A stretch of 64,000 nt of DNA, taken from assembly GCA_022605405.1 (NCBI GenBank), contig JABYQQ010000012.1, positions 248,001 through 312,000 on the forward strand, written 5' to 3'. How positions within the stretch are numbered: the stretch's first letter is position 1; each line of letters starts with the position of its first letter. Shown here piece by piece: positions 1-64,000 of the stretch. Made by a program: the position numbers and the translations under genes. The notes under the pieces were generated by a model. The model was not told where the DNA came from and did not search any database. It saw only the letters and a program-made list of their open reading frames with translations. This DNA is from Earliella scabrosa (lineage: Eukaryota; Basidiomycota; Agaricomycetes; Polyporales; Polyporaceae).

Positions 1-404
1 GACAGATTTGCGCCCGACCACGAGCTCTGGCTGTTCGCTGGACCGCGCGGCCCAATACCACCGCGTGGCTATCACACGCTCAGGCATGAGCCTCGGTGAG
101 CAGGCCCGGGACACTGTATAGAGTCATGAGAAGCAAACCAGTGGTCATAACGACATGAGAACGAGGGGGTCTTGGCAGCTATATGCGGATCGTAAGTACA
201 CTATGAGATGACCACATTCCGATCGAGATACATGGTGGAGTCAGCGTCGTACAGCCTTTGAGTGATACAAATTGCAAACCCTGTAACCCTGGGGTATCAT
301 CATCAAGATCCCAACAGATGGAGCAAGGAGCGAATGGTCCTGGACAATAGTGAACCAGCCAGCAGACACTTGTCCGTCTAGTGAATAAACGAATGGAGAA
401 TGTC
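1..404. other. Left edge, no recognised gene
   Basis: This stretch is downstream of the minus-strand DUF6534 gene. I see no domain, RNA gene or repeat in it. The short open frames here have no family-like features. Confidence 0.5.
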
Positions 405-2538
405 CTACGCAAGCTCCCCGCCCTTGGATGGAAGGCTTCTCAAGTCGAAGTTGACCTGTTGGCGGATATGCTGATCAGGATCCTCGGAACGCAGTACAGC
501 AGTATGTACGCGGACCGTGCGAGAGAAGACTCACGCTTTCGGGAGTGCGCGGCGAGCTGTCGTCTTCCACGACCGTGTGCTGATAGACCTCCAGCTGGCG
601 GATAGAAGGCGAGGCCGGAGGTGAACATGGGGGAGGAGAACGTGCCACCATCAGTGAACGGGGATTACGGAAATAAGTACGGGGGTGTGAGTGCCTGCGA
701 GAGCGTGCATGCATATACTCACCTTAGGAACACGTCCCGCGTTGTGGAAAGCGCTATTAGTGGAAGAGAAGGTTCGGACGCTCTTGCTACGAATATGCGA
801 GCGCGCGTTGAGGGACCCCAGGAACGAGTTTGAATACACTGAAAAGGGAGTGCAGGAAGTGCCACGGCGAGTATGAGCAGCATGTCGAGAATGGGAGGAG
901 GGGAGATTAGTCGGAAGCCTACGTTTAGCCTGGATCTCGACTAGTCCAAGGAAGGTAAGGCTGTTCTTCTGTACTGCGAACTGGGGTGCGGACATGTCAG
1001 GTACCAGAGGTGAAGTATACGTGAAGACACGCACCAAGATAACGCATAGAAGGGAGGCGGTACTGAGTGGGAGAAAACGAGGCCAGTCAGCTGAGTTCAC
1101 GATGGTCGATGCCGAGAGCCGAGGGATGTAGAAACGGAGGTGTGATGGTGGTGCAGTATACGTACCAAGTGATTGCGCCTGTGTTGACAGCGTACAGAAG
1201 AATGCGGTTGACCATGCTGTTCGATTCCCTGACATGACAGTTCCGAAAAGAGCGCCAGGGTGAGCGTCATATGATGGCGATATGGTTCGAGCATATCAGT
1301 GATTGTTATCGAATGCGGGCGCAGGGGGACATACTTTGGCCATGCGCCCGTAGCTCGGCGGCGTTTGAGATAGAAGGTGAGCGTGGCCGCGACGAGAATG
1401 TCGACGAGGGCTGCTGAGCCCAGGCCGCCGCTGACGGTCACCTGAGGGAAGCGATTAGTACCGACAAGAGGATGAAACGCTATGCGATGGTACGTACAAG
1501 AGAGTCTTCGCGAGCACGCAAGACGGGCCAGGATGGGTAGAGGTAGCAGAGGACACACGACCCTAGACGGTCCCGAACGGTCCAGTGTGAACGGAGGGAG
1601 GCATCTAGACAGGTCCCTTGGTACGTACCGACACCGAAACCTGGTGTCAGGGACGGAAGTCAGCTCGATCTTCTGTCACGAAGCTTGTTTCAATTGTCCA
1701 CGTACCCACGCGAGCGAGAGCGAATGTGCCCTGAGGGAAGAAAGTGCGTCATGAATAGGTGAAACAATCAGGTGAAACGAGAGAAGTCGCGAAGGGCCAA
1801 GGCGGACATAGGACTTACGATGATTCCCGTCCATACGATCGAGTTGCCGCTGACTGCGAAACAAGGTTGATCGACGTTCGGAAGGAGTTGCATGTGAGAT
1901 TGCGAGAGGACGTACCGATCCAGACTCTCCAGGCATAGTACCTGCGATTCAGGGTGGCAGTCAGTGCCTGGCCGGGGCGATCTCATCCGCTTGGAGATGG
2001 TGCGTACCCTTGCACACATAAAGCAATGCTTGCCTGGACATAGGTCAGCATTGGGCAGATTTCGGGGTGACCAGGCTGCGCACGCTACACATCACAGTCA
2101 CTCCAATTCCCCTGTTGCGTCATGATGGTGTTAGTGGGGACCACGGAGCGAACGTGATATTGTACGCACCAGTTAATCACAAGGAAGTTGAGGTAGTTGC
2201 CGAAGTCTGAGATGAGGTAGTCGTAAATGAACTGTATGCAAAACACCGTGTGGGCCGTCTCGAGGAGCCTGATGCAGAGCCTCAGTACATGCAGGCGGAG
2301 AGCGAGCGAAGGACGGACCAGACGGTAGCGACAAGGGACTTGAGGAAGGTCCTGTCGGTCGGGTACTTCTGGAAGTAGATGAAAGTCTGGAGGGTCGTGA
2401 TCCCGTACAGACTAGGTGCAAGAGATCAACATCAGGGGATTACGTAGCAGGGAGCGGAGGAGAGACGGTGACGTACATGCAGGCGACGAAGACCTCGATC
2501 AGGAGGCCGCCCATGACAGGAACTGCGCTGTTCGTCAT
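405..2538 (-). CDS. DUF6534 family multi-pass membrane protein
   Basis: Predicted integral membrane protein of about 320 residues; the molecular function of DUF6534 is unknown. I rebuilt it from about 17 short exons with GT-AG introns: 2477-2538, 2319-2411, 2170-2268, 2072-2111, 2008-2033, 1916-1941, 1819-1853, 1706-1730, 1629-1640, an unresolved exon near 1450-1560, then 1335-1441, 1166-1228, 1035-1062, 923-980, 723-838, 535-594 and 405-470. Splicing gives family-like segments in order: LYGITTLQTFIYFQKYPTD, then LLETAHTVFCIQFIYDYL, YYAWRVWI, GFGV, LGSAALVDILVAATLTFYL, MVNRILLYAVNTGAIT and the closing LYSNSFLGSLNAR box. The start ATG gives MTNSAVPVMGG just before the first membrane segment. 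The donor of the 2072 exon and the last acceptor are uncertain. One exon is only 12 nt. The frame matches at every other joint, so the gene looks intact. Confidence 0.85.
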
Positions 2539-4028
2539 CGTGGCAGGCAGAGGCTCGAGCAGGTCCCTGCTGAGGATCTCGAGGTCGGAGGGCTCGGGGG
2601 CGGGGAGCACGAGGAGACCTCAAAGGCGGCTCGCACTTTTATAGCACGAAAACTGCACGCCGTCGGCGGCGAAGAAGTCAGAAAACGGAGGTAGTGGAGC
2701 AGAGAGAATGGGGCCGGAAGGCGCGAGCATGAAGTGGAACGGGAGCGCGTGGGTACAGCAATCGAGGGCGTGTCGCATAACCTTCGTTCTTCCTTCCTTG
2801 TGCCTTGAGGTTTTGTAGGCTCCAGCTCCGAGTAAACTTATGTGAGTGGCCGACCAGAGCTTGCGAAGCCGAATGGAAGCCGGGGCCGGGGAAGAAGACG
2901 TCGGTGGAGAAGCGTTGAGCCGTGTGCAGTGCATGCGACTCGGGCTCCGAGCTGGATTGAGCGCCGCGTTGCGGTGGCGAGGGAAGCGGCTGGATAGGTG
3001 GGCTTTGAGGGAAGGATGGCGGACGTCACTGCGTCATGTCGAAGAGGTCGTTGGTGATAGAGTGGTCGAGTAGACGATAGAACGGAGGTGATGCGCCGCT
3101 GATGTATTGGTACCGACCCGGCGTGGCTGAAGGCGTGCATGCGGAGGCGGCGGATGAACTGCTGACCCACTGACCCGCACTTCCGGTACACTCTATTCAG
3201 CTATGCGCATGCAGTTGGGCGGCATGCGGGAACTTGCGGTGGGAAGCTGACTTATTCTGGGCGGTCTCGTCTTGGTCCGTCAGAGGAGGAACATTTCAGG
3301 AGTGACTAGTGAACCTTCGACGAGAGGAGATGAGTCAACCAAGGAAGTAGAAGGTAACCAGTTACGTACGGTCGGGCTTCATGAGACAGTAGTGAGAGGT
3401 TCGCGGTCATGCGCGGGAAGGAGTGTGACCTGACGTGGATGAGCGTGAATGCAAGCAGACGAGGGAGGCTTACAGTCACGATGGACCAGGAGGCTAGCGG
3501 CCCGCAAAGGGAACCGGACGAGGATGCACGGAGGTTCGTTCCTTCTCGCGGCCGCTAGTGTGACGGCAGCTGGCATCGTCGGCAATTCGTCTACCAGGCG
3601 GCGACAGCGAAGCACGACTCCGAGTCCAACAAGGAGCAGGACCATATGCGTGTACTTGGCGTTATGCCAGACTGCACCTCGGTGTTCTTGCTGAGATGTG
3701 CGCCTGGTGATAGACGGGTATCCCGGTAGCTTGACAAAGCGTTGGGAAGTAGAGGGAAAGACGAGCCCGATGCGCTTTCGAAGCCAGGTTGCCGGGTCGT
3801 GCGAGAGTCCAGTCGATCCCTGGCTGTTGAGTGGTGCCTGACGCGATGCAAGTGAAGCACTGCGAGGGCGCGAGACCAGAAAGGAGCATGGCCCCATTGA
3901 TTACGAGCGCCGTACATGATCGTGACACTCACATGAAAGCTGAGAACATGCAGATGATAGCACACGACGAATGAAGGGGTGAAACGCGGAAAAGCAAGGC
4001 CGAAAGCCGAGGGCTGTGCCGTGGATGC
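2539..4028. other. Intergenic, no recognised gene
   Basis: This holds the upstream region of the DUF6534 gene and the 3' side of the cyclophilin gene. Several overlapping minus-strand frames exist (for example 3379-3897), but none shows a domain, and I could not join them into a convincing spliced gene. A lineage-specific gene here cannot be excluded. Confidence 0.4.
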
Positions 4029-5460
4029 TCAATCCCTTCGCTGTTGCAGCTCAGGATCGAGGTACTTCATCCTACCCCGACCCTTGAATCGCACGCCACC
4101 GCTGTCTCGCGCGCGTCGTTCCTCCTCCTCCTTGAGCTTGCGCGCGATGCGCTCGAGCTCTCGCTTACGCGCAGCCTCGATACGCCCGTTCTCCTCACGC
4201 TCCAGCCTGGCATCGTACTGCGACTCTGTCTCGCTCACTGGCTCAGCGTCCTTGGACGCGTCGCGTTCGCGTGGAGGAGAGTGAGAGCCGGCGTGGTCTG
4301 TCTTGTGTTTCTTAGACTTGGACTTTGATTTATGTTTCTTCTTGTCCTTCTTGTGCGACTTGTGGCGCTTCCGGTCGTGGTCGGGATCTGGGGAGCGTGA
4401 TCGTGAGTGAGAACGGGAGCGATCATGGTCGCGGTTGGAGTCGCGGGACAAGGAGCGGTGGCGACGTTTCTTGCGATGGCGGCGCTCTTCTTCTGATTCG
4501 GAGTCGCTCTCGCTGGCGGATACAGACCCGGCTGGTGTGAGAGACACGGAGGAAGCGGCGTGTGGACGAGAGCGCAGCGCGTGTACGAGGTGAGTTGAGA
4601 GAAGCAAAAGCGACGATCTACGAGATGGAACGTACGTTTGGCCTGTGCAGGCTGGGCTTGTGCACGGAGCATGAGCTCGCCGGAGTTGGCGATCACGACG
4701 GGCGACCGAGGGCGATCCTTCTCGTCCGTAGGCACCTGTGCGATTCGCTGAACGACGTCATAGCCGCGGATGACGCGTCCGAAGACGACGTGTTTACCTA
4801 GGGAAGGGTGAGCACATGGCCAGTACACAGATGGAATAGGAAGAGAGTATACCATTGAGGTGAGGACAGTCGCGGAGGGTGATGAAGAACTGTGAGTTGT
4901 TGGTGTTTGGACCCTTGTTGGCCATACATAGCAGACTGTGCGTGATGATGGTCAGGCCTCATGCATGGCCATGGTGGAGACATTGACGGACCCTTCAGAG
5001 TCGAGAGGACGGGAGAGATCTTCGTCCGGGAAGGGGCCGCCATAGATGGATTCTCCGCCCGTGCCGTTTCGTTTCGTAAAGTCTTGGGAAGGGGCATGAG
5101 GAGCAGTGTGAAGACGGAATGAGATGGGGAACGTACCTCCGCCCTGGATCATGAAGTCCTTTATTGAGCGGTGTATTATGGAGTTCTTGTAGTAGAGAGG
5201 GCGTTCGGAGATGGGAGAGAGGCCCTTCTCGCCTGTGCACAGTGCGCGAAAGCTGAAAGACACGACTGAGCTTGGATGGATATAACGAGGAAGAAGGAGC
5301 GTACTTTTCGGCCGTCTTGGGCGCGGTGTCATTGTAGAGCTCGAAGATGACTCTAGCGTGCCGGGTTCAGCAGAGAGCGACTAGAAGAGGAGAGGAAAGC
5401 GCACCGTCCGAGAGGCTGGTTGTCGACGGCGAAGTCGAAGAAGACGCGTGGGCGGACCAT
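4029..5460 (-). CDS. Cyclophilin-type peptidyl-prolyl isomerase with RS-like tail
   Basis: Probable nuclear peptidyl-prolyl cis-trans isomerase of the SR-cyclophilin type, which acts around the spliceosome. Seven exons: 5405-5460, 5305-5352, 5137-5252, 4992-5082, 4853-4935, 4636-4797 and 4029-4531, giving 352 residues in one frame. Residues about 1-175 are the cyclophilin fold: [10 protein letters not shown] start, [10 protein letters not shown], the catalytic-loop [32 protein letters not shown] and [16 protein letters not shown]. The position of human CypA Trp121 is His (CPHLNGKH), as in many large cyclophilins that bind cyclosporin weakly. The remaining half is charged and low-complexity, rich in SR, SD and lysine runs ([17 protein letters not shown]), typical of nuclear speckle proteins. 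It is divergent from the Rap-like GTPase gene. Confidence 0.93.
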
Positions 5461-6451
5461 GGCTGCTCGCGGTTGGAGGCAGCGAGCTCGGGCTCACGGG
5501 CGACGATGCGTGAGGGCGTGGTTCACAGGCGTCTGCAGCCACGTGGGCGATCGAGGAAGGCTTCCGATCAGAGGCGCTCGAGCGAAAACATACGCGCATG
5601 TTCCTGGCCAGACGCGGACGCGCAGAATATATCCGCCGACGACGGACAGTGTCCCGGCGGGAGAGAGAGATGAAGTCGGCGTCGCGCGGGAGAAGAGGCG
5701 CAGCGAGGGCGACATGGGCGAAATGAACGGGCGCGACGCGTGTGGGCGATGGCGGGAGGCGACGACGAGGCGAGGACTGGCATCGCTCGCTGCTGTCGGC
5801 TCGTGTTCGTTGTCGACGACGATCGGCTCGCGTCAGGCTCGCGTTGACTGACTGTTGACCATCGCCCGCTGGTCCCTGGCTCGCGCAGCCGTCCGCTCCT
5901 TGCCTCCTCCCTCTCCTTCGCCGTTCTCTCTCCGTTCTCTGCTCCTCGTTCTTGCCGCCGTCCGCGCTGTCCGGACGTCCTCTCCCTCACTTTCGTTGTT
6001 CACCGGCCACGCGGAGCGCGTGCGACCACGCGAAGGCGTCGTTGCCCATCGCCATTGGTTCTCTATCGCCATCTCGAGATCGATAGGTCGCAGTAGTCGG
6101 CTGGCTGCAGTCGCGCTGCTCGCGTTGGGCGTGTGTCCTGGCTAGTACTCCTTTGGCTCTCCCTTCCCTGTCTCCCGTCTCCCTCTCCGACTCCTCCGCA
6201 CCGGTCGAGCGCCGCGTGCCGTTTCCCAAGCCGTCCTGGCTCCCATCCACCTCCCCGCCGCTCTCTCCAACTCCTCCCTCTCCGTCCGCGACTTCAAGAA
6301 GAGGCTCTCCTTCCGCGCCAGCTTCATCCGCAATCGCACAGACTCCGCACCCCCACGCTCGCCCTCCTCGCCCGCGCCGCCGGCCCCTTCGTCCCAACCA
6401 GTAGTCCGTCCCCGTCTATCCAGCATCGGCAGCACCATCGGAGCTGCGAGC
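5461..6451. promoter_or_regulatory. Divergent intergenic region of cyclophilin and GTPase genes
   Basis: About 1 kb separates the two start codons, so it should hold both promoters. From about 5880 to 6420 the plus strand is strongly pyrimidine-rich (long CTCC/TCCC runs), as is common before highly expressed basidiomycete genes. I see no clear TATA box. Open frames crossing it are low-complexity by-products of this bias. Confidence 0.5.
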
Positions 6452-7490
6452 ATGCAAAAGTACAGTGCTGTCGTCCTAGGCGGTGAGTCCTTTCCTCTCA
6501 GCCCCCTCCGCTCGATCGATCTCGTCCTTCCACCCTCGCTCCCTTCCGCGAACCTCTTTTGAAACAACTCCTTGGCGTTCCCCCCTCCCCGCTCGCAGCC
6601 GGCGGCGTCGGCAAGTCCGCACTCGTGATGAGGTACGGCAAGAACGTCTTCCTCGAGCGGTACGACCCCACTATCGAAGGTGCGCCCCCGTCCTTTGCGC
6701 TTCTCTAACAAGGTCGCTAACTCGCATCCTATCATTTTAGAGGAGTACGAGTTGACGGTCGAATACGAGGGAAAGCGCAGTCAGGTACGCAACAGCCCTT
6801 CTTCATCCCTCCGTCCTCCGGCCGACACTCTGACATCTCCCGCCTTCGCACGCAGCTCGAGATCGTCGACACTGCGGGCGTTGAACAATTCACCGGCCTG
6901 AACGAGAGCTACATTCAGGTGTGTCCTCCGCTCCATGTAAGGTGCCCAATACTCACTCTAGGTTGTAGAGAGGAGTTGGGTTCATCCTGGTTTTCAGGTG
7001 AGCAGCCCCGTTCCCGTTCCGACCTTTGGCTTCAACGCTCTCCGCCCTAGTTTGACCCAAGAGGCCACCCTGAGGGATGTCGATCACATCCGCCAACAAA
7101 TCATTCAAATCAAGGGCGGCGATGAGGTTAATCCAGCATACCACTCAGTTTCAACACCAGTATCTGACAGCGTCATTGCACAGGACATTCCGATGGTAGT
7201 AGTGGGGACCAAGATGGATCTGGTGCGTGTTGCTCGTCCCCAGACGCACCATACACTAACCAATCCCGGAATCTATCCCGATACTTCAGACTGGCGAGCG
7301 GGAGGTCTCGAGCCAGCAGATGCAGGAACTCGCGGTCAAATGGGGCCTGCCCTTCTACGAAACGTCGGCGAAGCGCGGTTGGCACGTGAATGAGGTGTTC
7401 AATCACCTCTTGGTTCACATGCGCAAGCGGTACCCGGATGGACAGCCGAGGACGAGGACAAGACGAAGAGACCAATGCGTGGTCATGTAG
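6452..7490 (+). CDS. Ras-superfamily GTPase, Rap/Rsr1 (Bud1)-like
   Basis: Small membrane-anchored GTPase; in fungi this class guides polarity and bud or hyphal site choice. Eight exons: 6452-6482, 6599-6679, 6741-6784, 6856-6918, 6969-6997, 7051-7126, 7184-7222 and 7290-7490, giving 187 residues. Visible boxes in order: P-loop GAGGVGKS, switch I YDPTIEEEYE, G3 DTAGVEQF, Rap-type FTGLNESYIQRGVGFILVF, G4 as TKMD instead of NKxD, G5 ETSAK. The C-terminus is basic (RTRTRRRDQ) and ends in the CaaX box CVVM, which predicts prenylation and membrane attachment. The residue matching Ras Gln61 is Val, in line with Rap-type proteins lacking Gln there. The frame is continuous at every joint. Confidence 0.93.
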
Positions 7491-8407
7491 CAACCTACGT
7501 CGGTTATCGTGGATGCGCACGGCTTGCGCTCCCGTTTCATGCTCTCCCTTTCGTGCATTATGCACATGCGCGTCGGACGCGCACTTTCGTCGTCCTGCTT
7601 TCGCTCAGGGATGCTGCAGGCAGGCCAATGCCGCTCCGGCTGCAGCCACTGCAGTGCTCCCGTCGTTGCTGTCTCTGTTGTCGCCATTGCCGCGGCCACC
7701 GTCGCTTGACATCGCGCAGCGCATGGACACGCTCTCGTTTTCGACCACCGATACCGCTACAGTACCGAGTACCCACTAACTGCTACCGCCACCCCATCAT
7801 ACAGTACGCATCGGACAGCTAGACCTTAGTACACCGCCCCCCGACGCTGGCCGCACCCGCACTGCACGGACACTGTTGTGTTTGGTATACATCCCTACCC
7901 ACAGACTATGGTAGACGCTAGTTTAATGCTTGGATCCGACCCTCGTCTCTCGTTCGGCAGCATTCTCGTGCTACGTACCACGCTTACTGGCATCTGCGTA
8001 CGCGTCTTGCACGCCCTCCTTGCACCATCTAATAGCGACCAGCAGCCGGTCGCCATGTTTCTCATCTTGCATAGCTCCTTGCGTTGTCCTCCAGTAGCAC
8101 GCCATGGATCCACATTTACCTTGTCCTACTGCCACCAGTGCTAGCGTCTGCGAGCCGGAGCCTGTCCAGTCTGTGCCGGAGGAGGCGAGGCGCCGGGATG
8201 CTGACATAATCGAGGGTGAGATTTTGCGATGCGTAATAGGCGCTTGTCGAGGGAGGTGGCCGGGGCAAGTCTGCTTTCTTCCTCACTCTCCCTTTCTCTC
8301 CTTCCCCCATCTCCCTTCCGTCCCCCGTCCTTCTCTCTCCCGTCCCTCCGACGTCCGGCCCTCTCCCATAGACGTTCCCGGCTTTTAATCCTCTTTTCTT
8401 TCTCATC
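7491..8407. other. 3' region of GTPase gene and 5' region of helicase gene
   Basis: No separate gene is recognised. The right part (about 8270-8400) is a dense CT-rich tract like a promoter or 5' leader. An upstream non-coding or short coding exon of the helicase could lie here, because a good splice acceptor (CTCTCCAG) ends at 8464 just before the glycine-rich coding start. Confidence 0.4.
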
Positions 8408-10962
<2,555 letters not shown>

Positions 10963-11515
10963 GACGCTGTCGTCATCGAGCGATCGTTCTTCTCGCTTGC
11001 TTCCCTTTGGGATCGGTGCAGTGTTGTAGTGTCGCATGCGCTGCGGACGCTGTACTCTGTCTTCCTGTGCACGCTGCTGTGTGTTTCTGTTGCCCGCATG
11101 TCGGACTGGCGTCCTAGAACAGAGCCTGATCTCCGCCCGGTGGAGGAGTCAGTAGTAATATGTTTGTTGCATTCGCTTAGACCTGCAGCTGTAATCGCAT
11201 CCTGGGGCCATGTCCCCTTGCGTGATGTCATGGCCCATTGCGATCGAGGTTTCCGCACCCCTCTTGCAGTCGACATATATGCCATACTACTCTCCTTCGC
11301 CGCTTCGCCTTACCTCCCATCCTCAGCCCCATCCTCGTCTTCTTCCACCATGATCTTTGGCTATTCCTTTAAACCTGCCGTGCAAACTGTGAAGTGGATA
11401 GGTCATTTGCTCGTTCACCCGGTGCGGGCATCCTGTCACGCCCCGGGTCCACTCGATGACTAACCCTCTTCCCATCCACGCATTCTGTCCATCGCGCATC
11501 TTGCTCCAGCCTCCC
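10963..11515. other. Helicase 3' UTR and hydrolase promoter region
   Basis: No gene recognised. It follows the helicase stop codon TAA (10960-10962) and runs to the hydrolase start. A short AT-containing patch ATATATGCC near 11274 and pyrimidine-rich tracts near 11320-11350 may belong to the promoter. Confidence 0.4.
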
Positions 11516-12774
11516 ATGTCCAAACAAACGTTGGTCGTCGGTGGCATCGCCCTCAACGTGTTCTCGCTATCCGACGCGAACACCCAGAACACGGAGCGTC
11601 CAGAGGCGGCGGGCAAGAAACCGATTGCAGTCCTGTTCTTGCTCCATGGGCGAGGAGGCGATGCAGACCAGATCGAGCTCGTCGCGAAGGCGATATTAGA
11701 CGAAGTGCACTCGAAAAGGAAAGACGCGGCGGGCAAGGGCGCGAGTGCTGAAGAGGAGACACATGATCTGTGGATCGTAACTTTTGTAAGTGTGATGCTT
11801 CACTTTCGGGGCGTCGACTGGAGAGAGTAAGAAGGTGCTTCGGGGACATGGAGCATGATGCTGAACATGGGGATTCCGACAGGACCATCGGAACCACGGG
11901 TCGCGGTTGGTCGATCGGCAGGCGAACGCTGCTTGGAGCGATAGCAAGACGAACGATCGGCACGCGTAAGTAATCGCATCGTGACTTTGCCAATCTGCCA
12001 CGCTGACCGGCGTACCTGGCATGCGCTCTGTAGGTTGGACATGTACGCCATCCAAAGTACGTCTTTGCAGTCGTCCGCATCCGTGGTCGACCCTGGGTCT
12101 GACAATGCACCACAGCGGGCACCGCACAAGATGTCTCGTTTTTGATCGACTTCTTACCGTCATACTTGTTCCCTAGCGAGGAACGCGTGATCTCGCAGTG
12201 GCTCGTGTCCGGAATCAGTCTCGGCGGGCACTCGACGTGGAATACGCTGAAGAATGGTGTGTAGACGACACAACTTTCATCACTTGAAACCTGGCAACTG
12301 CTGATATCTTATGATTCAAGAATCGAGGGTGAAGCTGGGCATCCCAATCATTGGTGCGTCGATATGCCTAGTATCGCCGTTGTGGCCCCTAATTTGTCGC
12401 TTGCAGGGTGCCCGGACTACCTGAAGCTTATGTCCTCCCGTGCGGAGCAGTCGGGAGTGCCCGTAGAGCCACCATTCTTCCCAAAGTCCTTCATGGAACT
12501 CATTGCCCGCAATGATCCAGCGGCGACACCTCACATGGCGCAGGACAAGGAGAATCCATTCCGGGGCAAGAAAATCCTGGTGATCTGCGGTAAGGAGGAT
12601 ACCTTGGTACCGTGGAATGCATCGGAGAAGTTTGTGAACGAGCTTGACATTGGCGAGGAACAGGGTGGTGTGAAAGAGGTGATTGTAGAGCCAGGGGTTG
12701 GACATACATGTTCACCAGGGATGATCAAGGCGGCGGTTGCATTTATGTGGAAGTACGCGTTGACGACATCGTGA
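11516..12774 (+). CDS. Alpha/beta hydrolase
   Basis: Cytosolic alpha/beta-fold serine hydrolase; the substrate cannot be told from the sequence. Six exons: 11516-11785, 11883-11965, 12034-12056, 12116-12256, 12321-12353 and 12407-12774; 918 nt, 305 residues, in frame. Oxyanion-region loop LLHGRGGD near residue 45, DHRNHGSR after the first intron, nucleophile elbow GISLGGHS (Ser), acid loop CGKEDTLVPW (Asp) and catalytic His in GVGHTCSPGM near the C-terminus. No signal peptide is evident. It is the last clear host gene before the repeat-rich block; the ATG at 11516 is followed at once by the first beta strand (TLVVGGIALNVF). Confidence 0.9.
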
Positions 12775-13620
12775 TAACACCACTGCTGTACTGAATCCGA
12801 TCTGAGTGACACAAAATTTCGTTGTGCGGGCCCAACTTGGCGTCAAAGCCGCCGTGGCTTTTGGTGGCTCGTATCGGCTCCTTGTCGCCTGCGATCTGTC
12901 AAGCCAAGCCCCGGGCCGTGGACGATGGCTTGGTTTGGCTTGGCCTGGGCTTCAGTCACGGCTTATTATAGGTACTAGCCACAAATAAGTACTATCACTG
13001 CACCAGTAATGTAAATCCCGAAATCTTGCAACAGTAATGTAAAGTTTGACATAGCACCGCGAATTCCGTGCCGTTCCTCCTGAAACTTCGCACAAATGTT
13101 GTGCTCTGCCTACTGAATCTATGCGTGAAAAATGCTTGTTAAAATGAAGAGGAACAAGAGATATTGAGGCATCTATGGTGCTCTGTATGCCAGCTGGTTG
13201 ACCTGGGACCATGATTGGGTCTCGCTTCATTGACTGACAACATCGCTCCCCTCTATATTTATACAATACATACAGGATCTCTTCAATAAATTTTCTGAGA
13301 GTAGTGATGTGCCAGCTCAACTGCCCGGGGCTGGGCCGGGCCTACTATGAGGGCTGGGGCTCACAGAAATGTCAGGCCTGGCCCTCTAGGAGAGCTCAGG
13401 CTGGGCTCAGGCCGGGTTGGGCTTAAGCCTGGGCTTATCTAAGTGTAATATATATTGACAGCTAACTATGACGTTCATTCTGCACATTTAATTAAAAACG
13501 TAAACTAATCCTCTCGGGTGTGCATACATTTTTACTCCCGTACGAAATGTTGTTAGAAGACCGTAAACATTTCGTGAAATGCTCCGTAAACATTTCAATG
13601 GGCGCTTACTGTGGACTTCA
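12775..13620. repeat. Non-coding, with GGGCT/GGCC-rich repeat segment
   Basis: Between about 12820 and 12970 and again at 13320-13435 the sequence is a cluster of degenerate GGGCTGGGC / GGCCTGGGC motifs, set in otherwise AT-rich DNA. A similar cluster in the opposite sense is at 15085-15245. Clusters of short subterminal motifs of this sort are typical of hAT-like non-autonomous elements, but I found no clean terminal repeat or target duplication. Confidence 0.35.
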
Positions 13621-13645
13621 TGGAGCGTGCACGAGCGCTAAGCAA

Positions 13646-13735
13646 AACAGCACGGCTCAGGTTCAAACCCACAGCCTCGCTTAGGATAACTAGCTCATCC
13701 AGACGCTTATCCACTAGACCACAGAAGCATTATAG
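13646..13735 (-). repeat. tRNA-like segment (possible SINE head)
   Basis: Read on the minus strand there is an A-box-like TGGTCTAGTGGATAAGCG and, about 45 nt later, a B-box-like GGTTTGAACC. Acceptor-stem pairing around them is poor, so an intact tRNA gene is unlikely. A tRNA-derived SINE or a decayed tRNA copy fits better. Confidence 0.4.
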
Positions 13736-14616
13736 GCTGTGGCGAGACTTGCAATATATAGCTGTGTGACCAGGTCTACCTCAACACAGGCTGGATAATC
13801 AATAAACTCTCATTCATCCACAGAAACTTGTATTGCTTCCAGCTGCTTTCCTTGTGATGCATTGCATTGCATTCATAGATGTGGGTAGTAGGGTTGCTTA
13901 TGTAATACTTGTGAAAGTTCTGTCATGTCACAACTTGACAATATTGAAACCATGGTATCCACGCTGTACTGGCTACCGGTATGCCACTACCTGAACTCTC
14001 CCACGTTAATGCTTAATTGTGGAGGTTATGCTCAGCAAAAGTCAGCATCCCCAGGCATCCCAATGTCAGAAAACTCATCCTTCAAGGTCTCGGGAAAAAC
14101 GGTGACCCTCGATTAGCGCTCGTGCGAGCTATCCGAAGTAGGCGCTCAAGGAAGTGTTTACGGCGTGCTTTGCAGAATGTTTGCGGCATGGTTCGAAGAT
14201 GTTGCGATACAGAGTTACAAAAGTAAGTATGTCTTTTACAGAAAGATATGTTTCCGTTTCTATTTAAATGTGCAGAATGAACATCATAGCTAACGGCTCA
14301 CAGGCCTGCCAATGTAAATTAAAACATCTTCTTGCTCGAGTTCTGTATACTTTAGCACTGAAAAAGTAACTATAGTGACAATAGACAACTTACCAGACAC
14401 TGATCCCTGTCCTATTACACTGTTGCAGGTTCTGCACCGTATTCTATAAGCGGCTACATACAGTTTGGATAAGCGGTTCAAGTGCGAGATTGATCAGACT
14501 TACTAATAACTCTAATTGTCTCTCTATTCCCGCACCATGCCTCCACACTGACCGCCCAGTCCGACCACTCACTATCTTGAGTCGCAGTGGCCATCAGACT
14601 TGATGATACAAACTCA

Positions 14617-14881
14617 TACTGTAGAGTTCAGACCAAAGCGGTGTGTCACATGTCACAAGGACCCCATCTGCACCGTAATGAGACACCGGTCACAGGTCAC
14701 AGGCGGTCAGAGCTGGCCAGAACTCGGAAAACTGGTGTCTAACATACCATATATGGCCATTTTCTGGCACCTCCAGCGCTGGTCACACCCTTTTTGACTC
14801 GGAGTTGTGCTGCGCTGCTTTGGCAACTGCAGGTGGTCACACGTCACACCCAGTGCTGCTTTGGTGTGAACTCTACATTAT
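14617..14881. mobile_element. Short terminal-inverted-repeat element, about 0.26 kb
   Basis: The left end reads TGTAGAGTTCAGACCAAAGC and the right end is its inverted copy (reverse complement TGTAGAGTTCACACCAAAGC), with further inverted GTGACC/GGTCAC motifs inside. The first bases TAGAG fit the loose hAT terminal consensus, but the flanks show no perfect 8-bp duplication. It has no coding capacity. Confidence 0.55.
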
Positions 14882-15084
14882 GGGGTAAGAATACAATAGA
14901 TTGGAGCTATAGACAGATTTGCTCACTGAGAGGTACCGTTCAGCAGTGAGCGTCCATGCTACTAGTACAGTGTCGGAAGCCATGAAGCAATTAAGGTTTA
15001 ATGATAGATCTCATCGGTCATGACCTCTGCATCACTAATATACAGTTTTCAGCCACCAATTCCTGCCGGAGTCCGGCACATATT

Positions 15085-15245
15085 CTTATTGAAACAAGCC
15101 CAGGCTTGCAGGCCAGGCTCAGGCTTTCAAAATTTGAAACCCGGGCCCTCGAGCCCTATAAGTCCACCACTAGAGCCAGGCCAGGCAGGGCTTATGAGAG
15201 CCGGGTACCCAGGGCAAGTTCTGGGCTTGAAGCCTGGCCCAGCTG
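15085..15245. repeat. GGCCTGGC-rich repeat cluster
   Basis: A run of AGGCTTGCAGGCC, GAGCCAGGCCAGGC and GAAGCCTGGCCC motifs, roughly the inverted counterpart of the cluster at 13320-13435. The pair may be the two subterminal zones of one decayed DNA transposon of about 1.9 kb, with the 14617-14881 element inside it. This is inference. Confidence 0.35.
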
Positions 15246-16072
15246 CTGGAGTGGACTAAGAACAGAAGGCTACACTACAGCGCTGAGCTAGCACCAGGGA
15301 GGACCCCAGACACCAGGACCTCAGATACTACAGCACATGGACAGAGGTGTCTACCATACAGATCTGACAATATGGTGAAGGTGTAGTTGAGAAAGAGCTG
15401 TCGAGATGTGACAATAGTGAGCACCTAATGTCATATTGGGAAGTGTAGACACTGGTCCTCATTAGGAATGTGTCAAGTGAGCTTGCACTGCTTGGGCAAG
15501 TAGTATATGTAAGAGAATGAGAGCGTGGGCGCTAAAGTGTGGGAATGGAGTGACAAATAAGGAAAGCAAGATGACGTAAGATCACAAGTGACCCTCATGT
15601 GGACGCACAAAGGCAATCAGATTGGAGATACGGGGTAACGACAGTGGTGCACGACCTGAGGCAATAACATAGGGAATACAGATGTATGAGTGTCCGTATA
15701 AGTACCTAAACAAATCCCAGGCACTGAGGTACAATACTGACCAAGAAATACGGCAGTAATTATAATGTGCTGGGCAGTATGAGTCAGGCGCTAATGTGGC
15801 GTATCGTACAAGCTCGAAACAGGTACAGTAACTCTAACAGTATAAGCACCGCAAGTGGACCAAGTGCGTGCACTTGGCCAAGCCAGGTCCACCTCTCGTA
15901 AAAAGCAAATTCACTTGAACAAGCGGGTGCCCAAGCTAAGCAGCGAGCAGATTAATAGCTCATTTAGCACACTGGTATGGGTGTGAATAGACATAAAACA
16001 TGTATATTGATGCAATGGATGATACAAAACACTACTGATACAACGACATATACATACAGGATGTCATACCTA
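15246..16072. other. AT-rich non-coding DNA
   Basis: No gene, RNA or clear repeat end is visible. It abuts the H1 element. Confidence 0.4.
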
Positions 16073-16150
16073 CTTGTTGAGAAGTAGGCCATGTCTGGCA
16101 GAATACAATTGATGAGTGGGGGTATATCCATAAGAAAATTCACCATACTA

Positions 16151-16275
16151 GAGTGTATTTGCAGCGATAAATATCAAGTGGGGCTGGGTGATTCGCCCGG
16201 AATCCAGGACGATGATTGGTTGAGAATGGGCGAATCATACAGCTCCACTTAATATTTATCGCTGCGAATACACTC
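16151..16275. mobile_element. 125-bp palindromic MITE with TA duplication
   Basis: Inverted arms of about 45 nt begin GAGTGTATTYGCAGCGATAA at each end. It is flanked by TA on both sides (16149-16150 and 16276-16277). The related copy H2 has the uninterrupted sequence CATACTATACACTG at the same place, so the insertion is shown by a paralogous empty site. TA duplication suggests the Tc1/mariner or pogo class. Confidence 0.85.
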
Positions 16276-16721
16276 TACTATGCACTGTAATTTATCTATG
16301 GATGCGCATCTTTAATCTTATAGATATAAGAGAATGTTACGTAGTCAACAGTGAATATTTGGTTCAGTTGGAGCCAGAATGTCTCCAAAGCAGTTCCATT
16401 GAACAGAGCTGATTTTTTCTGGTTTCAATAGTGTATAATACTTTGTTGATTGATTATAAACTGACAGAGATACTCAGATACACATTCAAGTCAATACTTA
16501 TGACTATACCTGCCAAATTGGATCACATAGGCGCCCGTTGAGCGCCCATGAGATGCAAATAAAACAGCCCATCCTTCCTGATTTGGGCAATTGTATTTAG
16601 ACTTTAACACATACAGTTTTGGTTAAAAACATATGGTGATATATATCATTTTGTTTCCACAATTTATAGCTACAATCTGAGATTGTCAGAAGTCATGTGA
16701 CCAGGAGCTGTTGAGCACCAT

Positions 16722-16789
16722 CGGCCGAAAATACGAAGCTTCCCCAGCCTTGGTTGAAGCAAGGCTGGGAAGCTTCGGATTTTCGGCCA
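16722..16789. repeat. Long hairpin inside H1
   Basis: Two 30-nt arms around a 7-nt loop (GTTGAAG) with one mismatch and one extra base. The outer part of the stem (GGCCGAAAATNCGAAGCTT) is shared with H2; the inner part, CCAGCCTTG paired with CAAGGCTGG, is not. Confidence 0.85.
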
Positions 16790-17131
16790 TTTGGGTGCTT
16801 ATTTTGCGTTTATATGATATATAACCCCAGTTATAGCTTCAATTACTATGTCACTACTATCAGTGTGCAATGCATAGAACAAAAATATAGCCAGCCATGG
16901 TGGCAGTGCTGTGGACGTCTAACTGGTCCCCGCGCGGCTCAGCCAACGTTAGTCTAGGGTTGGCTCAGTAACAAAGTTTGTTATCAGTGCTTACATCAGC
17001 GCTTACTCGGTTCTTACTCAAAGTAATCACAGTATAAAATATATTCTCACGGGGTCAGGTTCGCGTTACAGAGTTTGACAGAGAATGTCGCCCTTAAAGG
17101 ACGATTTCTTCGTTTCACTCATCAATCATAA

Positions 17132-17938
17132 ATACCCATCCCGATGTTTGAGTTGCCCATTTGTAACTGAGACTCTACAAAGGGCTGTCTGTATCCACAA
17201 TGGTCATGGATAACACTCAATAACACATCATGCTAGGGTTCAAGTTCAGCTATTGCATGAGGACTCACATGCAGAGCAACAACGGTCTTGTTCTGGGTCC
17301 GGCATGCACATCATCAAGGCACTGTATGGCACACACTGATCATCCACTGTAGTGTATGTGAGTCTCTGTGGTCAGAGGTGTAGTAGTGAATGCACGACGT
17401 GGTCAATGGCCGAAGTGTCGGGACTATGCACGGTGATGTGAATGATGAGCACTAGGGGTAAGGTCAGTGTGATGAACTTGAAGCAATACGAGTAATGACA
17501 TTGAAGTCACTTGTGCCTAGAGAGCACACGGTATGCAGACAAAGAAGGATAGTGAAGCTTACCATATGCATACACGACCGCACCTCGACTCTTGCTCTCA
17601 TTATCCTTCACTCACCCTTTGCTAGCCCCTCAGCCTCCAGTCGTGGCGCAAATTGGACTTAGACAATGCCGGAATCGCTGTGCTTGGGCTTGCACTGGCA
17701 GCTAGTACAGTATCTTGATCAGAGAAGCGGCAACGACAGCAACCAACTGTCACGTATTGGGCTGAGATACCAGGGCCGCAGTGACTCAGGTTTGAATTGC
17801 CTTCGCGCTGATACTTATAGCATCTGTACTTATAATCTCATATCATCAAACCGAACCAAGCTAGGCAAGCTACCCAGCTTGGTTCAAGCACCAGTCACTT
17901 GGTGTAAGTGACAGTCCAAGAAGGTGACAGATTGCTCA
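17132..17938. other. Non-coding DNA before the Gypsy LTR fragment
   Basis: No gene recognised. A short inverted repeat is present at about 17860-17892 (AAGCTAGGCAAGC / AGCTTGGTTCAAG region). The 5' part of the Gypsy left LTR should lie here but is missing. Confidence 0.35.
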
Positions 17939-18193
17939 GCTATTGTTCTCCAAGCGCTATTGTTCTAACCGTAGATATGAACCCTAGCACTCGCTACCTG
18001 GAGACCTCAGTTTCGACCTCTTGTCTCCAGGTAAGCCTCACTTGTATTTCACTTGTAGATACTTCGCTCAATACAACTTGTCTCCAGCCCTGTGTGTCGA
18101 GCCTTGCTCCACTCTCGCTGCACAAGCGCTCGTCGGACGCCCTCGCTCGCCTCGTCGTTCCCTCCTCGTCTCGCTTGACCCCAGGTCGTGACA
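17939..18193 (+). repeat. Left LTR of the Gypsy element, 5'-truncated
   Basis: Closely matches the last 257 bases of the right LTR, sharing for example TATTGTTCTCCAAGCGC and the end CCCCAGGTCGYGACA. About 190 bases at its 5' end are missing. Confidence 0.85.
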
Positions 18194-18304
18194 TTAGGTC
18201 GAAACTCCTTGCGAGCGCCGGCGTGTAAACTCACACTCCCTCTGAGGTAACGCGTGCCCTACAATACATACCACGGTCTCTAGTAACTAGCATTGTGAAC
18301 CTTT

Positions 18305-18450
18305 TGTGCGCGAGAGACATCTGGGTTTTCAAGTATCCCTCAGCCAGGCCACGCACTTGCGCCCGCCAGCTGTTGTATCCGGGGTGCTTAACGCCTTAGG
18401 AACAGAGGGCAACCGTGTGGACCCTCCTTACCTACCTCTTTTTACCTTGC
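18305..18450 (+). repeat. Leader segment shared with the Copia element
   Basis: About 140 bases, including CAGGCCACGCACTTGCGCCC and CAACCGTGTGGACCCTCCTT, recur in reverse complement at about 34630-34760, in the leader of the Copia element, with roughly 80 percent identity by eye. Both copies lie between an LTR and gag in the sense direction of their elements. Confidence 0.75.
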
Positions 18451-18507
18451 TAGTTTCTTGTACGATACTCGGGCGCGCACACCTCTCTTCCCCTCTCTCA
18501 CTTCATT

Positions 18508-19011
18508 GTGGCTTGCCGGGGACTCCTCCACGCGTACCACCCAGGGGAGCAGCGCGATGTTCACTGGTCCAGCGCGGAAAAGACCTTTAAAGTCTGTGGC
18601 AATCAACCGTGCCCGAACCGCGGCAAGGCAGCACCCCAACAGACCCTTGCAGAACACGACCTCGAGAGGTGCACCGAGCAGAATGCCAACGTTATCCGGG
18701 CGATCTTTGGCCTCCCGGTAACACAACCCGTCACCCGTACCACCTCTTGTCCCTCTAGTCGTGTTCCCAGTCGTGCCAACACTCCTCCTACCCCCACCAC
18801 TGTCCCTCCTGGAGTCGTGCTTGTTGCCCAACACTTACAAGAGCGGCGTGCATCCTCTTCGGCCCCAACCACAGCAGTTGCAGGCCCAAGTCAGACCACT
18901 GAAGAGCCCGCAACCACTGTCATCCTTAACTCTCCGCCTGCCAAACCCGTTCGATCCGAACGCTGCCCCTCACCCACCACAACGCAGCCTCCATCAGGAA
19001 AAGGCCTCTAG
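18508..19011 (+). pseudogene. Pro/Ser/Thr-rich frame, possible gag 5' part
   Basis: An open frame of 167 codons, rich in Pro, Thr and Ser toward its end (for example SSAPTTAVAGPSQTTEEPA), between the Gypsy left LTR and the recognisable gag. A second frame starting MFTGPARKRP overlaps it. I cannot say which is used. The frame stops where the repeat at 19012 begins, which suggests interruption. Confidence 0.35.
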
Positions 19012-20721
19012 CTCTGAGCCACTCTGGGAGTACAGCCACATTCCCAGAGTGTCCTGGACTGTCTGAGAGTGTCCCAAAGCTGCTCAGAGCTGTGCATACT
19101 GCTCAATGCTCAATTTGATAATTTTCCCTTACTGTAGGCATGTCAATCTATCTATAATGACATGAACCATCACTATAATCCTTATGGATATGGCTGTGGA
19201 AGTCTGAAAGCATGGTGGGAGTTAAAACGCAAAAAAGCGCCCAAAAAGCGCCTAAATAGTCCAGAGTTCCCAGAGTGGTCAGAGTTGTTAGAGCTACCAC
19301 AGTTGTTCAAGCAGAATAGAGCTGGTGATGACATGGTTTGATTGACAAACATTATAAATAATATATATACAGCTGAACCACTGTAGGAGATTCATGTCTG
19401 AAAGAGATTCAGAAGGGAGCTAAGTTGTAGTAGCACTAGTAAACACCGGCCACCAGCAGCCTTGTGCCACATCAGAGCCTAAGTATGGGACAGAAAACAC
19501 TTGTCATAATGTCTTACAACCCTTCTATAAGTACAGCTCTATGGTGTAGGGGTAATCTCTGCTGTTATAGCTTAAAAAATGCGGAAGGTCCTGGGTTCAA
19601 TTCTGGGACTGGCAGGTTTTATTCTGAGGCTGGGGCCCTAGCATGTAGTTCCGGATTAGGATCCTGGCACGCGCTGAGCCAGCCTCCTAATTGGGAAGTA
19701 CAAAAAAGCGCCCTAAAAGTGTTCTATCTAATAGATCCAGGCATTAGTACTAGTTCTTATAGTCAGTATCAAGTGCCATGTGTTCTTTTTATTTCGCATT
19801 TTTGCTGTGCATCAGCCACAGTATCAACAACAACAAACAACTCAACCCTTGACCCAGATTGACGCTGCCAGGCTGCCACATCACCACTGTTGACTTGTGT
19901 TTGTATTGTGGCAACCTGGTCTGTGTCGTCTTCTTGCCTCCTTCTCTCAGTCTCTTCCTCTCTCCCCTGTACTTCTCTCTTGTCTGCAGAAGATCTGGAC
20001 ATTCTAAGACTGGTATGTGCTGCTGATTATTGGTCACTAAGTAGGCTTTCTCTTACATACAGCTATGTAGGTGAGGGAATGAGATACATATGTTTTGCTG
20101 GCATTGGGGACCTCAGGTGCGTAAATCTTCATCTCTCTTCAGTACTTTTATTGACCACACTCCCTTGTAGGTATGTATACACACTGGATCTATGTATCCC
20201 TGTGTCTGTATGGCTATAGTCTGGTGAGTTCTCCCTGCTGTGTGTCATCCTATACCTGCATGATGCATCTCTTCTAGTTCCTCATTCCATCTCTGAGTCT
20301 ACGCCCATACACCTCTGCACCTCTGGTACGTCTCTGCTATCACTCTGCTCCTGGTGTAGGCTGATTACTGTTTACACTAGCATGGTGGCAGGGTAAGGTA
20401 TGGTAGTATTGACGTCTAATGTACCTTTGTATAGTAGTATAGTGGGGAATATATCTTTTATACAGTCTCTCTGGGTGTCTATATGTGTGTGATTTCTGAG
20501 CAAACGACGCAAAAAGGCCAGATCTATGGCAGCTTTGTGAGCTCTGGAGAGAGCTTTGAAGCAGCCCTGGCAAGTCCTGGAGTGTCTCCGGGTTTGAGTG
20601 ACCTCGAGACCTTGCGCTCAACGCGCGTTGAACAGCTCTGACAGCTCTGGCACTCTGGTGTCTCTGGGGCGCTCTGAGAGTGTCTTGGAGTGTCTCAGCG
20701 CCAATCAGAGCTGGGTAGCTG
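19012..20721. mobile_element. Insert with CAGAGTG/AGAGCTC-rich ends, uncertain class
   Basis: The left part (19012-19110) and right part (20520-20721) both carry many AGAGCTCTGA, CAGAGTG and GAGAGTGTC motifs in roughly inverted order (starts AGCTCTGAG, ends CAGAGCT). It separates the Pro-rich frame from gag in the Gypsy element. I find no clean target duplication. Inside are a tRNA-like segment (19531-19615) and AT-rich DNA with no recognised gene. Confidence 0.4.
19531..19615 (+). repeat. tRNA-like segment (possible SINE head)
   Basis: A-box-like TGGTGTAGGGGTAATCTC is followed about 45 nt later by B-box-like GGGTTCAATTC. The two boxes have tRNA-like spacing, but no convincing acceptor stem is seen. 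A tRNA-derived repeat is the likely reading. Confidence 0.4.
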
Positions 20722-20828
20722 TTTCCTGATGTCCGCCACAGGTTGCTCAACCAACGCCACAGGTTGCACAACCTGTACCAACCGTCGCACAGGTAGCCGC
20801 ACCTGCCCAAACCTCCCAATTCTCCACC

Positions 20829-21623
20829 ATGTCTGACTCCATCCCTGACTCGCTGGTCAAGCTGCTCGCTCCTGAGCCATACCATGGCAAGGATCCCGTC
20901 GCCGCTCTCGCCTTCCTCTCGCGAGCAAAGGCGTTCTTCGACAACCTCCCCACCGCGGTCACAAGAGACCTGAAATTCCAGATGATTTTGGGTTTTCTCA
21001 AAGACGACGCGGCGGTCTGAGCCTTGCCCTACTACGCACAGCTGGGAGGCTCTTTGCCTTGCTCGGCCGTCTTTGCGGCTTTCGAAACAGACTTCAAAGC
21101 CCACTTCTGTGCGGTTGACGACAAGGCCTCCGCCTACGAAGAACTCCGGCAGCTCAATCGAGGGGCCCAGCGTCCCAAGATGGCCACCGTCAAGGAGTGG
21201 ACGGCCAAGTTCACCGCGATCGCCGCTCGGACAGGCCTTGGAGAGGAGGACAAGCACATGCGCTATCGAGATGGCCTCCCCAAGCAGTTGCGCACCGCCC
21301 TCATCACCAGTGGGTGTGACGTCTCGACCTTTGCCAAGATGCAGAAGGAGGCCCTCGAGATCAGCCAGGGCCTTGCGTCTATCGAGGCCAGTAAGTTCCG
21401 TCCCTTCAAAGGGAAGGCCAAGGAACAGATAGCTGGTACAAGCACCGACCAGCAGATGGAGACCTGCACGTGCTTCAAGTGCGGGAAACCAGGGCACATT
21501 GCACGCAACTGCAAGGCCAAGAAAATCTCCGCCGCTCAGTTTGAGCAGATGAAAGCCAAGATGAAGCAGCTGCAGGAACAGCTGGCCTCTGTGAAAGCAG
21601 CAGAGAAGACGGAGGATTTTTGA
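20829..21623 (+). pseudogene. gag: Gypsy gag, with premature stop
   Basis: Capsid/nucleocapsid protein of the Gypsy element. The frame opens MSDSIPDSLVKLLAPEPYHG and runs in one frame to TGA at 21621-21623, but a TGA at 21018-21020 interrupts it after KDDAAV, where such proteins usually have Trp (TGG to TGA is one G-to-A change). The nucleocapsid zinc knuckle CFKCGKPGHIARNC is near 21472-21513, and a C-terminal coiled coil follows (QMKAKMKQLQEQLASVKA). The frame also extends upstream without a stop through a VAQPTPQVAQPVPTVAQ repeat. A long minus-strand frame (20340-21635) is its antisense shadow. Confidence 0.88.
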
Positions 21624-22008
21624 TCCGGACCTCACTAGCGGCTGCGGGTGTAGGTCCTTGTACGAATAGTCGGTTTGCTGTACTCGGGTCCGGGATTATC
21701 TATGAACTAGATCGTGATGGCCAACAGTTTCACGTCCCAGTACAGCTAATCGGCACGCAGCACCGGAAGGAGGTCATGGCCATGGTGGACAGCAGTGCCA
21801 CTACAACCTTCCTAAGTAGGCGGTTCGTCAAGGAGAACCGTGTGGTTACGCGGAAGTTGGCTACGCCGATACCGCTGTATAACATTGATGGAACTCTGAA
21901 TCGTGATGGTACGATCACAGACGTTGCCATCTTGGAACTGGAGATAGGAGCACACCGAGAAAAGGTGGTGTTCACAGCCACGGACATCAGCATGGAGGAC
22001 ATCATTAT
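21620..22008 (+). pseudogene. Gypsy aspartic protease segment, cut by transposon
   Basis: Retroviral-type aspartyl protease region in a new frame overlapping the gag stop. The expected active site D-S/T-G-A is present as VDSSATTTF, with Gly replaced by Ser, which should abolish or greatly reduce activity. The frame is cut after EDIII by the Plavaka element at 22009. It resumes in frame at 36584 as GLDWLCKHNPEVDW once the element and one copy of the AT duplication are removed. Confidence 0.88.
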
Positions 22009-22386
22009 CATCAGGAAAAATGGGCCATACTCGTGAGAGCAATATGCCCTCACGAGACCGCCGAGGTTGAGAGTATAGTACCCAATTACATAGCCACCCT
22101 GAGGGACCGCGGTACGCACATGAGCGCTCGCTAGCTATGAGAGATAGCTCCATAGAACGCGTGAGAAGTCACTTGTGGTGCAGTGCAACTCGGTTAGCGT
22201 AGCTAGCAGGCATGTAGTTACGGGATAGCAATCATATCATACATATTGTCGCCCCGGTCTTGTGGGTAGTCCGAGATATTCACAGTGTTCACCATTCCGA
22301 TTCCATCAACAGGCTTCCATTTCATGGATACATCCACGGTAAACTAGCAATGTGTACGTGCAACTCGAGCGGCATGAAGCTGTATT
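22009..22386. other. Left terminal region of the Plavaka element
   Basis: Non-coding subterminal DNA between the left inverted repeat and the DUF6532 gene. It includes the inverted pair CTCGTGAG / CTCACGAG at about 22029-22055. Confidence 0.5.
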
Positions 22387-24347
22387 CTAGACCTCCGCAT
22401 CACCGTCCTCCGGTTCGCTGTTGGTCAAGCCTGTTCTGCCCGCCAATTCCGCCTGTGCCTCCTCCATGATTGCTTGAGGAACCCGCACCTCGACGCCGTC
22501 CACAAGAACGCCACCTCCTGCACGGCTAGATGAGTGACCAGAGAATATGTCAGTAGTGTTGAGCGTGGTTGTTAGAGCATGGACGCGAACGTACAATGCA
22601 CGCTTGTACCATTTCGCACGGATGTTCTTCCATATCATGTCGTTGTCACCAACCCACTTGTTGATATCCTTGAGAATCCCTTGGTAGATGGCGGCATACT
22701 CGGTCTCCTTGAACTGGCCCTGGATGTGCTTGCCTGTCACCCATTCTTCGAGATGGAACCGAATCTACAAAGACAGAGATAAGGACACGCAGATTAACCC
22801 ATCAGATGACGTGCAAGACGGAACGGCAGTGACGTACGATGGTAAGTAGCAGTGCCACAGTCTCCGTGGGGATAGGGTTGAATGCTTCCGGAAATCGGAA
22901 GCCTATCCCAGACCGAGCGTCTTTGAAGAAGGCGATCCGTATGGCCTTCGAGATATACGGGTGCTGCACGAACCCTGTGAGCTTGCCAGTATCCGCGTTC
23001 TCGCCCTATAAATACAGAGGTCAGCATGATGGAGAAGCGCAAGAGACGGATGAGATGCGAGCCTTGTGATGATATGTACCATCCGCCGTAAGCTTCTTGT
23101 ACAGCGCGACGTTGTAACGCTCGTTGGAGGTGGTAGTTCCTTTGCGAAACTGATAAGTGGGACCGGTATGGTGACGTACAGCATCAGAGGCCTCGCCTCG
23201 AGCATTGGACTTCCTCTGTCCGATCTGTGCATAGAGTCATTACTGGGTGAATGTGTGCACCAGGGGATTGACGTACTATGCGTTTCGTGCGATCAGAGAG
23301 AACGTACCACGTGGGATTGTCGTTGGCATTGGAGGCCTTTTTCCAGGCACTGCAAACAAATTCCTCCTGCTTCGAATCGCCAGGAAAGGGATCGATGGTG
23401 AGGATTGAGCACGAGAAGTGCTCAATCGCCTCCAGCAGAAGACCTTTCACGTTGTCTGCATAGTCGCTAGCCTTCGGTCGGCTGTGGGGGCCTGGGACGA
23501 TGCCATTGGCGAAAGGTGCCGCCTGCAGCCCGTTGTGGGGATTCAGAAGCAGTGGCGGTTGGGGCGGCGGAGGCACTTGGCCCACGGCGTTAGGGGTGTA
23601 GGGAGGAGGTGCTTCGTCTGCCAGAGGTCCGGGGATGATGGGTGCGGTAGTCGTAACATGCTGCGGGAGAGCAGCAGCAGGCACAGCTGTGGCAGCCGGA
23701 GTCGGTGACCGTGTGGTTAGGGCGGCAGAAGTCGCAGCTTGAGGTGCGGAGTTCGTGACTGCCGTGACAGGACCTGGAGTCGGCATGGACGGGGTGACGG
23801 GGGGAGCACTTTCCCCCTCATGGCGACGGATGCACGGAGTAGCTGCGGGATGAGGAATGGATGGGCCTCGACGTATCTGTTGAGATCTCTAGAGGTAAGT
23901 GACACGGACAAGACTGGAATAGAGTAAGTGTACCGCAGCAGTGAGCGTGACAGGCTCTGGGCGTAAGCCATCGTCCTCGTCTTCGGATTCGAGAGGAAGT
24001 CGGTCAGGGTCACCATTGTCTTGGGCACCCATGTGAGGGCTGACCTCCCGAGTGTTCTTGCTTCTGCTAAGCTGCTTCTCAAGTCGAAGGAGCTTCGCCT
24101 TGAGCTGCACATTCTCAGCGGCCTGCTTTTGGGTGTTCTCCTCATCTGACAATGAGATCGTGTCAGTATATGGATGAGACACCCAACCGGCCAACTACGA
24201 TTTACCTAACTGACGCTGCTTGGACGACAACTTGCATGCGCGTTTGCCGGAGGGTTGAGTCGAGGTTCAACCCCGTTCATGAGCGTTGAGCTCAAGCGAC
24301 TCGGACTCGTCCTCCGAGGAGTCGATGATAACGGCCCTTTTGGCCAT
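22387..24347 (-). CDS. DUF6532 domain protein carried by the Plavaka element
   Basis: Function unknown; DUF6532 proteins are common in Agaricomycete mobile elements. The likely start gives MAKRAVIIDSSEDESESLE, then GKRACKLSSKQRQL, a coiled coil (ENVQLKAKLLRLEKQLSRSK, about 24060-24120), a Pro-rich linker (PPPPQPPLLLNP) and the DUF6532 core ASDYADNVKGLLLEAIEHF followed by LTIDPFPG (about 23380-23480). The C-terminal exon 22387-22740 has GKHIQGQFKETEYAAIYQG and ends EPEDGDAEV. Several introns separate these parts; I did not resolve all of them. In the first exon a TGA follows NAHERG in the frame that matches downstream, so the copy may be damaged, or an intron may be there. It is divergent from the transposase. 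Confidence 0.72.
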
Positions 24348-24560
24348 GCCGTGTCCGGGCAGAGTGAGGGTTGAGCTGGGCGGATGCAGGACACGTCGTT
24401 GTCGACAGAGCGAGAGCGGAGGGGAGAAAATTGAGCGACCAAGGGCTAGGGCACTGTCACATTACCTGAGTTGAGGGCAGGTCAGTCATGGACTTCAAAC
24501 ATCGTTTGTAGGGGACGTACGATTGCGTTTCTCTGGTGTTTGCCCACTGCTCCACTTACT

Positions 24561-27500
24561 ATGGTCCTCTGTCCTTATTGCCGCAAAGCCAATCGGCCCA
24601 CCTTGAAGGGTCTTCGGTCGCACATCTCACAGACTCCTGCATGTCGTGCCGCACGCTGTCGTGGAGCCAAAGAACGTCTACAAGCGCGGCAAGATGCACC
24701 ACTGGTTGATCCTAGTGGCGACACTCAAGCCGACCAGATCGAGGGCATGGATGGGGTCACGATCGAGGCAGACGGTGACGAAAATGCCCCAATGGAGATC
24801 GTGCAGGGCGAGCTACCTCACGGCGCCGCCCCTGAGCTGACACCCAATCCGCGGCGAGTCACTGTTGAAGAAGTTGAGGATATCGAACCAGGGGGGCTGC
24901 CGAAAAGGCCGTGGGTTGGGGAGTTCCCGCACGATGCCGGAAGTATTTTGAGGCAGGCGAAGACGTTCTTCGAGGAGATCCGCGATCGCAAGGTCGCTGC
25001 GAGCAAGACCAACTTTGCCCCCTTTGCCAACCGAGAGGAGTGGGAGCTTGCCAGCTTTCTCATTCGCTCGGGCCTCAGCCAGGAATCCATTGAAGACTAC
25101 CTGACACTCCCTATTGTGAGTGTTTGTTCTATTCTGCTAGTATGAATCGTTATGGTGAACCGGCTTACTGACCTAGTGTGCATAGACCCGCAATCGCACC
25201 AGTCCCTCCTTTCATAACAAACGGTCCTTTCTTCAAAAGATCGACGCTCTTCCAGCTGGGCCTGAGTGGATCTGCGAGCAATTGGAGGTCGTTGGAGACG
25301 CTGTAGACGAAGATGGTCAAGTACGCACCGAGAGTCTTGAGCTCTGGCGGGGAGATCCAATCGAGTGTATCCGAGAGCTCATTGCCAACCCTGCCTTTCG
25401 CGAGTTCATCCGCTTTGCCCCCGAACAGCTGTTCCAAGACCAAGAGGGTCAGGGGAGAATATACGACGAGGCATGGACGGCTGACTGGTGGTGGGAACTC
25501 CAGGTACGTAAAGAACACGTCCATCGCACTGCTTCCAAACTCTCGACATCAACTTCTCATGCGCGTGTCTGGTAGAGTCTCTTACCTCCTGACGCAACAA
25601 TCGCGCCGGTTATCCTATCATCTGACAAGACGATGTTGTCGCGATTTTCCGGTGACAAACAGGCGTGGCCAGTATATCTGACGATCGGCAACATCTCGAA
25701 GTCAGTCCGCCGTCAGCCCTCCAAACATGCCACCGTGCTGCTAGGATACATACCGCACACAAAGCTCGAGTGCTTCACGAAGGAGCGGCGCGCGCTGGAG
25801 GGATATCGACTCTTTCATGAGTGCATGCGCATCCTTCTTCGCCCGCTCGTGGAGGCAGGCAAGAATGGCGTCGAGATGACTTGTGCAGACGGAGCTGTGC
25901 GCAAGGTCTATCCCATCCTTTCCGCCTACATTGCCGATCACCCAGAGCAATGCCTTGTGACGGGCTGCCAGGAGAACTTCTGCCCTAAGTGCACAGCGCA
26001 CTCGTCTCGTCTTGGAGAGCCCGTCTACTCGACCATGAAGGAACCAGACGCTGTGTGGGAGACAATCTCAGCTGCAGCCCGAGGCAAGAAACCGGATGAG
26101 TTCAAGCAACAGGGACTCCGACTCATCGATCCGTTCTGGAGAGAACTACCTCATTGCGACATCTTCTCCTGTATCACCCCCGATCTCTTGCACCAGCTTC
26201 ACAAGGGCGTCTTCAAGGACCATACGGTGTCATGGGCGACGAAGTGCATGGATGGTGGAGCCGAAGAGGTGGACCGATGTTTCAAAGCCATGCCTCGCCA
26301 TCCCATGTTGCGACACTTCCGTCGGGGCATCTCTCTAGTATCGCAGTGGACAGGGACCGAGTACAAGGACATGGAACGCGTCTTTCTCGGCGTCCTCACC
26401 AGCGCCTCTGACCCCGGTGCTGTACGTGCCGTTCGCGCTGTCCTCGACTTCATCTATTACGCCCACTTCCACTCCCACACCGATGACTCTCTCGCTGCTC
26501 TCGAGTCTGCTTGGGCAACGTTTCATGACAACAAACAGGTCTTCATTGACAACGGCGCTCGAGTGCCCCAGCACTACAACATTCCTAAGCTTCACTCCGC
26601 CCTCCACTATCCACGCTCCATCCACTGCCTTGGAACAACCAATGGATACAACACCGAGAACACGGAGCGTCTGCACATCGACTATGCGAAGCGAGGCTAC
26701 AACGCATCGAACAAGAAGGAGTACGTCAAGCAAATGACGACGTGGCTACGGCGTCAGGAGGCTGTGAGTCGGTTCGAGGCGTATTTGGCATGGACCGAGC
26801 CCACTTCGACTCCCCTACACGCTTCGTCAAGCACCACCTCAAGTCGTGATGATGAAGATATCGTCATGGAGCAGGCAGACGTCGCAGTCCCCAACTCCAA
26901 CTCATCTACCGACACGCCTTACTCTGTAGCGAAGGTGCCGGGACTCCCAGGAACCTCCGTGCATACTCTCGTTTGGGACTTTGGCTGCACCGACTTCGTT
27001 CGCAACCACGAGAACTTCCTGCGAGGGGCCTCACGTTCACGCACCCTCCCGGTCTCAGCACAAGGCATCCACAGTGGAACACGCTTTGCCGTCTACAAGC
27101 GCATGCAGGTTCTCCTACCCGCTATGCGTCAGGTGTCTCCCGCTCCTGTCAAAGACGTCATACGGGCTACACCGGGCCAACCAGCTCGACTCTTGATCCC
27201 TGCCTCACCTGCCCACTTTGACACCGTCCTCGCTCGCGAGGCACCTGCTCTCGGCACAAGTCCTTCCGACCCACTTGCAGGTATGCACCGTATGCTCTCT
27301 TCAATCACCTATACTGACATCCGTCTTGCGCCCCTAGGTCTGTGTGTTGCTCGTGTGCGGGCAATCTTCCAGCTTCCGACACACTATGGTTCTCAATTCC
27401 AACACCACCCAGTCGCATACGTGGAGTGGTTCACTCCCTTTCGCCAACCAGATCCTGAGACAGGCATGTACAAAGTCTCGCATTCCACCCGTGCCCATCG

Positions 27501-27757
27501 TCGACGATCGTCTATCATCCCCATCACCCAGATCGTACGTAGCGTGCACTTGATTCCGATATGGGGAAAGGCAGTTGATCGGACATGGACATCCGACAAC
27601 GTCCTTGACAAGTGTCGGCGGTTCTATGTCAATCCGTACCTATGCCATCACGATTTTGTTCTATTCAAATGTATGTCGAGTAGTGTTACTTCATGAGGTC
27701 ACTTCAACAGATGCGAAGCCTCGAGCCTTGAGCGGAGGCATTTGGTGTTCCACGTGA
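24561..27757 (+). CDS. Plavaka-family transposase
   Basis: Transposase of the basidiomycete Plavaka group (CACTA-like, RNase H-fold), expected to cut and rejoin the ends of its element. Exons 24561-25115, 25186-25503 and 25576 to about 27666 with a probable small intron near 27282-27336, and a last exon to the stop at 27755-27757; about 1000 residues. The N-terminus is a C2H2-like zinc finger (CPYCRKANRPTLKGLRSH). Family blocks: FFEEIRDRKV, WWWELQ, SSDKTMLSRFSGDKQAWPVY, GYIPHTKLECF, DIFSCITPDLLHQLHKGVF (a hallmark block), YYAHFHSHTDDSL, PKLHSALHYPRSI and NTENTERLHIDYAKRGYNA. The reading frame has no stop inside the exons, so this transposase may be functional even though a Copia sits downstream. 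Confidence 0.9.
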
Positions 27758-27990
27758 CATTAATCGTGCCAGTTCAACTTCTCACGGTCCTGTATTCAAG
27801 AGTCGGAGCGGCGCATCACCTCTCCTTTCATGGCTCCCCCCTTGGATGACTGTCCCTCTCCGGTGGGGAGACCGCCTCATTGAAGCATCAGCCGCTTTCG
27901 TCAACACATTGCAATTATGAACCATACACGTCACATGGTACGTTGCTTGAGTATCCCACTCAAGAGCATAATGCCAGTCTGACTGCGTTG
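27758..27990. other. Plavaka non-coding DNA before the Copia insertion
   Basis: Short non-coding stretch between the transposase stop and the Copia LTR. The five bases before the LTR are CGTTG, compared with TGTTG after the far LTR (35551-35555), a 4-of-5 match for a target duplication. Confidence 0.5.
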
Positions 27991-28548
27991 TGATGAACTT
28001 CAGACCTGGAAGGCTGGAAGCCGACTGTAAGTCGAACAGAGAGAGATCTTCAGTCAGTGAGCGAACGACTATATTGCATAGATAAGTACCTGTAAGTCGA
28101 ACAGAGAGAGACTACAAGTACTTAGTCAGTAAGTAAGTAGAGAGCATATGTATGTATGAGACTTACTCTTCAGTCAGTGAGCGAACGACTGAAGAGCAGA
28201 GGCGAAATGTGAGCTGCTTATATAGACGTAGGGAAGGTAGCTGAGTAAGCGTAGAAAGCAGTCACATGTTAGCCACAAGACAATGAGTAAGAGGCATACG
28301 AGGCTATGGTGCGAGGATGAGTCAGTATGACACGAGGATGAGCACCAAGTCTGAGTCAGACATAAGGTCTGGAACTATCTGGAACATCGTAGAACGCACT
28401 GGTACGTAGAGGTAAAGTCCGGAAAGAAAGAACTATCGTACAGATGCAGAGTTATCTATATATAGTAACGAAGAAGCATAGCCCATGCTGTGCGTCATGT
28501 GAACGCATAGCCACAAGTCCATATGGGGACATATCGGTCCGTTCAACA
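27991..28548 (-). repeat. Copia 1 downstream LTR
   Basis: 558 bp, with internal repeats of AGTCGAACAGAGAGAGA and CAGTCAGTGAGCGAACGACT. It lacks a 21-bp block near its TGTTGAAC end that is present in the other LTR. Confidence 0.9.
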
Positions 28549-28559
28549 CTCCCACTCGT

Positions 28560-31500
28560 TCAAGATGTGACATAAGCAAGACCAATCTCTTGGACAAACT
28601 TCGACTGAATTGCCAAAGGCACATTCTTAGTCAGAGCGTCGGCGAGTTGATCCGCAGTTGCTACATAGAAGATCTCGGTCGATCCCAACTCCACCTGCTC
28701 TCGGATGAAGTGGTATCTAACCTCGATGTGCTTGGTCCGGCGGTCGATCACGGGATTGACGGACAGGAAGATAGACCCCTGATTGTCAAGACACATGGAA
28801 GTTGGTCGAGACATGTCATCGCTGAGTTCTTCACCGAACGTCCTCAGCCACACCAATTGACGACAAGTGTCAGGGGCCGCTTTATACTCCGCTTCGGTCG
28901 AGGAAAGCGAAATGGTAGGCTGACGCCTCGATGCCCACGATATAGCAGCACCTGCCATCAGAAAGATGAAGCCAGAGGTAGAGTGCCGATCATCACGGTC
29001 TTCAGCCCAGTCCGAATCGGAGTACGAAATCACACCGTCATTAGATGCTCCCTGGTAGCGCAGCCGGTACGCCTTAGTACCCTGAAGATACCGGAGGACA
29101 TACTTGGCATAGTGAAGATGCGCGTCTGAGGGATTGGCATTGAACTTCGAAAGCCGCGTGACAGCAAAGGCTATGTCGGGCCGCGTACCGAGCATGGTGT
29201 ACAGAAGACTGCCAATCAAGCTCTGATAGCGCTGACGCGACGCATCGGTGGCGGTGTGCTCAGATGACTCTAGAACAGCACCAGCAGGGAGAGGGGTACG
29301 TGATGGCTTACAGTCGGCCATGTGAAAGCGCTCGAGAACGGACTGGATGTACTCTTCCTGGTCGATCTCGATGATCCGCGTAGCACGGTCACGAGTGATG
29401 CGAAGACCAAGAAAACGCTGAACTGGTCCCAAGTCCGTCATTTTGTACTGCTTAGAAAGCGAACGCTTCACGTGCTGTATGTGGCCAGGCTGATCGCCGA
29501 GGAGAAGTAGATCGTCGACATAAAGAACGACGATAGTGACGTGATCCCCCCCTTGTCGCCGATATACATAGATCCCGGCATCGGAATAGGTCTGTTTAAA
29601 TCCCAGGCTAATAAGCGACTGGTGAATTTTCACGTTCCATTGACGGGATGCCTGCTTAAGACCGTAGATTGCCTTTTTCAGCAGACACACGTGATCTTCT
29701 TTGCCAGGAACGATCCAACCTTCCGGCTGTTCCATGTAGATCTCCTCATCCAGATCGCCGTTAAGGAACGCGGTCTTGACATCCATTGACTCGATGTCCC
29801 AGTCCTCAAGCGCTGCATGCGCGAGGAGGTACCGGATAGACTCGAACCGTGCCACAGGGGAGAAGGTCTCATGATAGTCCTCGCCCCACACCTGAGTGAA
29901 ACCCTTAGCGACTAGACGAGCTTTGTACCGCCCATCATGCTTGATGTCATAGACCCAGCGGTTGGAGACCACGTGCCGATCTTTCGGACGAGGGACAAGG
30001 ACCCAAGTCTTATTCTCGAGCAACGAGTCATACTCCGCTTTCTCCGCATCACGCCATTTCTCAGCTTCAGGCGACTTCATGGCTTCCTTGTGGGAGTTCG
30101 GAATGCCAGTTTTGTACTGAGACGCCATGAGAAACATGAGAAGCGCTTGGTCCTCTCGCTGCGTGCCATCCGGATCAGTCTGGGCATCGACTTTAGCCGG
30201 TGGCTCGTCACCGTACACGTTATCACGAGTCTTTGACTCGGACCGTTTACCCGCATTCTCACGCCGTGGTCTGTCACGCGCAAGGCTGGGAGACTGTTCT
30301 CCCACTGGAGGGTGACGTCCTCGCTTGTGAGCAGGCTTAGGCGGTGGTACAGCAGGCGGTTGAGGCGGTTGCGGCGGCGGAGGAGCAGGGGCGTCGGCTG
30401 GAGGAGGCACTTCAGCTGGAGGTGGCTGAGCATCCGCTGGAGGGTCAGGTGGTAGATCTGGGAGTTCAGGAACAATCTCGGGATGGAGGTCGTCCTCATG
30501 ACCGTCGACATCGGCTTCGGAAGCCTTATCAGACTGATCATCTGGGAACGGATGGTCATCCGGGGTAACAGGATGATTGCCGGGGAGTTTACGAGCAGGG
30601 AAAGACTCTTCATCGAATGTCACATCACGAGACACTACGATAGAGCGGTTGGCTGGATTCCAAAACTTATACCCCTTGGAACCAGACTCATACCCCACGA
30701 AGATCATCTCGACAGCCTTCTTGTCGAGTTTCCCTTTGCGCTTTGCCTTCTGCATGTGTACAAAGGCTTTGCACCCAAACACTCGGAAGTAGGAGACGTC
30801 CGGAACGGTTCCGTCCCACTTGGTGATGGGGCATTGCCATTTGTGTCGACGCATCGGTTGACGATTATAGATATGAACGGCTGCATCAACGGCGAGTTGC
30901 CAAAAACCGTGACTAAGACCTGCCTGATGGAGCATGGCCATGGCTTTTTCGACGATAGTACGGTTCCAGTGCTCAGCGCGTCCATTCTGCTGCGGAGAGC
31001 CAGGCATAGTCTTCTGGTGCTCGATCCCGTGCGAACGAAGAAGCTCAGAGAACTCGGTAGAAGTGTATTCTCCCCCTTGGTCCGAGCGGACCTTCTTGAT
31101 CTTTCGACCGGTCTGGGTCTCAGCCCACGCCTTGTAGTTGAGGAACGCTTGGAACGCATCTGACTTCGACTTAAGGTAGTAAGCACGGGCGAGTCCGGAG
31201 TAGTCATCAATGAAACCGGCGAAATACTTGTAACCTCCGATAGCTTGTGTGCGCATCGGGCCATCAAGATCGGTGTGAACGAGCTCGAGTGGTTCCGTAG
31301 CACGCTTATCAGAAGGCGGGAAGGGGAGTCGAGTGGATTTGCCCCAGGCACATCCCTCACACGGTTCATCTTCGTCTTCAGGGGAATCAACAGAATCAAC
31401 CCCTCGGACGTTCTTCGGGAGATGGCGCAGCGCATCCTTGCCGAGATGACCAAAGCGACGGTGCAAGGTACGAAAGCGGCTGACGTTAAGATGAACACGC

Positions 31501-31639
31501 TGGCCATTGTGAAGTTCGAGCTTAGCCCAGTAGATATTGCTCAGAACGTTGTACTCCGCTTCAAGGATCTTGCGACCCTTGATCCGAATCGTCGAACCAA
31601 ATTTGACAGCGCCTTCTGGCAGCTTGTCAAAGATGCACA
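28560..31639 (-). CDS. Copia 1 pol: integrase, reverse transcriptase, RNase H
   Basis: About 1025 codons open to the H2 insertion at 31640. Integrase HHCC zinc finger HRRFGHLGK...CEGCAWGK; DDE core with HTDLDGPM, DDYSGLARAYY and NGRAEHWNRTIVEKAM. A long Pro-rich linker follows (PPPPQPPQPPAVPPPKP). The RT has AFLNGDLDEEIYMEQPEGW and the catalytic VLYVDDLLLLG. RNase H shows YSDSDWAEDRDDRHSTSGF and ISLSSTEAEYKA. All catalytic motifs look intact. In sense, the frame continues from the gag-protease frame once H2 is removed (codons GGG AAG ATG TGC ATC TTT GAC). Confidence 0.93.
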
Positions 31640-32699
31640 CTTGTTGAGAAGTGGGCCATGTCTGGCAGGGTACGATTGATGAGTGGAGGTATGATATTCA
31701 TAAGCAAACTTACCATACTATACACTGTAATCTATCTATGGATGTGTGTCTCATAGATATAACAAAATGTTACTTAGTTAACACTGAATATCTGGCTCAG
31801 TTGTATCCAGAATGTCTTCAAAGCAGTTCCATTGAACAGAGCTGATTTTTCTGGTTTCAATGATATATAATACTTCATTGATTGATTAGAAACTGACAGA
31901 GATACACATTCAAGTGATTACTTATAACTATGCCTGCCAGATTGGGTAACGTAGGCGCCCGTCGTGCGCCCATGAAATGCAAAAAACAGCCCATCCTTCC
32001 CGATTTGGGCAATTGTATTTTGACTCTAGCACATACAGTTTTGATTAAAAACATATAGTGATATATATTATTTTGTTCCCACAATTTATGGCTACAATCT
32101 GAGATTGTCAGAAGTCATGTGACCAGGAACTGTTGAGCACCATCGGCCGAAAATCCGAAGCTTTCTGTGTCCCAGTTGAAAGCGGGGCACAGAAAGTTTC
32201 GGATTTTCGGCCATTTGGGCGCTTATTTTGCGTTTATGCTGTGCTCAAGTGCCCATTCTTCCCGATATGGGCAAGTTTATTTCTGTTCTAACTCACTCAG
32301 TTTTGTTCGGAAACATATGATAATATAATCAATATGTTCCCACAACATGTGGCTACAATCTGAGGTGGCCATATAATTAAGCGCCCATCGGCCGAAGCTA
32401 CAAAAACGAGTGTGACTGTTGCCAGCATGTCGCACAAATCATTGAATTTGTCAGCGTTTGGGTGCTTATTCACGCGCTAAGGTGGCAGTGCTATGGGCGC
32501 CTGGGGGTCAGGCCAACCCTAGACTAGGGCTAGAGACAGTAAACAGTTTCTTACTGGGCGTCTGCTACAGTAAGTACCGTTACTTACTTAAGATAAGCGG
32601 AGTATGAAAAATGTTCCCACGGGCTCAGGTTTGCGTGACGCGGAATGGCGGAGAACGTCGTACTTAAAGGACGATCTCTTCGTTCCTCATCAATCGTAA
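31640..32699 (-). mobile_element. Family H element, copy H2, inside Copia 1
   Basis: Minus-strand sense: begins TTACGATTGATGAGG and ends with an inverted ATCAATCGTA, the hairpin GCCAgacaTGGC, then CAACAAG. Excising it joins Copia codons exactly with no duplicated bases, so it made no target duplication. Length 1060 bp, non-coding. It shares most of its sequence with H1 but lacks the MITE found there. Confidence 0.88.
32143..32212. repeat. Long hairpin inside H2
   Basis: The same outer stem as the H1 hairpin (GGCCGAAAATCCGAAGCTT), but the inner stem is TCTGTGTCCC paired with GGGGCACAGA, unrelated to the H1 inner stem. The loop keeps GTTGAA. Both departures from perfect pairing are G-U compatible in RNA read from the plus strand. 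Confidence 0.85.
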
Positions 32700-34449
32700 T
32701 CTTCCCATCTCCTTGGACCAGGGAGTACCCGTTGCGCTCAATGGTGCCTGTCGAGAAGATACGACCTCTCAACTTCGGGATGTAGTACACATGGGTGAGC
32801 GCGATCGGTACTTTGTCACCATCAACCCAAGTGTTACCACGGACCGTGCCCTTCCCGAGAGCAAGGATCATGTTGCTCGCATCAGCAGTATTGAAGCTGA
32901 TGGGCGTATCAAACGGTTGATACTCGGAGAAGTCACTTAGGTCGCCCGTGATGTGTTGAGAGGCACCTGAGTCCATCAGCCATGCAGTCCAGTTCTCACT
33001 AGAGGCAACAAGGGCCTCGGGGTAGAAAGAACCAACAATGTTAGACGATGCGACTACATTTACAGACTGAGACTCGACGATGGTATGCGCATGGGGCTGA
33101 TTGTCCTTGTTATTCCCTTTGTCCTTGTCCTTTGCCTTAGCCTTTCCCTTGCCTTTGCCCTTGGGCTTCTTCTCGGGGTGTTTGTCCCAGCAGTTAGACT
33201 CATGATGATTAGAGCCACCGCAGTGAGAGCAAGGACCCTTAGGCTTAGGCTTGGTCTGCGAGACCCGGTTCGCGGATTGTCCGGCCTTGCGCAGTGACTC
33301 CTCGGCCAAGGTCTTGGATATGATGTCCTCGACGGTGACCTTGTCGACGTCGATGGTCGCCATGAGCGCAGAGATCATAGACCGATAAGACTCCGGAATC
33401 TTCGACAGAAGGAGGAGGGCCTTCATCTGGGCAGAGAGCGTCACCTTGTTCTTGGTGATGTCATCCATGCGGTTGACGATACGCATCATCTGATCCTGCA
33501 GGGACTTCTGCTCGTTCATCCGAGGTTCAGCCACAAGGGTCTCGAACTGTCCCCAGACGTGAGCACTGTTCGGCGTGCCAAACTTGTCCTTCAGGGACTT
33601 CCACATGTCTGCTGCGGTCTGTTCCCGAGATGTAGTGGTAGAGGACCCACTGGTTGTAACGGTGTCGAGAATTTCCGCATCGAGGATGTAATGGAAGCTC
33701 TGAGCGACCCGCATGTACATCATGCCGCGAGCCTGCCCGTCGAGCTTGTCCCAGGACTCCTGCTTGTCAGCAGCAGTCGGACGTTTGGTCTTGCCGTTGA
33801 CGACGTCCCAACAGCCCATGAAGATGAAGTAGCCCTTCATCTTGGCAGACCAGTCGGTATACTGGTTCGCCGACGAAAGGGAAGGGATAGAGTCGAGCTT
33901 GACGTCTCCCATGATTGATAAGAGAAAATGCGATGAGTCGAGATAGTCCTCCGAGAAGTCTACAGATGTTGTTACCGGTGTGACCGGCGGAAGCGGTGTT
34001 GCGATAGGAGGAGGTAACTCGACGAGAGGAGGAGGGAGAGTCTCGAATGGCTCAGGGATAACCTCCGGAGTAGGAGGGATTAGGACGATGAAAGGAAGAG
34101 GAGTGGTATAGGGTGTGTCTGATGCGACTGGAAGGGCAGTGTTGACTCCAGCAAGGAAATCCTCCTGGTCAGGAGAGGGGAAAGCCCACTTGAATGTGTC
34201 AGGATAGTCTTCTGGTTGAACGGGAACCCCGTTGTACCGATGAGGACAAGGACTCCGGTGACAGTTGTACCAGAGATTGTCTTCCGAGTAAAGATGAGAA
34301 TCGGCAGGGTATTCCTCGTCTAGGATATGAGGACTATCCCGGCAAGAATCGGCAGTGGGTACGTAGTCAGAGGAGTCAGATGACGACTGGGAGTCAATCA
34401 GATCCTCGACTTCCGCCTCGGAGTGAGGAGATGCTGGTGTCAGCTCCAA
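32700..34449 (-). CDS. gag: Copia 1 gag and protease
   Basis: Starts MELTPASPHSEAEVEDLIDS and runs open to the H2 insertion. N-terminal acidic/Pro-rich region, then the gag core (LDSIPSLSSANQYTDWSAKM, AADMWKSLKDKFGTPNSAHV), a CCHC knuckle CSHCGGSNHHESNCW, a Lys-rich run, and the protease site WLMDSGASQHITGD. The frame reads on into H2 sequence (to 32584) only because of the insertion. In the intact element it would join pol. Confidence 0.9.
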
Positions 34450-34970
34450 AACTGTGGTCTAGAAGGGTGCGATGATTGACGATGCCACGTGCGAAACGGT
34501 AGATGGGGAACACCTATTGAGGCGAGCCAAGAGAGTCAGGAAGCTGGAGATCCCGACAATCTGGATAGAAGTTGCCAACTGTGCCCAGAAAGACTATAGT
34601 AGCTATACGAGAGCAAAGGGTACGGTAAGGAGGGTCCACACGGTTGTCCTCCGTCTCCAAAGGTGATAAGCACCCCGGATACAACTGCTGGCGGGCGCAA
34701 GTGCGTGGCCTGGCAGAGGGATACCTGAAAGCCCAAATGCCTCGAGAGCACAACAGGCTGTACAACAGTACTAGCTACGCGACAACTATACAAAAGCGCT
34801 CAGGGCTGCGTCACGAGCGCAGGAATGTCCCCCTGGCAGCAGTGTCGGCGGGCACAGTCAAGAGGTGAGGAAAGATGGAGGGAGCACGGGCAGAGAGTCG
34901 ACGAAGAGAGAGGTGTGCGCACGAAGATGTCGACGAAGTAGCAACCGGTCAGAGCGCAGGGCTCATAACC
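34450..34970 (-). promoter_or_regulatory. Copia 1 leader with half-tRNA primer binding site
   Basis: The primer binding site is at 34959-34970, directly beside the LTR: sense GGTTATGAGCCC, which is complementary to the anticodon loop of initiator tRNA-Met (GGGCUCAUAACC). This is the half-tRNA priming known for some Copia elements. The leader also holds the segment shared with the Gypsy element (about 34630-34760). Confidence 0.8.
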
Positions 34971-35550
34971 TGATGAACTTCAGACCTGGAAGGCTGGGAG
35001 CCGACTGTAAGTCGAACAGAGAGAGATCTTCAGTCAGTGAGCGAACGACTATATTGCATAGATAAGTACCTGTAAGTCGAACAGAGAGAGACTACAAGTA
35101 CTTAGTCAGTAAGTAAGTAGAGAGCATATGTATGTATGAGACTTACTCTTCAGTCAGTGAGCGAACGACTGAAGAGCAGAGGCGAAATGTGAGCTGCTTA
35201 TATAGACGTAGAGAAGGTAGCTGAGTAAGCGTAGAAAGCAGTCACATGTTAGCCACAAGACGATGAGTAAGAGGCATACGAGGCTATGGTGCGAGGATGA
35301 GTCAGTATGACACGAGGATGAGCACCAAGTCTGAGTCAGACATAAGGTCTGGAACTATCTGGAACATCGTAGAACACACTGGTACGTAGAGGTAAAGTCC
35401 GGAAAGAAAGAACTATCGTACAGATGCAGAGTTATCTATATATAGTAACGAAGAAGCATAGCCCATGCTGTGCGTCATGTGAACGCATAGCCACAAGTCC
35501 ATATGGGGACATATCGGTCCGGACAGTGCCGGATAACCCTAAGTTCAACA
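34971..35550 (-). repeat. Copia 1 upstream LTR
   Basis: 580 bp, nearly identical to the other LTR (about four or five substitutions seen by eye). It has an extra 21 bases near position 35521 (GACAGTGCCGGATAACCC region). In sense it is the 5' LTR and should hold the promoter. Confidence 0.9.
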
Positions 35551-35584
35551 TGTTGCTCACTGTCTACAGTACTACAGTGTAGCG

Positions 35585-36311
35585 CTATGCCGCAAACTTG
35601 ATCACAGTTGGTGGAGAAGCTACCAGCGGATTCCCCCTGTCATCCCGCCCATCAAACATTGCATGAAACCGGTGAACCGGGCTGGGAGTAACGGACGGCG
35701 AGGTTGATGTACTGCATTCACTAGAGATGGCGGAGGCGTCCGAAGGGATTGGAATTGGCGAGGTGCGTAGCTCCTCGAGTCTTCTGCTGGGTGAGAGTGG
35801 GCGTAGGGGAGATGATTCAAGTTGTTGCTTCTCATCGTCGTTGTCGTCGTCTGTTGAATACTCGTTGCCCCCTTCATAACCCTCGCTGAGGTCCCAGAGG
35901 AAACGCTCAGCATGCAGTTCGAGCTTCGGAGGGTCGGGCTGGAGACTGGCGTGAGGTATTGCATACGCCGACTGTGAGAGAGAGAGGGGATGCAACATAC
36001 ATGGCATGTACTGCAGCTCGCCGTGCACCGATGATTTGTGCCCATTCCTTGGAGATCTCTTCCTCTACAGAACTTTGTGATGTTTGGACCTCCATGTATT
36101 GCTCTGGACCAGTGAGCTCACTGTAAACAGTTCGCAAAACGGCGGCTGGAGAAGGGAAGTACAGAATGAAGACTAACACCGAGTACAAGAGCTCGTGCTC
36201 ATAAGTTTGCGAGCTGGGCACGTATTCATCGTTACATTCTGCGACCCTTCGAGAGTCAATGAAGTTCAGTGCCCAGGTATACGACTGGTTCACGTACCAT
36301 TCACGTTGCAC
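35585..36311 (-). CDS. Unrecognised gene near the right end of the Plavaka element
   Basis: I do not recognise the family. The minus strand reads MQREWYVNQSYTWALNF, DEYVPSSQTYEHELLYS, then after a probable intron LTGPEQYMEVQTSQSSVEEE, SKEWAQIIGARRAAVHA, another intron, and PPKLELHAERFLWDLSEGYE followed by an acidic stretch (DDDNDDEKQQ) and a Ser/Pro-rich end ...VIKFAA, stop at 35585-35587. Two or three exons are likely; the start is uncertain. It lies between the Copia LTR and the right inverted repeat, so it is cargo or an accessory gene of the Plavaka element, perhaps separated from its neighbour genes by the Copia. Confidence 0.45.
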
Positions 36312-36583
36312 ACGCAGTCAGCCTTAGAGGGGCCGTCCATAGCGATCAGTTGTGCCAGTCAAAAGACGGATGGGTGCGAGAGTGGCATTCGAGCGCTAAC
36401 TCGAGTAACAAACAAATACTCATGTGCAGCGTTGTTCAATTACACTGCTCTGCAACACTATCGTGCAGTCCGTCCTACAATGTACGTCTATGGTGCGCTA
36501 TCTAGTCCTTGGGGGCGCTATCGGCACTTCGGTAACTCGTGAGGCTAACCAGGTTGCTACTTAGAAAATGGATTTTCCTGATG

Positions 36584-36797
36584 ATCGGACTGGATTGGTT
36601 ATGCAAACACAACCCCGAGGTCGATTGGGACCAAGGGACGTTGAAGCTGTCCAGATGTCCTGCATCGTGTCGACCCTGCGTCGAAGGCCAACTGCCTGCT
36701 CAGACGGACACGCGTGATACGGGGGTTAGGCCTACGGCACGTCAACGTACTCGGCAAGTGCGGAAGGTTAAAGAAGTAGGGAAGATACGGGCTACAG
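36584..36797 (+). pseudogene. Gypsy protease/RT linker segment
   Basis: Continues the Gypsy polyprotein after the Plavaka element with GLDWLCKHNPEVDWDQGTLK, then a basic linker (RPTARQRTRQVRKVKEVGK) up to ATV, where H6 is inserted. The frame resumes after H6 as MVEEDLKPTTP. Confidence 0.85.
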
Positions 36798-38010
36798 TTA
36801 CGATTGATGAGGGTACCGAAGAAATCGTTCTTTAGGGGGCGACATTGCCACTTAGACGGCAAACACCTTTTCGACCCCGTGGGAACAACATTGAGACTCC
36901 GCTTACTCTCTACTTATGCTGTGCTTTTAGATGACATAAGCGCCAGTAACAAAGTTTCTTACCATCAAACCCTGACACAGGGTTAGGATAGGCGCTATTA
37001 GGGTCACATTGACGCCCTGAGCACAGCTTGCCTTTGTATGGCTGGTAGCTGTGGCAGTGATGACCAGTATTAATGCACTGATAGCCCTATTAAATGCCAT
37101 CAAAATGATAAGTCCACTTTCATAATATTTGGATAAGAACTGGCTGAGATATGGCCACAACAGTGTTTATACAATGTGTCTCACTACAGGTCAATGTTGG
37201 TTCGCTAAAAATAGCACTTGGTCGCGGTTTCGTTTGCAAACGAAACCGCGACCATTCGGATCTTCGGGTCCGACGGGCGCTTATTTTGCGGTCACATGAC
37301 TTACATAACTGACTGCGGTGCTTCAAGTGAGATTCTATGCCACTATATCTCTATGTATATATAGACTCGTTATATACCATTAGAAGTGCATCTAATAGGC
37401 AGTCTTTTACAAGTTGCTTATGTAATATTTGCGTATAATGCTGGCTTACAAACAAGTAAACACTGTCTATTACTTGTGTTTGCTTATAAAAAATATGATA
37501 TTATATGTCATAAAGATCACAAAAATGAGCTCTATCTGATGGTGTTATGCACACAAGGTTATATGCATCCATTTATGCTGAAAATCTGAGTTAGTGTGGT
37601 TAAATGTATATAGTCTCAATCATGACTATAGAGAAATATCCAGAGACTGTTTCAAATGTGCATCTTAAAAAGAGGGTTTGCATTAGTTGTTCAGTCATCA
37701 ACTTCACCAGCAAGTCAGGAATAGCATTGAATAGTTGGATAGCAGAAGCATTAGTCCAAATGCTTTATCAGTTTGCTTCACTGCTTGAGGCTCACTTGAG
37801 TGCCATAATGATATTTATTACTAGCTGTGGTAGTTAGTTATTTGTAATATTAGTGAGACTGTAACAATAGCATATGCATTCGAAGAGAACATAGAAAACC
37901 TCAGTTAGACAGGCAAGTTGAATGAAAGACAGGTTGTGTACAAACTACAAACAGTGATATACCAAAATCTCATCAATCGTTTTTGCCATTATGGCCCATT
38001 TCAAACCAAG
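36798..38010 (+). mobile_element. Family H element, copy H6
   Basis: Plus-strand sense: starts TTACGATTGATGAGGG, with an early internal AATCGT that can pair with the terminal ACGATT, and ends with CTCATCAATCG, a degenerate hairpin (GCCATTATGGC) and ACCAAG. Removing it joins the Gypsy codons GCT ACA GTG ATG GTC in frame with no duplication. 1213 bp, non-coding. Confidence 0.88.
37220..37253. repeat. Perfect 34-bp palindrome inside H6
   Basis: Arms of 17 bp (GGTCGCGGTTTCGTTTG and its exact inverse) with no loop, followed by TTCGGATCTTCGGG and GGGCGCTTATTTTGCG, which resemble the flank of the H1 and H2 hairpins. Confidence 0.9.
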
Positions 38011-39344
38011 TGATGGTCGAGGAGGACCTCAAACCAACCACCCCGTCGAGTATACCGGTTGAATGGGATAACTCCGAGAATGCCCTTCTGTACTCCTGGG
38101 AGCAAGGACATGTCTTGTCCAACGCTCCACAACTGTTTGCAATGGCTGGCTACACATACTTGCAGCAGCTTGCAGAGCAGGAGTACCAGAAGAAAGAAGT
38201 GCGTCCGGTGGAACAGATTGTGCCTGAACGGTATCACCAGTATCTACGCGTGTTTTCCAAAGACACATCGGAACGGCTTCCTGAGCATGGACCGTATGAT
38301 CACGCAATTGAACTGGTACCCAAGGCCAAGATGTTCCATTCACGAGTGTACCCCCTCTCCCCCAACGAGCAGGTAGAATAGATAAGTTTCTGCAGGAGAA
38401 CCTGGCTAAAGGCTACATTAGCGAGTCGAAGTCGCCCATTCTGTCGCCCTTCTTCATTAAAAAGAAGGACGGTAGTCTGCGACCCGTACAGGACTACCGT
38501 CGGCTCAACGAGATCACCGTGAAGAATCGGTATCCGATTCCTCTCGTCTCTGAGCTGGTGGATCGACTCAAACAGGCCAAGGTCTTCACTAAGTTGGACA
38601 TTCATTGGGGGTACAACAACATCCGGATTAGGATGGGAGATGAGTGGAAAGCTGTGTTCGTCATGAACCGAGGGCTCTTCGAGTCAAACGTGATGTTCTT
38701 TGGGTTGACCAACTCGCGTAGCACCTTTTCGGCTTTCATGAACGACATCTTTAAGGACCTCATTGTGGAAGGAAAGATCACAATCTACTTAGACAACATC
38801 CTGATCTTCTCCAACGACCTTGAGACACATTGCACCGTTACCCGCGAAGTCCTGAAGAGATTGGCAGAGCATGACCTGTTCTGCAAGCCCAAGAAATGCG
38901 AGTTCGAAGTCCCCAAGGTTGAGTACCTCGGTGTCCTCGTGTCCCACAACCGTGTCGAGATGGATCCTGTCAAAGTAAAGGGTATTCAGAAGTGGCCTAC
39001 TCCCCGCAATGCATCTGATGTCCGGAAGTTCCGAGGATTTGCAAATTTCTACCGCAGATTCATCCAGGACTTCAGTCGCATTTGCAAACCCTTGGATCGT
39101 CTCACCGGCAAAGTGCCCTGGCAATGGGGACAGGACGAACAGGAGGCTTTCAACAAGCTGAAACACCACTTTGTTCAGAATCCGGTGCTGTGCATGTACG
39201 ATCCGAACAAAGACACACGCATCGAGGTGGATGCCTCGGGATATGCAACCGGCGGAGTACTTGCACAGTTACGGGACGATGGCAAATGGCACCCGGTCGC
39301 CTTTCACTCTGAGTCGATGAGTGAGGCAGAGCGCAACTACAAGA
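38011..39344 (+). pseudogene. Gypsy reverse transcriptase and start of RNase H
   Basis: Polymerase region with LSPNEQVE, KFLQENLAKGYI, KKKDGSLRPVQDYRRLN, FTKLDIHWGYNNIRI and KVEYLGVLVSHN. One T appears to be missing at about 38380 (GAATAGAT for GAATTAGAT), giving a frameshift and a stop. The catalytic YxDD is YLDN (YLDNILIF), an Asp-to-Asn change at a metal-binding residue. RNase H begins with IEVDASGYATGGVLAQ and is cut by H3 after RNYK; it resumes after 40021 as YDKEMLAIIRALEAW. Confidence 0.9.
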
Positions 39345-40021
39345 CTTGGAGGGAGTGGGCCATCTTTGGCAGAGACGATTGATGAGGTTAGAATATGAGA
39401 TCCATATAATAATGATGACTATGAAGCAGTATCGGAAGTGCCATAACTAGTATTCCCTATACACAGCCAAATACGTCTACAAGTACTAGACGCCCATTGC
39501 TGAGCAGGCCTCTGGCACAACGGAGGCCTGCCCAGCCGTGACTCAGCCAGTACCATACAGCACTGTGTTTGAGAGGCATCTACATTAAGAGTGTAGTATG
39601 TAGCCATTGTGCTAGCACTATGGGCAATCATGCCTTGGGTTCGTGATTTTATGATGAACAGAAGATAAACTCTGACGAAAAGCTGCTATTCTTGGTAATG
39701 AAAACTTAGAGTTCACATTGTTTTCTCAATAAGATCGTGAAGTTGAGCCACTTTCACCCACAGTGTAGAAGACTTAACTATAGCATTCAAAGGCTAGGTG
39801 ATTGTACTAGTAAGTACGCGTCATGGGCGCCTGTCTAACCCTATAGTGCTTGACCTAACTCTAGCTCGGGATTTGGGCTCATAAGAAAATTAGTTACAAG
39901 CGCTGATGTAAGCATAAGGCTTTAGTAATCGGAGTTTGAAGTCAGTTCCCACGGGGTCAAATCATCGTGACAGAGAATGTTGTCATAAAGAACGATTTCT
40001 TTGTTACCTCATCAATCGTAA
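39345..40021 (-). mobile_element. Family H element, copy H3
   Basis: Minus-strand sense: starts TTACGATTGATGAGGTAAC and ends TCCAAG. Its 3' hairpin is worn (GCCAAAGATGGC). Excision joins AAC TAC AAG ATC TAC GAT, restoring RNase H, again with no duplicated target bases. 677 bp, non-coding. Confidence 0.88.
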
Positions 40022-41871
40022 TCTACGATAAAGAGATGCTCGCGATAATACGGGCCTTAGAGGCCTGGCACCACTACCTGGAAGGGTTACCATGGTGTTT
40101 CGAGATTCAGTCAGACCACAAGAATCTCGAATATTGGTGCACCGCACAACATCTCACTCGTAGACAGGCGCAATGGGCACTTTATCTGTCTAGGTTTGAC
40201 TTTGAGATCACGCACAAACCAGGCACATCCAACGGACGTGCAGATGCACTCTCCAGGTGCCCTGGTCACCAGAAGGATGATGCCGATGACAACCTAGACC
40301 AGATAGTGCTACGACTGGAACAGTTCAGGCTACTGGCAGCTTGTAGAGGACACAACACGGTAGTGGCAGACAAAGCCCTGCTAAAGCGTATTCGCACTTG
40401 CTCTGAACGGGAGCAGGAGGTAGCAGAAGCTCTACAGAAAGTGGAGAAACTAGGACCAGTGCGGCTCCAGAGTGATCTCGTCGATTGGAATGTTGAGCAA
40501 GGCCTCATCCTCTACCGAGGAAAGGTCTACGTACCAAAAGATGAGGCACTCCGCACTGATATTGTCCGAATTCACCACGACCTACCTCCTGCGGGACACC
40601 CAGGGCAGTGGAAGACGCTTGAGTTGGTATCGTGCAATTACTGGTGGCCAGGGATGGGCAAATTCGTTAAGGAGTACGTGGGGACGTGCGACACTTGTCG
40701 GCGCACTAAACCTGTACGGAGTTGACCTCAAGGTCTTCTCAAACCCAACGAAATCCCTGAAAGGCCTGGACAGATTGTCACTTGTGACTACATTGTCAGC
40801 CTTCCCGAGATTGATGGCCACAATGTGATCCAACTCATGGCAGACAGACACGGAAAGCTGGTGCACTTGGTACCCTGCAGCGACAAGATTGATGCGGGAG
40901 GGGCAGCAGACGTCTTCATTCAGGAGTACTTCCGCCTGCATGGACTGCCCCAGAAGATCATCTCCGACTGGGGACCACAGTTCACTGCAGACCTATTCCG
41001 TGCCATTCTGAAGGGCTTAGGCATTGAGAGTGCCCTGTCCACTGCGTACCATCCCCAGACCGACGGACAGTCAGAGCGGTTCAATCAGGAAGTAGAGGCG
41101 TACTTGCGAGCATTCTGCAGTCAGCGACGAGATGACTGGGTCAAATGGCTCCCCATTGCAGAGTATGCACTCAACGCCAGAGTTCACTCGTCAACGGGTT
41201 ACTCCCTCTTCTTCCTGATGTACGGATACGAACCGCAATTTCTGGTACCTGCCAACCCGGACACACAAGTACCTGCAGCCAACGAGCGACTCGCAGAGCT
41301 TGCCAAGGTGCGCGAGGATGCCACGGCTGCATTGACACTGGCAGCAGAGCGTATGAAGGAGTACTTCGACCATCACGCACAGGACACCCCGACGTTCACA
41401 CCTGGACAGAAAGTGTGGCTGGACACACGCAACTTGAGATTCTCAGACATCCCTAAAAAGCTTGCCGACAAGTTTGCAGGCCCGTACCCCATCATACGAC
41501 GTGTCGGCGAACTAGCATACGAACTCAAGTTGCCCCACACCATGGAGATTCATCCGGTGTTCCATGTCTCACTCCTTCACGCACACAAGCAGAGTACGCT
41601 GCCAGGGCATGTCCCTCCTGAACCCGCTCCAATTGAAGTCGAAGGCGAGGAAGAGTACAAAGTGGAGGAAATTCGTAACTCGCGCCGATGGGGCAGATGG
41701 CACAAGCTGCAGTACTTAGTCCAATGGAAGGGATGGGGTCCAGAGAACGACTCTTGGGAAGATGCAGTGAATGTCGAACATGCAGCTGAACTAGTAGAGG
41801 CATTCCATAACAGACATCCAGACGCTGATGGACCTCACAAACCCTACACGCCCAAGAAGCGTCGCTCATGA
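40022..41871 (+). pseudogene. Gypsy RNase H, integrase and chromodomain
   Basis: RNase H (YDKEMLAIIRALEAWHHYLE, TRRQAQWALYLSRFDFEITH), integrase zinc finger (HHDLPPAGHPGQWKT, CDTCRRTKP), DDE core with TCDYIVSL, IISDWGPQFTADLF and DGQSERFNQEVEAYLR, then a linker and a chromodomain YLVQWKGWGPENDSWED near 41715-41765, which in chromoviruses steers insertion to marked chromatin. An in-frame TGA at about 40723 splits the integrase; the same frame continues after it. The last stop is TGA at 41869-41871, followed by a polypurine tract (AGGAGGGGGG). Confidence 0.92.
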
Positions 41872-41897
41872 GGACATGAGCCTTAGGAGGGGGGTAC

Positions 41898-42344
41898 TGT
41901 CACGAACGGTCCCTCAGTGCCTAGGGAAGCGCCCAACTAACCACCGTTCACGACTGTTCACTGTTTCCATTGTCCGCTATCTCCATTGTACTTCCAGATT
42001 CCAGAGCCCCTTTTGTTTCTTCTCCTTTGTTCCGGACACAATTGTCGTCATACCATTGTATCTCCTCCATTGTTCCGTCACTCTATTGTTCTATTGTTCT
42101 CCAAGCGCTATTGTTCTAACCGTAGATATAAACCCTAGCACTTGCTACCTGGAGACGTCAGTTTCGACCTCTTGTCTCCAGGTAAGCCTCACTTGTATTT
42201 CACTTGTAGATACTTCGCTCAATACAACTTGTCTCCAGCCCTGCGTGTCGAGCCTTGCTCCACTCTCGCTGCACAAGCGCTCGTCGGACGCCCTCGCTCG
42301 CCTCGTCGTTCCCTTCTCGTCTTGCTTGACCCCAGGTCGCGACA
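41898..42344 (+). repeat. Right LTR of the Gypsy element
   Basis: 447 bp, TGTCACGAACGG...GGTCGCGACA, starting just after the polypurine tract. Ends TGTC/GACA form short inverted repeats. It contains TATTGTTC repeats and a TATAAACCC motif near 42127 that could be the TATA box. Confidence 0.9.
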
Positions 42345-42977
42345 GGAAAGTTGACCATCATTGCAACTTTCGAACATTTGGCCAATAAATGTGTTTGTTG
42401 ATACATATTGAAGTGAATTAAATAGATGCGTAATATGTCTAGAAGATCAATATATAATGGACAATGATCTAGTGTGACCACATATGCATACCAAAGCCAA
42501 ATCATGCTCACAACTCAGCCAACCTTTCGCATTTGGGCAAGTGTATATGAGCTATAACTTTTGTATTAATAGTTCATATAAACTTGAAGTAAGTCCATCT
42601 AAAAAGTGCAGATCATGCCTACCAAACAATATTAAAACATGTTTGTTACAGAGTTATAAGTATAGGCAGTAGTAGATGAAGCGATTAGAAGTAATAGAAA
42701 GAGCCACTAGTAACTAATAGTATAGACGCCAATGAACCACGAAGCATGTGCCAACACAATGTAGTAAGCGCCGGCCATGCCAGCAGCCGAGCCGCGGGGG
42801 AGAGCATAAGAAAAGTAGTCAATGTGGCTGTGTCCAGTGGTAAGAAACGAGTAAGAAATTACAACCCTAACCCTGTGGTGCGCGTCTAAAAGTAAGTAAT
42901 TTTGTTACCTGAGATGACATAAGTTGTATGGAAGAGTAACAAAAACTTTTCCCACGGTGACCGAGTTGCGTCACAAG
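42345..42977. repeat. Fragment related to family H copy H4
   Basis: About 630 bases nearly match 56851-57486 inside H4, from GAAAGTTGAC to GTTGCGTCACAAGCG. It abuts the Gypsy right LTR, so the Gypsy inserted into, or recombined with, a relative of H4. It is non-coding. Confidence 0.85.
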
Positions 42978-43110
42978 CGCGCTTCTCGACACACTGGAAG
43001 GTGCTGAAGCACCTTACCGATGCCGACCACGCAGGCTGTCCAGACACTGGTCGCTCGACGTCTGGCTACATGATCAAGATGGGCACTGGAGCGATCTCCT
43101 TGCATCATCA
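42978..43110 (+). pseudogene. Copia RNase H scrap
   Basis: Encodes HWKVLKHL and TDADHAGCPDTGRSTSGYM followed by IKMGTGAIS, matching the RNase H of Copia 2 (there on the minus strand) but with in-frame losses of the bases between these blocks. The continuation to 43222 does not match. Confidence 0.75.
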
Positions 43111-43405
43111 TACGACAGGAAGTCCTCGTGCGCACCCATGTACAGTCTTATACCAGTCCTTGGGCCGGTCAAATTGCGCGAGGCCTGCCTGCCCCTCCCC
43201 TGCTTCCAGTTCGCTTAAATAACGAGATAGCTAGCCAGTGGATACCCTGCAGTATAACATACCAAGATATGGTGGTGATATGTGGATTGCGTTAGAGGGA
43301 TTGGGGCAAATCTTTTCAAAAGTGGCGCATCAGTGCAGCAACACTTGTTGGGCCATGTCACACATTTCCTGATATAGCACGCTTAATACATTTGATGGCA
43401 TTACA
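43111..43405. other. Non-coding DNA between repeats
   Basis: Nothing recognised. Confidence 0.3.
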
Positions 43406-44180
43406 TCAATCTGCTTCTGCATGCGGCTCATCGTCTTCACTCTGCTGCTCCTCCTCCTCCTCATCATTGTCGCCTTCCCCTTCATCGCAAGACGGCATCT
43501 TGGGCTTGGACTTTGCGCTTTCAAGCTTCCCGAGCTTGGGCTTTGTCCAACCTGGTCGTCGCTTCTCCTGCTTGGCCAGGTCCCGCTCCGCTTCCCACTC
43601 GGCCACTTCTCGTCAGTACTGCTCTCGGTGACTTGAGTGAAGAAGACGTCATCGGACAGGAGTCTTGGAAGGCCATCAGCCATCAACTTGCGTCGCCTTG
43701 GTCGGTCTTTTTTGTTCTCATATGCTTGGAGTTGTTGCTGAATTTGCTTGACATAGATGTTCTGCAGGATCGAGACCGCCTGCATCTGGAGTGCCGCCAT
43801 CTCTGCGCGCTCAAGCCTGTGCTCAAGGCCATCCAGCAAGTCAAGGAGCTCAACTCCGAACGCAGTAGTCGGCTCTCTGGTACGTGCAGCCTCACATCTG
43901 AGTTTGAACGGAGATATGGGTGTAGGCTGGAACAAGGGGGGAGGTTGGTGTGACGTGAGTGGAGTGGGAGAGAGGAGGTAGCAAACCAATATCCGGAAAC
44001 CGCTCACTGTGCTTCCCTTTGCAGATCTCGCCCACATGTTCCTTCAGCCGTCGATGACTGAGAGGAAAACCGCGGAGCACTGTATCAATAGCGAAGTCGA
44101 CCACAGACTTCTCCTCCGCGTTGGTCAGCCATCGCTTCGTGGTATTGAATTCCCAGATGCTTCTCTGTCCCTGTGCGCGG

Positions 44181-44520
44181 TAGGGCTGAGCACGGATCTG
44201 ATCCAGAGAGCTACAGCTCTCTACCTATGGGTAATGGTACCTTCAGACCCTCTGATCCAGATCCGTCAAAACCCAAACCTATAGGTATTTACTGTGGGTA
44301 CCTACAGGTACCTATAGGTCTTTTTTCCAAGTATGCATATTTATGTGTTTCTCAAAAAATCAAGTATGTTTGTAGAGAAGAATAAATTCATTTTCTTGAT
44401 CCAGATCCGTACAGATCAAGATCCGCACTGATCCAGATCCACACTGATCCGAACCTACAGGTATTTTCACAGATACCTAGACTGTGACCTATAGGTATGT
44501 CTGATCCGTGCTCACCCCTA
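44181..44520. mobile_element. hAT-type MITE A, 340 bp
   Basis: Ends TAGGGCTGAGCACGGATC and its inverse (reverse complement TAGGGGTGAGCACGGATC), flanked by a perfect 8-bp duplication GTGCGCGG (44173-44180 and 44521-44528). The inside is rich in GATCC and CTATAGGTA motifs. TAGGG ends and an 8-bp duplication define hAT elements. It interrupts the pogo-like relic after STIQRR. Confidence 0.95.
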
Positions 44521-44670
44521 GTGCGCGGCGCTGGATCGTGCTTTTGTGGAGCTTGATAGTCTTCCCTGTCTTCGCGTAGCATTCCGCCTCGACTTCTTGA
44601 CAGATCTTCCGTGTCCCCTTCCCACCTTTGGGCTCCGCTTTGTATCATTCCACCACAATTGTCACCCATT

Positions 44671-45293
44671 TAAGGCTGAGCGCGGCTCCAGCTCACTTTT
44701 CAGATCGAGCTGCAATTATTCGGAGCTGGGTCCGGGATGATCCGGATCCACGGCTCCAGCTCATTGCAGATCCAGCTCACTGCAGATCTGGATCAAGCTT
44801 CTGAAAACCCCATGATCCGCAGATGAGCTGCAGAGGGGTCAAAAACGATTAAAATGTTACACCTTTGGATGCATTCTGTAGTGTATTGGATACAGTATTT
44901 ATGTTCCAAAAACAATTGACTTATATAGAACCATGGCTGAGATATTGCACATACAACTGAGCCCAAAAATGGCTTAACCACATACAATATGGTACAGTAA
45001 ATCATCAATAACTCGTGGAATGTGCGGCTTTTTGTTCTGATTTTAGATATACAGGTAGACACAGCATAGAAAATACTCTGTAGTTAATATGGCATTGATC
45101 CATCAACATTCAATAAAGATATGAATTGTTTACTTTCTTTATATTCTCCACTGCAGATCATCTGCAGATCGATCCGAAATGATCCGGATCCATGCAGATC
45201 TGATCCGTGCGGATCTGGATCAAGGAAAAAAAGTGCTCCTGATCTGCAGGTTCAGATCCGGATCATCCGCGGATCGAACCGTGCTCGGCCTTA
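44671..45293. mobile_element. hAT-type MITE B, 623 bp
   Basis: Ends TAAGGCTGAGCGCGG and its inverse (reverse complement TAAGGCCGAGCACGG), flanked by a perfect 8-bp duplication CACCCATT (44663-44670 and 45294-45301). GATCC/GGATC and CAGATC motifs crowd both subterminal zones, with an AT-rich non-coding centre. It is related to MITE A by its ends. Confidence 0.95.
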
Positions 45294-45347
45294 CACCCAT
45301 TCCTCCTGGAATTTGGACTTCAGCCTCTTCTCCATAGTCTTCAAGTT

Positions 45348-45734
45348 TGTTGGCTGCAGGGCACCTCAGAGCAGTCACAATGGCCTAGGTCGAGCTCTGT
45401 GAAGTCTGATATAGCTCTGTGAAGTCTAAGGACGCCAGAGCTCGACGAAGGGGAAGTTTGCAGCGCGCGCTACATCGTGGGAAAGAACTGTACAGTTGTG
45501 CGCGCAGTAAGGCACCGAAAATCAACGAAGAAAAATGATAAGGCAAAAGCGCCCAAAAGTGCGAGGGTTCAATCCTGGGAGTGGGCAAAAGTGAAAACAT
45601 TTTATAACTCGGGAATGGCGCGCGATCTCCGCGCACCAATTGGAGCGTTGGTCGGGCGCACTGCCAGTGACCCTCCTGCAAATTTGTGACTTGGTGCGGT
45701 CACAGAAACTCGTGCTATTGCCCAGAGTTCAACA
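45348..45734 (-). repeat. Copia 2 downstream LTR
   Basis: 387 bp. It contains GCGAGGGTTCAATCCTGGGA, which has the form of a tRNA T-arm and RNA polymerase III B box (GGTTCAATCC). The other LTR keeps this motif. Confidence 0.9.
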
Positions 45735-45748
45735 CTTCCCCCTGCCGA

Positions 45749-48700
45749 TCAAGTCCCCAGCCCCAGCATCTTCACCATCTCAAGCACCTTCGGCTTGGGC
45801 AGCGACTTGGTGAGAATGTCAGCTGGCATGTCTGAAGTGCGCAGATGCACAACCTCAATCCATCCCTTGGCTACTTCGTCCCGGAGCCAGTAGAAGCGCA
45901 GATCGAGGTGCTTCATGCGCCCATGGTGCTCGGGATTTTTCGCAACAGAGAGAGCAGAGAGGTTGTCGATGTGGAGTGTGGAGGCTGAGGTGACGTCAAA
46001 GCCAAACTCCGTGAAGAGGTTGCGCAGCCAGAGCATCTCCTGGCCAGCAGAGACAGCAGCGACAAACTCTGCCTCTGTGGTGGACAGCGCAACGATTGTC
46101 TGGAGACGACTCGACCAGGAGATCGCTCCAGTGCCCATCTTGATCACGTAGCCAGACGTCGAGCGACCAGTGTCTGGACAGCCTGCGTGGTCGGCATCGG
46201 TGTAGGAGGTGAAGAGCTCGGAGTCGGAGGAAGGGGAGTATGTGAGCTTGTAGTCGAGTGTGCCCTTGATGTAGCGGAAGAGGTGCTTCACCGCCTTCCA
46301 GTGTGTCATCCCAGGGTTTGTCGAGAAGCGAGCAAGGTTGCCAACAGTGCGAGCAATGTCTGGACGTGTCGCCACAGCGAGATAGAAGAGGGAGCCGACA
46401 GCCTGGTTGTAGGGAATGTCCTGCATCTCGCGGACGTCTGAGGGCGAGCTGGGAGCCATGTCTGAGCTGAGACGAAGACCAGGATCCATGGGTGTGCTGA
46501 CTGGGTCGCAGTTTGCGAAGCCGTATCGCTCGAGGACGTCGAGTGCGTACTGGCGCTGCGAGATGGAGAGGGAACAGTTCGAGCGGTCGCGCTCAATCTT
46601 GACCCCAAGGAGCCAGGACATTGGTCCAAGATCGCGCAGCTTGAAGTGCTTGCACAGGTCGTCCTTGACGCGCTGAATGGCCGCCTTTGACTTGCTTGCA
46701 AGCGTGATGTCATCGACGAAGACAGGGATGATGACACGTACACCGTCGCGCAGGTAGACCCAGACACTGTGCTCGCAGACGAGGCGCAAAAATCCGAGCT
46801 TCAGGAGCACCTCGTGCAGCTTCTCGTGCCAGCAACGACCAGCCTGCTTGAGGCCGTAGAGAGCCTTGCGAAGGCGCCACACCCACTCTGGAGACTTCTC
46901 CTCAAACCCCTCTGGCTGCTTCATGTACACCTCCTCCTTCAGCTCGCCGTTGAGGTAGGCTGAGGAGATGTCCATGGACTCGAGTTCAAGGTCCTCAAGT
47001 GCTGCAAGCGCGAGGATGGCTCGAATCGACGCCCACTTGGGAGTAGGGGCGAAGGTCTCGTTGTAGTCGAAGCCAGGGCGCTGGGAGAAGCCTTTGGCGA
47101 CGAGACGGCCCTTGTACCGCTCAATCGAGCCGTCAGCATTGCGCTTGACGCGGAACACCCAGCGCGAGCCAATTGCCTTGCGCCCAGGGGGCAGGCGAAC
47201 CAGCTCGAAGGTGCCGTTCTCGACGAGGGACTGGATCTCGTCCTGCGCAGCCTTCAGCCACTGCTCGCGCTTGTCAGGCGCAAGCTGCATGACCTCTGCG
47301 ATGGACCGCGGCTCGCCAAAGTGCTCCTGGTTTGCCTTGCATGCGTGCTGCACCACAGACTCGAAGGTGACCTCGAGCGCATCGTTGTACGACAGGAAGT
47401 CCTCGCGTGCGCCCGTGTAGACATGCTCGATGCCAGCGACCATTGCCTCAAACGAGCACTGGAGCGCATCCTCGTGGTCACGTCCCAGGCAGTCGAGTTC
47501 GTCGTCTGACGACGTGGGAGTGGGAGGAGGAGACGGAGCTCGAGGTGCAGGGATGTGGGCAGGAGCTGGGTCGACTGGCGCATCGATGAGCGGATCTGGG
47601 GACGGCGAGTGACGCTGTGGAGTGTTGTCGCGCTCAGACGGCTCTGGCGTTGGCGCAGGAGATGGCGTCGCAATGCGAAGGCGCTGCGGAGGCTGGTTGA
47701 GGCGTTCGAGCTCACGGTGGTTGAGCGAGCCTTGATGGCGTCCTGCGCGTGGTGGGAGGACCTTGCGAGCGAGTGCTGGATAGGGCCTGAACCCGGCATG
47801 GTCGTTGGCTTCATGGTGTGCTAAAGGACGTGGAGCTGGAGCTGGTGGTGGACGTGGTGCAGGCGCAACAGGCGCAGGAGGCGCAGGGGCGCACGGCGCA
47901 GGTGCTGGCGGTGCTGGCGGACTGGGGGAGTGCGAAGGGACGTCAGGAGGCTGCTGGTGAGGCGGTGGAGGCGCATTTTGCGGTGCAGGAGGTGCAGGAG
48001 GTGCAGGATCATCCGAGTCATCTCCCCCCTGATCGTGCAGCTCTGGCACATTGGACGCGTCCTCTGACGGCTCGTCCGCGTCCTCTGCCGCTCCAGGGAC
48101 GTCGACCTGGTCCAGCGGGACACCAAAGACGTTGATGAACGGCGAGTTCCCTGGGAAGCAGCGCTCGTCAAAGACAGCGTGCGAGGGGATGAGGAACTTC
48201 CTCGCAGCAGGATCCCAGAAGCACCATGCCTTTGTGCCCTCAGGGTACCCGACGAAGATGCACTTGCGTGTGTGCGGCTGCAGCGCCTTGCGGTCCTTCT
48301 TGCGCACGAGCACGTAGGCCAGACAGCCAAAGACGCGGAAGTAGGAGACATCTGGCTTGCGTCCATCGCCCTTCCACACTGTGTAGGGAATCCCGCCGTC
48401 GAGCGCAGAGGTGGGCATGTGGTTGCGTGTGTGGACAGCGAGAGACCAGAATGAGGGAGGGAGCTTTGATTGGACGAGGAGTGCGGTGGATCCCTCAGCG
48501 ATGGTGCGGTTTCCTCGCTCTGCGACGCCATTCTGATGCGGCTCATCTGTCTCTGTGCGCAATACCTGAAGTGCGACGGCGTATCTCTTCTTGTGTGTGA
48601 GGTGGAAGACAGACAGTAGATTGCTGGCAAGCGCAGGAACATGCAAGACATCGTGTAGTACAACCGCAGGTGGTAGAACTCCGTCCCTCTCCGCCGGCTG

Positions 48701-49759
48701 AAACACCACAGACCCTAGTCCTGCCGAGTGGACAATGTGCGAGTTGGCAAGGCGGATGGGGATGGTGTGGGGCGAGTACGAGCGAAACCAGTGGCGGTGC
48801 GGAGTCATGTGTGCAGAAGCACCTGTGTCGGTGTTCCAGTTAGCTGCTGCCGGCGAAGAGAGCCACGAAGCGCGGTCCGAGACGGACAGCAGCGCAGAGG
48901 CGCAACCAGCACTCACAGTCGCCGCTCCAGCGGACTCCTGGGGTGTCTCCGATGTGTCCTTGGACGCCTCGGCCGCGTTCTCCTTGCGCTTCGGCTTCTG
49001 GGAGCGGAACTGCATGCGCTGAGAGGCCTTCTCCTTCGCTTTTGCGCTGGCGTCGCGTTTGGAGTAGCACTCGGCCTCGGAGTGGTTCTGGCGGCCGCAG
49101 AACGTGCAGGTGACGGTAGAGGCGGCATGGGAGAGGACGGGGAGCGACGATGAGGCACCAGGCTGGTTCTCGAGCGCAACGAACGTGTCTTGCAGTTTCT
49201 CCAGTGTCAGGGAGTCGTCTAGCAGCAGCGTCTGCTGCAGACTGTTGTACTCCGCAGGCAGCGCACGGATGAGCGCCATGAGGACGAGCTCGTCGTCGAG
49301 CTTGTCGATGTCGAAGCCTGTGGGACGCAGGGCACGCATGTCGGACTTGAGCTGGGATGCTCGAGTGGAAAGGGAGGATAGGGACTCGTCTTCGGCCTTG
49401 GAGAGGCTCAGGAGGGCGTTGTAGGTGTTAAAACGCGTACCAGGACGTTTCTGCATGTGCACGGCCTCCAGCTTCCTCCACATCGCTCCAGGATCGTCTC
49501 GAATGGCCTCCAGATGCGTCTGCTGCTCCCTCTCCACACATGTCTAGATCTCCCCAGCTGCCAGGTCCACTCTGTTGTCAAAATCGCGCAAATCGTGGCG
49601 CTCACTGGCGCCGAGAGGGCTGACGAACGCAGGTCTCGACTCAGTACCCTGCACAATGCGCAGAGCACCAAGAGTGCGAAGCCTGGCCTCCATATCGAGC
49701 TTCCATTGCTGGTAGTTGCGATTGTTGAGCTTGGGGAAGGTCGGTGCGGATGGCGCCAT
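45749..49759 (-). pseudogene. Copia 2 gag-pol polyprotein
   Basis: Sense start MAPSAPTFPKLNNRNYQQWK at 49759; TAG at 49544-49546 interrupts gag after LAAGEI, and the same frame continues for about 1260 codons. Gag zinc knuckle CTFCGRQNHSEAEC; protease WNTDTGASAHM. Then HLTHKKRYAVAL is joined directly to LRTETDEPHQNGVAERGNRT at about 48570: the integrase zinc finger and the first two acidic residues of the DDE triad are missing, with the frame kept. The RT has AYLNGELKEEVYMKQPEGF and FVDDITLAS; RNase H has YTDADHAGCPDTGRSTSGY and ALSTTEAEFVAA. Without integrase core it cannot be autonomous. Confidence 0.9.
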
Positions 49760-49971
49760 GGGTGTAGGTCGGTGACGTGGCGCGCGACGGGCTGGCAAAA
49801 GGACGGAGCAAAGGGACGACAACTGCGGGAGATATCGAGGAAAGATGGAGCAGAGAGTCCCAGAGAGAGAAGGAGTCAAGCAGAGAGAAGGAAGGGGTGG
49901 ATGGGGACCAGGATGAGGTCTTGAGAGCGTTGGACAGGCAGGGATGGACGTCTGGAGGGTGTCAGAGCGCA

Positions 49972-49983
49972 GGGCTCATAACC
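49972..49983 (-). promoter_or_regulatory. Copia 2 half-tRNA primer binding site
   Basis: Sense GGTTATGAGCCC directly beside the LTR at 49984, complementary to the initiator tRNA-Met anticodon loop. Copia 1 has the identical site. Confidence 0.85.
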
Positions 49984-50394
49984 TGTTGGCTGCAGGGCAC
50001 CTCAGAGCAGTCACAATGGCCTAGGTCGAGCTCTGTGAAGTCTCATATATTGCAGATGACAATAACACCCACCTAGGTCGAGCTCTGTGAAGTCTAAGGA
50101 CGCCAGAGCTCGACGAGGGGGAAGTTTGCAGTGCGCGCTACATCGTGGGAAAGAACTGTGCGCGCAGTAAGGCGCCGAAAATCAACGAAGAAAAATGACA
50201 AGGCAAAAGCGCCCAAAAGTGCGAGGGTTCAATCCTGGGAATGGGCAAAAGTGAAAACATTTTGTAACTCGGGAATGGCGCGCGATCTCCGCGCGCCAAT
50301 TGGAGCGTCGGTCAGGCGCACTGCCAGTGACCCTCCTGCAAAGTTGTGACTTGATGCAGTCACAGGAACTCGCGCTATTGCGCAGAGTTCAACA
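49984..50394 (-). repeat. Copia 2 upstream LTR
   Basis: 411 bp. Compared with the other LTR it has an extra stretch around 50045-50075 that splits a CTCTGTGAAGTCT repeat. The tRNA-like B box is kept. Confidence 0.9.
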
Positions 50395-51112
50395 ACATTG
50401 TACAACTTCAGTAACTTCTTACTGTGTGGTGCTATCATCACATATTGTATATCATTCTGTTCGCATTTTACAGCTCTATTTGAATAGATTACTTACAAAA
50501 TACAATCATTGAACCATGATTCACTATCTGTGTTATACTGCTGTAGCTGGATATATATGTAACTTTTCTATATATATTACTGGCACTTCCCCAAAGTGCT
50601 GGGGGTCGCAGGGGTCGCAGGGGTCGAGGGGTCGAGCCTGGGGTCAAGCCTGGGGTTGAGATATTCTACAGCCTGTGGTGTCTACTGTCCACACTGTCAT
50701 TATAGTGTTAGCTCGACAGCCCGCATGCTAAGGATGCGTCATTCAGTGAACAATCATATGTTTTCCTCAATCTCTCTTGGTCTCTCTTTCATGGCTCTTT
50801 GCTGTCTCTTCTCCTTCTCTTTTCTTATCATGATCATGCTCCTCCTTTTCACACGCACATTTTCGTGGTCCTTGAGCTCATTAATCTCTCTGTCTATGTT
50901 TCTTCTAGCTGTTTCTCCTTCTGTCTCAATCAATTTGGTTCTGATGGACACATGAGCTGTGCTTAAGATAGAGGTGTGTCATCATCTGTCGTTGTGCGAC
51001 CGGATCCATCTCAGGCAATGTTGCATGGACAAACTGTGGGGCATTACAGGTTTATGACACAAGATCCCGACTCTATGTTACACCAGGACAAGTGCAATGA
51101 ATGTATCTGAGA
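50395..51112. other. Non-coding DNA with a short GGGGTCGCA tandem
   Basis: At about 50600-50655 there are tandem-like units of GGGGTCGCAG and GGGGTCGAGCCTG. The frame at 50596-50955 is hydrophobic on one strand and highly charged on the other (KDHENVRVKRRSMIMIRKEK); neither resembles a known protein. Confidence 0.4.
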
Positions 51113-51345
51113 TTACGATTGATGAGGTAACGAAGCAATCGTCCTTTATGTGGACATTGCCTGTCACGACCGATGGACCCCGTGGGAATGTTATTCAAAC
51201 TCCGCTTACCATAGGCTTACCATTACATAAGCGCTAATAAGAAAGTTACTTACCCTTCTGAACCCTAGCTCGGGGTTAGAGCCACTGGCTAGGGTCCCAT
51301 AGCCGCCGGTACACTAGCTACTAATGTCGTCAATATGAGCATTGC
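51113..51345 (+). mobile_element. 5' fragment of a family H element (H7)
   Basis: Begins TTACGATTGATGAGGTAACG with the internal pairing motif AATCGT and the family segment ACCCCGTGGGAATG, CTCCGCTTAC. No 3' hairpin end follows, so it is truncated. The right limit is approximate. Confidence 0.75.
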
Positions 51346-51369
51346 GTATCATATAATAGGCTACTAGTA

Positions 51370-54300
51370 CTATCTGTCCTGCATCAAATTTCTTCTAATG
51401 AAATCCCTACTCATCGCCTCTACCTTAGAAGCTACCACGCTGGCATTCTTATACATCTTGAGGGTCTTCTTCCAATCCTTTGCACTTCGTGGCACCTCCT
51501 TTCCTTGTAGGATTCCGTGCAGATGTTGACTGAACCACTCCTCTTCCCATGCTGTCCATCTTCCCGTATAGAATCCGGCGTCTACCCAATGTCGGTGTTT
51601 TGGCCACCACGACTTATCCGATGTCTGGTTCGACTGATCTGGTATCAGATGAGTACAGTCTCACGACTCACGCATAATTAGTCGATCGCATACCTGTGTA
51701 GACCTTATACACACCACAAATCACGTCCAGTTCATCATCGTCCACCTCGTCATCGAGCAACTCGGTCGTCCCTTGGGGTTGCACTACTTAGTTCGATCCG
51801 AGGATGGTCCCGCACTTGCCCGTCCCAAGCACGTGTTCATCACCTCGATGTCGCCTCCCACAGCCTCTAAACAGATTCGCCAGACTATTCCACCCTTCAA
51901 CATGTACGCCCGGCTTCGCGGCTCGGACATGAGCTCTACGACGCGCTGCATGTACTCTGCGTAATCGTTTCCAGTTGCGACGAACGAGCCTGGTCAAAAT
52001 GGAAACCGAATGGAAGCGGTTGGCGTGGACTTCAGCCTGGGAGCATTTGATGTATCGTTGATGCTGCGTTTGACTGCTGTTCGGAATGGTATTCCGTGCT
52101 GAATGAGGAGTGCTGACGCATCATCTCCACCCCGGATGGACAGGTGACGCAGCAGGAATACGACCGCAGTGGCACTGCAGAGCAAAACCCAGGCATCGCC
52201 GGACAGGTTCGATGGGAGGAGCACATTGAAGTTAAGTTCGTAGATGTACGGTCGGTGCTGATGGTAGTCATCGTTGGCATACCACTCCGCGACGCGTACA
52301 TGTCTCCGGATGTCATTCTTGCAAAGAATGTAGTGGCGCGACATTGGGATGAGATCCCACATCAGCTCCATTGCCTTGTGCGCCGTTCCGCCCGATATCG
52401 CCATACATGCCCATGCAGCCAGCGACGCCTGTTCTTCTGCTCCTGTCGGCATGCTGTCGAGGGTCTGTCCAAATGTCACGTGGAGGTGCTTCTTACAAGC
52501 TTCATAATCGACGTCGTTGAAGCGCTGCGTGATCGGGTGCAAGCCGTACCAGAATCTGATTGAGTCTTCGACGTGTTCCATGGAGGCGTGTTGCGTGCAG
52601 AGATGCCTATACATGGGCTCTACCTCCAGCATCGCACGAGAAGGGTCTGGACATGCGTGCTGCGTGTCATCCCCAGCCTCCTTCACCACCTCCCATGTAA
52701 TGTCCTGCCCAGGATCGCCCTCGGCACCGTTTTCATCCGCTTGGGCTGTGAGCATGTTCTGTACAACGAACGGGAGCTGTGCAATGTCGTCTGGCATCCA
52801 CAGGTCCCATTCGTTGTAGTAGGGGCTATAGTGTCACTGTTCTGGACCTAGGATGAGTGACAGCCCGATCACCGCAACGGGAGGGACTGTAACCCGGATG
52901 GGAAGATCCTGCCAGGTAGGACAAGTGTTTGCATAGCAGTCCTTAATGGACACCCAGACGTATACGCGACTGCGGGGATGGGGATGTGGTCGGGCAACTG
53001 CTTGTCTCCATCGCCTCTGAGTGTTTGCCCTCTCATGCACTGTTTGCCGCTGTTGGATGCGTTGCTCGATAGTGTGCATTCGCGTCAGAAATTGAACCCG
53101 TGTTTCGCCCGGTTTTTGAAATGGTCCATGCGGTGGCTCTCCATCAGTGATGTATGGCTGCGGATGGCGCCGCTCTCTTCCATCCCTGATTAGCGTGAAC
53201 TCCGGCGGCCGTCTGCACGCTACGTCCGTTGTGGGGGGGGACTATTGACTGACCCTCTTTGCATTCCGCCATTGCAATTCTGTCACGTTTGTTCTCCCAG
53301 TGAAAGAACAACGGCACTCGGGCTCGCAGGAGGATGGGGATCAGTTCCAACCATCCACACGTCCGCACTTCCATCACCGCTCCAATGCGCAATCCAGCAG
53401 AGAAGTCGCACACTACAGATTGCTGTAATGCGTCAATCCACGATGTGTGCATTCGCTCGCGACCCAGAATGACGAGCCACTGTACGGTCGTGCTTTCTTG
53501 CGGAGGATGTTCATCTAAGGATAGTGCAATGGCTAGCGACGTGCGGGCCGACATGATGAGTAGGGCATCTCGGGACCGCTGTATCAATGCGCGGGCGTTC
53601 TCGTATGAGACATGCAAGCGTCGGTATCCGGCTTCAGAAGGTTGTGGCCATGCAGGCACACGTTGGACCGCTCTGGCAGCAAGGCTGTTGTTCAACTCAA
53701 GAAGCGCGGTGCACACGCGCCCCATGAATACCTCGAGCTCATACCAAAGCCGTTCGACTTCAGGATCCAACCGCCACCCGCGTTCAAATGATTGGGGCTC
53801 CAGACGACTACTATCGACGCAGAGACGAGATAGCAGTGGATCGGCGACTGGGGTGCGACGCAAGATGAATGCAGCTTCTGGAACTCTGAAAGCTGCGAAT
53901 TGGGGGCGCAATAGGTCCGCATAACGTTTGTTTTCGTCTAGATGGGGGTCGGCACCAGCGGGTAGGCGGATTTCCCGAGGACAATGGGCTACCGTGAATA
54001 ACCGGCCGTCGCTGTCGCAGAAGACGTGCAGTAGAGCTTGCCTGCCTCGCTAAGTCAGTCTCTCTGTAACATCAATAACACCACTTCACCCACCATTCAT
54101 GCTCCATGGCTTATGTTGTGTTGTGTGCTCACGCCCAAGCCAGGCGTAATCTTGAGTCCTTTCTCCTCGTTCTCCCGGTCTTTGCTTGGAGATGTGTGTA
54201 GCAAACGCTCTAGCGGACGACGAACATCCGCTACAGTGTGATTACTTGCACTCATGCTCCTGGTGAACTCGTTGGAGCCCTCTTGCGACTGTTTCTGGCC

Positions 54301-54424
54301 CGGTGGTGCACCGCGTCTGTGCAAGCCGTCCGTCTTCGTCCGACTTCGCGCTTGAATACTCTTCGGTCTCTTCCGCCTCTTCCGCGTTCCTTTCAGGGTC
54401 CGTGAGATCGTCCTGTGGCAACAT
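51370..54424 (-). CDS. Unknown multi-exon protein, divergent partner of the TET/JBP gene
   Basis: I do not know its function; it resembles a multi-copy family of large basidiomycete proteins found among mobile elements (recalled, not searched). Minus strand: start MLPQDDLTDPERNAEEAEET, acidic N-terminus, VRRPLERLLHTSPSKDRENE, then the core 53144-53920 with LIQRSRDALLIMSARTSLAI and ELIPILLRARVPLFFHWENK, the basic region FLTRMHTIEQRIQQRQ with SRVYVWVSIKD, then YYNEWDLWMP, VEDSIRFWYGLHPITQRF, DDELDVICGVYKVYT and a C-terminus SWWPKHRHWVDAGFYTGRW ending at TAG 51370-51372. It needs several introns; near 51790 (after SSDRTK) the frame seems broken, so the copy may be decayed. Confidence 0.6.
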
Positions 54425-54753
54425 TCGATTCAGTACGCAATGCTATAGTATTCCCAGCTTCGTACCAGCTGAAAGTCGAGGCTCCGAGTTGTCCACGTCT
54501 TGAGTGGTCGTCACGAACGTTGAGGGTGAGCGACGAGACTGCCGTGTCTGCATACAAGCTAGAAGTCCGCGAGTTCCCTAAAGCGGCAGGTACATCGCTT
54601 TGGGCGCTTACGCTAATCTAATCCCGCTTATCTTGGCTCGAGCTGAACCTTATCTTAAACTCAACTCGGAGTGGGCGAATTCGGTCAACGGTCTCCCGCC
54701 GACCCTCAAGCCCTTCCGCCCTACATCTCCAGTAACCCGACCCCAGCAATCAA
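54425..54753. other. 5' flank of the divergent gene pair
   Basis: Short frames on the plus strand (for example one containing YLKLNSEWANSVNGLPPTLK) may be remnants of the neighbouring gene, interrupted by H4. I cannot assign them. Confidence 0.3.
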
Positions 54754-57540
54754 CTTGGGTGGGAGTGGGCCATGTCTGGCAGGCACGATTGATGAGATGG
54801 TTGCTCATTATTATTGAGATGCTAATAAATGAGCAAATGATCTACGATCATCACACTGTCACTAAACAATGAGGTTCAAATATACTTGATTTCGAACTTT
54901 TGGTCAAAGCATGAAACATTGCTTGAAGATTTACATTTCATGCAACACTCTTTTGAACTGAGCATTCACTGCTGTCAGATATGTTAGATACTCTCATCTC
55001 TCCATTTTGCAGTGGACGAACTTTTATTACAAACTTTCATTACTTCAATGAACTTTTCCAAGTATGGTATAGAATTCCAAGCTCATTGCGCATGGCTTTA
55101 TGCAGCATAGCATGCCACTGTTTTTGCTCACCATACTAGCTTATTTCTCAACGAAGTGTTTATGTGTTGCAGTATTCAACTTGTAGTGTGACTATGAGGT
55201 GATCTTTGGCTTCTCAATGACACATAATACTTTCCATTCATGTTAGTTCATTTCTTTACAACATTTGTTCATTCATAAAGCACAAGCAGCTCAGAATATT
55301 ACACTACTACTACAGCAAATAACCACTATATTGTGTGCTTTCAATGATACATGTTACTCTACACAACTTTAGAAACACTACATTGTTTATGGAGAGTGAA
55401 AGTTGTAGGTAACACTGAGTTATCAGTACCATTACAAGACCTTACAGAGCCCAAGAGGATGATCATTGGTATCTCCTGTGTTATAAGCTAGTGGTCTTAT
55501 TTTGGCTGGATATATTTCTAGATCAACATGGGCATATGACCAATTGTTCGAGAAGTTGCAATGATTGTCACATTTCTATACTTCAATGTACATATAAGAG
55601 CTCAGTAGTATATGGAATGGATAGAGATGATACAATAGAAGATTATCATGATTTTCCGTAATGTTTGCTATAGAACTGATGGAGTTATTCAGTAAATAGT
55701 AAATAGATCGTTCAGTTGTGATGAGAACATTCCCACGGTGGTGCGATTGAAGAGAGCTCATTTTTTTTCGGTTCTAATGGTATATAACACTCCATACATT
55801 CGTTAGAAAACACTCTGAAGCCAATGGAACTAGTATCTGCACAGTAGCCACTGGATAATCCCAAACTACACAAATTTCATAGAGCTGATTTTTCGGTTCT
55901 CAATGACCAATAACACTTCATTCTTATGACCCTTCATTGTTCTACTAACCAATATTTACTTGTTGATCAAGCACAAACAGCTTGGAATAATACTCTACTA
56001 ACATGCCAGATTTGTGATCTCAATAATATATAACACTTCATACAACTCGTGGTATATAGAAAGTGGAACATGTAAGTAACACTGACCCTGCTTACTGTAT
56101 GCTGGTACACAATAACCAAATGCTGCTAGTTTATACTGTATACTGCAAGAGCATACAAAGCCCACAAGTAAATCAATGACCCATAATGTATGATGCATGA
56201 ATAGTCTACTGGATAACACCTCTACTCTTTATGCTTATGGTTGAGAGTTCAAGTCTGGCTATGTGCATTTTTGAGCTTCAATTTTTCGAACAATTGAACA
56301 TTAGAAATCTAAAAGCATGTTAAATGGTGCATTCAGTAATAATGGAAATATTCCCACAGTAGTGCCATTGAGAAGAGCTCATTTTTCCGGTCCTAATGAT
56401 ATATAACACTCCATGTATTGCATAGGAACCGACAGAGATACACTTTGAAGCAAGTAGTACTAGGTCGTGCACAGCCACATTAATAGGCGCTGGAGAATCC
56501 CAACCTTTGTCGATGGCGCCTATTTTTTAAGCGCCATCGACAAACATTGGGATTCTCCAGCGGCTATTCATGCGGCTGTGCAGGGACTAGAACCATTGGC
56601 TTCGAAGTGTATCCCTGTCAGTTTCTAATGAAAGTATAGAGTGTTATATACCATTAGAATCGGAAAAATGAGCTCTCTTCAATCGCACCACCGTGGGAAT
56701 ATTATCATTACAACTGAACGATCTATTCACTACTTACTGAATAACTCCATCAGTTCTATAGCAAAAATGACGGAAAAATCATGATAATTCTCTATTGTAT
56801 CATCTCTATCCATTCCACATACTACTGAGCTGTTATATGTACATTGAAGTCTAGAAAGTTGACAATCATTGCAACTTTCGAACATTTGGCCAGTATATGT
56901 ATTTGTTGATACGTGTTGAAGTGAATCAAATGAATGTGTAGTGGGTCTAGAAGATCAATATATAATGGACAATGATCTAGTGTGACCAGATATGCATACT
57001 GAAGCCAAATCATGCTCACAACCCAGCCAACCTTCCGCACTTGGGCAAGTGTATATGAGCTATAACTTTTGTACTAATAGTTCATACACACTTGCAGTAA
57101 GTGCATCTAAGAGTGCAGATCATGCCTACCAAACAATATAAAAACATGTTTGTCACAGAGTTACAAGTAGAGACAGTAGTAGATGAAGTCATTAGAAGTG
57201 ATATAAAGAGCCACTAGTAACTAGTAGTATAGACGCCAATGGACCACAAAGCATGTGCCAACACAATGTAGTAAGCGCCGGCCATGCCAGCAGCCGAGCC
57301 ACGGGGGAGAGCATAAGAAAAGTAGTCAATGTGGCTGTGTCCAGTGGTAAGAAACGAGTAAGAAATTCCAACCCTAACCCTGTGGTGGGCGTCTAAAAGT
57401 AAGTAATTTTGTTACCTGAGATGACATAAGTTGTATGGAAGGGTAACAAAAACATTTCCCATGGTGACCGAGTTGCGTCACAAGCGCCGGGCCAAAAGCT
57501 CCCCATAAGAACGATTAATTCGTAAACTCATCAATCGTAA
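54754..57540 (-). mobile_element. Family H element, copy H4, 2.8 kb with large inverted repeats
   Basis: Minus-strand sense: starts TTACGATTGATGAG at 57540, and at its 3' end has CATCAATCGTG, the hairpin GCCAgacaTGGC and CCCAAG at 54754. It is the longest copy in the window and has no coding frame. Inside, 55584-55846 and 56588-56852 are inverted copies of each other, around a hairpin centred near 56525 and a further direct copy of half an arm at about 56335-56490. The motif GAGCTCATTTTTCGGTTC with TATATAACACTC recurs throughout and also in H1 and H2. Confidence 0.82.
56211..56275 (+). repeat. tRNA-like segment inside H4
   Basis: ATAGTCTACTGGATAACACC resembles an A box and GAGAGTTCAAGTCTGGC a B box, about 45 nt apart. 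No stable acceptor stem. It resembles the segment at 13646-13735. Confidence 0.35.
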
Positions 57541-57971
57541 CTCGATGGCGACATCATTTGGCAAGCGCGTGGCCTGGTCTGACTTGTGCAGAGTGTTCGT
57601 CGCTCTGCAGAAGTTCTGGACCAGCCTCTTCGAGTGCGAGGGTTCGCCGACGAGAACGCTCTTCGAGCAAATGTCAAGACGTCCTAACGTATCATCCTCA
57701 CCCGTCCCAGGCGCCCAGCACGCCTCTCAGCTGCACCTAAACGCTGCGTCCGAAGCCCGACATGGTGCCACTGGTCCAGGCAGGTGTTCGTCGCCCCGCA
57801 GAGAGTCTGGAGAACTCGTCTCTGCGCATGCGACGGTTCGGTCGCTACAACCAACGGCGGGCTTCGAGCTTGCCCAACGTATGGGCTAGTCCATGCCACA
57901 GGTGAGACCCTTCCCCGATCATAGCGCCGCTGCTCATCGCATTCACCAGGGCTACAACCGTCTGTGCTGAC

Positions 57972-57997
57972 CAGGGAGTGATGGCCATCACTCCCTG
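57972..57997. repeat. Perfect 26-bp palindrome
   Basis: The arm is CAGGGAGTGATGG with its exact inverse and no spacer. Nearly the same palindrome recurs at 58365-58396. Confidence 0.9.
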
Positions 57998-57999
57998 TC

Positions 58000-58034
58000 A
58001 GAAGTGCGGTCGGCCGACGGCCGCCCGCACTTCT
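58000..58034. repeat. Inverted repeat with GGCCG centre
   Basis: Arms AGAAGTGCGG / CCGCACTTCT around a 15-nt centre that itself contains CGGCCG twice. Confidence 0.85.
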
Positions 58035-58364
58035 CGGCCGGGACTCCAAGTTTGACAGGGTAGGTCATGAGGGACAACGCCGCTCACTCTCTGACGCCAT
58101 ACCGACGTAGACAGAGCATCATATCACCATTGTCATGCGGTCCTGCACACTCGCCGCCCGATTCTCTCCTAAACCTGCAAACCCCAAGCCGGACATAGAC
58201 AGCCCCATACCAAAGCCACCCCACTTGAACATCGGCATCTCCGCCACTTGGCGTAACCTCCGTCGTCGCGTAGCGCTTACCCGTCAGCTGAACGTGAGGG
58301 GTTTTCTCTGGGCCGATCTACGACAGGTCTGAGGGGATGTCCGCTCGGCCGACCATCTGACGCT

Positions 58365-58396
58365 GAGCAGGGAGCGATGGCCATCACTCCCTGCTC
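58365..58396. repeat. 32-bp palindrome with one mismatch
   Basis: Arms GAGCAGGGAGCGATGG / CCATCACTCCCTGCTC, a longer relative of the 57972 palindrome. Confidence 0.9.
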
Positions 58397-58689
58397 GATT
58401 ACGAGGCGCCCGAACCGCTTATAAGACCTTGCGACCGTTTGTCGCCTCTCCAGCCCATCGTGCGCCGGTATTTGCTCGCTCAGTATACTCCTCTGCACGC
58501 CTTATCTGGTATGCTCCTTCTGCCGCCCTCTCCGTATCTCCATCCCATTCCATTACTCATGCACGTGCCTCCCTAGACCTCGTTTCTCGCACATCCCGTC
58601 GGCTCGTTATGGATCTCCCCTGAGACGAACAGTTTCCAGGTACATCACGCATTTGTACTCGCTGTTGCGGTTCATACTGATGCAGTAGC

Positions 58690-61600
58690 TTGCTGGTAGA
58701 TCTTCCTCGTCTTCCTGGCACGCCGCTTCGGGTGCCACATCGCCACCCAATGCTTCCCCGTTACCATGTCCTCGATTCTCACATCAAAGTGGATCCTAGC
58801 TGGGGCCATAACCGTATCCTTGTGGCCTATCGTGACTCCGACCCCTCTGCGATGGAAGAATTCTTCAAATTCATCGCCACAATGCCGTTTCCGGAAGGCA
58901 CCGAGGCAGGGATCGCAGCCGCCGGTAAGTCTCCGTCCATTCGTTCAATACAGCTACTGACCAACATTCAGGCCTTGTTCGTGCGTATGCGGGCGGCTAC
59001 ATCTTTTTCCGAGACACCCGTGGCTCTGGACTCGAAGAAGATGACTCTTTACAGCTTTGGGTGACCATCGTATGTTACAAATGCTTGACTACCCATTCGG
59101 CGCGTTGACATCTATTGTAGCGGGGCGATATCCAGCAGCCACTTCAAGGCCATGCAGCAAGCGCGGGACAAGGCGCTTGGCCCTCGTCACCTCCGCTCTT
59201 CGTCGAAGCCGTCTAAGACTGATGGAGTCTACTCTGGCGGCACGGCGTATGAGCGCAGCGACTCGGCGGCGAACGTGGTCAACGCCCCCCGGTGCTACAC
59301 CTTAGCACAGTCGTACCAAGTCCAGAAGAACGTGGTCGGTCCGACCGCCTCCGCGAAGATCGGCATGGGTGAAGCGCCCAACGCGCACCTCCTTCTACGG
59401 CAGGAGATTGTCAAAGTGAGTCACCTGAGCGCCGCGTATGAACCCCTTCTAACCCACTCTGATCTAGGCTGCAGCTCTTGTGGCTATATCGTCCCTCGAG
59501 ACCGCACCTGCCGAGATCAGCATGGCTCTACGTCGCCAGGCAGAGGTCATCAATTTGCCGCATATCGGGTACGAGGGCAACTACGCGTTCCCTACAATGC
59601 AAGCGAACTTTGCAGCGACTCAGTCACCGGACGCTCTCGCTTGTAAGTATGATATTTATCCATCCAATTCGCTTCGCTGACGACTCCATAGTATCTCGAA
59701 TGCAGCAAGACTTTGGAAGCTTCGGGGGCAAGCACGTCGACGAGCACGACTCCGTTGGCGGCATCACCTCGATGATCACCTACAGCGACTTGGCTGATGA
59801 TGATCATCCTGGATATTTCATCGTTGGCGACTTAGGCGTGGCTGTCTGTATGTATCATAGTTTGTACTGGCGTAACCATTTCCTCACATGGCTGTAGTGT
59901 TGTTGTCGTTCATTATAATCAACTTTTGTGGACGTCACTTCCACGGCAGTTATCCTCCGACCGCTGCTCCGGGCAAGAAACCCAAGAAGTGGTCGTGTCA
60001 CGTCAGCTTCATATGCTATCCTGCCAGCGCCATGATCAACGGTTCCACAAGTCTCAATTTCACAGTCTTACTGGGAAACAAGGTCCTAGCTATGCCGCCA
60101 GAGTTCGTGGACCCCAGGTGCGTACCTTTCCGCCCTCTGCCTTGTCAAGTCTCATGTTGCGTAGGTTTGACGACGCCCATGTCACAACAAACGTGGCGAA
60201 TTGGGTTCACTCGGGCACGTATCTCACCACGCCCCCCTCCTTCCTACGATTCTATTACCGCGCATTTTCCCAACTCGCATACCACCTTGGTCGCCAAGTC
60301 CCTGGAGATGCTCGTATGGAGATCGATTATCAGAAGCTCTCGGAATGTTTCCGGCTCGTTGAGAAGGATGGCACCGAGCATCGCCCAGAGTTCTGGGAGT
60401 TGCATCCTGGATCGTCAGCACAGTCCCGCGAATTCGGTTGCACGCGCCAGGAGACAATTGGGCTTTGGTGCAAACATCACTCTGACCGTGGCAAGTTCGT
60501 CGCACACCACGTTCATCTTGAACTCCAGAAGAAAGGTACGCACTCCTCCGGATCCTGCGGTACTTCTATGACAAATGCGCAACATCCATCATTCGACAGC
60601 TGCTATTGAAAAGGCCCAAAGTGGGCTGGGGAAACGCAAGAGAGACGATTCTGACCAAGTGTTTCACGAGTATGCTGGTGAGCGGAACGCGCGTGCGCTA
60701 CTGAGGTACATACCAAGTTGACGTCAATGTAGCTGGGCCGTCTGCGAAGAAGTCCAAGTCGGGGGTTCACAAGTCATCTAAGGGCCCCAAGAATGCGACC
60801 AAGAAGAAGGGAAATGCCAGGAACAAGACAAGCGTGGTAGTAAGGGGTGGTACGTGTTAGGTCCCGTTGTTCATTTGGAGTCCGTCTGATCAGTTGATAG
60901 CTCATGTGGACGCCATGGACGCACATGACAATGAGGATTATTCTGCCGATATTGAGGACGAATGTGGTCAGTCCTAGTCCTCTTCCTCTTCATAGCTTAG
61001 CCAGTATCTATGCTTTGTCCTCAGATGTGCTAGACGAGATGTCTCGCTGGTTGAATTTGCAGAGCCCTGGTCCGAGCAGTGAGAGATCTGGAGAGGGGCG
61101 TCGCCAGAGCTTGCGTCTTCAAGGCCTGCGACCAGCATCTTCGGCTGCTGTCGAACCGGGTCGTTATCAGCTCTGTCCAAGGAACCGTTAGTGTACTCTG
61201 AACAGTTTACCTATAAATTATTGACGGCACGATGTCCAGCGTTTGGATTCGACAGCGATTCTGAGCTCGAATTGACCAGCGCGCTCAAACGTGCCACACC
61301 AAGTGAACTTCGCCATCAGCTCGAGTATGTTCACTGGGACACAAGTAGTCTGGAAGACGGTACAAGTTAGTATCGCCGAGTCCTCACATTGCGTCGTCTT
61401 GTTAATGCACGCTCGTCGCTATGCCAGGCCTATCGTCCACTCCATCCATAATGCACGCCACCAACCCATCAGCAGCCTCTCAGGCTTGCGAAAATGATCA
61501 TACGGCCTCGTCAGCAGGGCCGCCTCGTCATCATGTTCCTGGTGTGTTTATCGTCCTATATCGACTTCATTGAACCTTATGATCCTTCCCAGCATATCAA

Positions 61601-63713
61601 GGTGTTCTCGACATATTTTCTGTCTCAAATCTACGCCTTGAAGTGGCCAAGTACTAACGCCTAGTTCACTCTCTCAGCAAGCTCTCGTCAAGCCGCATCA
61701 TTGAGCCTACCGCCCTTTCGACGTTCCTAGAGACCTTCCAATCCCAACATCTCTCATCCGACATGCCCAGCGCCGTATGTCGAATGTGGCCATCGCACGA
61801 ACGCGCGTGCAAGTTGGATGATCTCGCAGGCTTACAGCTGGCCTTTCACCGCCGACGACTCATGCTCTGCAGCGCCGCAGCGTGGTACTGGTTGAATGAG
61901 AGCTGTTCGTCATGCATTCGAGCCAAGCTTGCGGCTCTCCAAACAGTTCCACAAGGTGCTGATGATTCAGGCAACTGGCTTGAACGTCTGACCGCCCGTG
62001 TATATGGCGACGTAGCCAACAGAGTTGCCCAGGACTACTCTGCTGCCGACTTTCTCCCTCACCTGCAAGGTGCCGACGTCACAGGTCATCTTGCCCGTCC
62101 ACGCGTTCTAGAGGAGAACTTTGCCCCCCGAGTCCACACCGAGGTCCTGCGATTACTGCGGCTCTGGCTCAATTTCCCCTCCCATACCAACATGCTTTCT
62201 GCGTACTTCGTGATGTATGTCGTCGGAGCTTTCAAGAACTCTGACGTACTTCTGCTGGATGGAGTATGGCGTACATACCGTACCATCTGCGCCTCCATCC
62301 TCGGAAATTGGAGAAAGCCATCTGCCGCTCCGCTCTCCGTTCTCGATTCGTTCGGACATGCAGTCGCTACTTCGCCCCTTGCGGATCCTTCCTCCGTCGA
62401 GAGCCAGCTGATGTCTCAATTGTCCACCGCAATTGAGACATGCTCTCCTGGTGTGCGGCGCTGGACGGACGCCTTTGCCCATCGGATTGTACAAGGCAAC
62501 ACCCGGCCTTCAGAGGGTCAGTCGACGGCAATGCAGACCAACATATACTCGCTGGTTCGTACTTGCATGCTTCCTGATATGATTTCATCTTTTCTAAGCT
62601 ATTGTCATATAGAGTGCTCCGTCCTCAGCAACCAATACTGATTCCATGCCAAGCCGGGAGCTTAGTCCAGGGTCGTCTTCCAATAGACATCCAGACTCAC
62701 ATCCGACACCTGTCCATGTCCTCGAGCGTTACGCTAAACATCTCCTCCCTGTCGCGGCGGCTCTGGTTCGTGGGACGGCTCTACCAAACCCAAGTGAACT
62801 TCAATCGCTGGTCATGCAACAGCCGGATCACTTCCTTCCCTTCCGAGAACTTGCGCCGAGTCGTCGTCGTGTCACAGCGCCAGGAGGTCCCTTTCATCTA
62901 GAACTCATCGACGTTCCAGGCGCATTCACCAGCTGTATCATCTTCCACACACTGCTCTTCGACTCTCCAATACTGCAAGAGGGGACCCATGGCTACTTCC
63001 AGGATTGCAATGCATGGAACGACTTCCTTGCGACAAACGATTTCAATCCAGACAACCCCCAATCGTCCCGGTTCTTCAACATCAGTTGTTATGGGACGCC
63101 TCAAGCCCAACGTCGCCAGGGTCATATCATCGCTCCAGAGTACTTCGATTTCGAGCAGTCTTGGCACGATCTTCAAAACAAACATCCTGCGCAGCTCATC
63201 CCCTTCGAGAAGTTCGTCCTCTGGATTCAAGGCAAACGACTGGCCCTCGACAAGCAGCGGCAGAAACATCGCTTCTCTCACTTTCCACATCCGAAGCTGG
63301 TAGGCAAGCTCATCGCCTATCTTCTTGCCGCAGATTTGGTCTATGCCGCGAAGGTCGCAGCGCCGTCTCTCGAAGACGTTGCCAAGATTATTCATTCAAA
63401 CAAACTGGGTTCATATCATGGCCTCATCACAGCTGGCCTTATCCCTGAACAGAATGCCTCTCTCGACCAGGTTACCACTGCATTCAGAAACGTCTTTGAC
63501 CATCTTCACCATAGCATCTGTCCAGTGGACCGCGAGTTCATTCGTTTCGATGGAATTATGGTTGAGCATTTACTTTGTAAATTTCAGCGTTCTAGTAGCT
63601 CATGAACAGTGCCTATGACTAACAGTATCAATATCATAACAGATACTTACGCGCGTCCGCACTGGAGGGTTACCCATACACGGAACATCGCAAGGGTACG
63701 TCTATTACTATGA
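58690..63713 (+). CDS. Large protein with TET/JBP-like 2OG-Fe(II) dioxygenase domain
   Basis: TET/JBP enzymes oxidise 5-methylcytosine or thymine in DNA. Supported exons: up to 58924, 58972-59069, 59121-59415, 59468-59642, 59692-59847, 59898-60117, 60165-60535, 60600-60677, 60733-60849, 60901-60966, 61025-61186, 61240-61359, 61428-61541, 61593-61650, 61678-62554, 62613-63576 and 63643-63713; about 1390 residues. From 59121 onward every joint keeps frame; the joint 59069/59121 is off by one. Iron-binding H-x-D is in FGGKHVDEHDSVGG, then PGYFIVGDLGV, and the distal His in GRHFHGSYPP. The usual 2OG-binding Arg position may be His (KWSCHVSFICYP). A Lys-rich stretch (AKKSKSGVHKSSKGPKN) and an acidic linker follow, then an alpha-rich C-terminal half (LRLLRLWLNFPSH, LVGKLIAYLLAADLVYAAKV) that I do not recognise. 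The N-terminus is uncertain. Confidence 0.72.
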
Positions 63714-63738
63714 GATATATGCTAAAGACACAAACTAA

Positions 63739-64000
63739 CTTGGTTTAAAGTGGGCCATGTCTGGCATGAACGATTGATGAGTATTTTATTTCACTACTAG
63801 AGATATATTGTACTTCCTGTGTTCATACAGCAGAACATGTATGATACACCAAGACAAATAGTATAAATGTTAACAATTCATACAACCTTTCTATTCAATA
63901 CAATCTTTGTATGATGTTTTACATAATTTTTCAATATATGCAATTAGTATATAGAAGTTGAAGAATATTAACAAAGACTATTGGGTATATGTCAATTGAT
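63739..64000 (-). mobile_element. Family H element, copy H5, 3' end only
   Basis: Shows the family 3' end on the minus strand: CTCATCAATCGT, then the hairpin GCCAgacaTGGC, then AAACCAAG at 63739. The rest lies beyond the window. Confidence 0.8.

What the first reader, a model, noticed from the sequence alone, without database searches (positions are those of the whole stretch)
31640..40021. A mobile family (H) with Helitron-like ends and no target duplication, proved by three repaired reading frames
H2 (in Copia 1), H6 and H3 (in Gypsy) each sit in coding sequence. Removing exactly 5'-TTACGATTGATGAG...CAAG-3' rejoins the codons with no duplicated base: GGG AAG ATG TGC ATC, GCT ACA GTG ATG GTC and AAC TAC AAG ATC TAC. 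Target sites are R^T (A^T or G^T). The 3' end has an inverted copy of the 5' motif, then the hairpin GCCAgacaTGGC, then about 11 nt and CAAG. Absence of a duplication plus a hairpin near the 3' end is the Helitron pattern; the inverted 5' motif beside the 3' hairpin is like Helitron2/Helentron elements. The canonical TC...CTRR ends are missing, so this may be a divergent group.
Basis: partly seen in the sequence, partly recalled or inferred. Interest (0 to 1): 0.88.

Follow-up and report, generated by a model that had tools for sequence, protein, structure and literature searches.

The report
Giant multigene Helitrons and their hitchhikers
In a fungus that is probably a wood-rotting polypore, a family of short jumping DNA pieces inserts without copying its target (beyond at most one base) and has the ends of a rolling-circle transposon (Helitron), and the pieces are likely moved by far larger relatives of about 24 to 28 thousand bases that carry a Rep/helicase gene plus up to five other conserved genes of unknown function.

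Summary
Confirmed and extended. H2, H6 and H3 belong to a family with 171 exact 5' ends and 140 patterned 3' ends in the genome (0 in reversed controls). The host is probably Earliella scabrosa. Empty paralogues were found for all three and six more copies; none has an indel at the junction, one is identical over 240 of 240 bases. The right base is T in 138 of 138; the left is C in 2 of 171. The ends fit Helitron2: 5' T, 12-bp asymmetric inverted repeat, 5' hairpin (38 of 41), 3' hairpin. The predicted autonomous relative exists: five 23.7-27.9 kb elements have these ends and an open Rep/helicase frame. Both giants read in full carry HUH, Y2 and Walker motifs and share up to five further genes; all six coding units show protein-level conservation. 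A sixth giant, broken, starts in the window at 51113. Corrections: target D^T, not strictly R^T; a one-base T duplication cannot be excluded. New: size and conserved gene set. Not shown: movement, gene functions, Helitron2 phylogeny.

The parts
31640..32699 (-). H2: non-autonomous element (1060 bp) inserted in a Copia coding sequence, A^T
   Evidence: boundaries; empty paralogues, 8 of 8 read loci exact at the junction
32686..32697 (-). 5' copy of the 12-bp asymmetric inverted repeat of H2 (the element's leading TT is 32698-32699)
31655..31683 (-). 3' copy of the inverted repeat (31672-31683) and hairpin GCCAgacaTGGC (31655-31666) of H2, then 15 nt to the CAAG end
36798..38010 (+). H6: non-autonomous element (1213 bp) inserted in a Gypsy coding sequence, G^T
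   Evidence: empty site L002, 91%, no gap
39345..40021 (-). H3: non-autonomous element (677 bp) inserted in a Gypsy coding sequence, A^T
   Evidence: empty paralogues, 8 of 8 read loci without a gap
16073..17131 (-). A further H copy whose two inverted-repeat copies are each mutated at their CpG; right flank T, left flank T
51113..64000 (+). 5' part of a giant autonomous-type element (W); 3' end placed at contig C12:331820-331863 from a pattern match only
51448..54049 (-). Giant W gene 1 (unknown family; the match is in pieces in this copy)
   Evidence: tblastn from giant A, best E 1.8e-64
54754..57540 (-). H element (2787 bp) nested in giant W
   Evidence: its own empty site was not tested
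58771..60534 (+). Giant W gene 2 (multi-exon; homologues in Daedaleopsis and Polyporus)
61592..63593 (+). Giant W gene 3 (unknown family; match in two pieces, one stop)
   Evidence: tblastn E 1.5e-118
63739..64000 (-). 3' end of another nested H element (1057 bp in all; its 5' end is beyond the window at C12:312795)

Best explanation
H is a family of non-autonomous, Helitron2-type elements that are likely moved in trans by 24-28 kb relatives with the same ends, which encode a Rep/helicase protein predicted to copy the element as a single strand by rolling-circle replication and paste it before a target T. Shown: exact ends; no target-site duplication of 2 bp or more at the empty sites found; T after every 3' end tested; a 12-bp asymmetric inverted repeat; 5' and 3' hairpins; HUH, two-tyrosine and Walker A/B motifs in the open Rep/helicase frames of giants A and B. 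Inferred: Rep nicks at the 5' T; the helicase peels off the strand; the 3' inverted copy plus hairpin marks the stop; the freed strand is joined at a D^T site. Also inferred: the other conserved genes (up to five) serve the giant itself, since they are kept as proteins across divergent giants instead of decaying like captured fragments.
For: Genome counts 171 and 140, 0 in controls. Nine of nine copies with a found empty paralogue rejoin without an indel at the junction, one at 240/240. Right base T 138/138, left base C 2/171. 5' hairpin 38 of 41 against 4.3% chance per copy. Of the 100 listed 5' and 100 listed 3' ends, five isolated pairs of 23.7-27.9 kb enclose a Helitron_like_N match 5.7-5.9 kb before the 3' end, with open frames of 2581-2647 aa. 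All belong to one Rep type: 19 of 68 genome matches are of it, while none of the 24 matches of the commonest other type lies between listed H ends. Giant A protein: DUF6570, Helitron_like_N, PIF1. Giants A and B: HLH, YVADYITK, GGMAGTGKS and DE motifs, invariant or nearly so in a 22-row alignment with 21 of the 120 listed homologues. Helicase match to Helraiser 7lcc, E 6e-10. Short copies share 5' ends with giants: up to 97% of the 80 nt after the motif with type A, 91% with type B. Six coding units in the same order in A, B and W; codon position 2 > 1 > 3 in 12 of 12 comparisons.
Against: No transposition, circle or strand polarity was observed. A test of whether the 5' and 3' ends of 36 short copies pair with the same giant type was not significant (p = 0.68); the 3' ends do not discriminate. 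No named Helitron2 protein was at hand, so the phylogeny was not tested; the Helraiser match is in the helicase only. The single T leaves the cleavage point open. Only A and B were read whole; for three giants only the ends were read, and W is broken. Three more Rep matches of the same type lie between listed H ends in crowded clusters, with ambiguous pairings of 7.0 to 33 kb, so shorter Rep-bearing elements are not excluded. Fetch limits stopped further reading.
Confidence: 0.88

Rival explanations
1. The giants are ordinary short Helitron2 elements that captured neighbouring host gene pieces, so the extra genes are passengers without a role.
For: Helitrons are known for gene capture; fungal and maize cases are reported (PMC6431247 and PMC4289320, passages). 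Pairings of 7.0 and 8.3 kb with an H-type Rep are possible in clusters.
Against: The same coding units stand in the same order and strand in A, B and W, although A and B are only 37-62% identical as proteins; codon position 3 is far less conserved than position 2 in all six (the alignment is guided by the proteins and uses matched stretches only, which favours positions 1 and 2 somewhat).
Confidence: 0.1
2. H is a cut-and-paste DNA transposon with a one-base T duplication and a degenerate inverted repeat.
For: The data cannot exclude a 1-nt T duplication.
Against: The inverted copies are asymmetric (2 bp from one end, 30-33 nt from the other), hairpins sit at both ends, and elements with the same ends encode Rep/helicase; no transposase family was hit in the eight giant A frames scanned.
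Confidence: 0.03
3. H is a canonical Helitron1 with drifted ends.
For: A^T is the commonest target (25 of 41), as for canonical Helitrons; the 3' hairpin ends 14-15 nt from the terminus.
Against: No TC start or CTRR end; it has an asymmetric inverted repeat and a 5' hairpin, which canonical Helitrons lack according to PMC3627910 (passages).
Confidence: 0.08

Closest known systems
Helitron2 (PMC3627910, passages read)
   Same: 5' T; 8-15 bp asymmetric inverted repeats, the 5' copy 0-2 bp from the end and the 3' copy about 20-30 bp from the end just before a hairpin; 5' hairpin overlapping the repeat; insertion mostly without duplication
   Different: Target D^T here versus TTTT^T/C in their Chlamydomonas example; 3' copy 30-33 nt from the end; 24-28 kb with up to six conserved genes, where PMC4067079 (passages) describes a single Rep/helicase ORF for Helitron2
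FoHeli elements of Fusarium oxysporum (PMC5148889, abstract and passages)
   Same: Fungal, asymmetric inverted repeats, hairpins, non-autonomous companions
   Different: Start TCAG or TGCCT and end ATTTT or CTCCTGT; TNAT^T target in two subgroups; about 6-7 kb for FoHeli1
proto-Helentron-Pi of Phytophthora infestans (PMC4067079, passages)
   Same: 5' TT, A^T target, no duplication, several genes beside Rep/helicase, about 14 kb
   Different: Ends in CTAG; described there as structurally more like Helitrons than Helentrons; carries a SET-domain gene, not seen in the frames scanned here
TET/JBP-bearing Helitrons of fungi, including a Helitron2 of Agaricus bisporus (PMC12730594, abstract and passages)
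   Same: Fungal Helitron2 with an extra gene
   Different: Gene 2 here matches no TET/JBP or other dioxygenase family in Pfam
HELPO1/HELPO2 of Pleurotus ostreatus (PMC4289320, passages)
   Same: Agaricomycete Helitrons; HELPO1 carries extra genes, 1.5-13.7 kb
   Different: TC/TG start and CTRR or CTTG end; Rep/helicase about 1400 aa; extra genes described as captured

Membership tests
Helitron superfamily | Rep (HUH, Y2) joined to a PIF1-type helicase in an element with the same ends | tested here: met
Helitron superfamily | Insertion without target-site duplication | tested here: met
   9 of 9 empty sites without an indel at the junction; a single-T duplication cannot be excluded
Helitron superfamily | Rolling-circle transposition, circular or single-strand intermediate | not testable with these tools
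   Needs bench work
Helitron2 | Asymmetric terminal inverted repeats of 8-15 bp, the 3' copy just upstream of the 3' hairpin | tested here: met
   12 bp, 2 bp from the 5' end and 30-33 nt from the 3' end, slightly more than the 20-30 given; definition from PMC3627910
Helitron2 | 5' hairpin that includes part of the 5' repeat | tested here: met
   38 of 41 exact 5-6 bp stems
Helitron2 | 5' terminal T | tested here: met
   TT in all exact copies, but these were selected with that motif
Helitron2 | Rep/helicase clusters with Helitron2 proteins | not tested
Helitron1 (canonical) | TC...CTRR ends | tested here: not met
   TT...CAAG
Helentron | AP endonuclease domain fused to Rep/helicase | tested here: not met
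   Pfam scan of the giant A protein shows none; a cysteine-protease-like C-terminus is there instead (inference)
DDE terminal-inverted-repeat transposon | DDE transposase in the autonomous element | tested here: not met
   No such family in the eight giant A frames scanned, which cover part of its genes

The most novel reading that the evidence does not exclude
These are the first members of a class of giant Helitrons: 24-28 kb rolling-circle transposons with a fixed, selected set of five or six genes that act together for the element, so that Helitrons, too, evolved large multigene selfish elements comparable in scale to Polintons.
Probability: 0.5. Interest if true: 0.78.

Novelty: new variant of a known kind. 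Interest (0 to 1): 0.62.

Why it matters
Large Helitrons are usually explained by random capture of gene pieces. A giant Helitron with a conserved, ordered set of genes would mean that rolling-circle transposons can build and keep their own accessory functions. Giants with open Rep/helicase frames, many short companions with the same ends and a base-exact empty site make transposition of such a large element testable in what is probably a wood-decay fungus.

Tried and rejected
Gene 2 as a TET/JBP-type dioxygenase: an H-x-D ... H ... R pattern by eye (recalled motif) suggested it. Pfam gave no match above cut-off, the PDB profile search none, PF20515 no match in the genome (no control rang, so absence is not shown), and the AlphaFold model is unusable (pLDDT 31.9). 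Kept only as a lead. Gene 1: no Pfam or PDB match; AlphaFold pLDDT 49.8, pTM 0.31, Foldseek best E 2.3, not interpretable. Gene 3: no PDB match and one Pfam match below cut-off. Pairing of short copies with giant types by both ends: not significant. Third nested insertion in giant W: joined flanks found no match in giant A. Rows left out of the 41-copy count: L062 (3' end lacks CAAG), L086 (5' end only), the copy at 16073-17131 (mutated motif), the copy at 63739 (cut by the window end) and giant W (3' end not read). Two of the 140 patterned 3' ends drop out of the 138 because the second pattern asks for CAAG. The L060 and H6 self-matches are not empty sites and were not counted. Empty paralogues were found for 7 of the 41; H2 and H3 came; the other 32 were not searched genome-wide.
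Full report
Observation. All three target genes were compared with other copies of the same retrotransposons. H2: the 40 scored hits (of 50 candidates) match the joined flanks over all 200 bases at 97-99%, and 8 of 8 loci read are identical around the junction. H3: 34 hits, of which 31 have the full 200-base span at 92-97%, one is a 79% match of 207 bases, and two are the halves of the filled site; 8 of 8 loci read have no gap. H6: one empty copy, 91%, no gap. Six further copies (L050, L058, L067, L071, L073, L075) have empty paralogues among sequences in hand, none with an indel at the junction. L071 has a 2-base gap nine bases away, and in L075 (70% identity) the empty paralogue differs in the bases next to the junction. 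L058 matches its empty site at 240 of 240 bases.

Target. Among 41 copies with both ends exact, the left base is A 25, G 11, T 5, C 0 and the right base T 41. Flank identities reach 1-3 bases in 7 of 41 copies and never 4. Genome-wide, C precedes 2 of 171 exact 5' ends, and T follows 138 of 138 ends with CAAG. Because the element also begins with T, insertion of TTACG...CAAG before T, of TACG...CAAGT after T, and of TACG...CAAG with a duplicated T cannot be told apart.

Anatomy. The ends are TT + ACGATTGATGAG at the 5' side, and CTCATCAATCGT + 4-5 nt + GCCA-loop-TGGC + 14-15 nt ending in CAAG at the 3' side, in the ends printed. The start of the 5' repeat pairs with ATCGT or AATCGT about 25 nt on, exactly in 38 of 41 copies, against 4.3% chance per copy. 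These are the features by which PMC3627910 defines Helitron2 (passages).

Autonomous relatives. PF14214 has 68 matches in the genome. The tools list 100 of 171 5' ends and 100 of 140 3' ends, and only those could be paired. Five isolated pairs enclose such a match: C4:908030-934939 (A), C1:5133704-5160489, C6:1711969-1739844, C3:1746366-1773705 (-) and C6:2096182-2119911 (B), 23.7-27.9 kb, with the Rep match 5.7-5.9 kb before the 3' end and open frames of 2581-2647 aa. All five are of one Rep type (a 639-base match), which makes up 19 of the 68; none of the 24 matches of the commonest other type (660 bases) lies between listed H ends. Three more of the 19 lie in crowded clusters (C1:888157, C3:1657135, C4:2548333), where the pairing is ambiguous: 8.3 or 33 kb, 7.0, 25.7 or 31.8 kb, and 11.6, 30.8 or 34.3 kb. 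Shorter Rep-bearing elements are therefore possible. Rep fragments elsewhere also fall between distant ends by chance. A and B were read in full: 26,910 and 23,730 bp. The giant A protein has DUF6570, Helitron_like_N and PIF1. HLH, YVADYITK, GGMAGTGKS and the Walker B acidic pair are present in A and B; B's aligned 2583 codons hold no stop. A C-terminal region has invariant Cys, His and Asp (C2126, H2340, D2356 of the 2395-aa piece) and two CxxC pairs, one Cys of which is only nearly invariant, in 22 aligned proteins; reading it as a cysteine protease is inference.

Gene set. Six-frame comparison of A with B and with W shows the same series: gene 1 (-), gene 2 (+), gene 3 (+), gene 4 (-), gene 5 (+), Rep/helicase (+). 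Gene 5 may be an upstream part of the Rep/helicase gene; this was not resolved, so the extra genes are four or five. In 12 of 12 comparisons identity falls from codon position 2 to 1 to 3 (0.30-0.45 at position 3). A and B show no stops in the aligned stretches; W has one in gene 3 and two in Rep/helicase. The alignments are guided by protein and limited to matched stretches, which favours positions 1 and 2, but not to this extent with 37-62% identity over 209-2503 codons (inference). Gene 2 has 5 homologues: three in Daedaleopsis nitida, one each in Polyporus arcularius and Earliella scabrosa. Gene 1 has 6, one named, from Ganoderma adspersum. In both searches only about 8000 candidates were scored. 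The gene 2 homologues have no Pfam match above cut-off; for gene 1 none was listed.

The window itself. A giant (W) starts at 51113 with left flank A. Its gene 1, 2 and 3 regions lie in 51448-63593, and H elements are nested at 54754-57540 and from 63739. Beyond the window its Rep/helicase match is broken by frame changes and by another H element at C12:327757-328833.

Host. The partial protein P0123 of Earliella scabrosa lies on a contig of 2,655,327 bases, the length of contig C6 here. The identification rests on that.

Mechanism. Ends, target and enzyme fit rolling-circle transposition by a Helitron2-type Rep/helicase; the strand steps are inferred from known families. That the giants move the short copies is inferred from shared ends: 5' identity is up to 97% of 80 nt to type A and 91% to type B, while the 3' ends did not separate the types (20 AA, 5 AB, 8 BA, 3 BB; p = 0.68).

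Novelty. In the passages read, fungal Helitrons reach about 14 kb and maize ones 39 kb with captured fragments (PMC6431247), and a 14-kb multigene proto-Helentron is known (PMC4067079). The listings (15 of 24 shown; 10 of 54 shown) gave no title or abstract describing giant Helitrons with a conserved gene set; the library lacks most subscription journals. I file it as a new variant of Helitron2, with the protein tree still untested.

Noticed in passing
window 16073-17131: An H copy in which both inverted-repeat copies carry the change expected from CpG decay. The 36 short copies together have CpG observed/expected 0.71, their flanks 0.76, the giant A Rep/helicase gene 0.42, giant B 1.02 and the window 0.90.
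   Followed up: partly
contigs C1, C2, C3, C4, C6, C8 of G000: Of the first 100 listed 5' motifs, about 80 lie in nine dense regions, perhaps centromere-like retrotransposon islands.
   Followed up: no
L050, L067, L073, L075: The flanks of these four short H copies match Rep/helicase genes of giants: the family repeatedly inserts into its own likely autonomous relatives.
   Followed up: partly
G000: Other Helitron Rep lineages: 32 of the 68 matches span 657-675 bases, many in frames near 2000 aa; one such copy (L025) is the empty site of an H element.
   Followed up: no
window 32145-32212 and 37219-37254: A 29-bp inverted repeat (93% complementary) with a 10-nt spacer inside H2 and an 18-bp perfect palindrome inside H6.
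   Followed up: no
[quoted passage not shown]
   Followed up: partly
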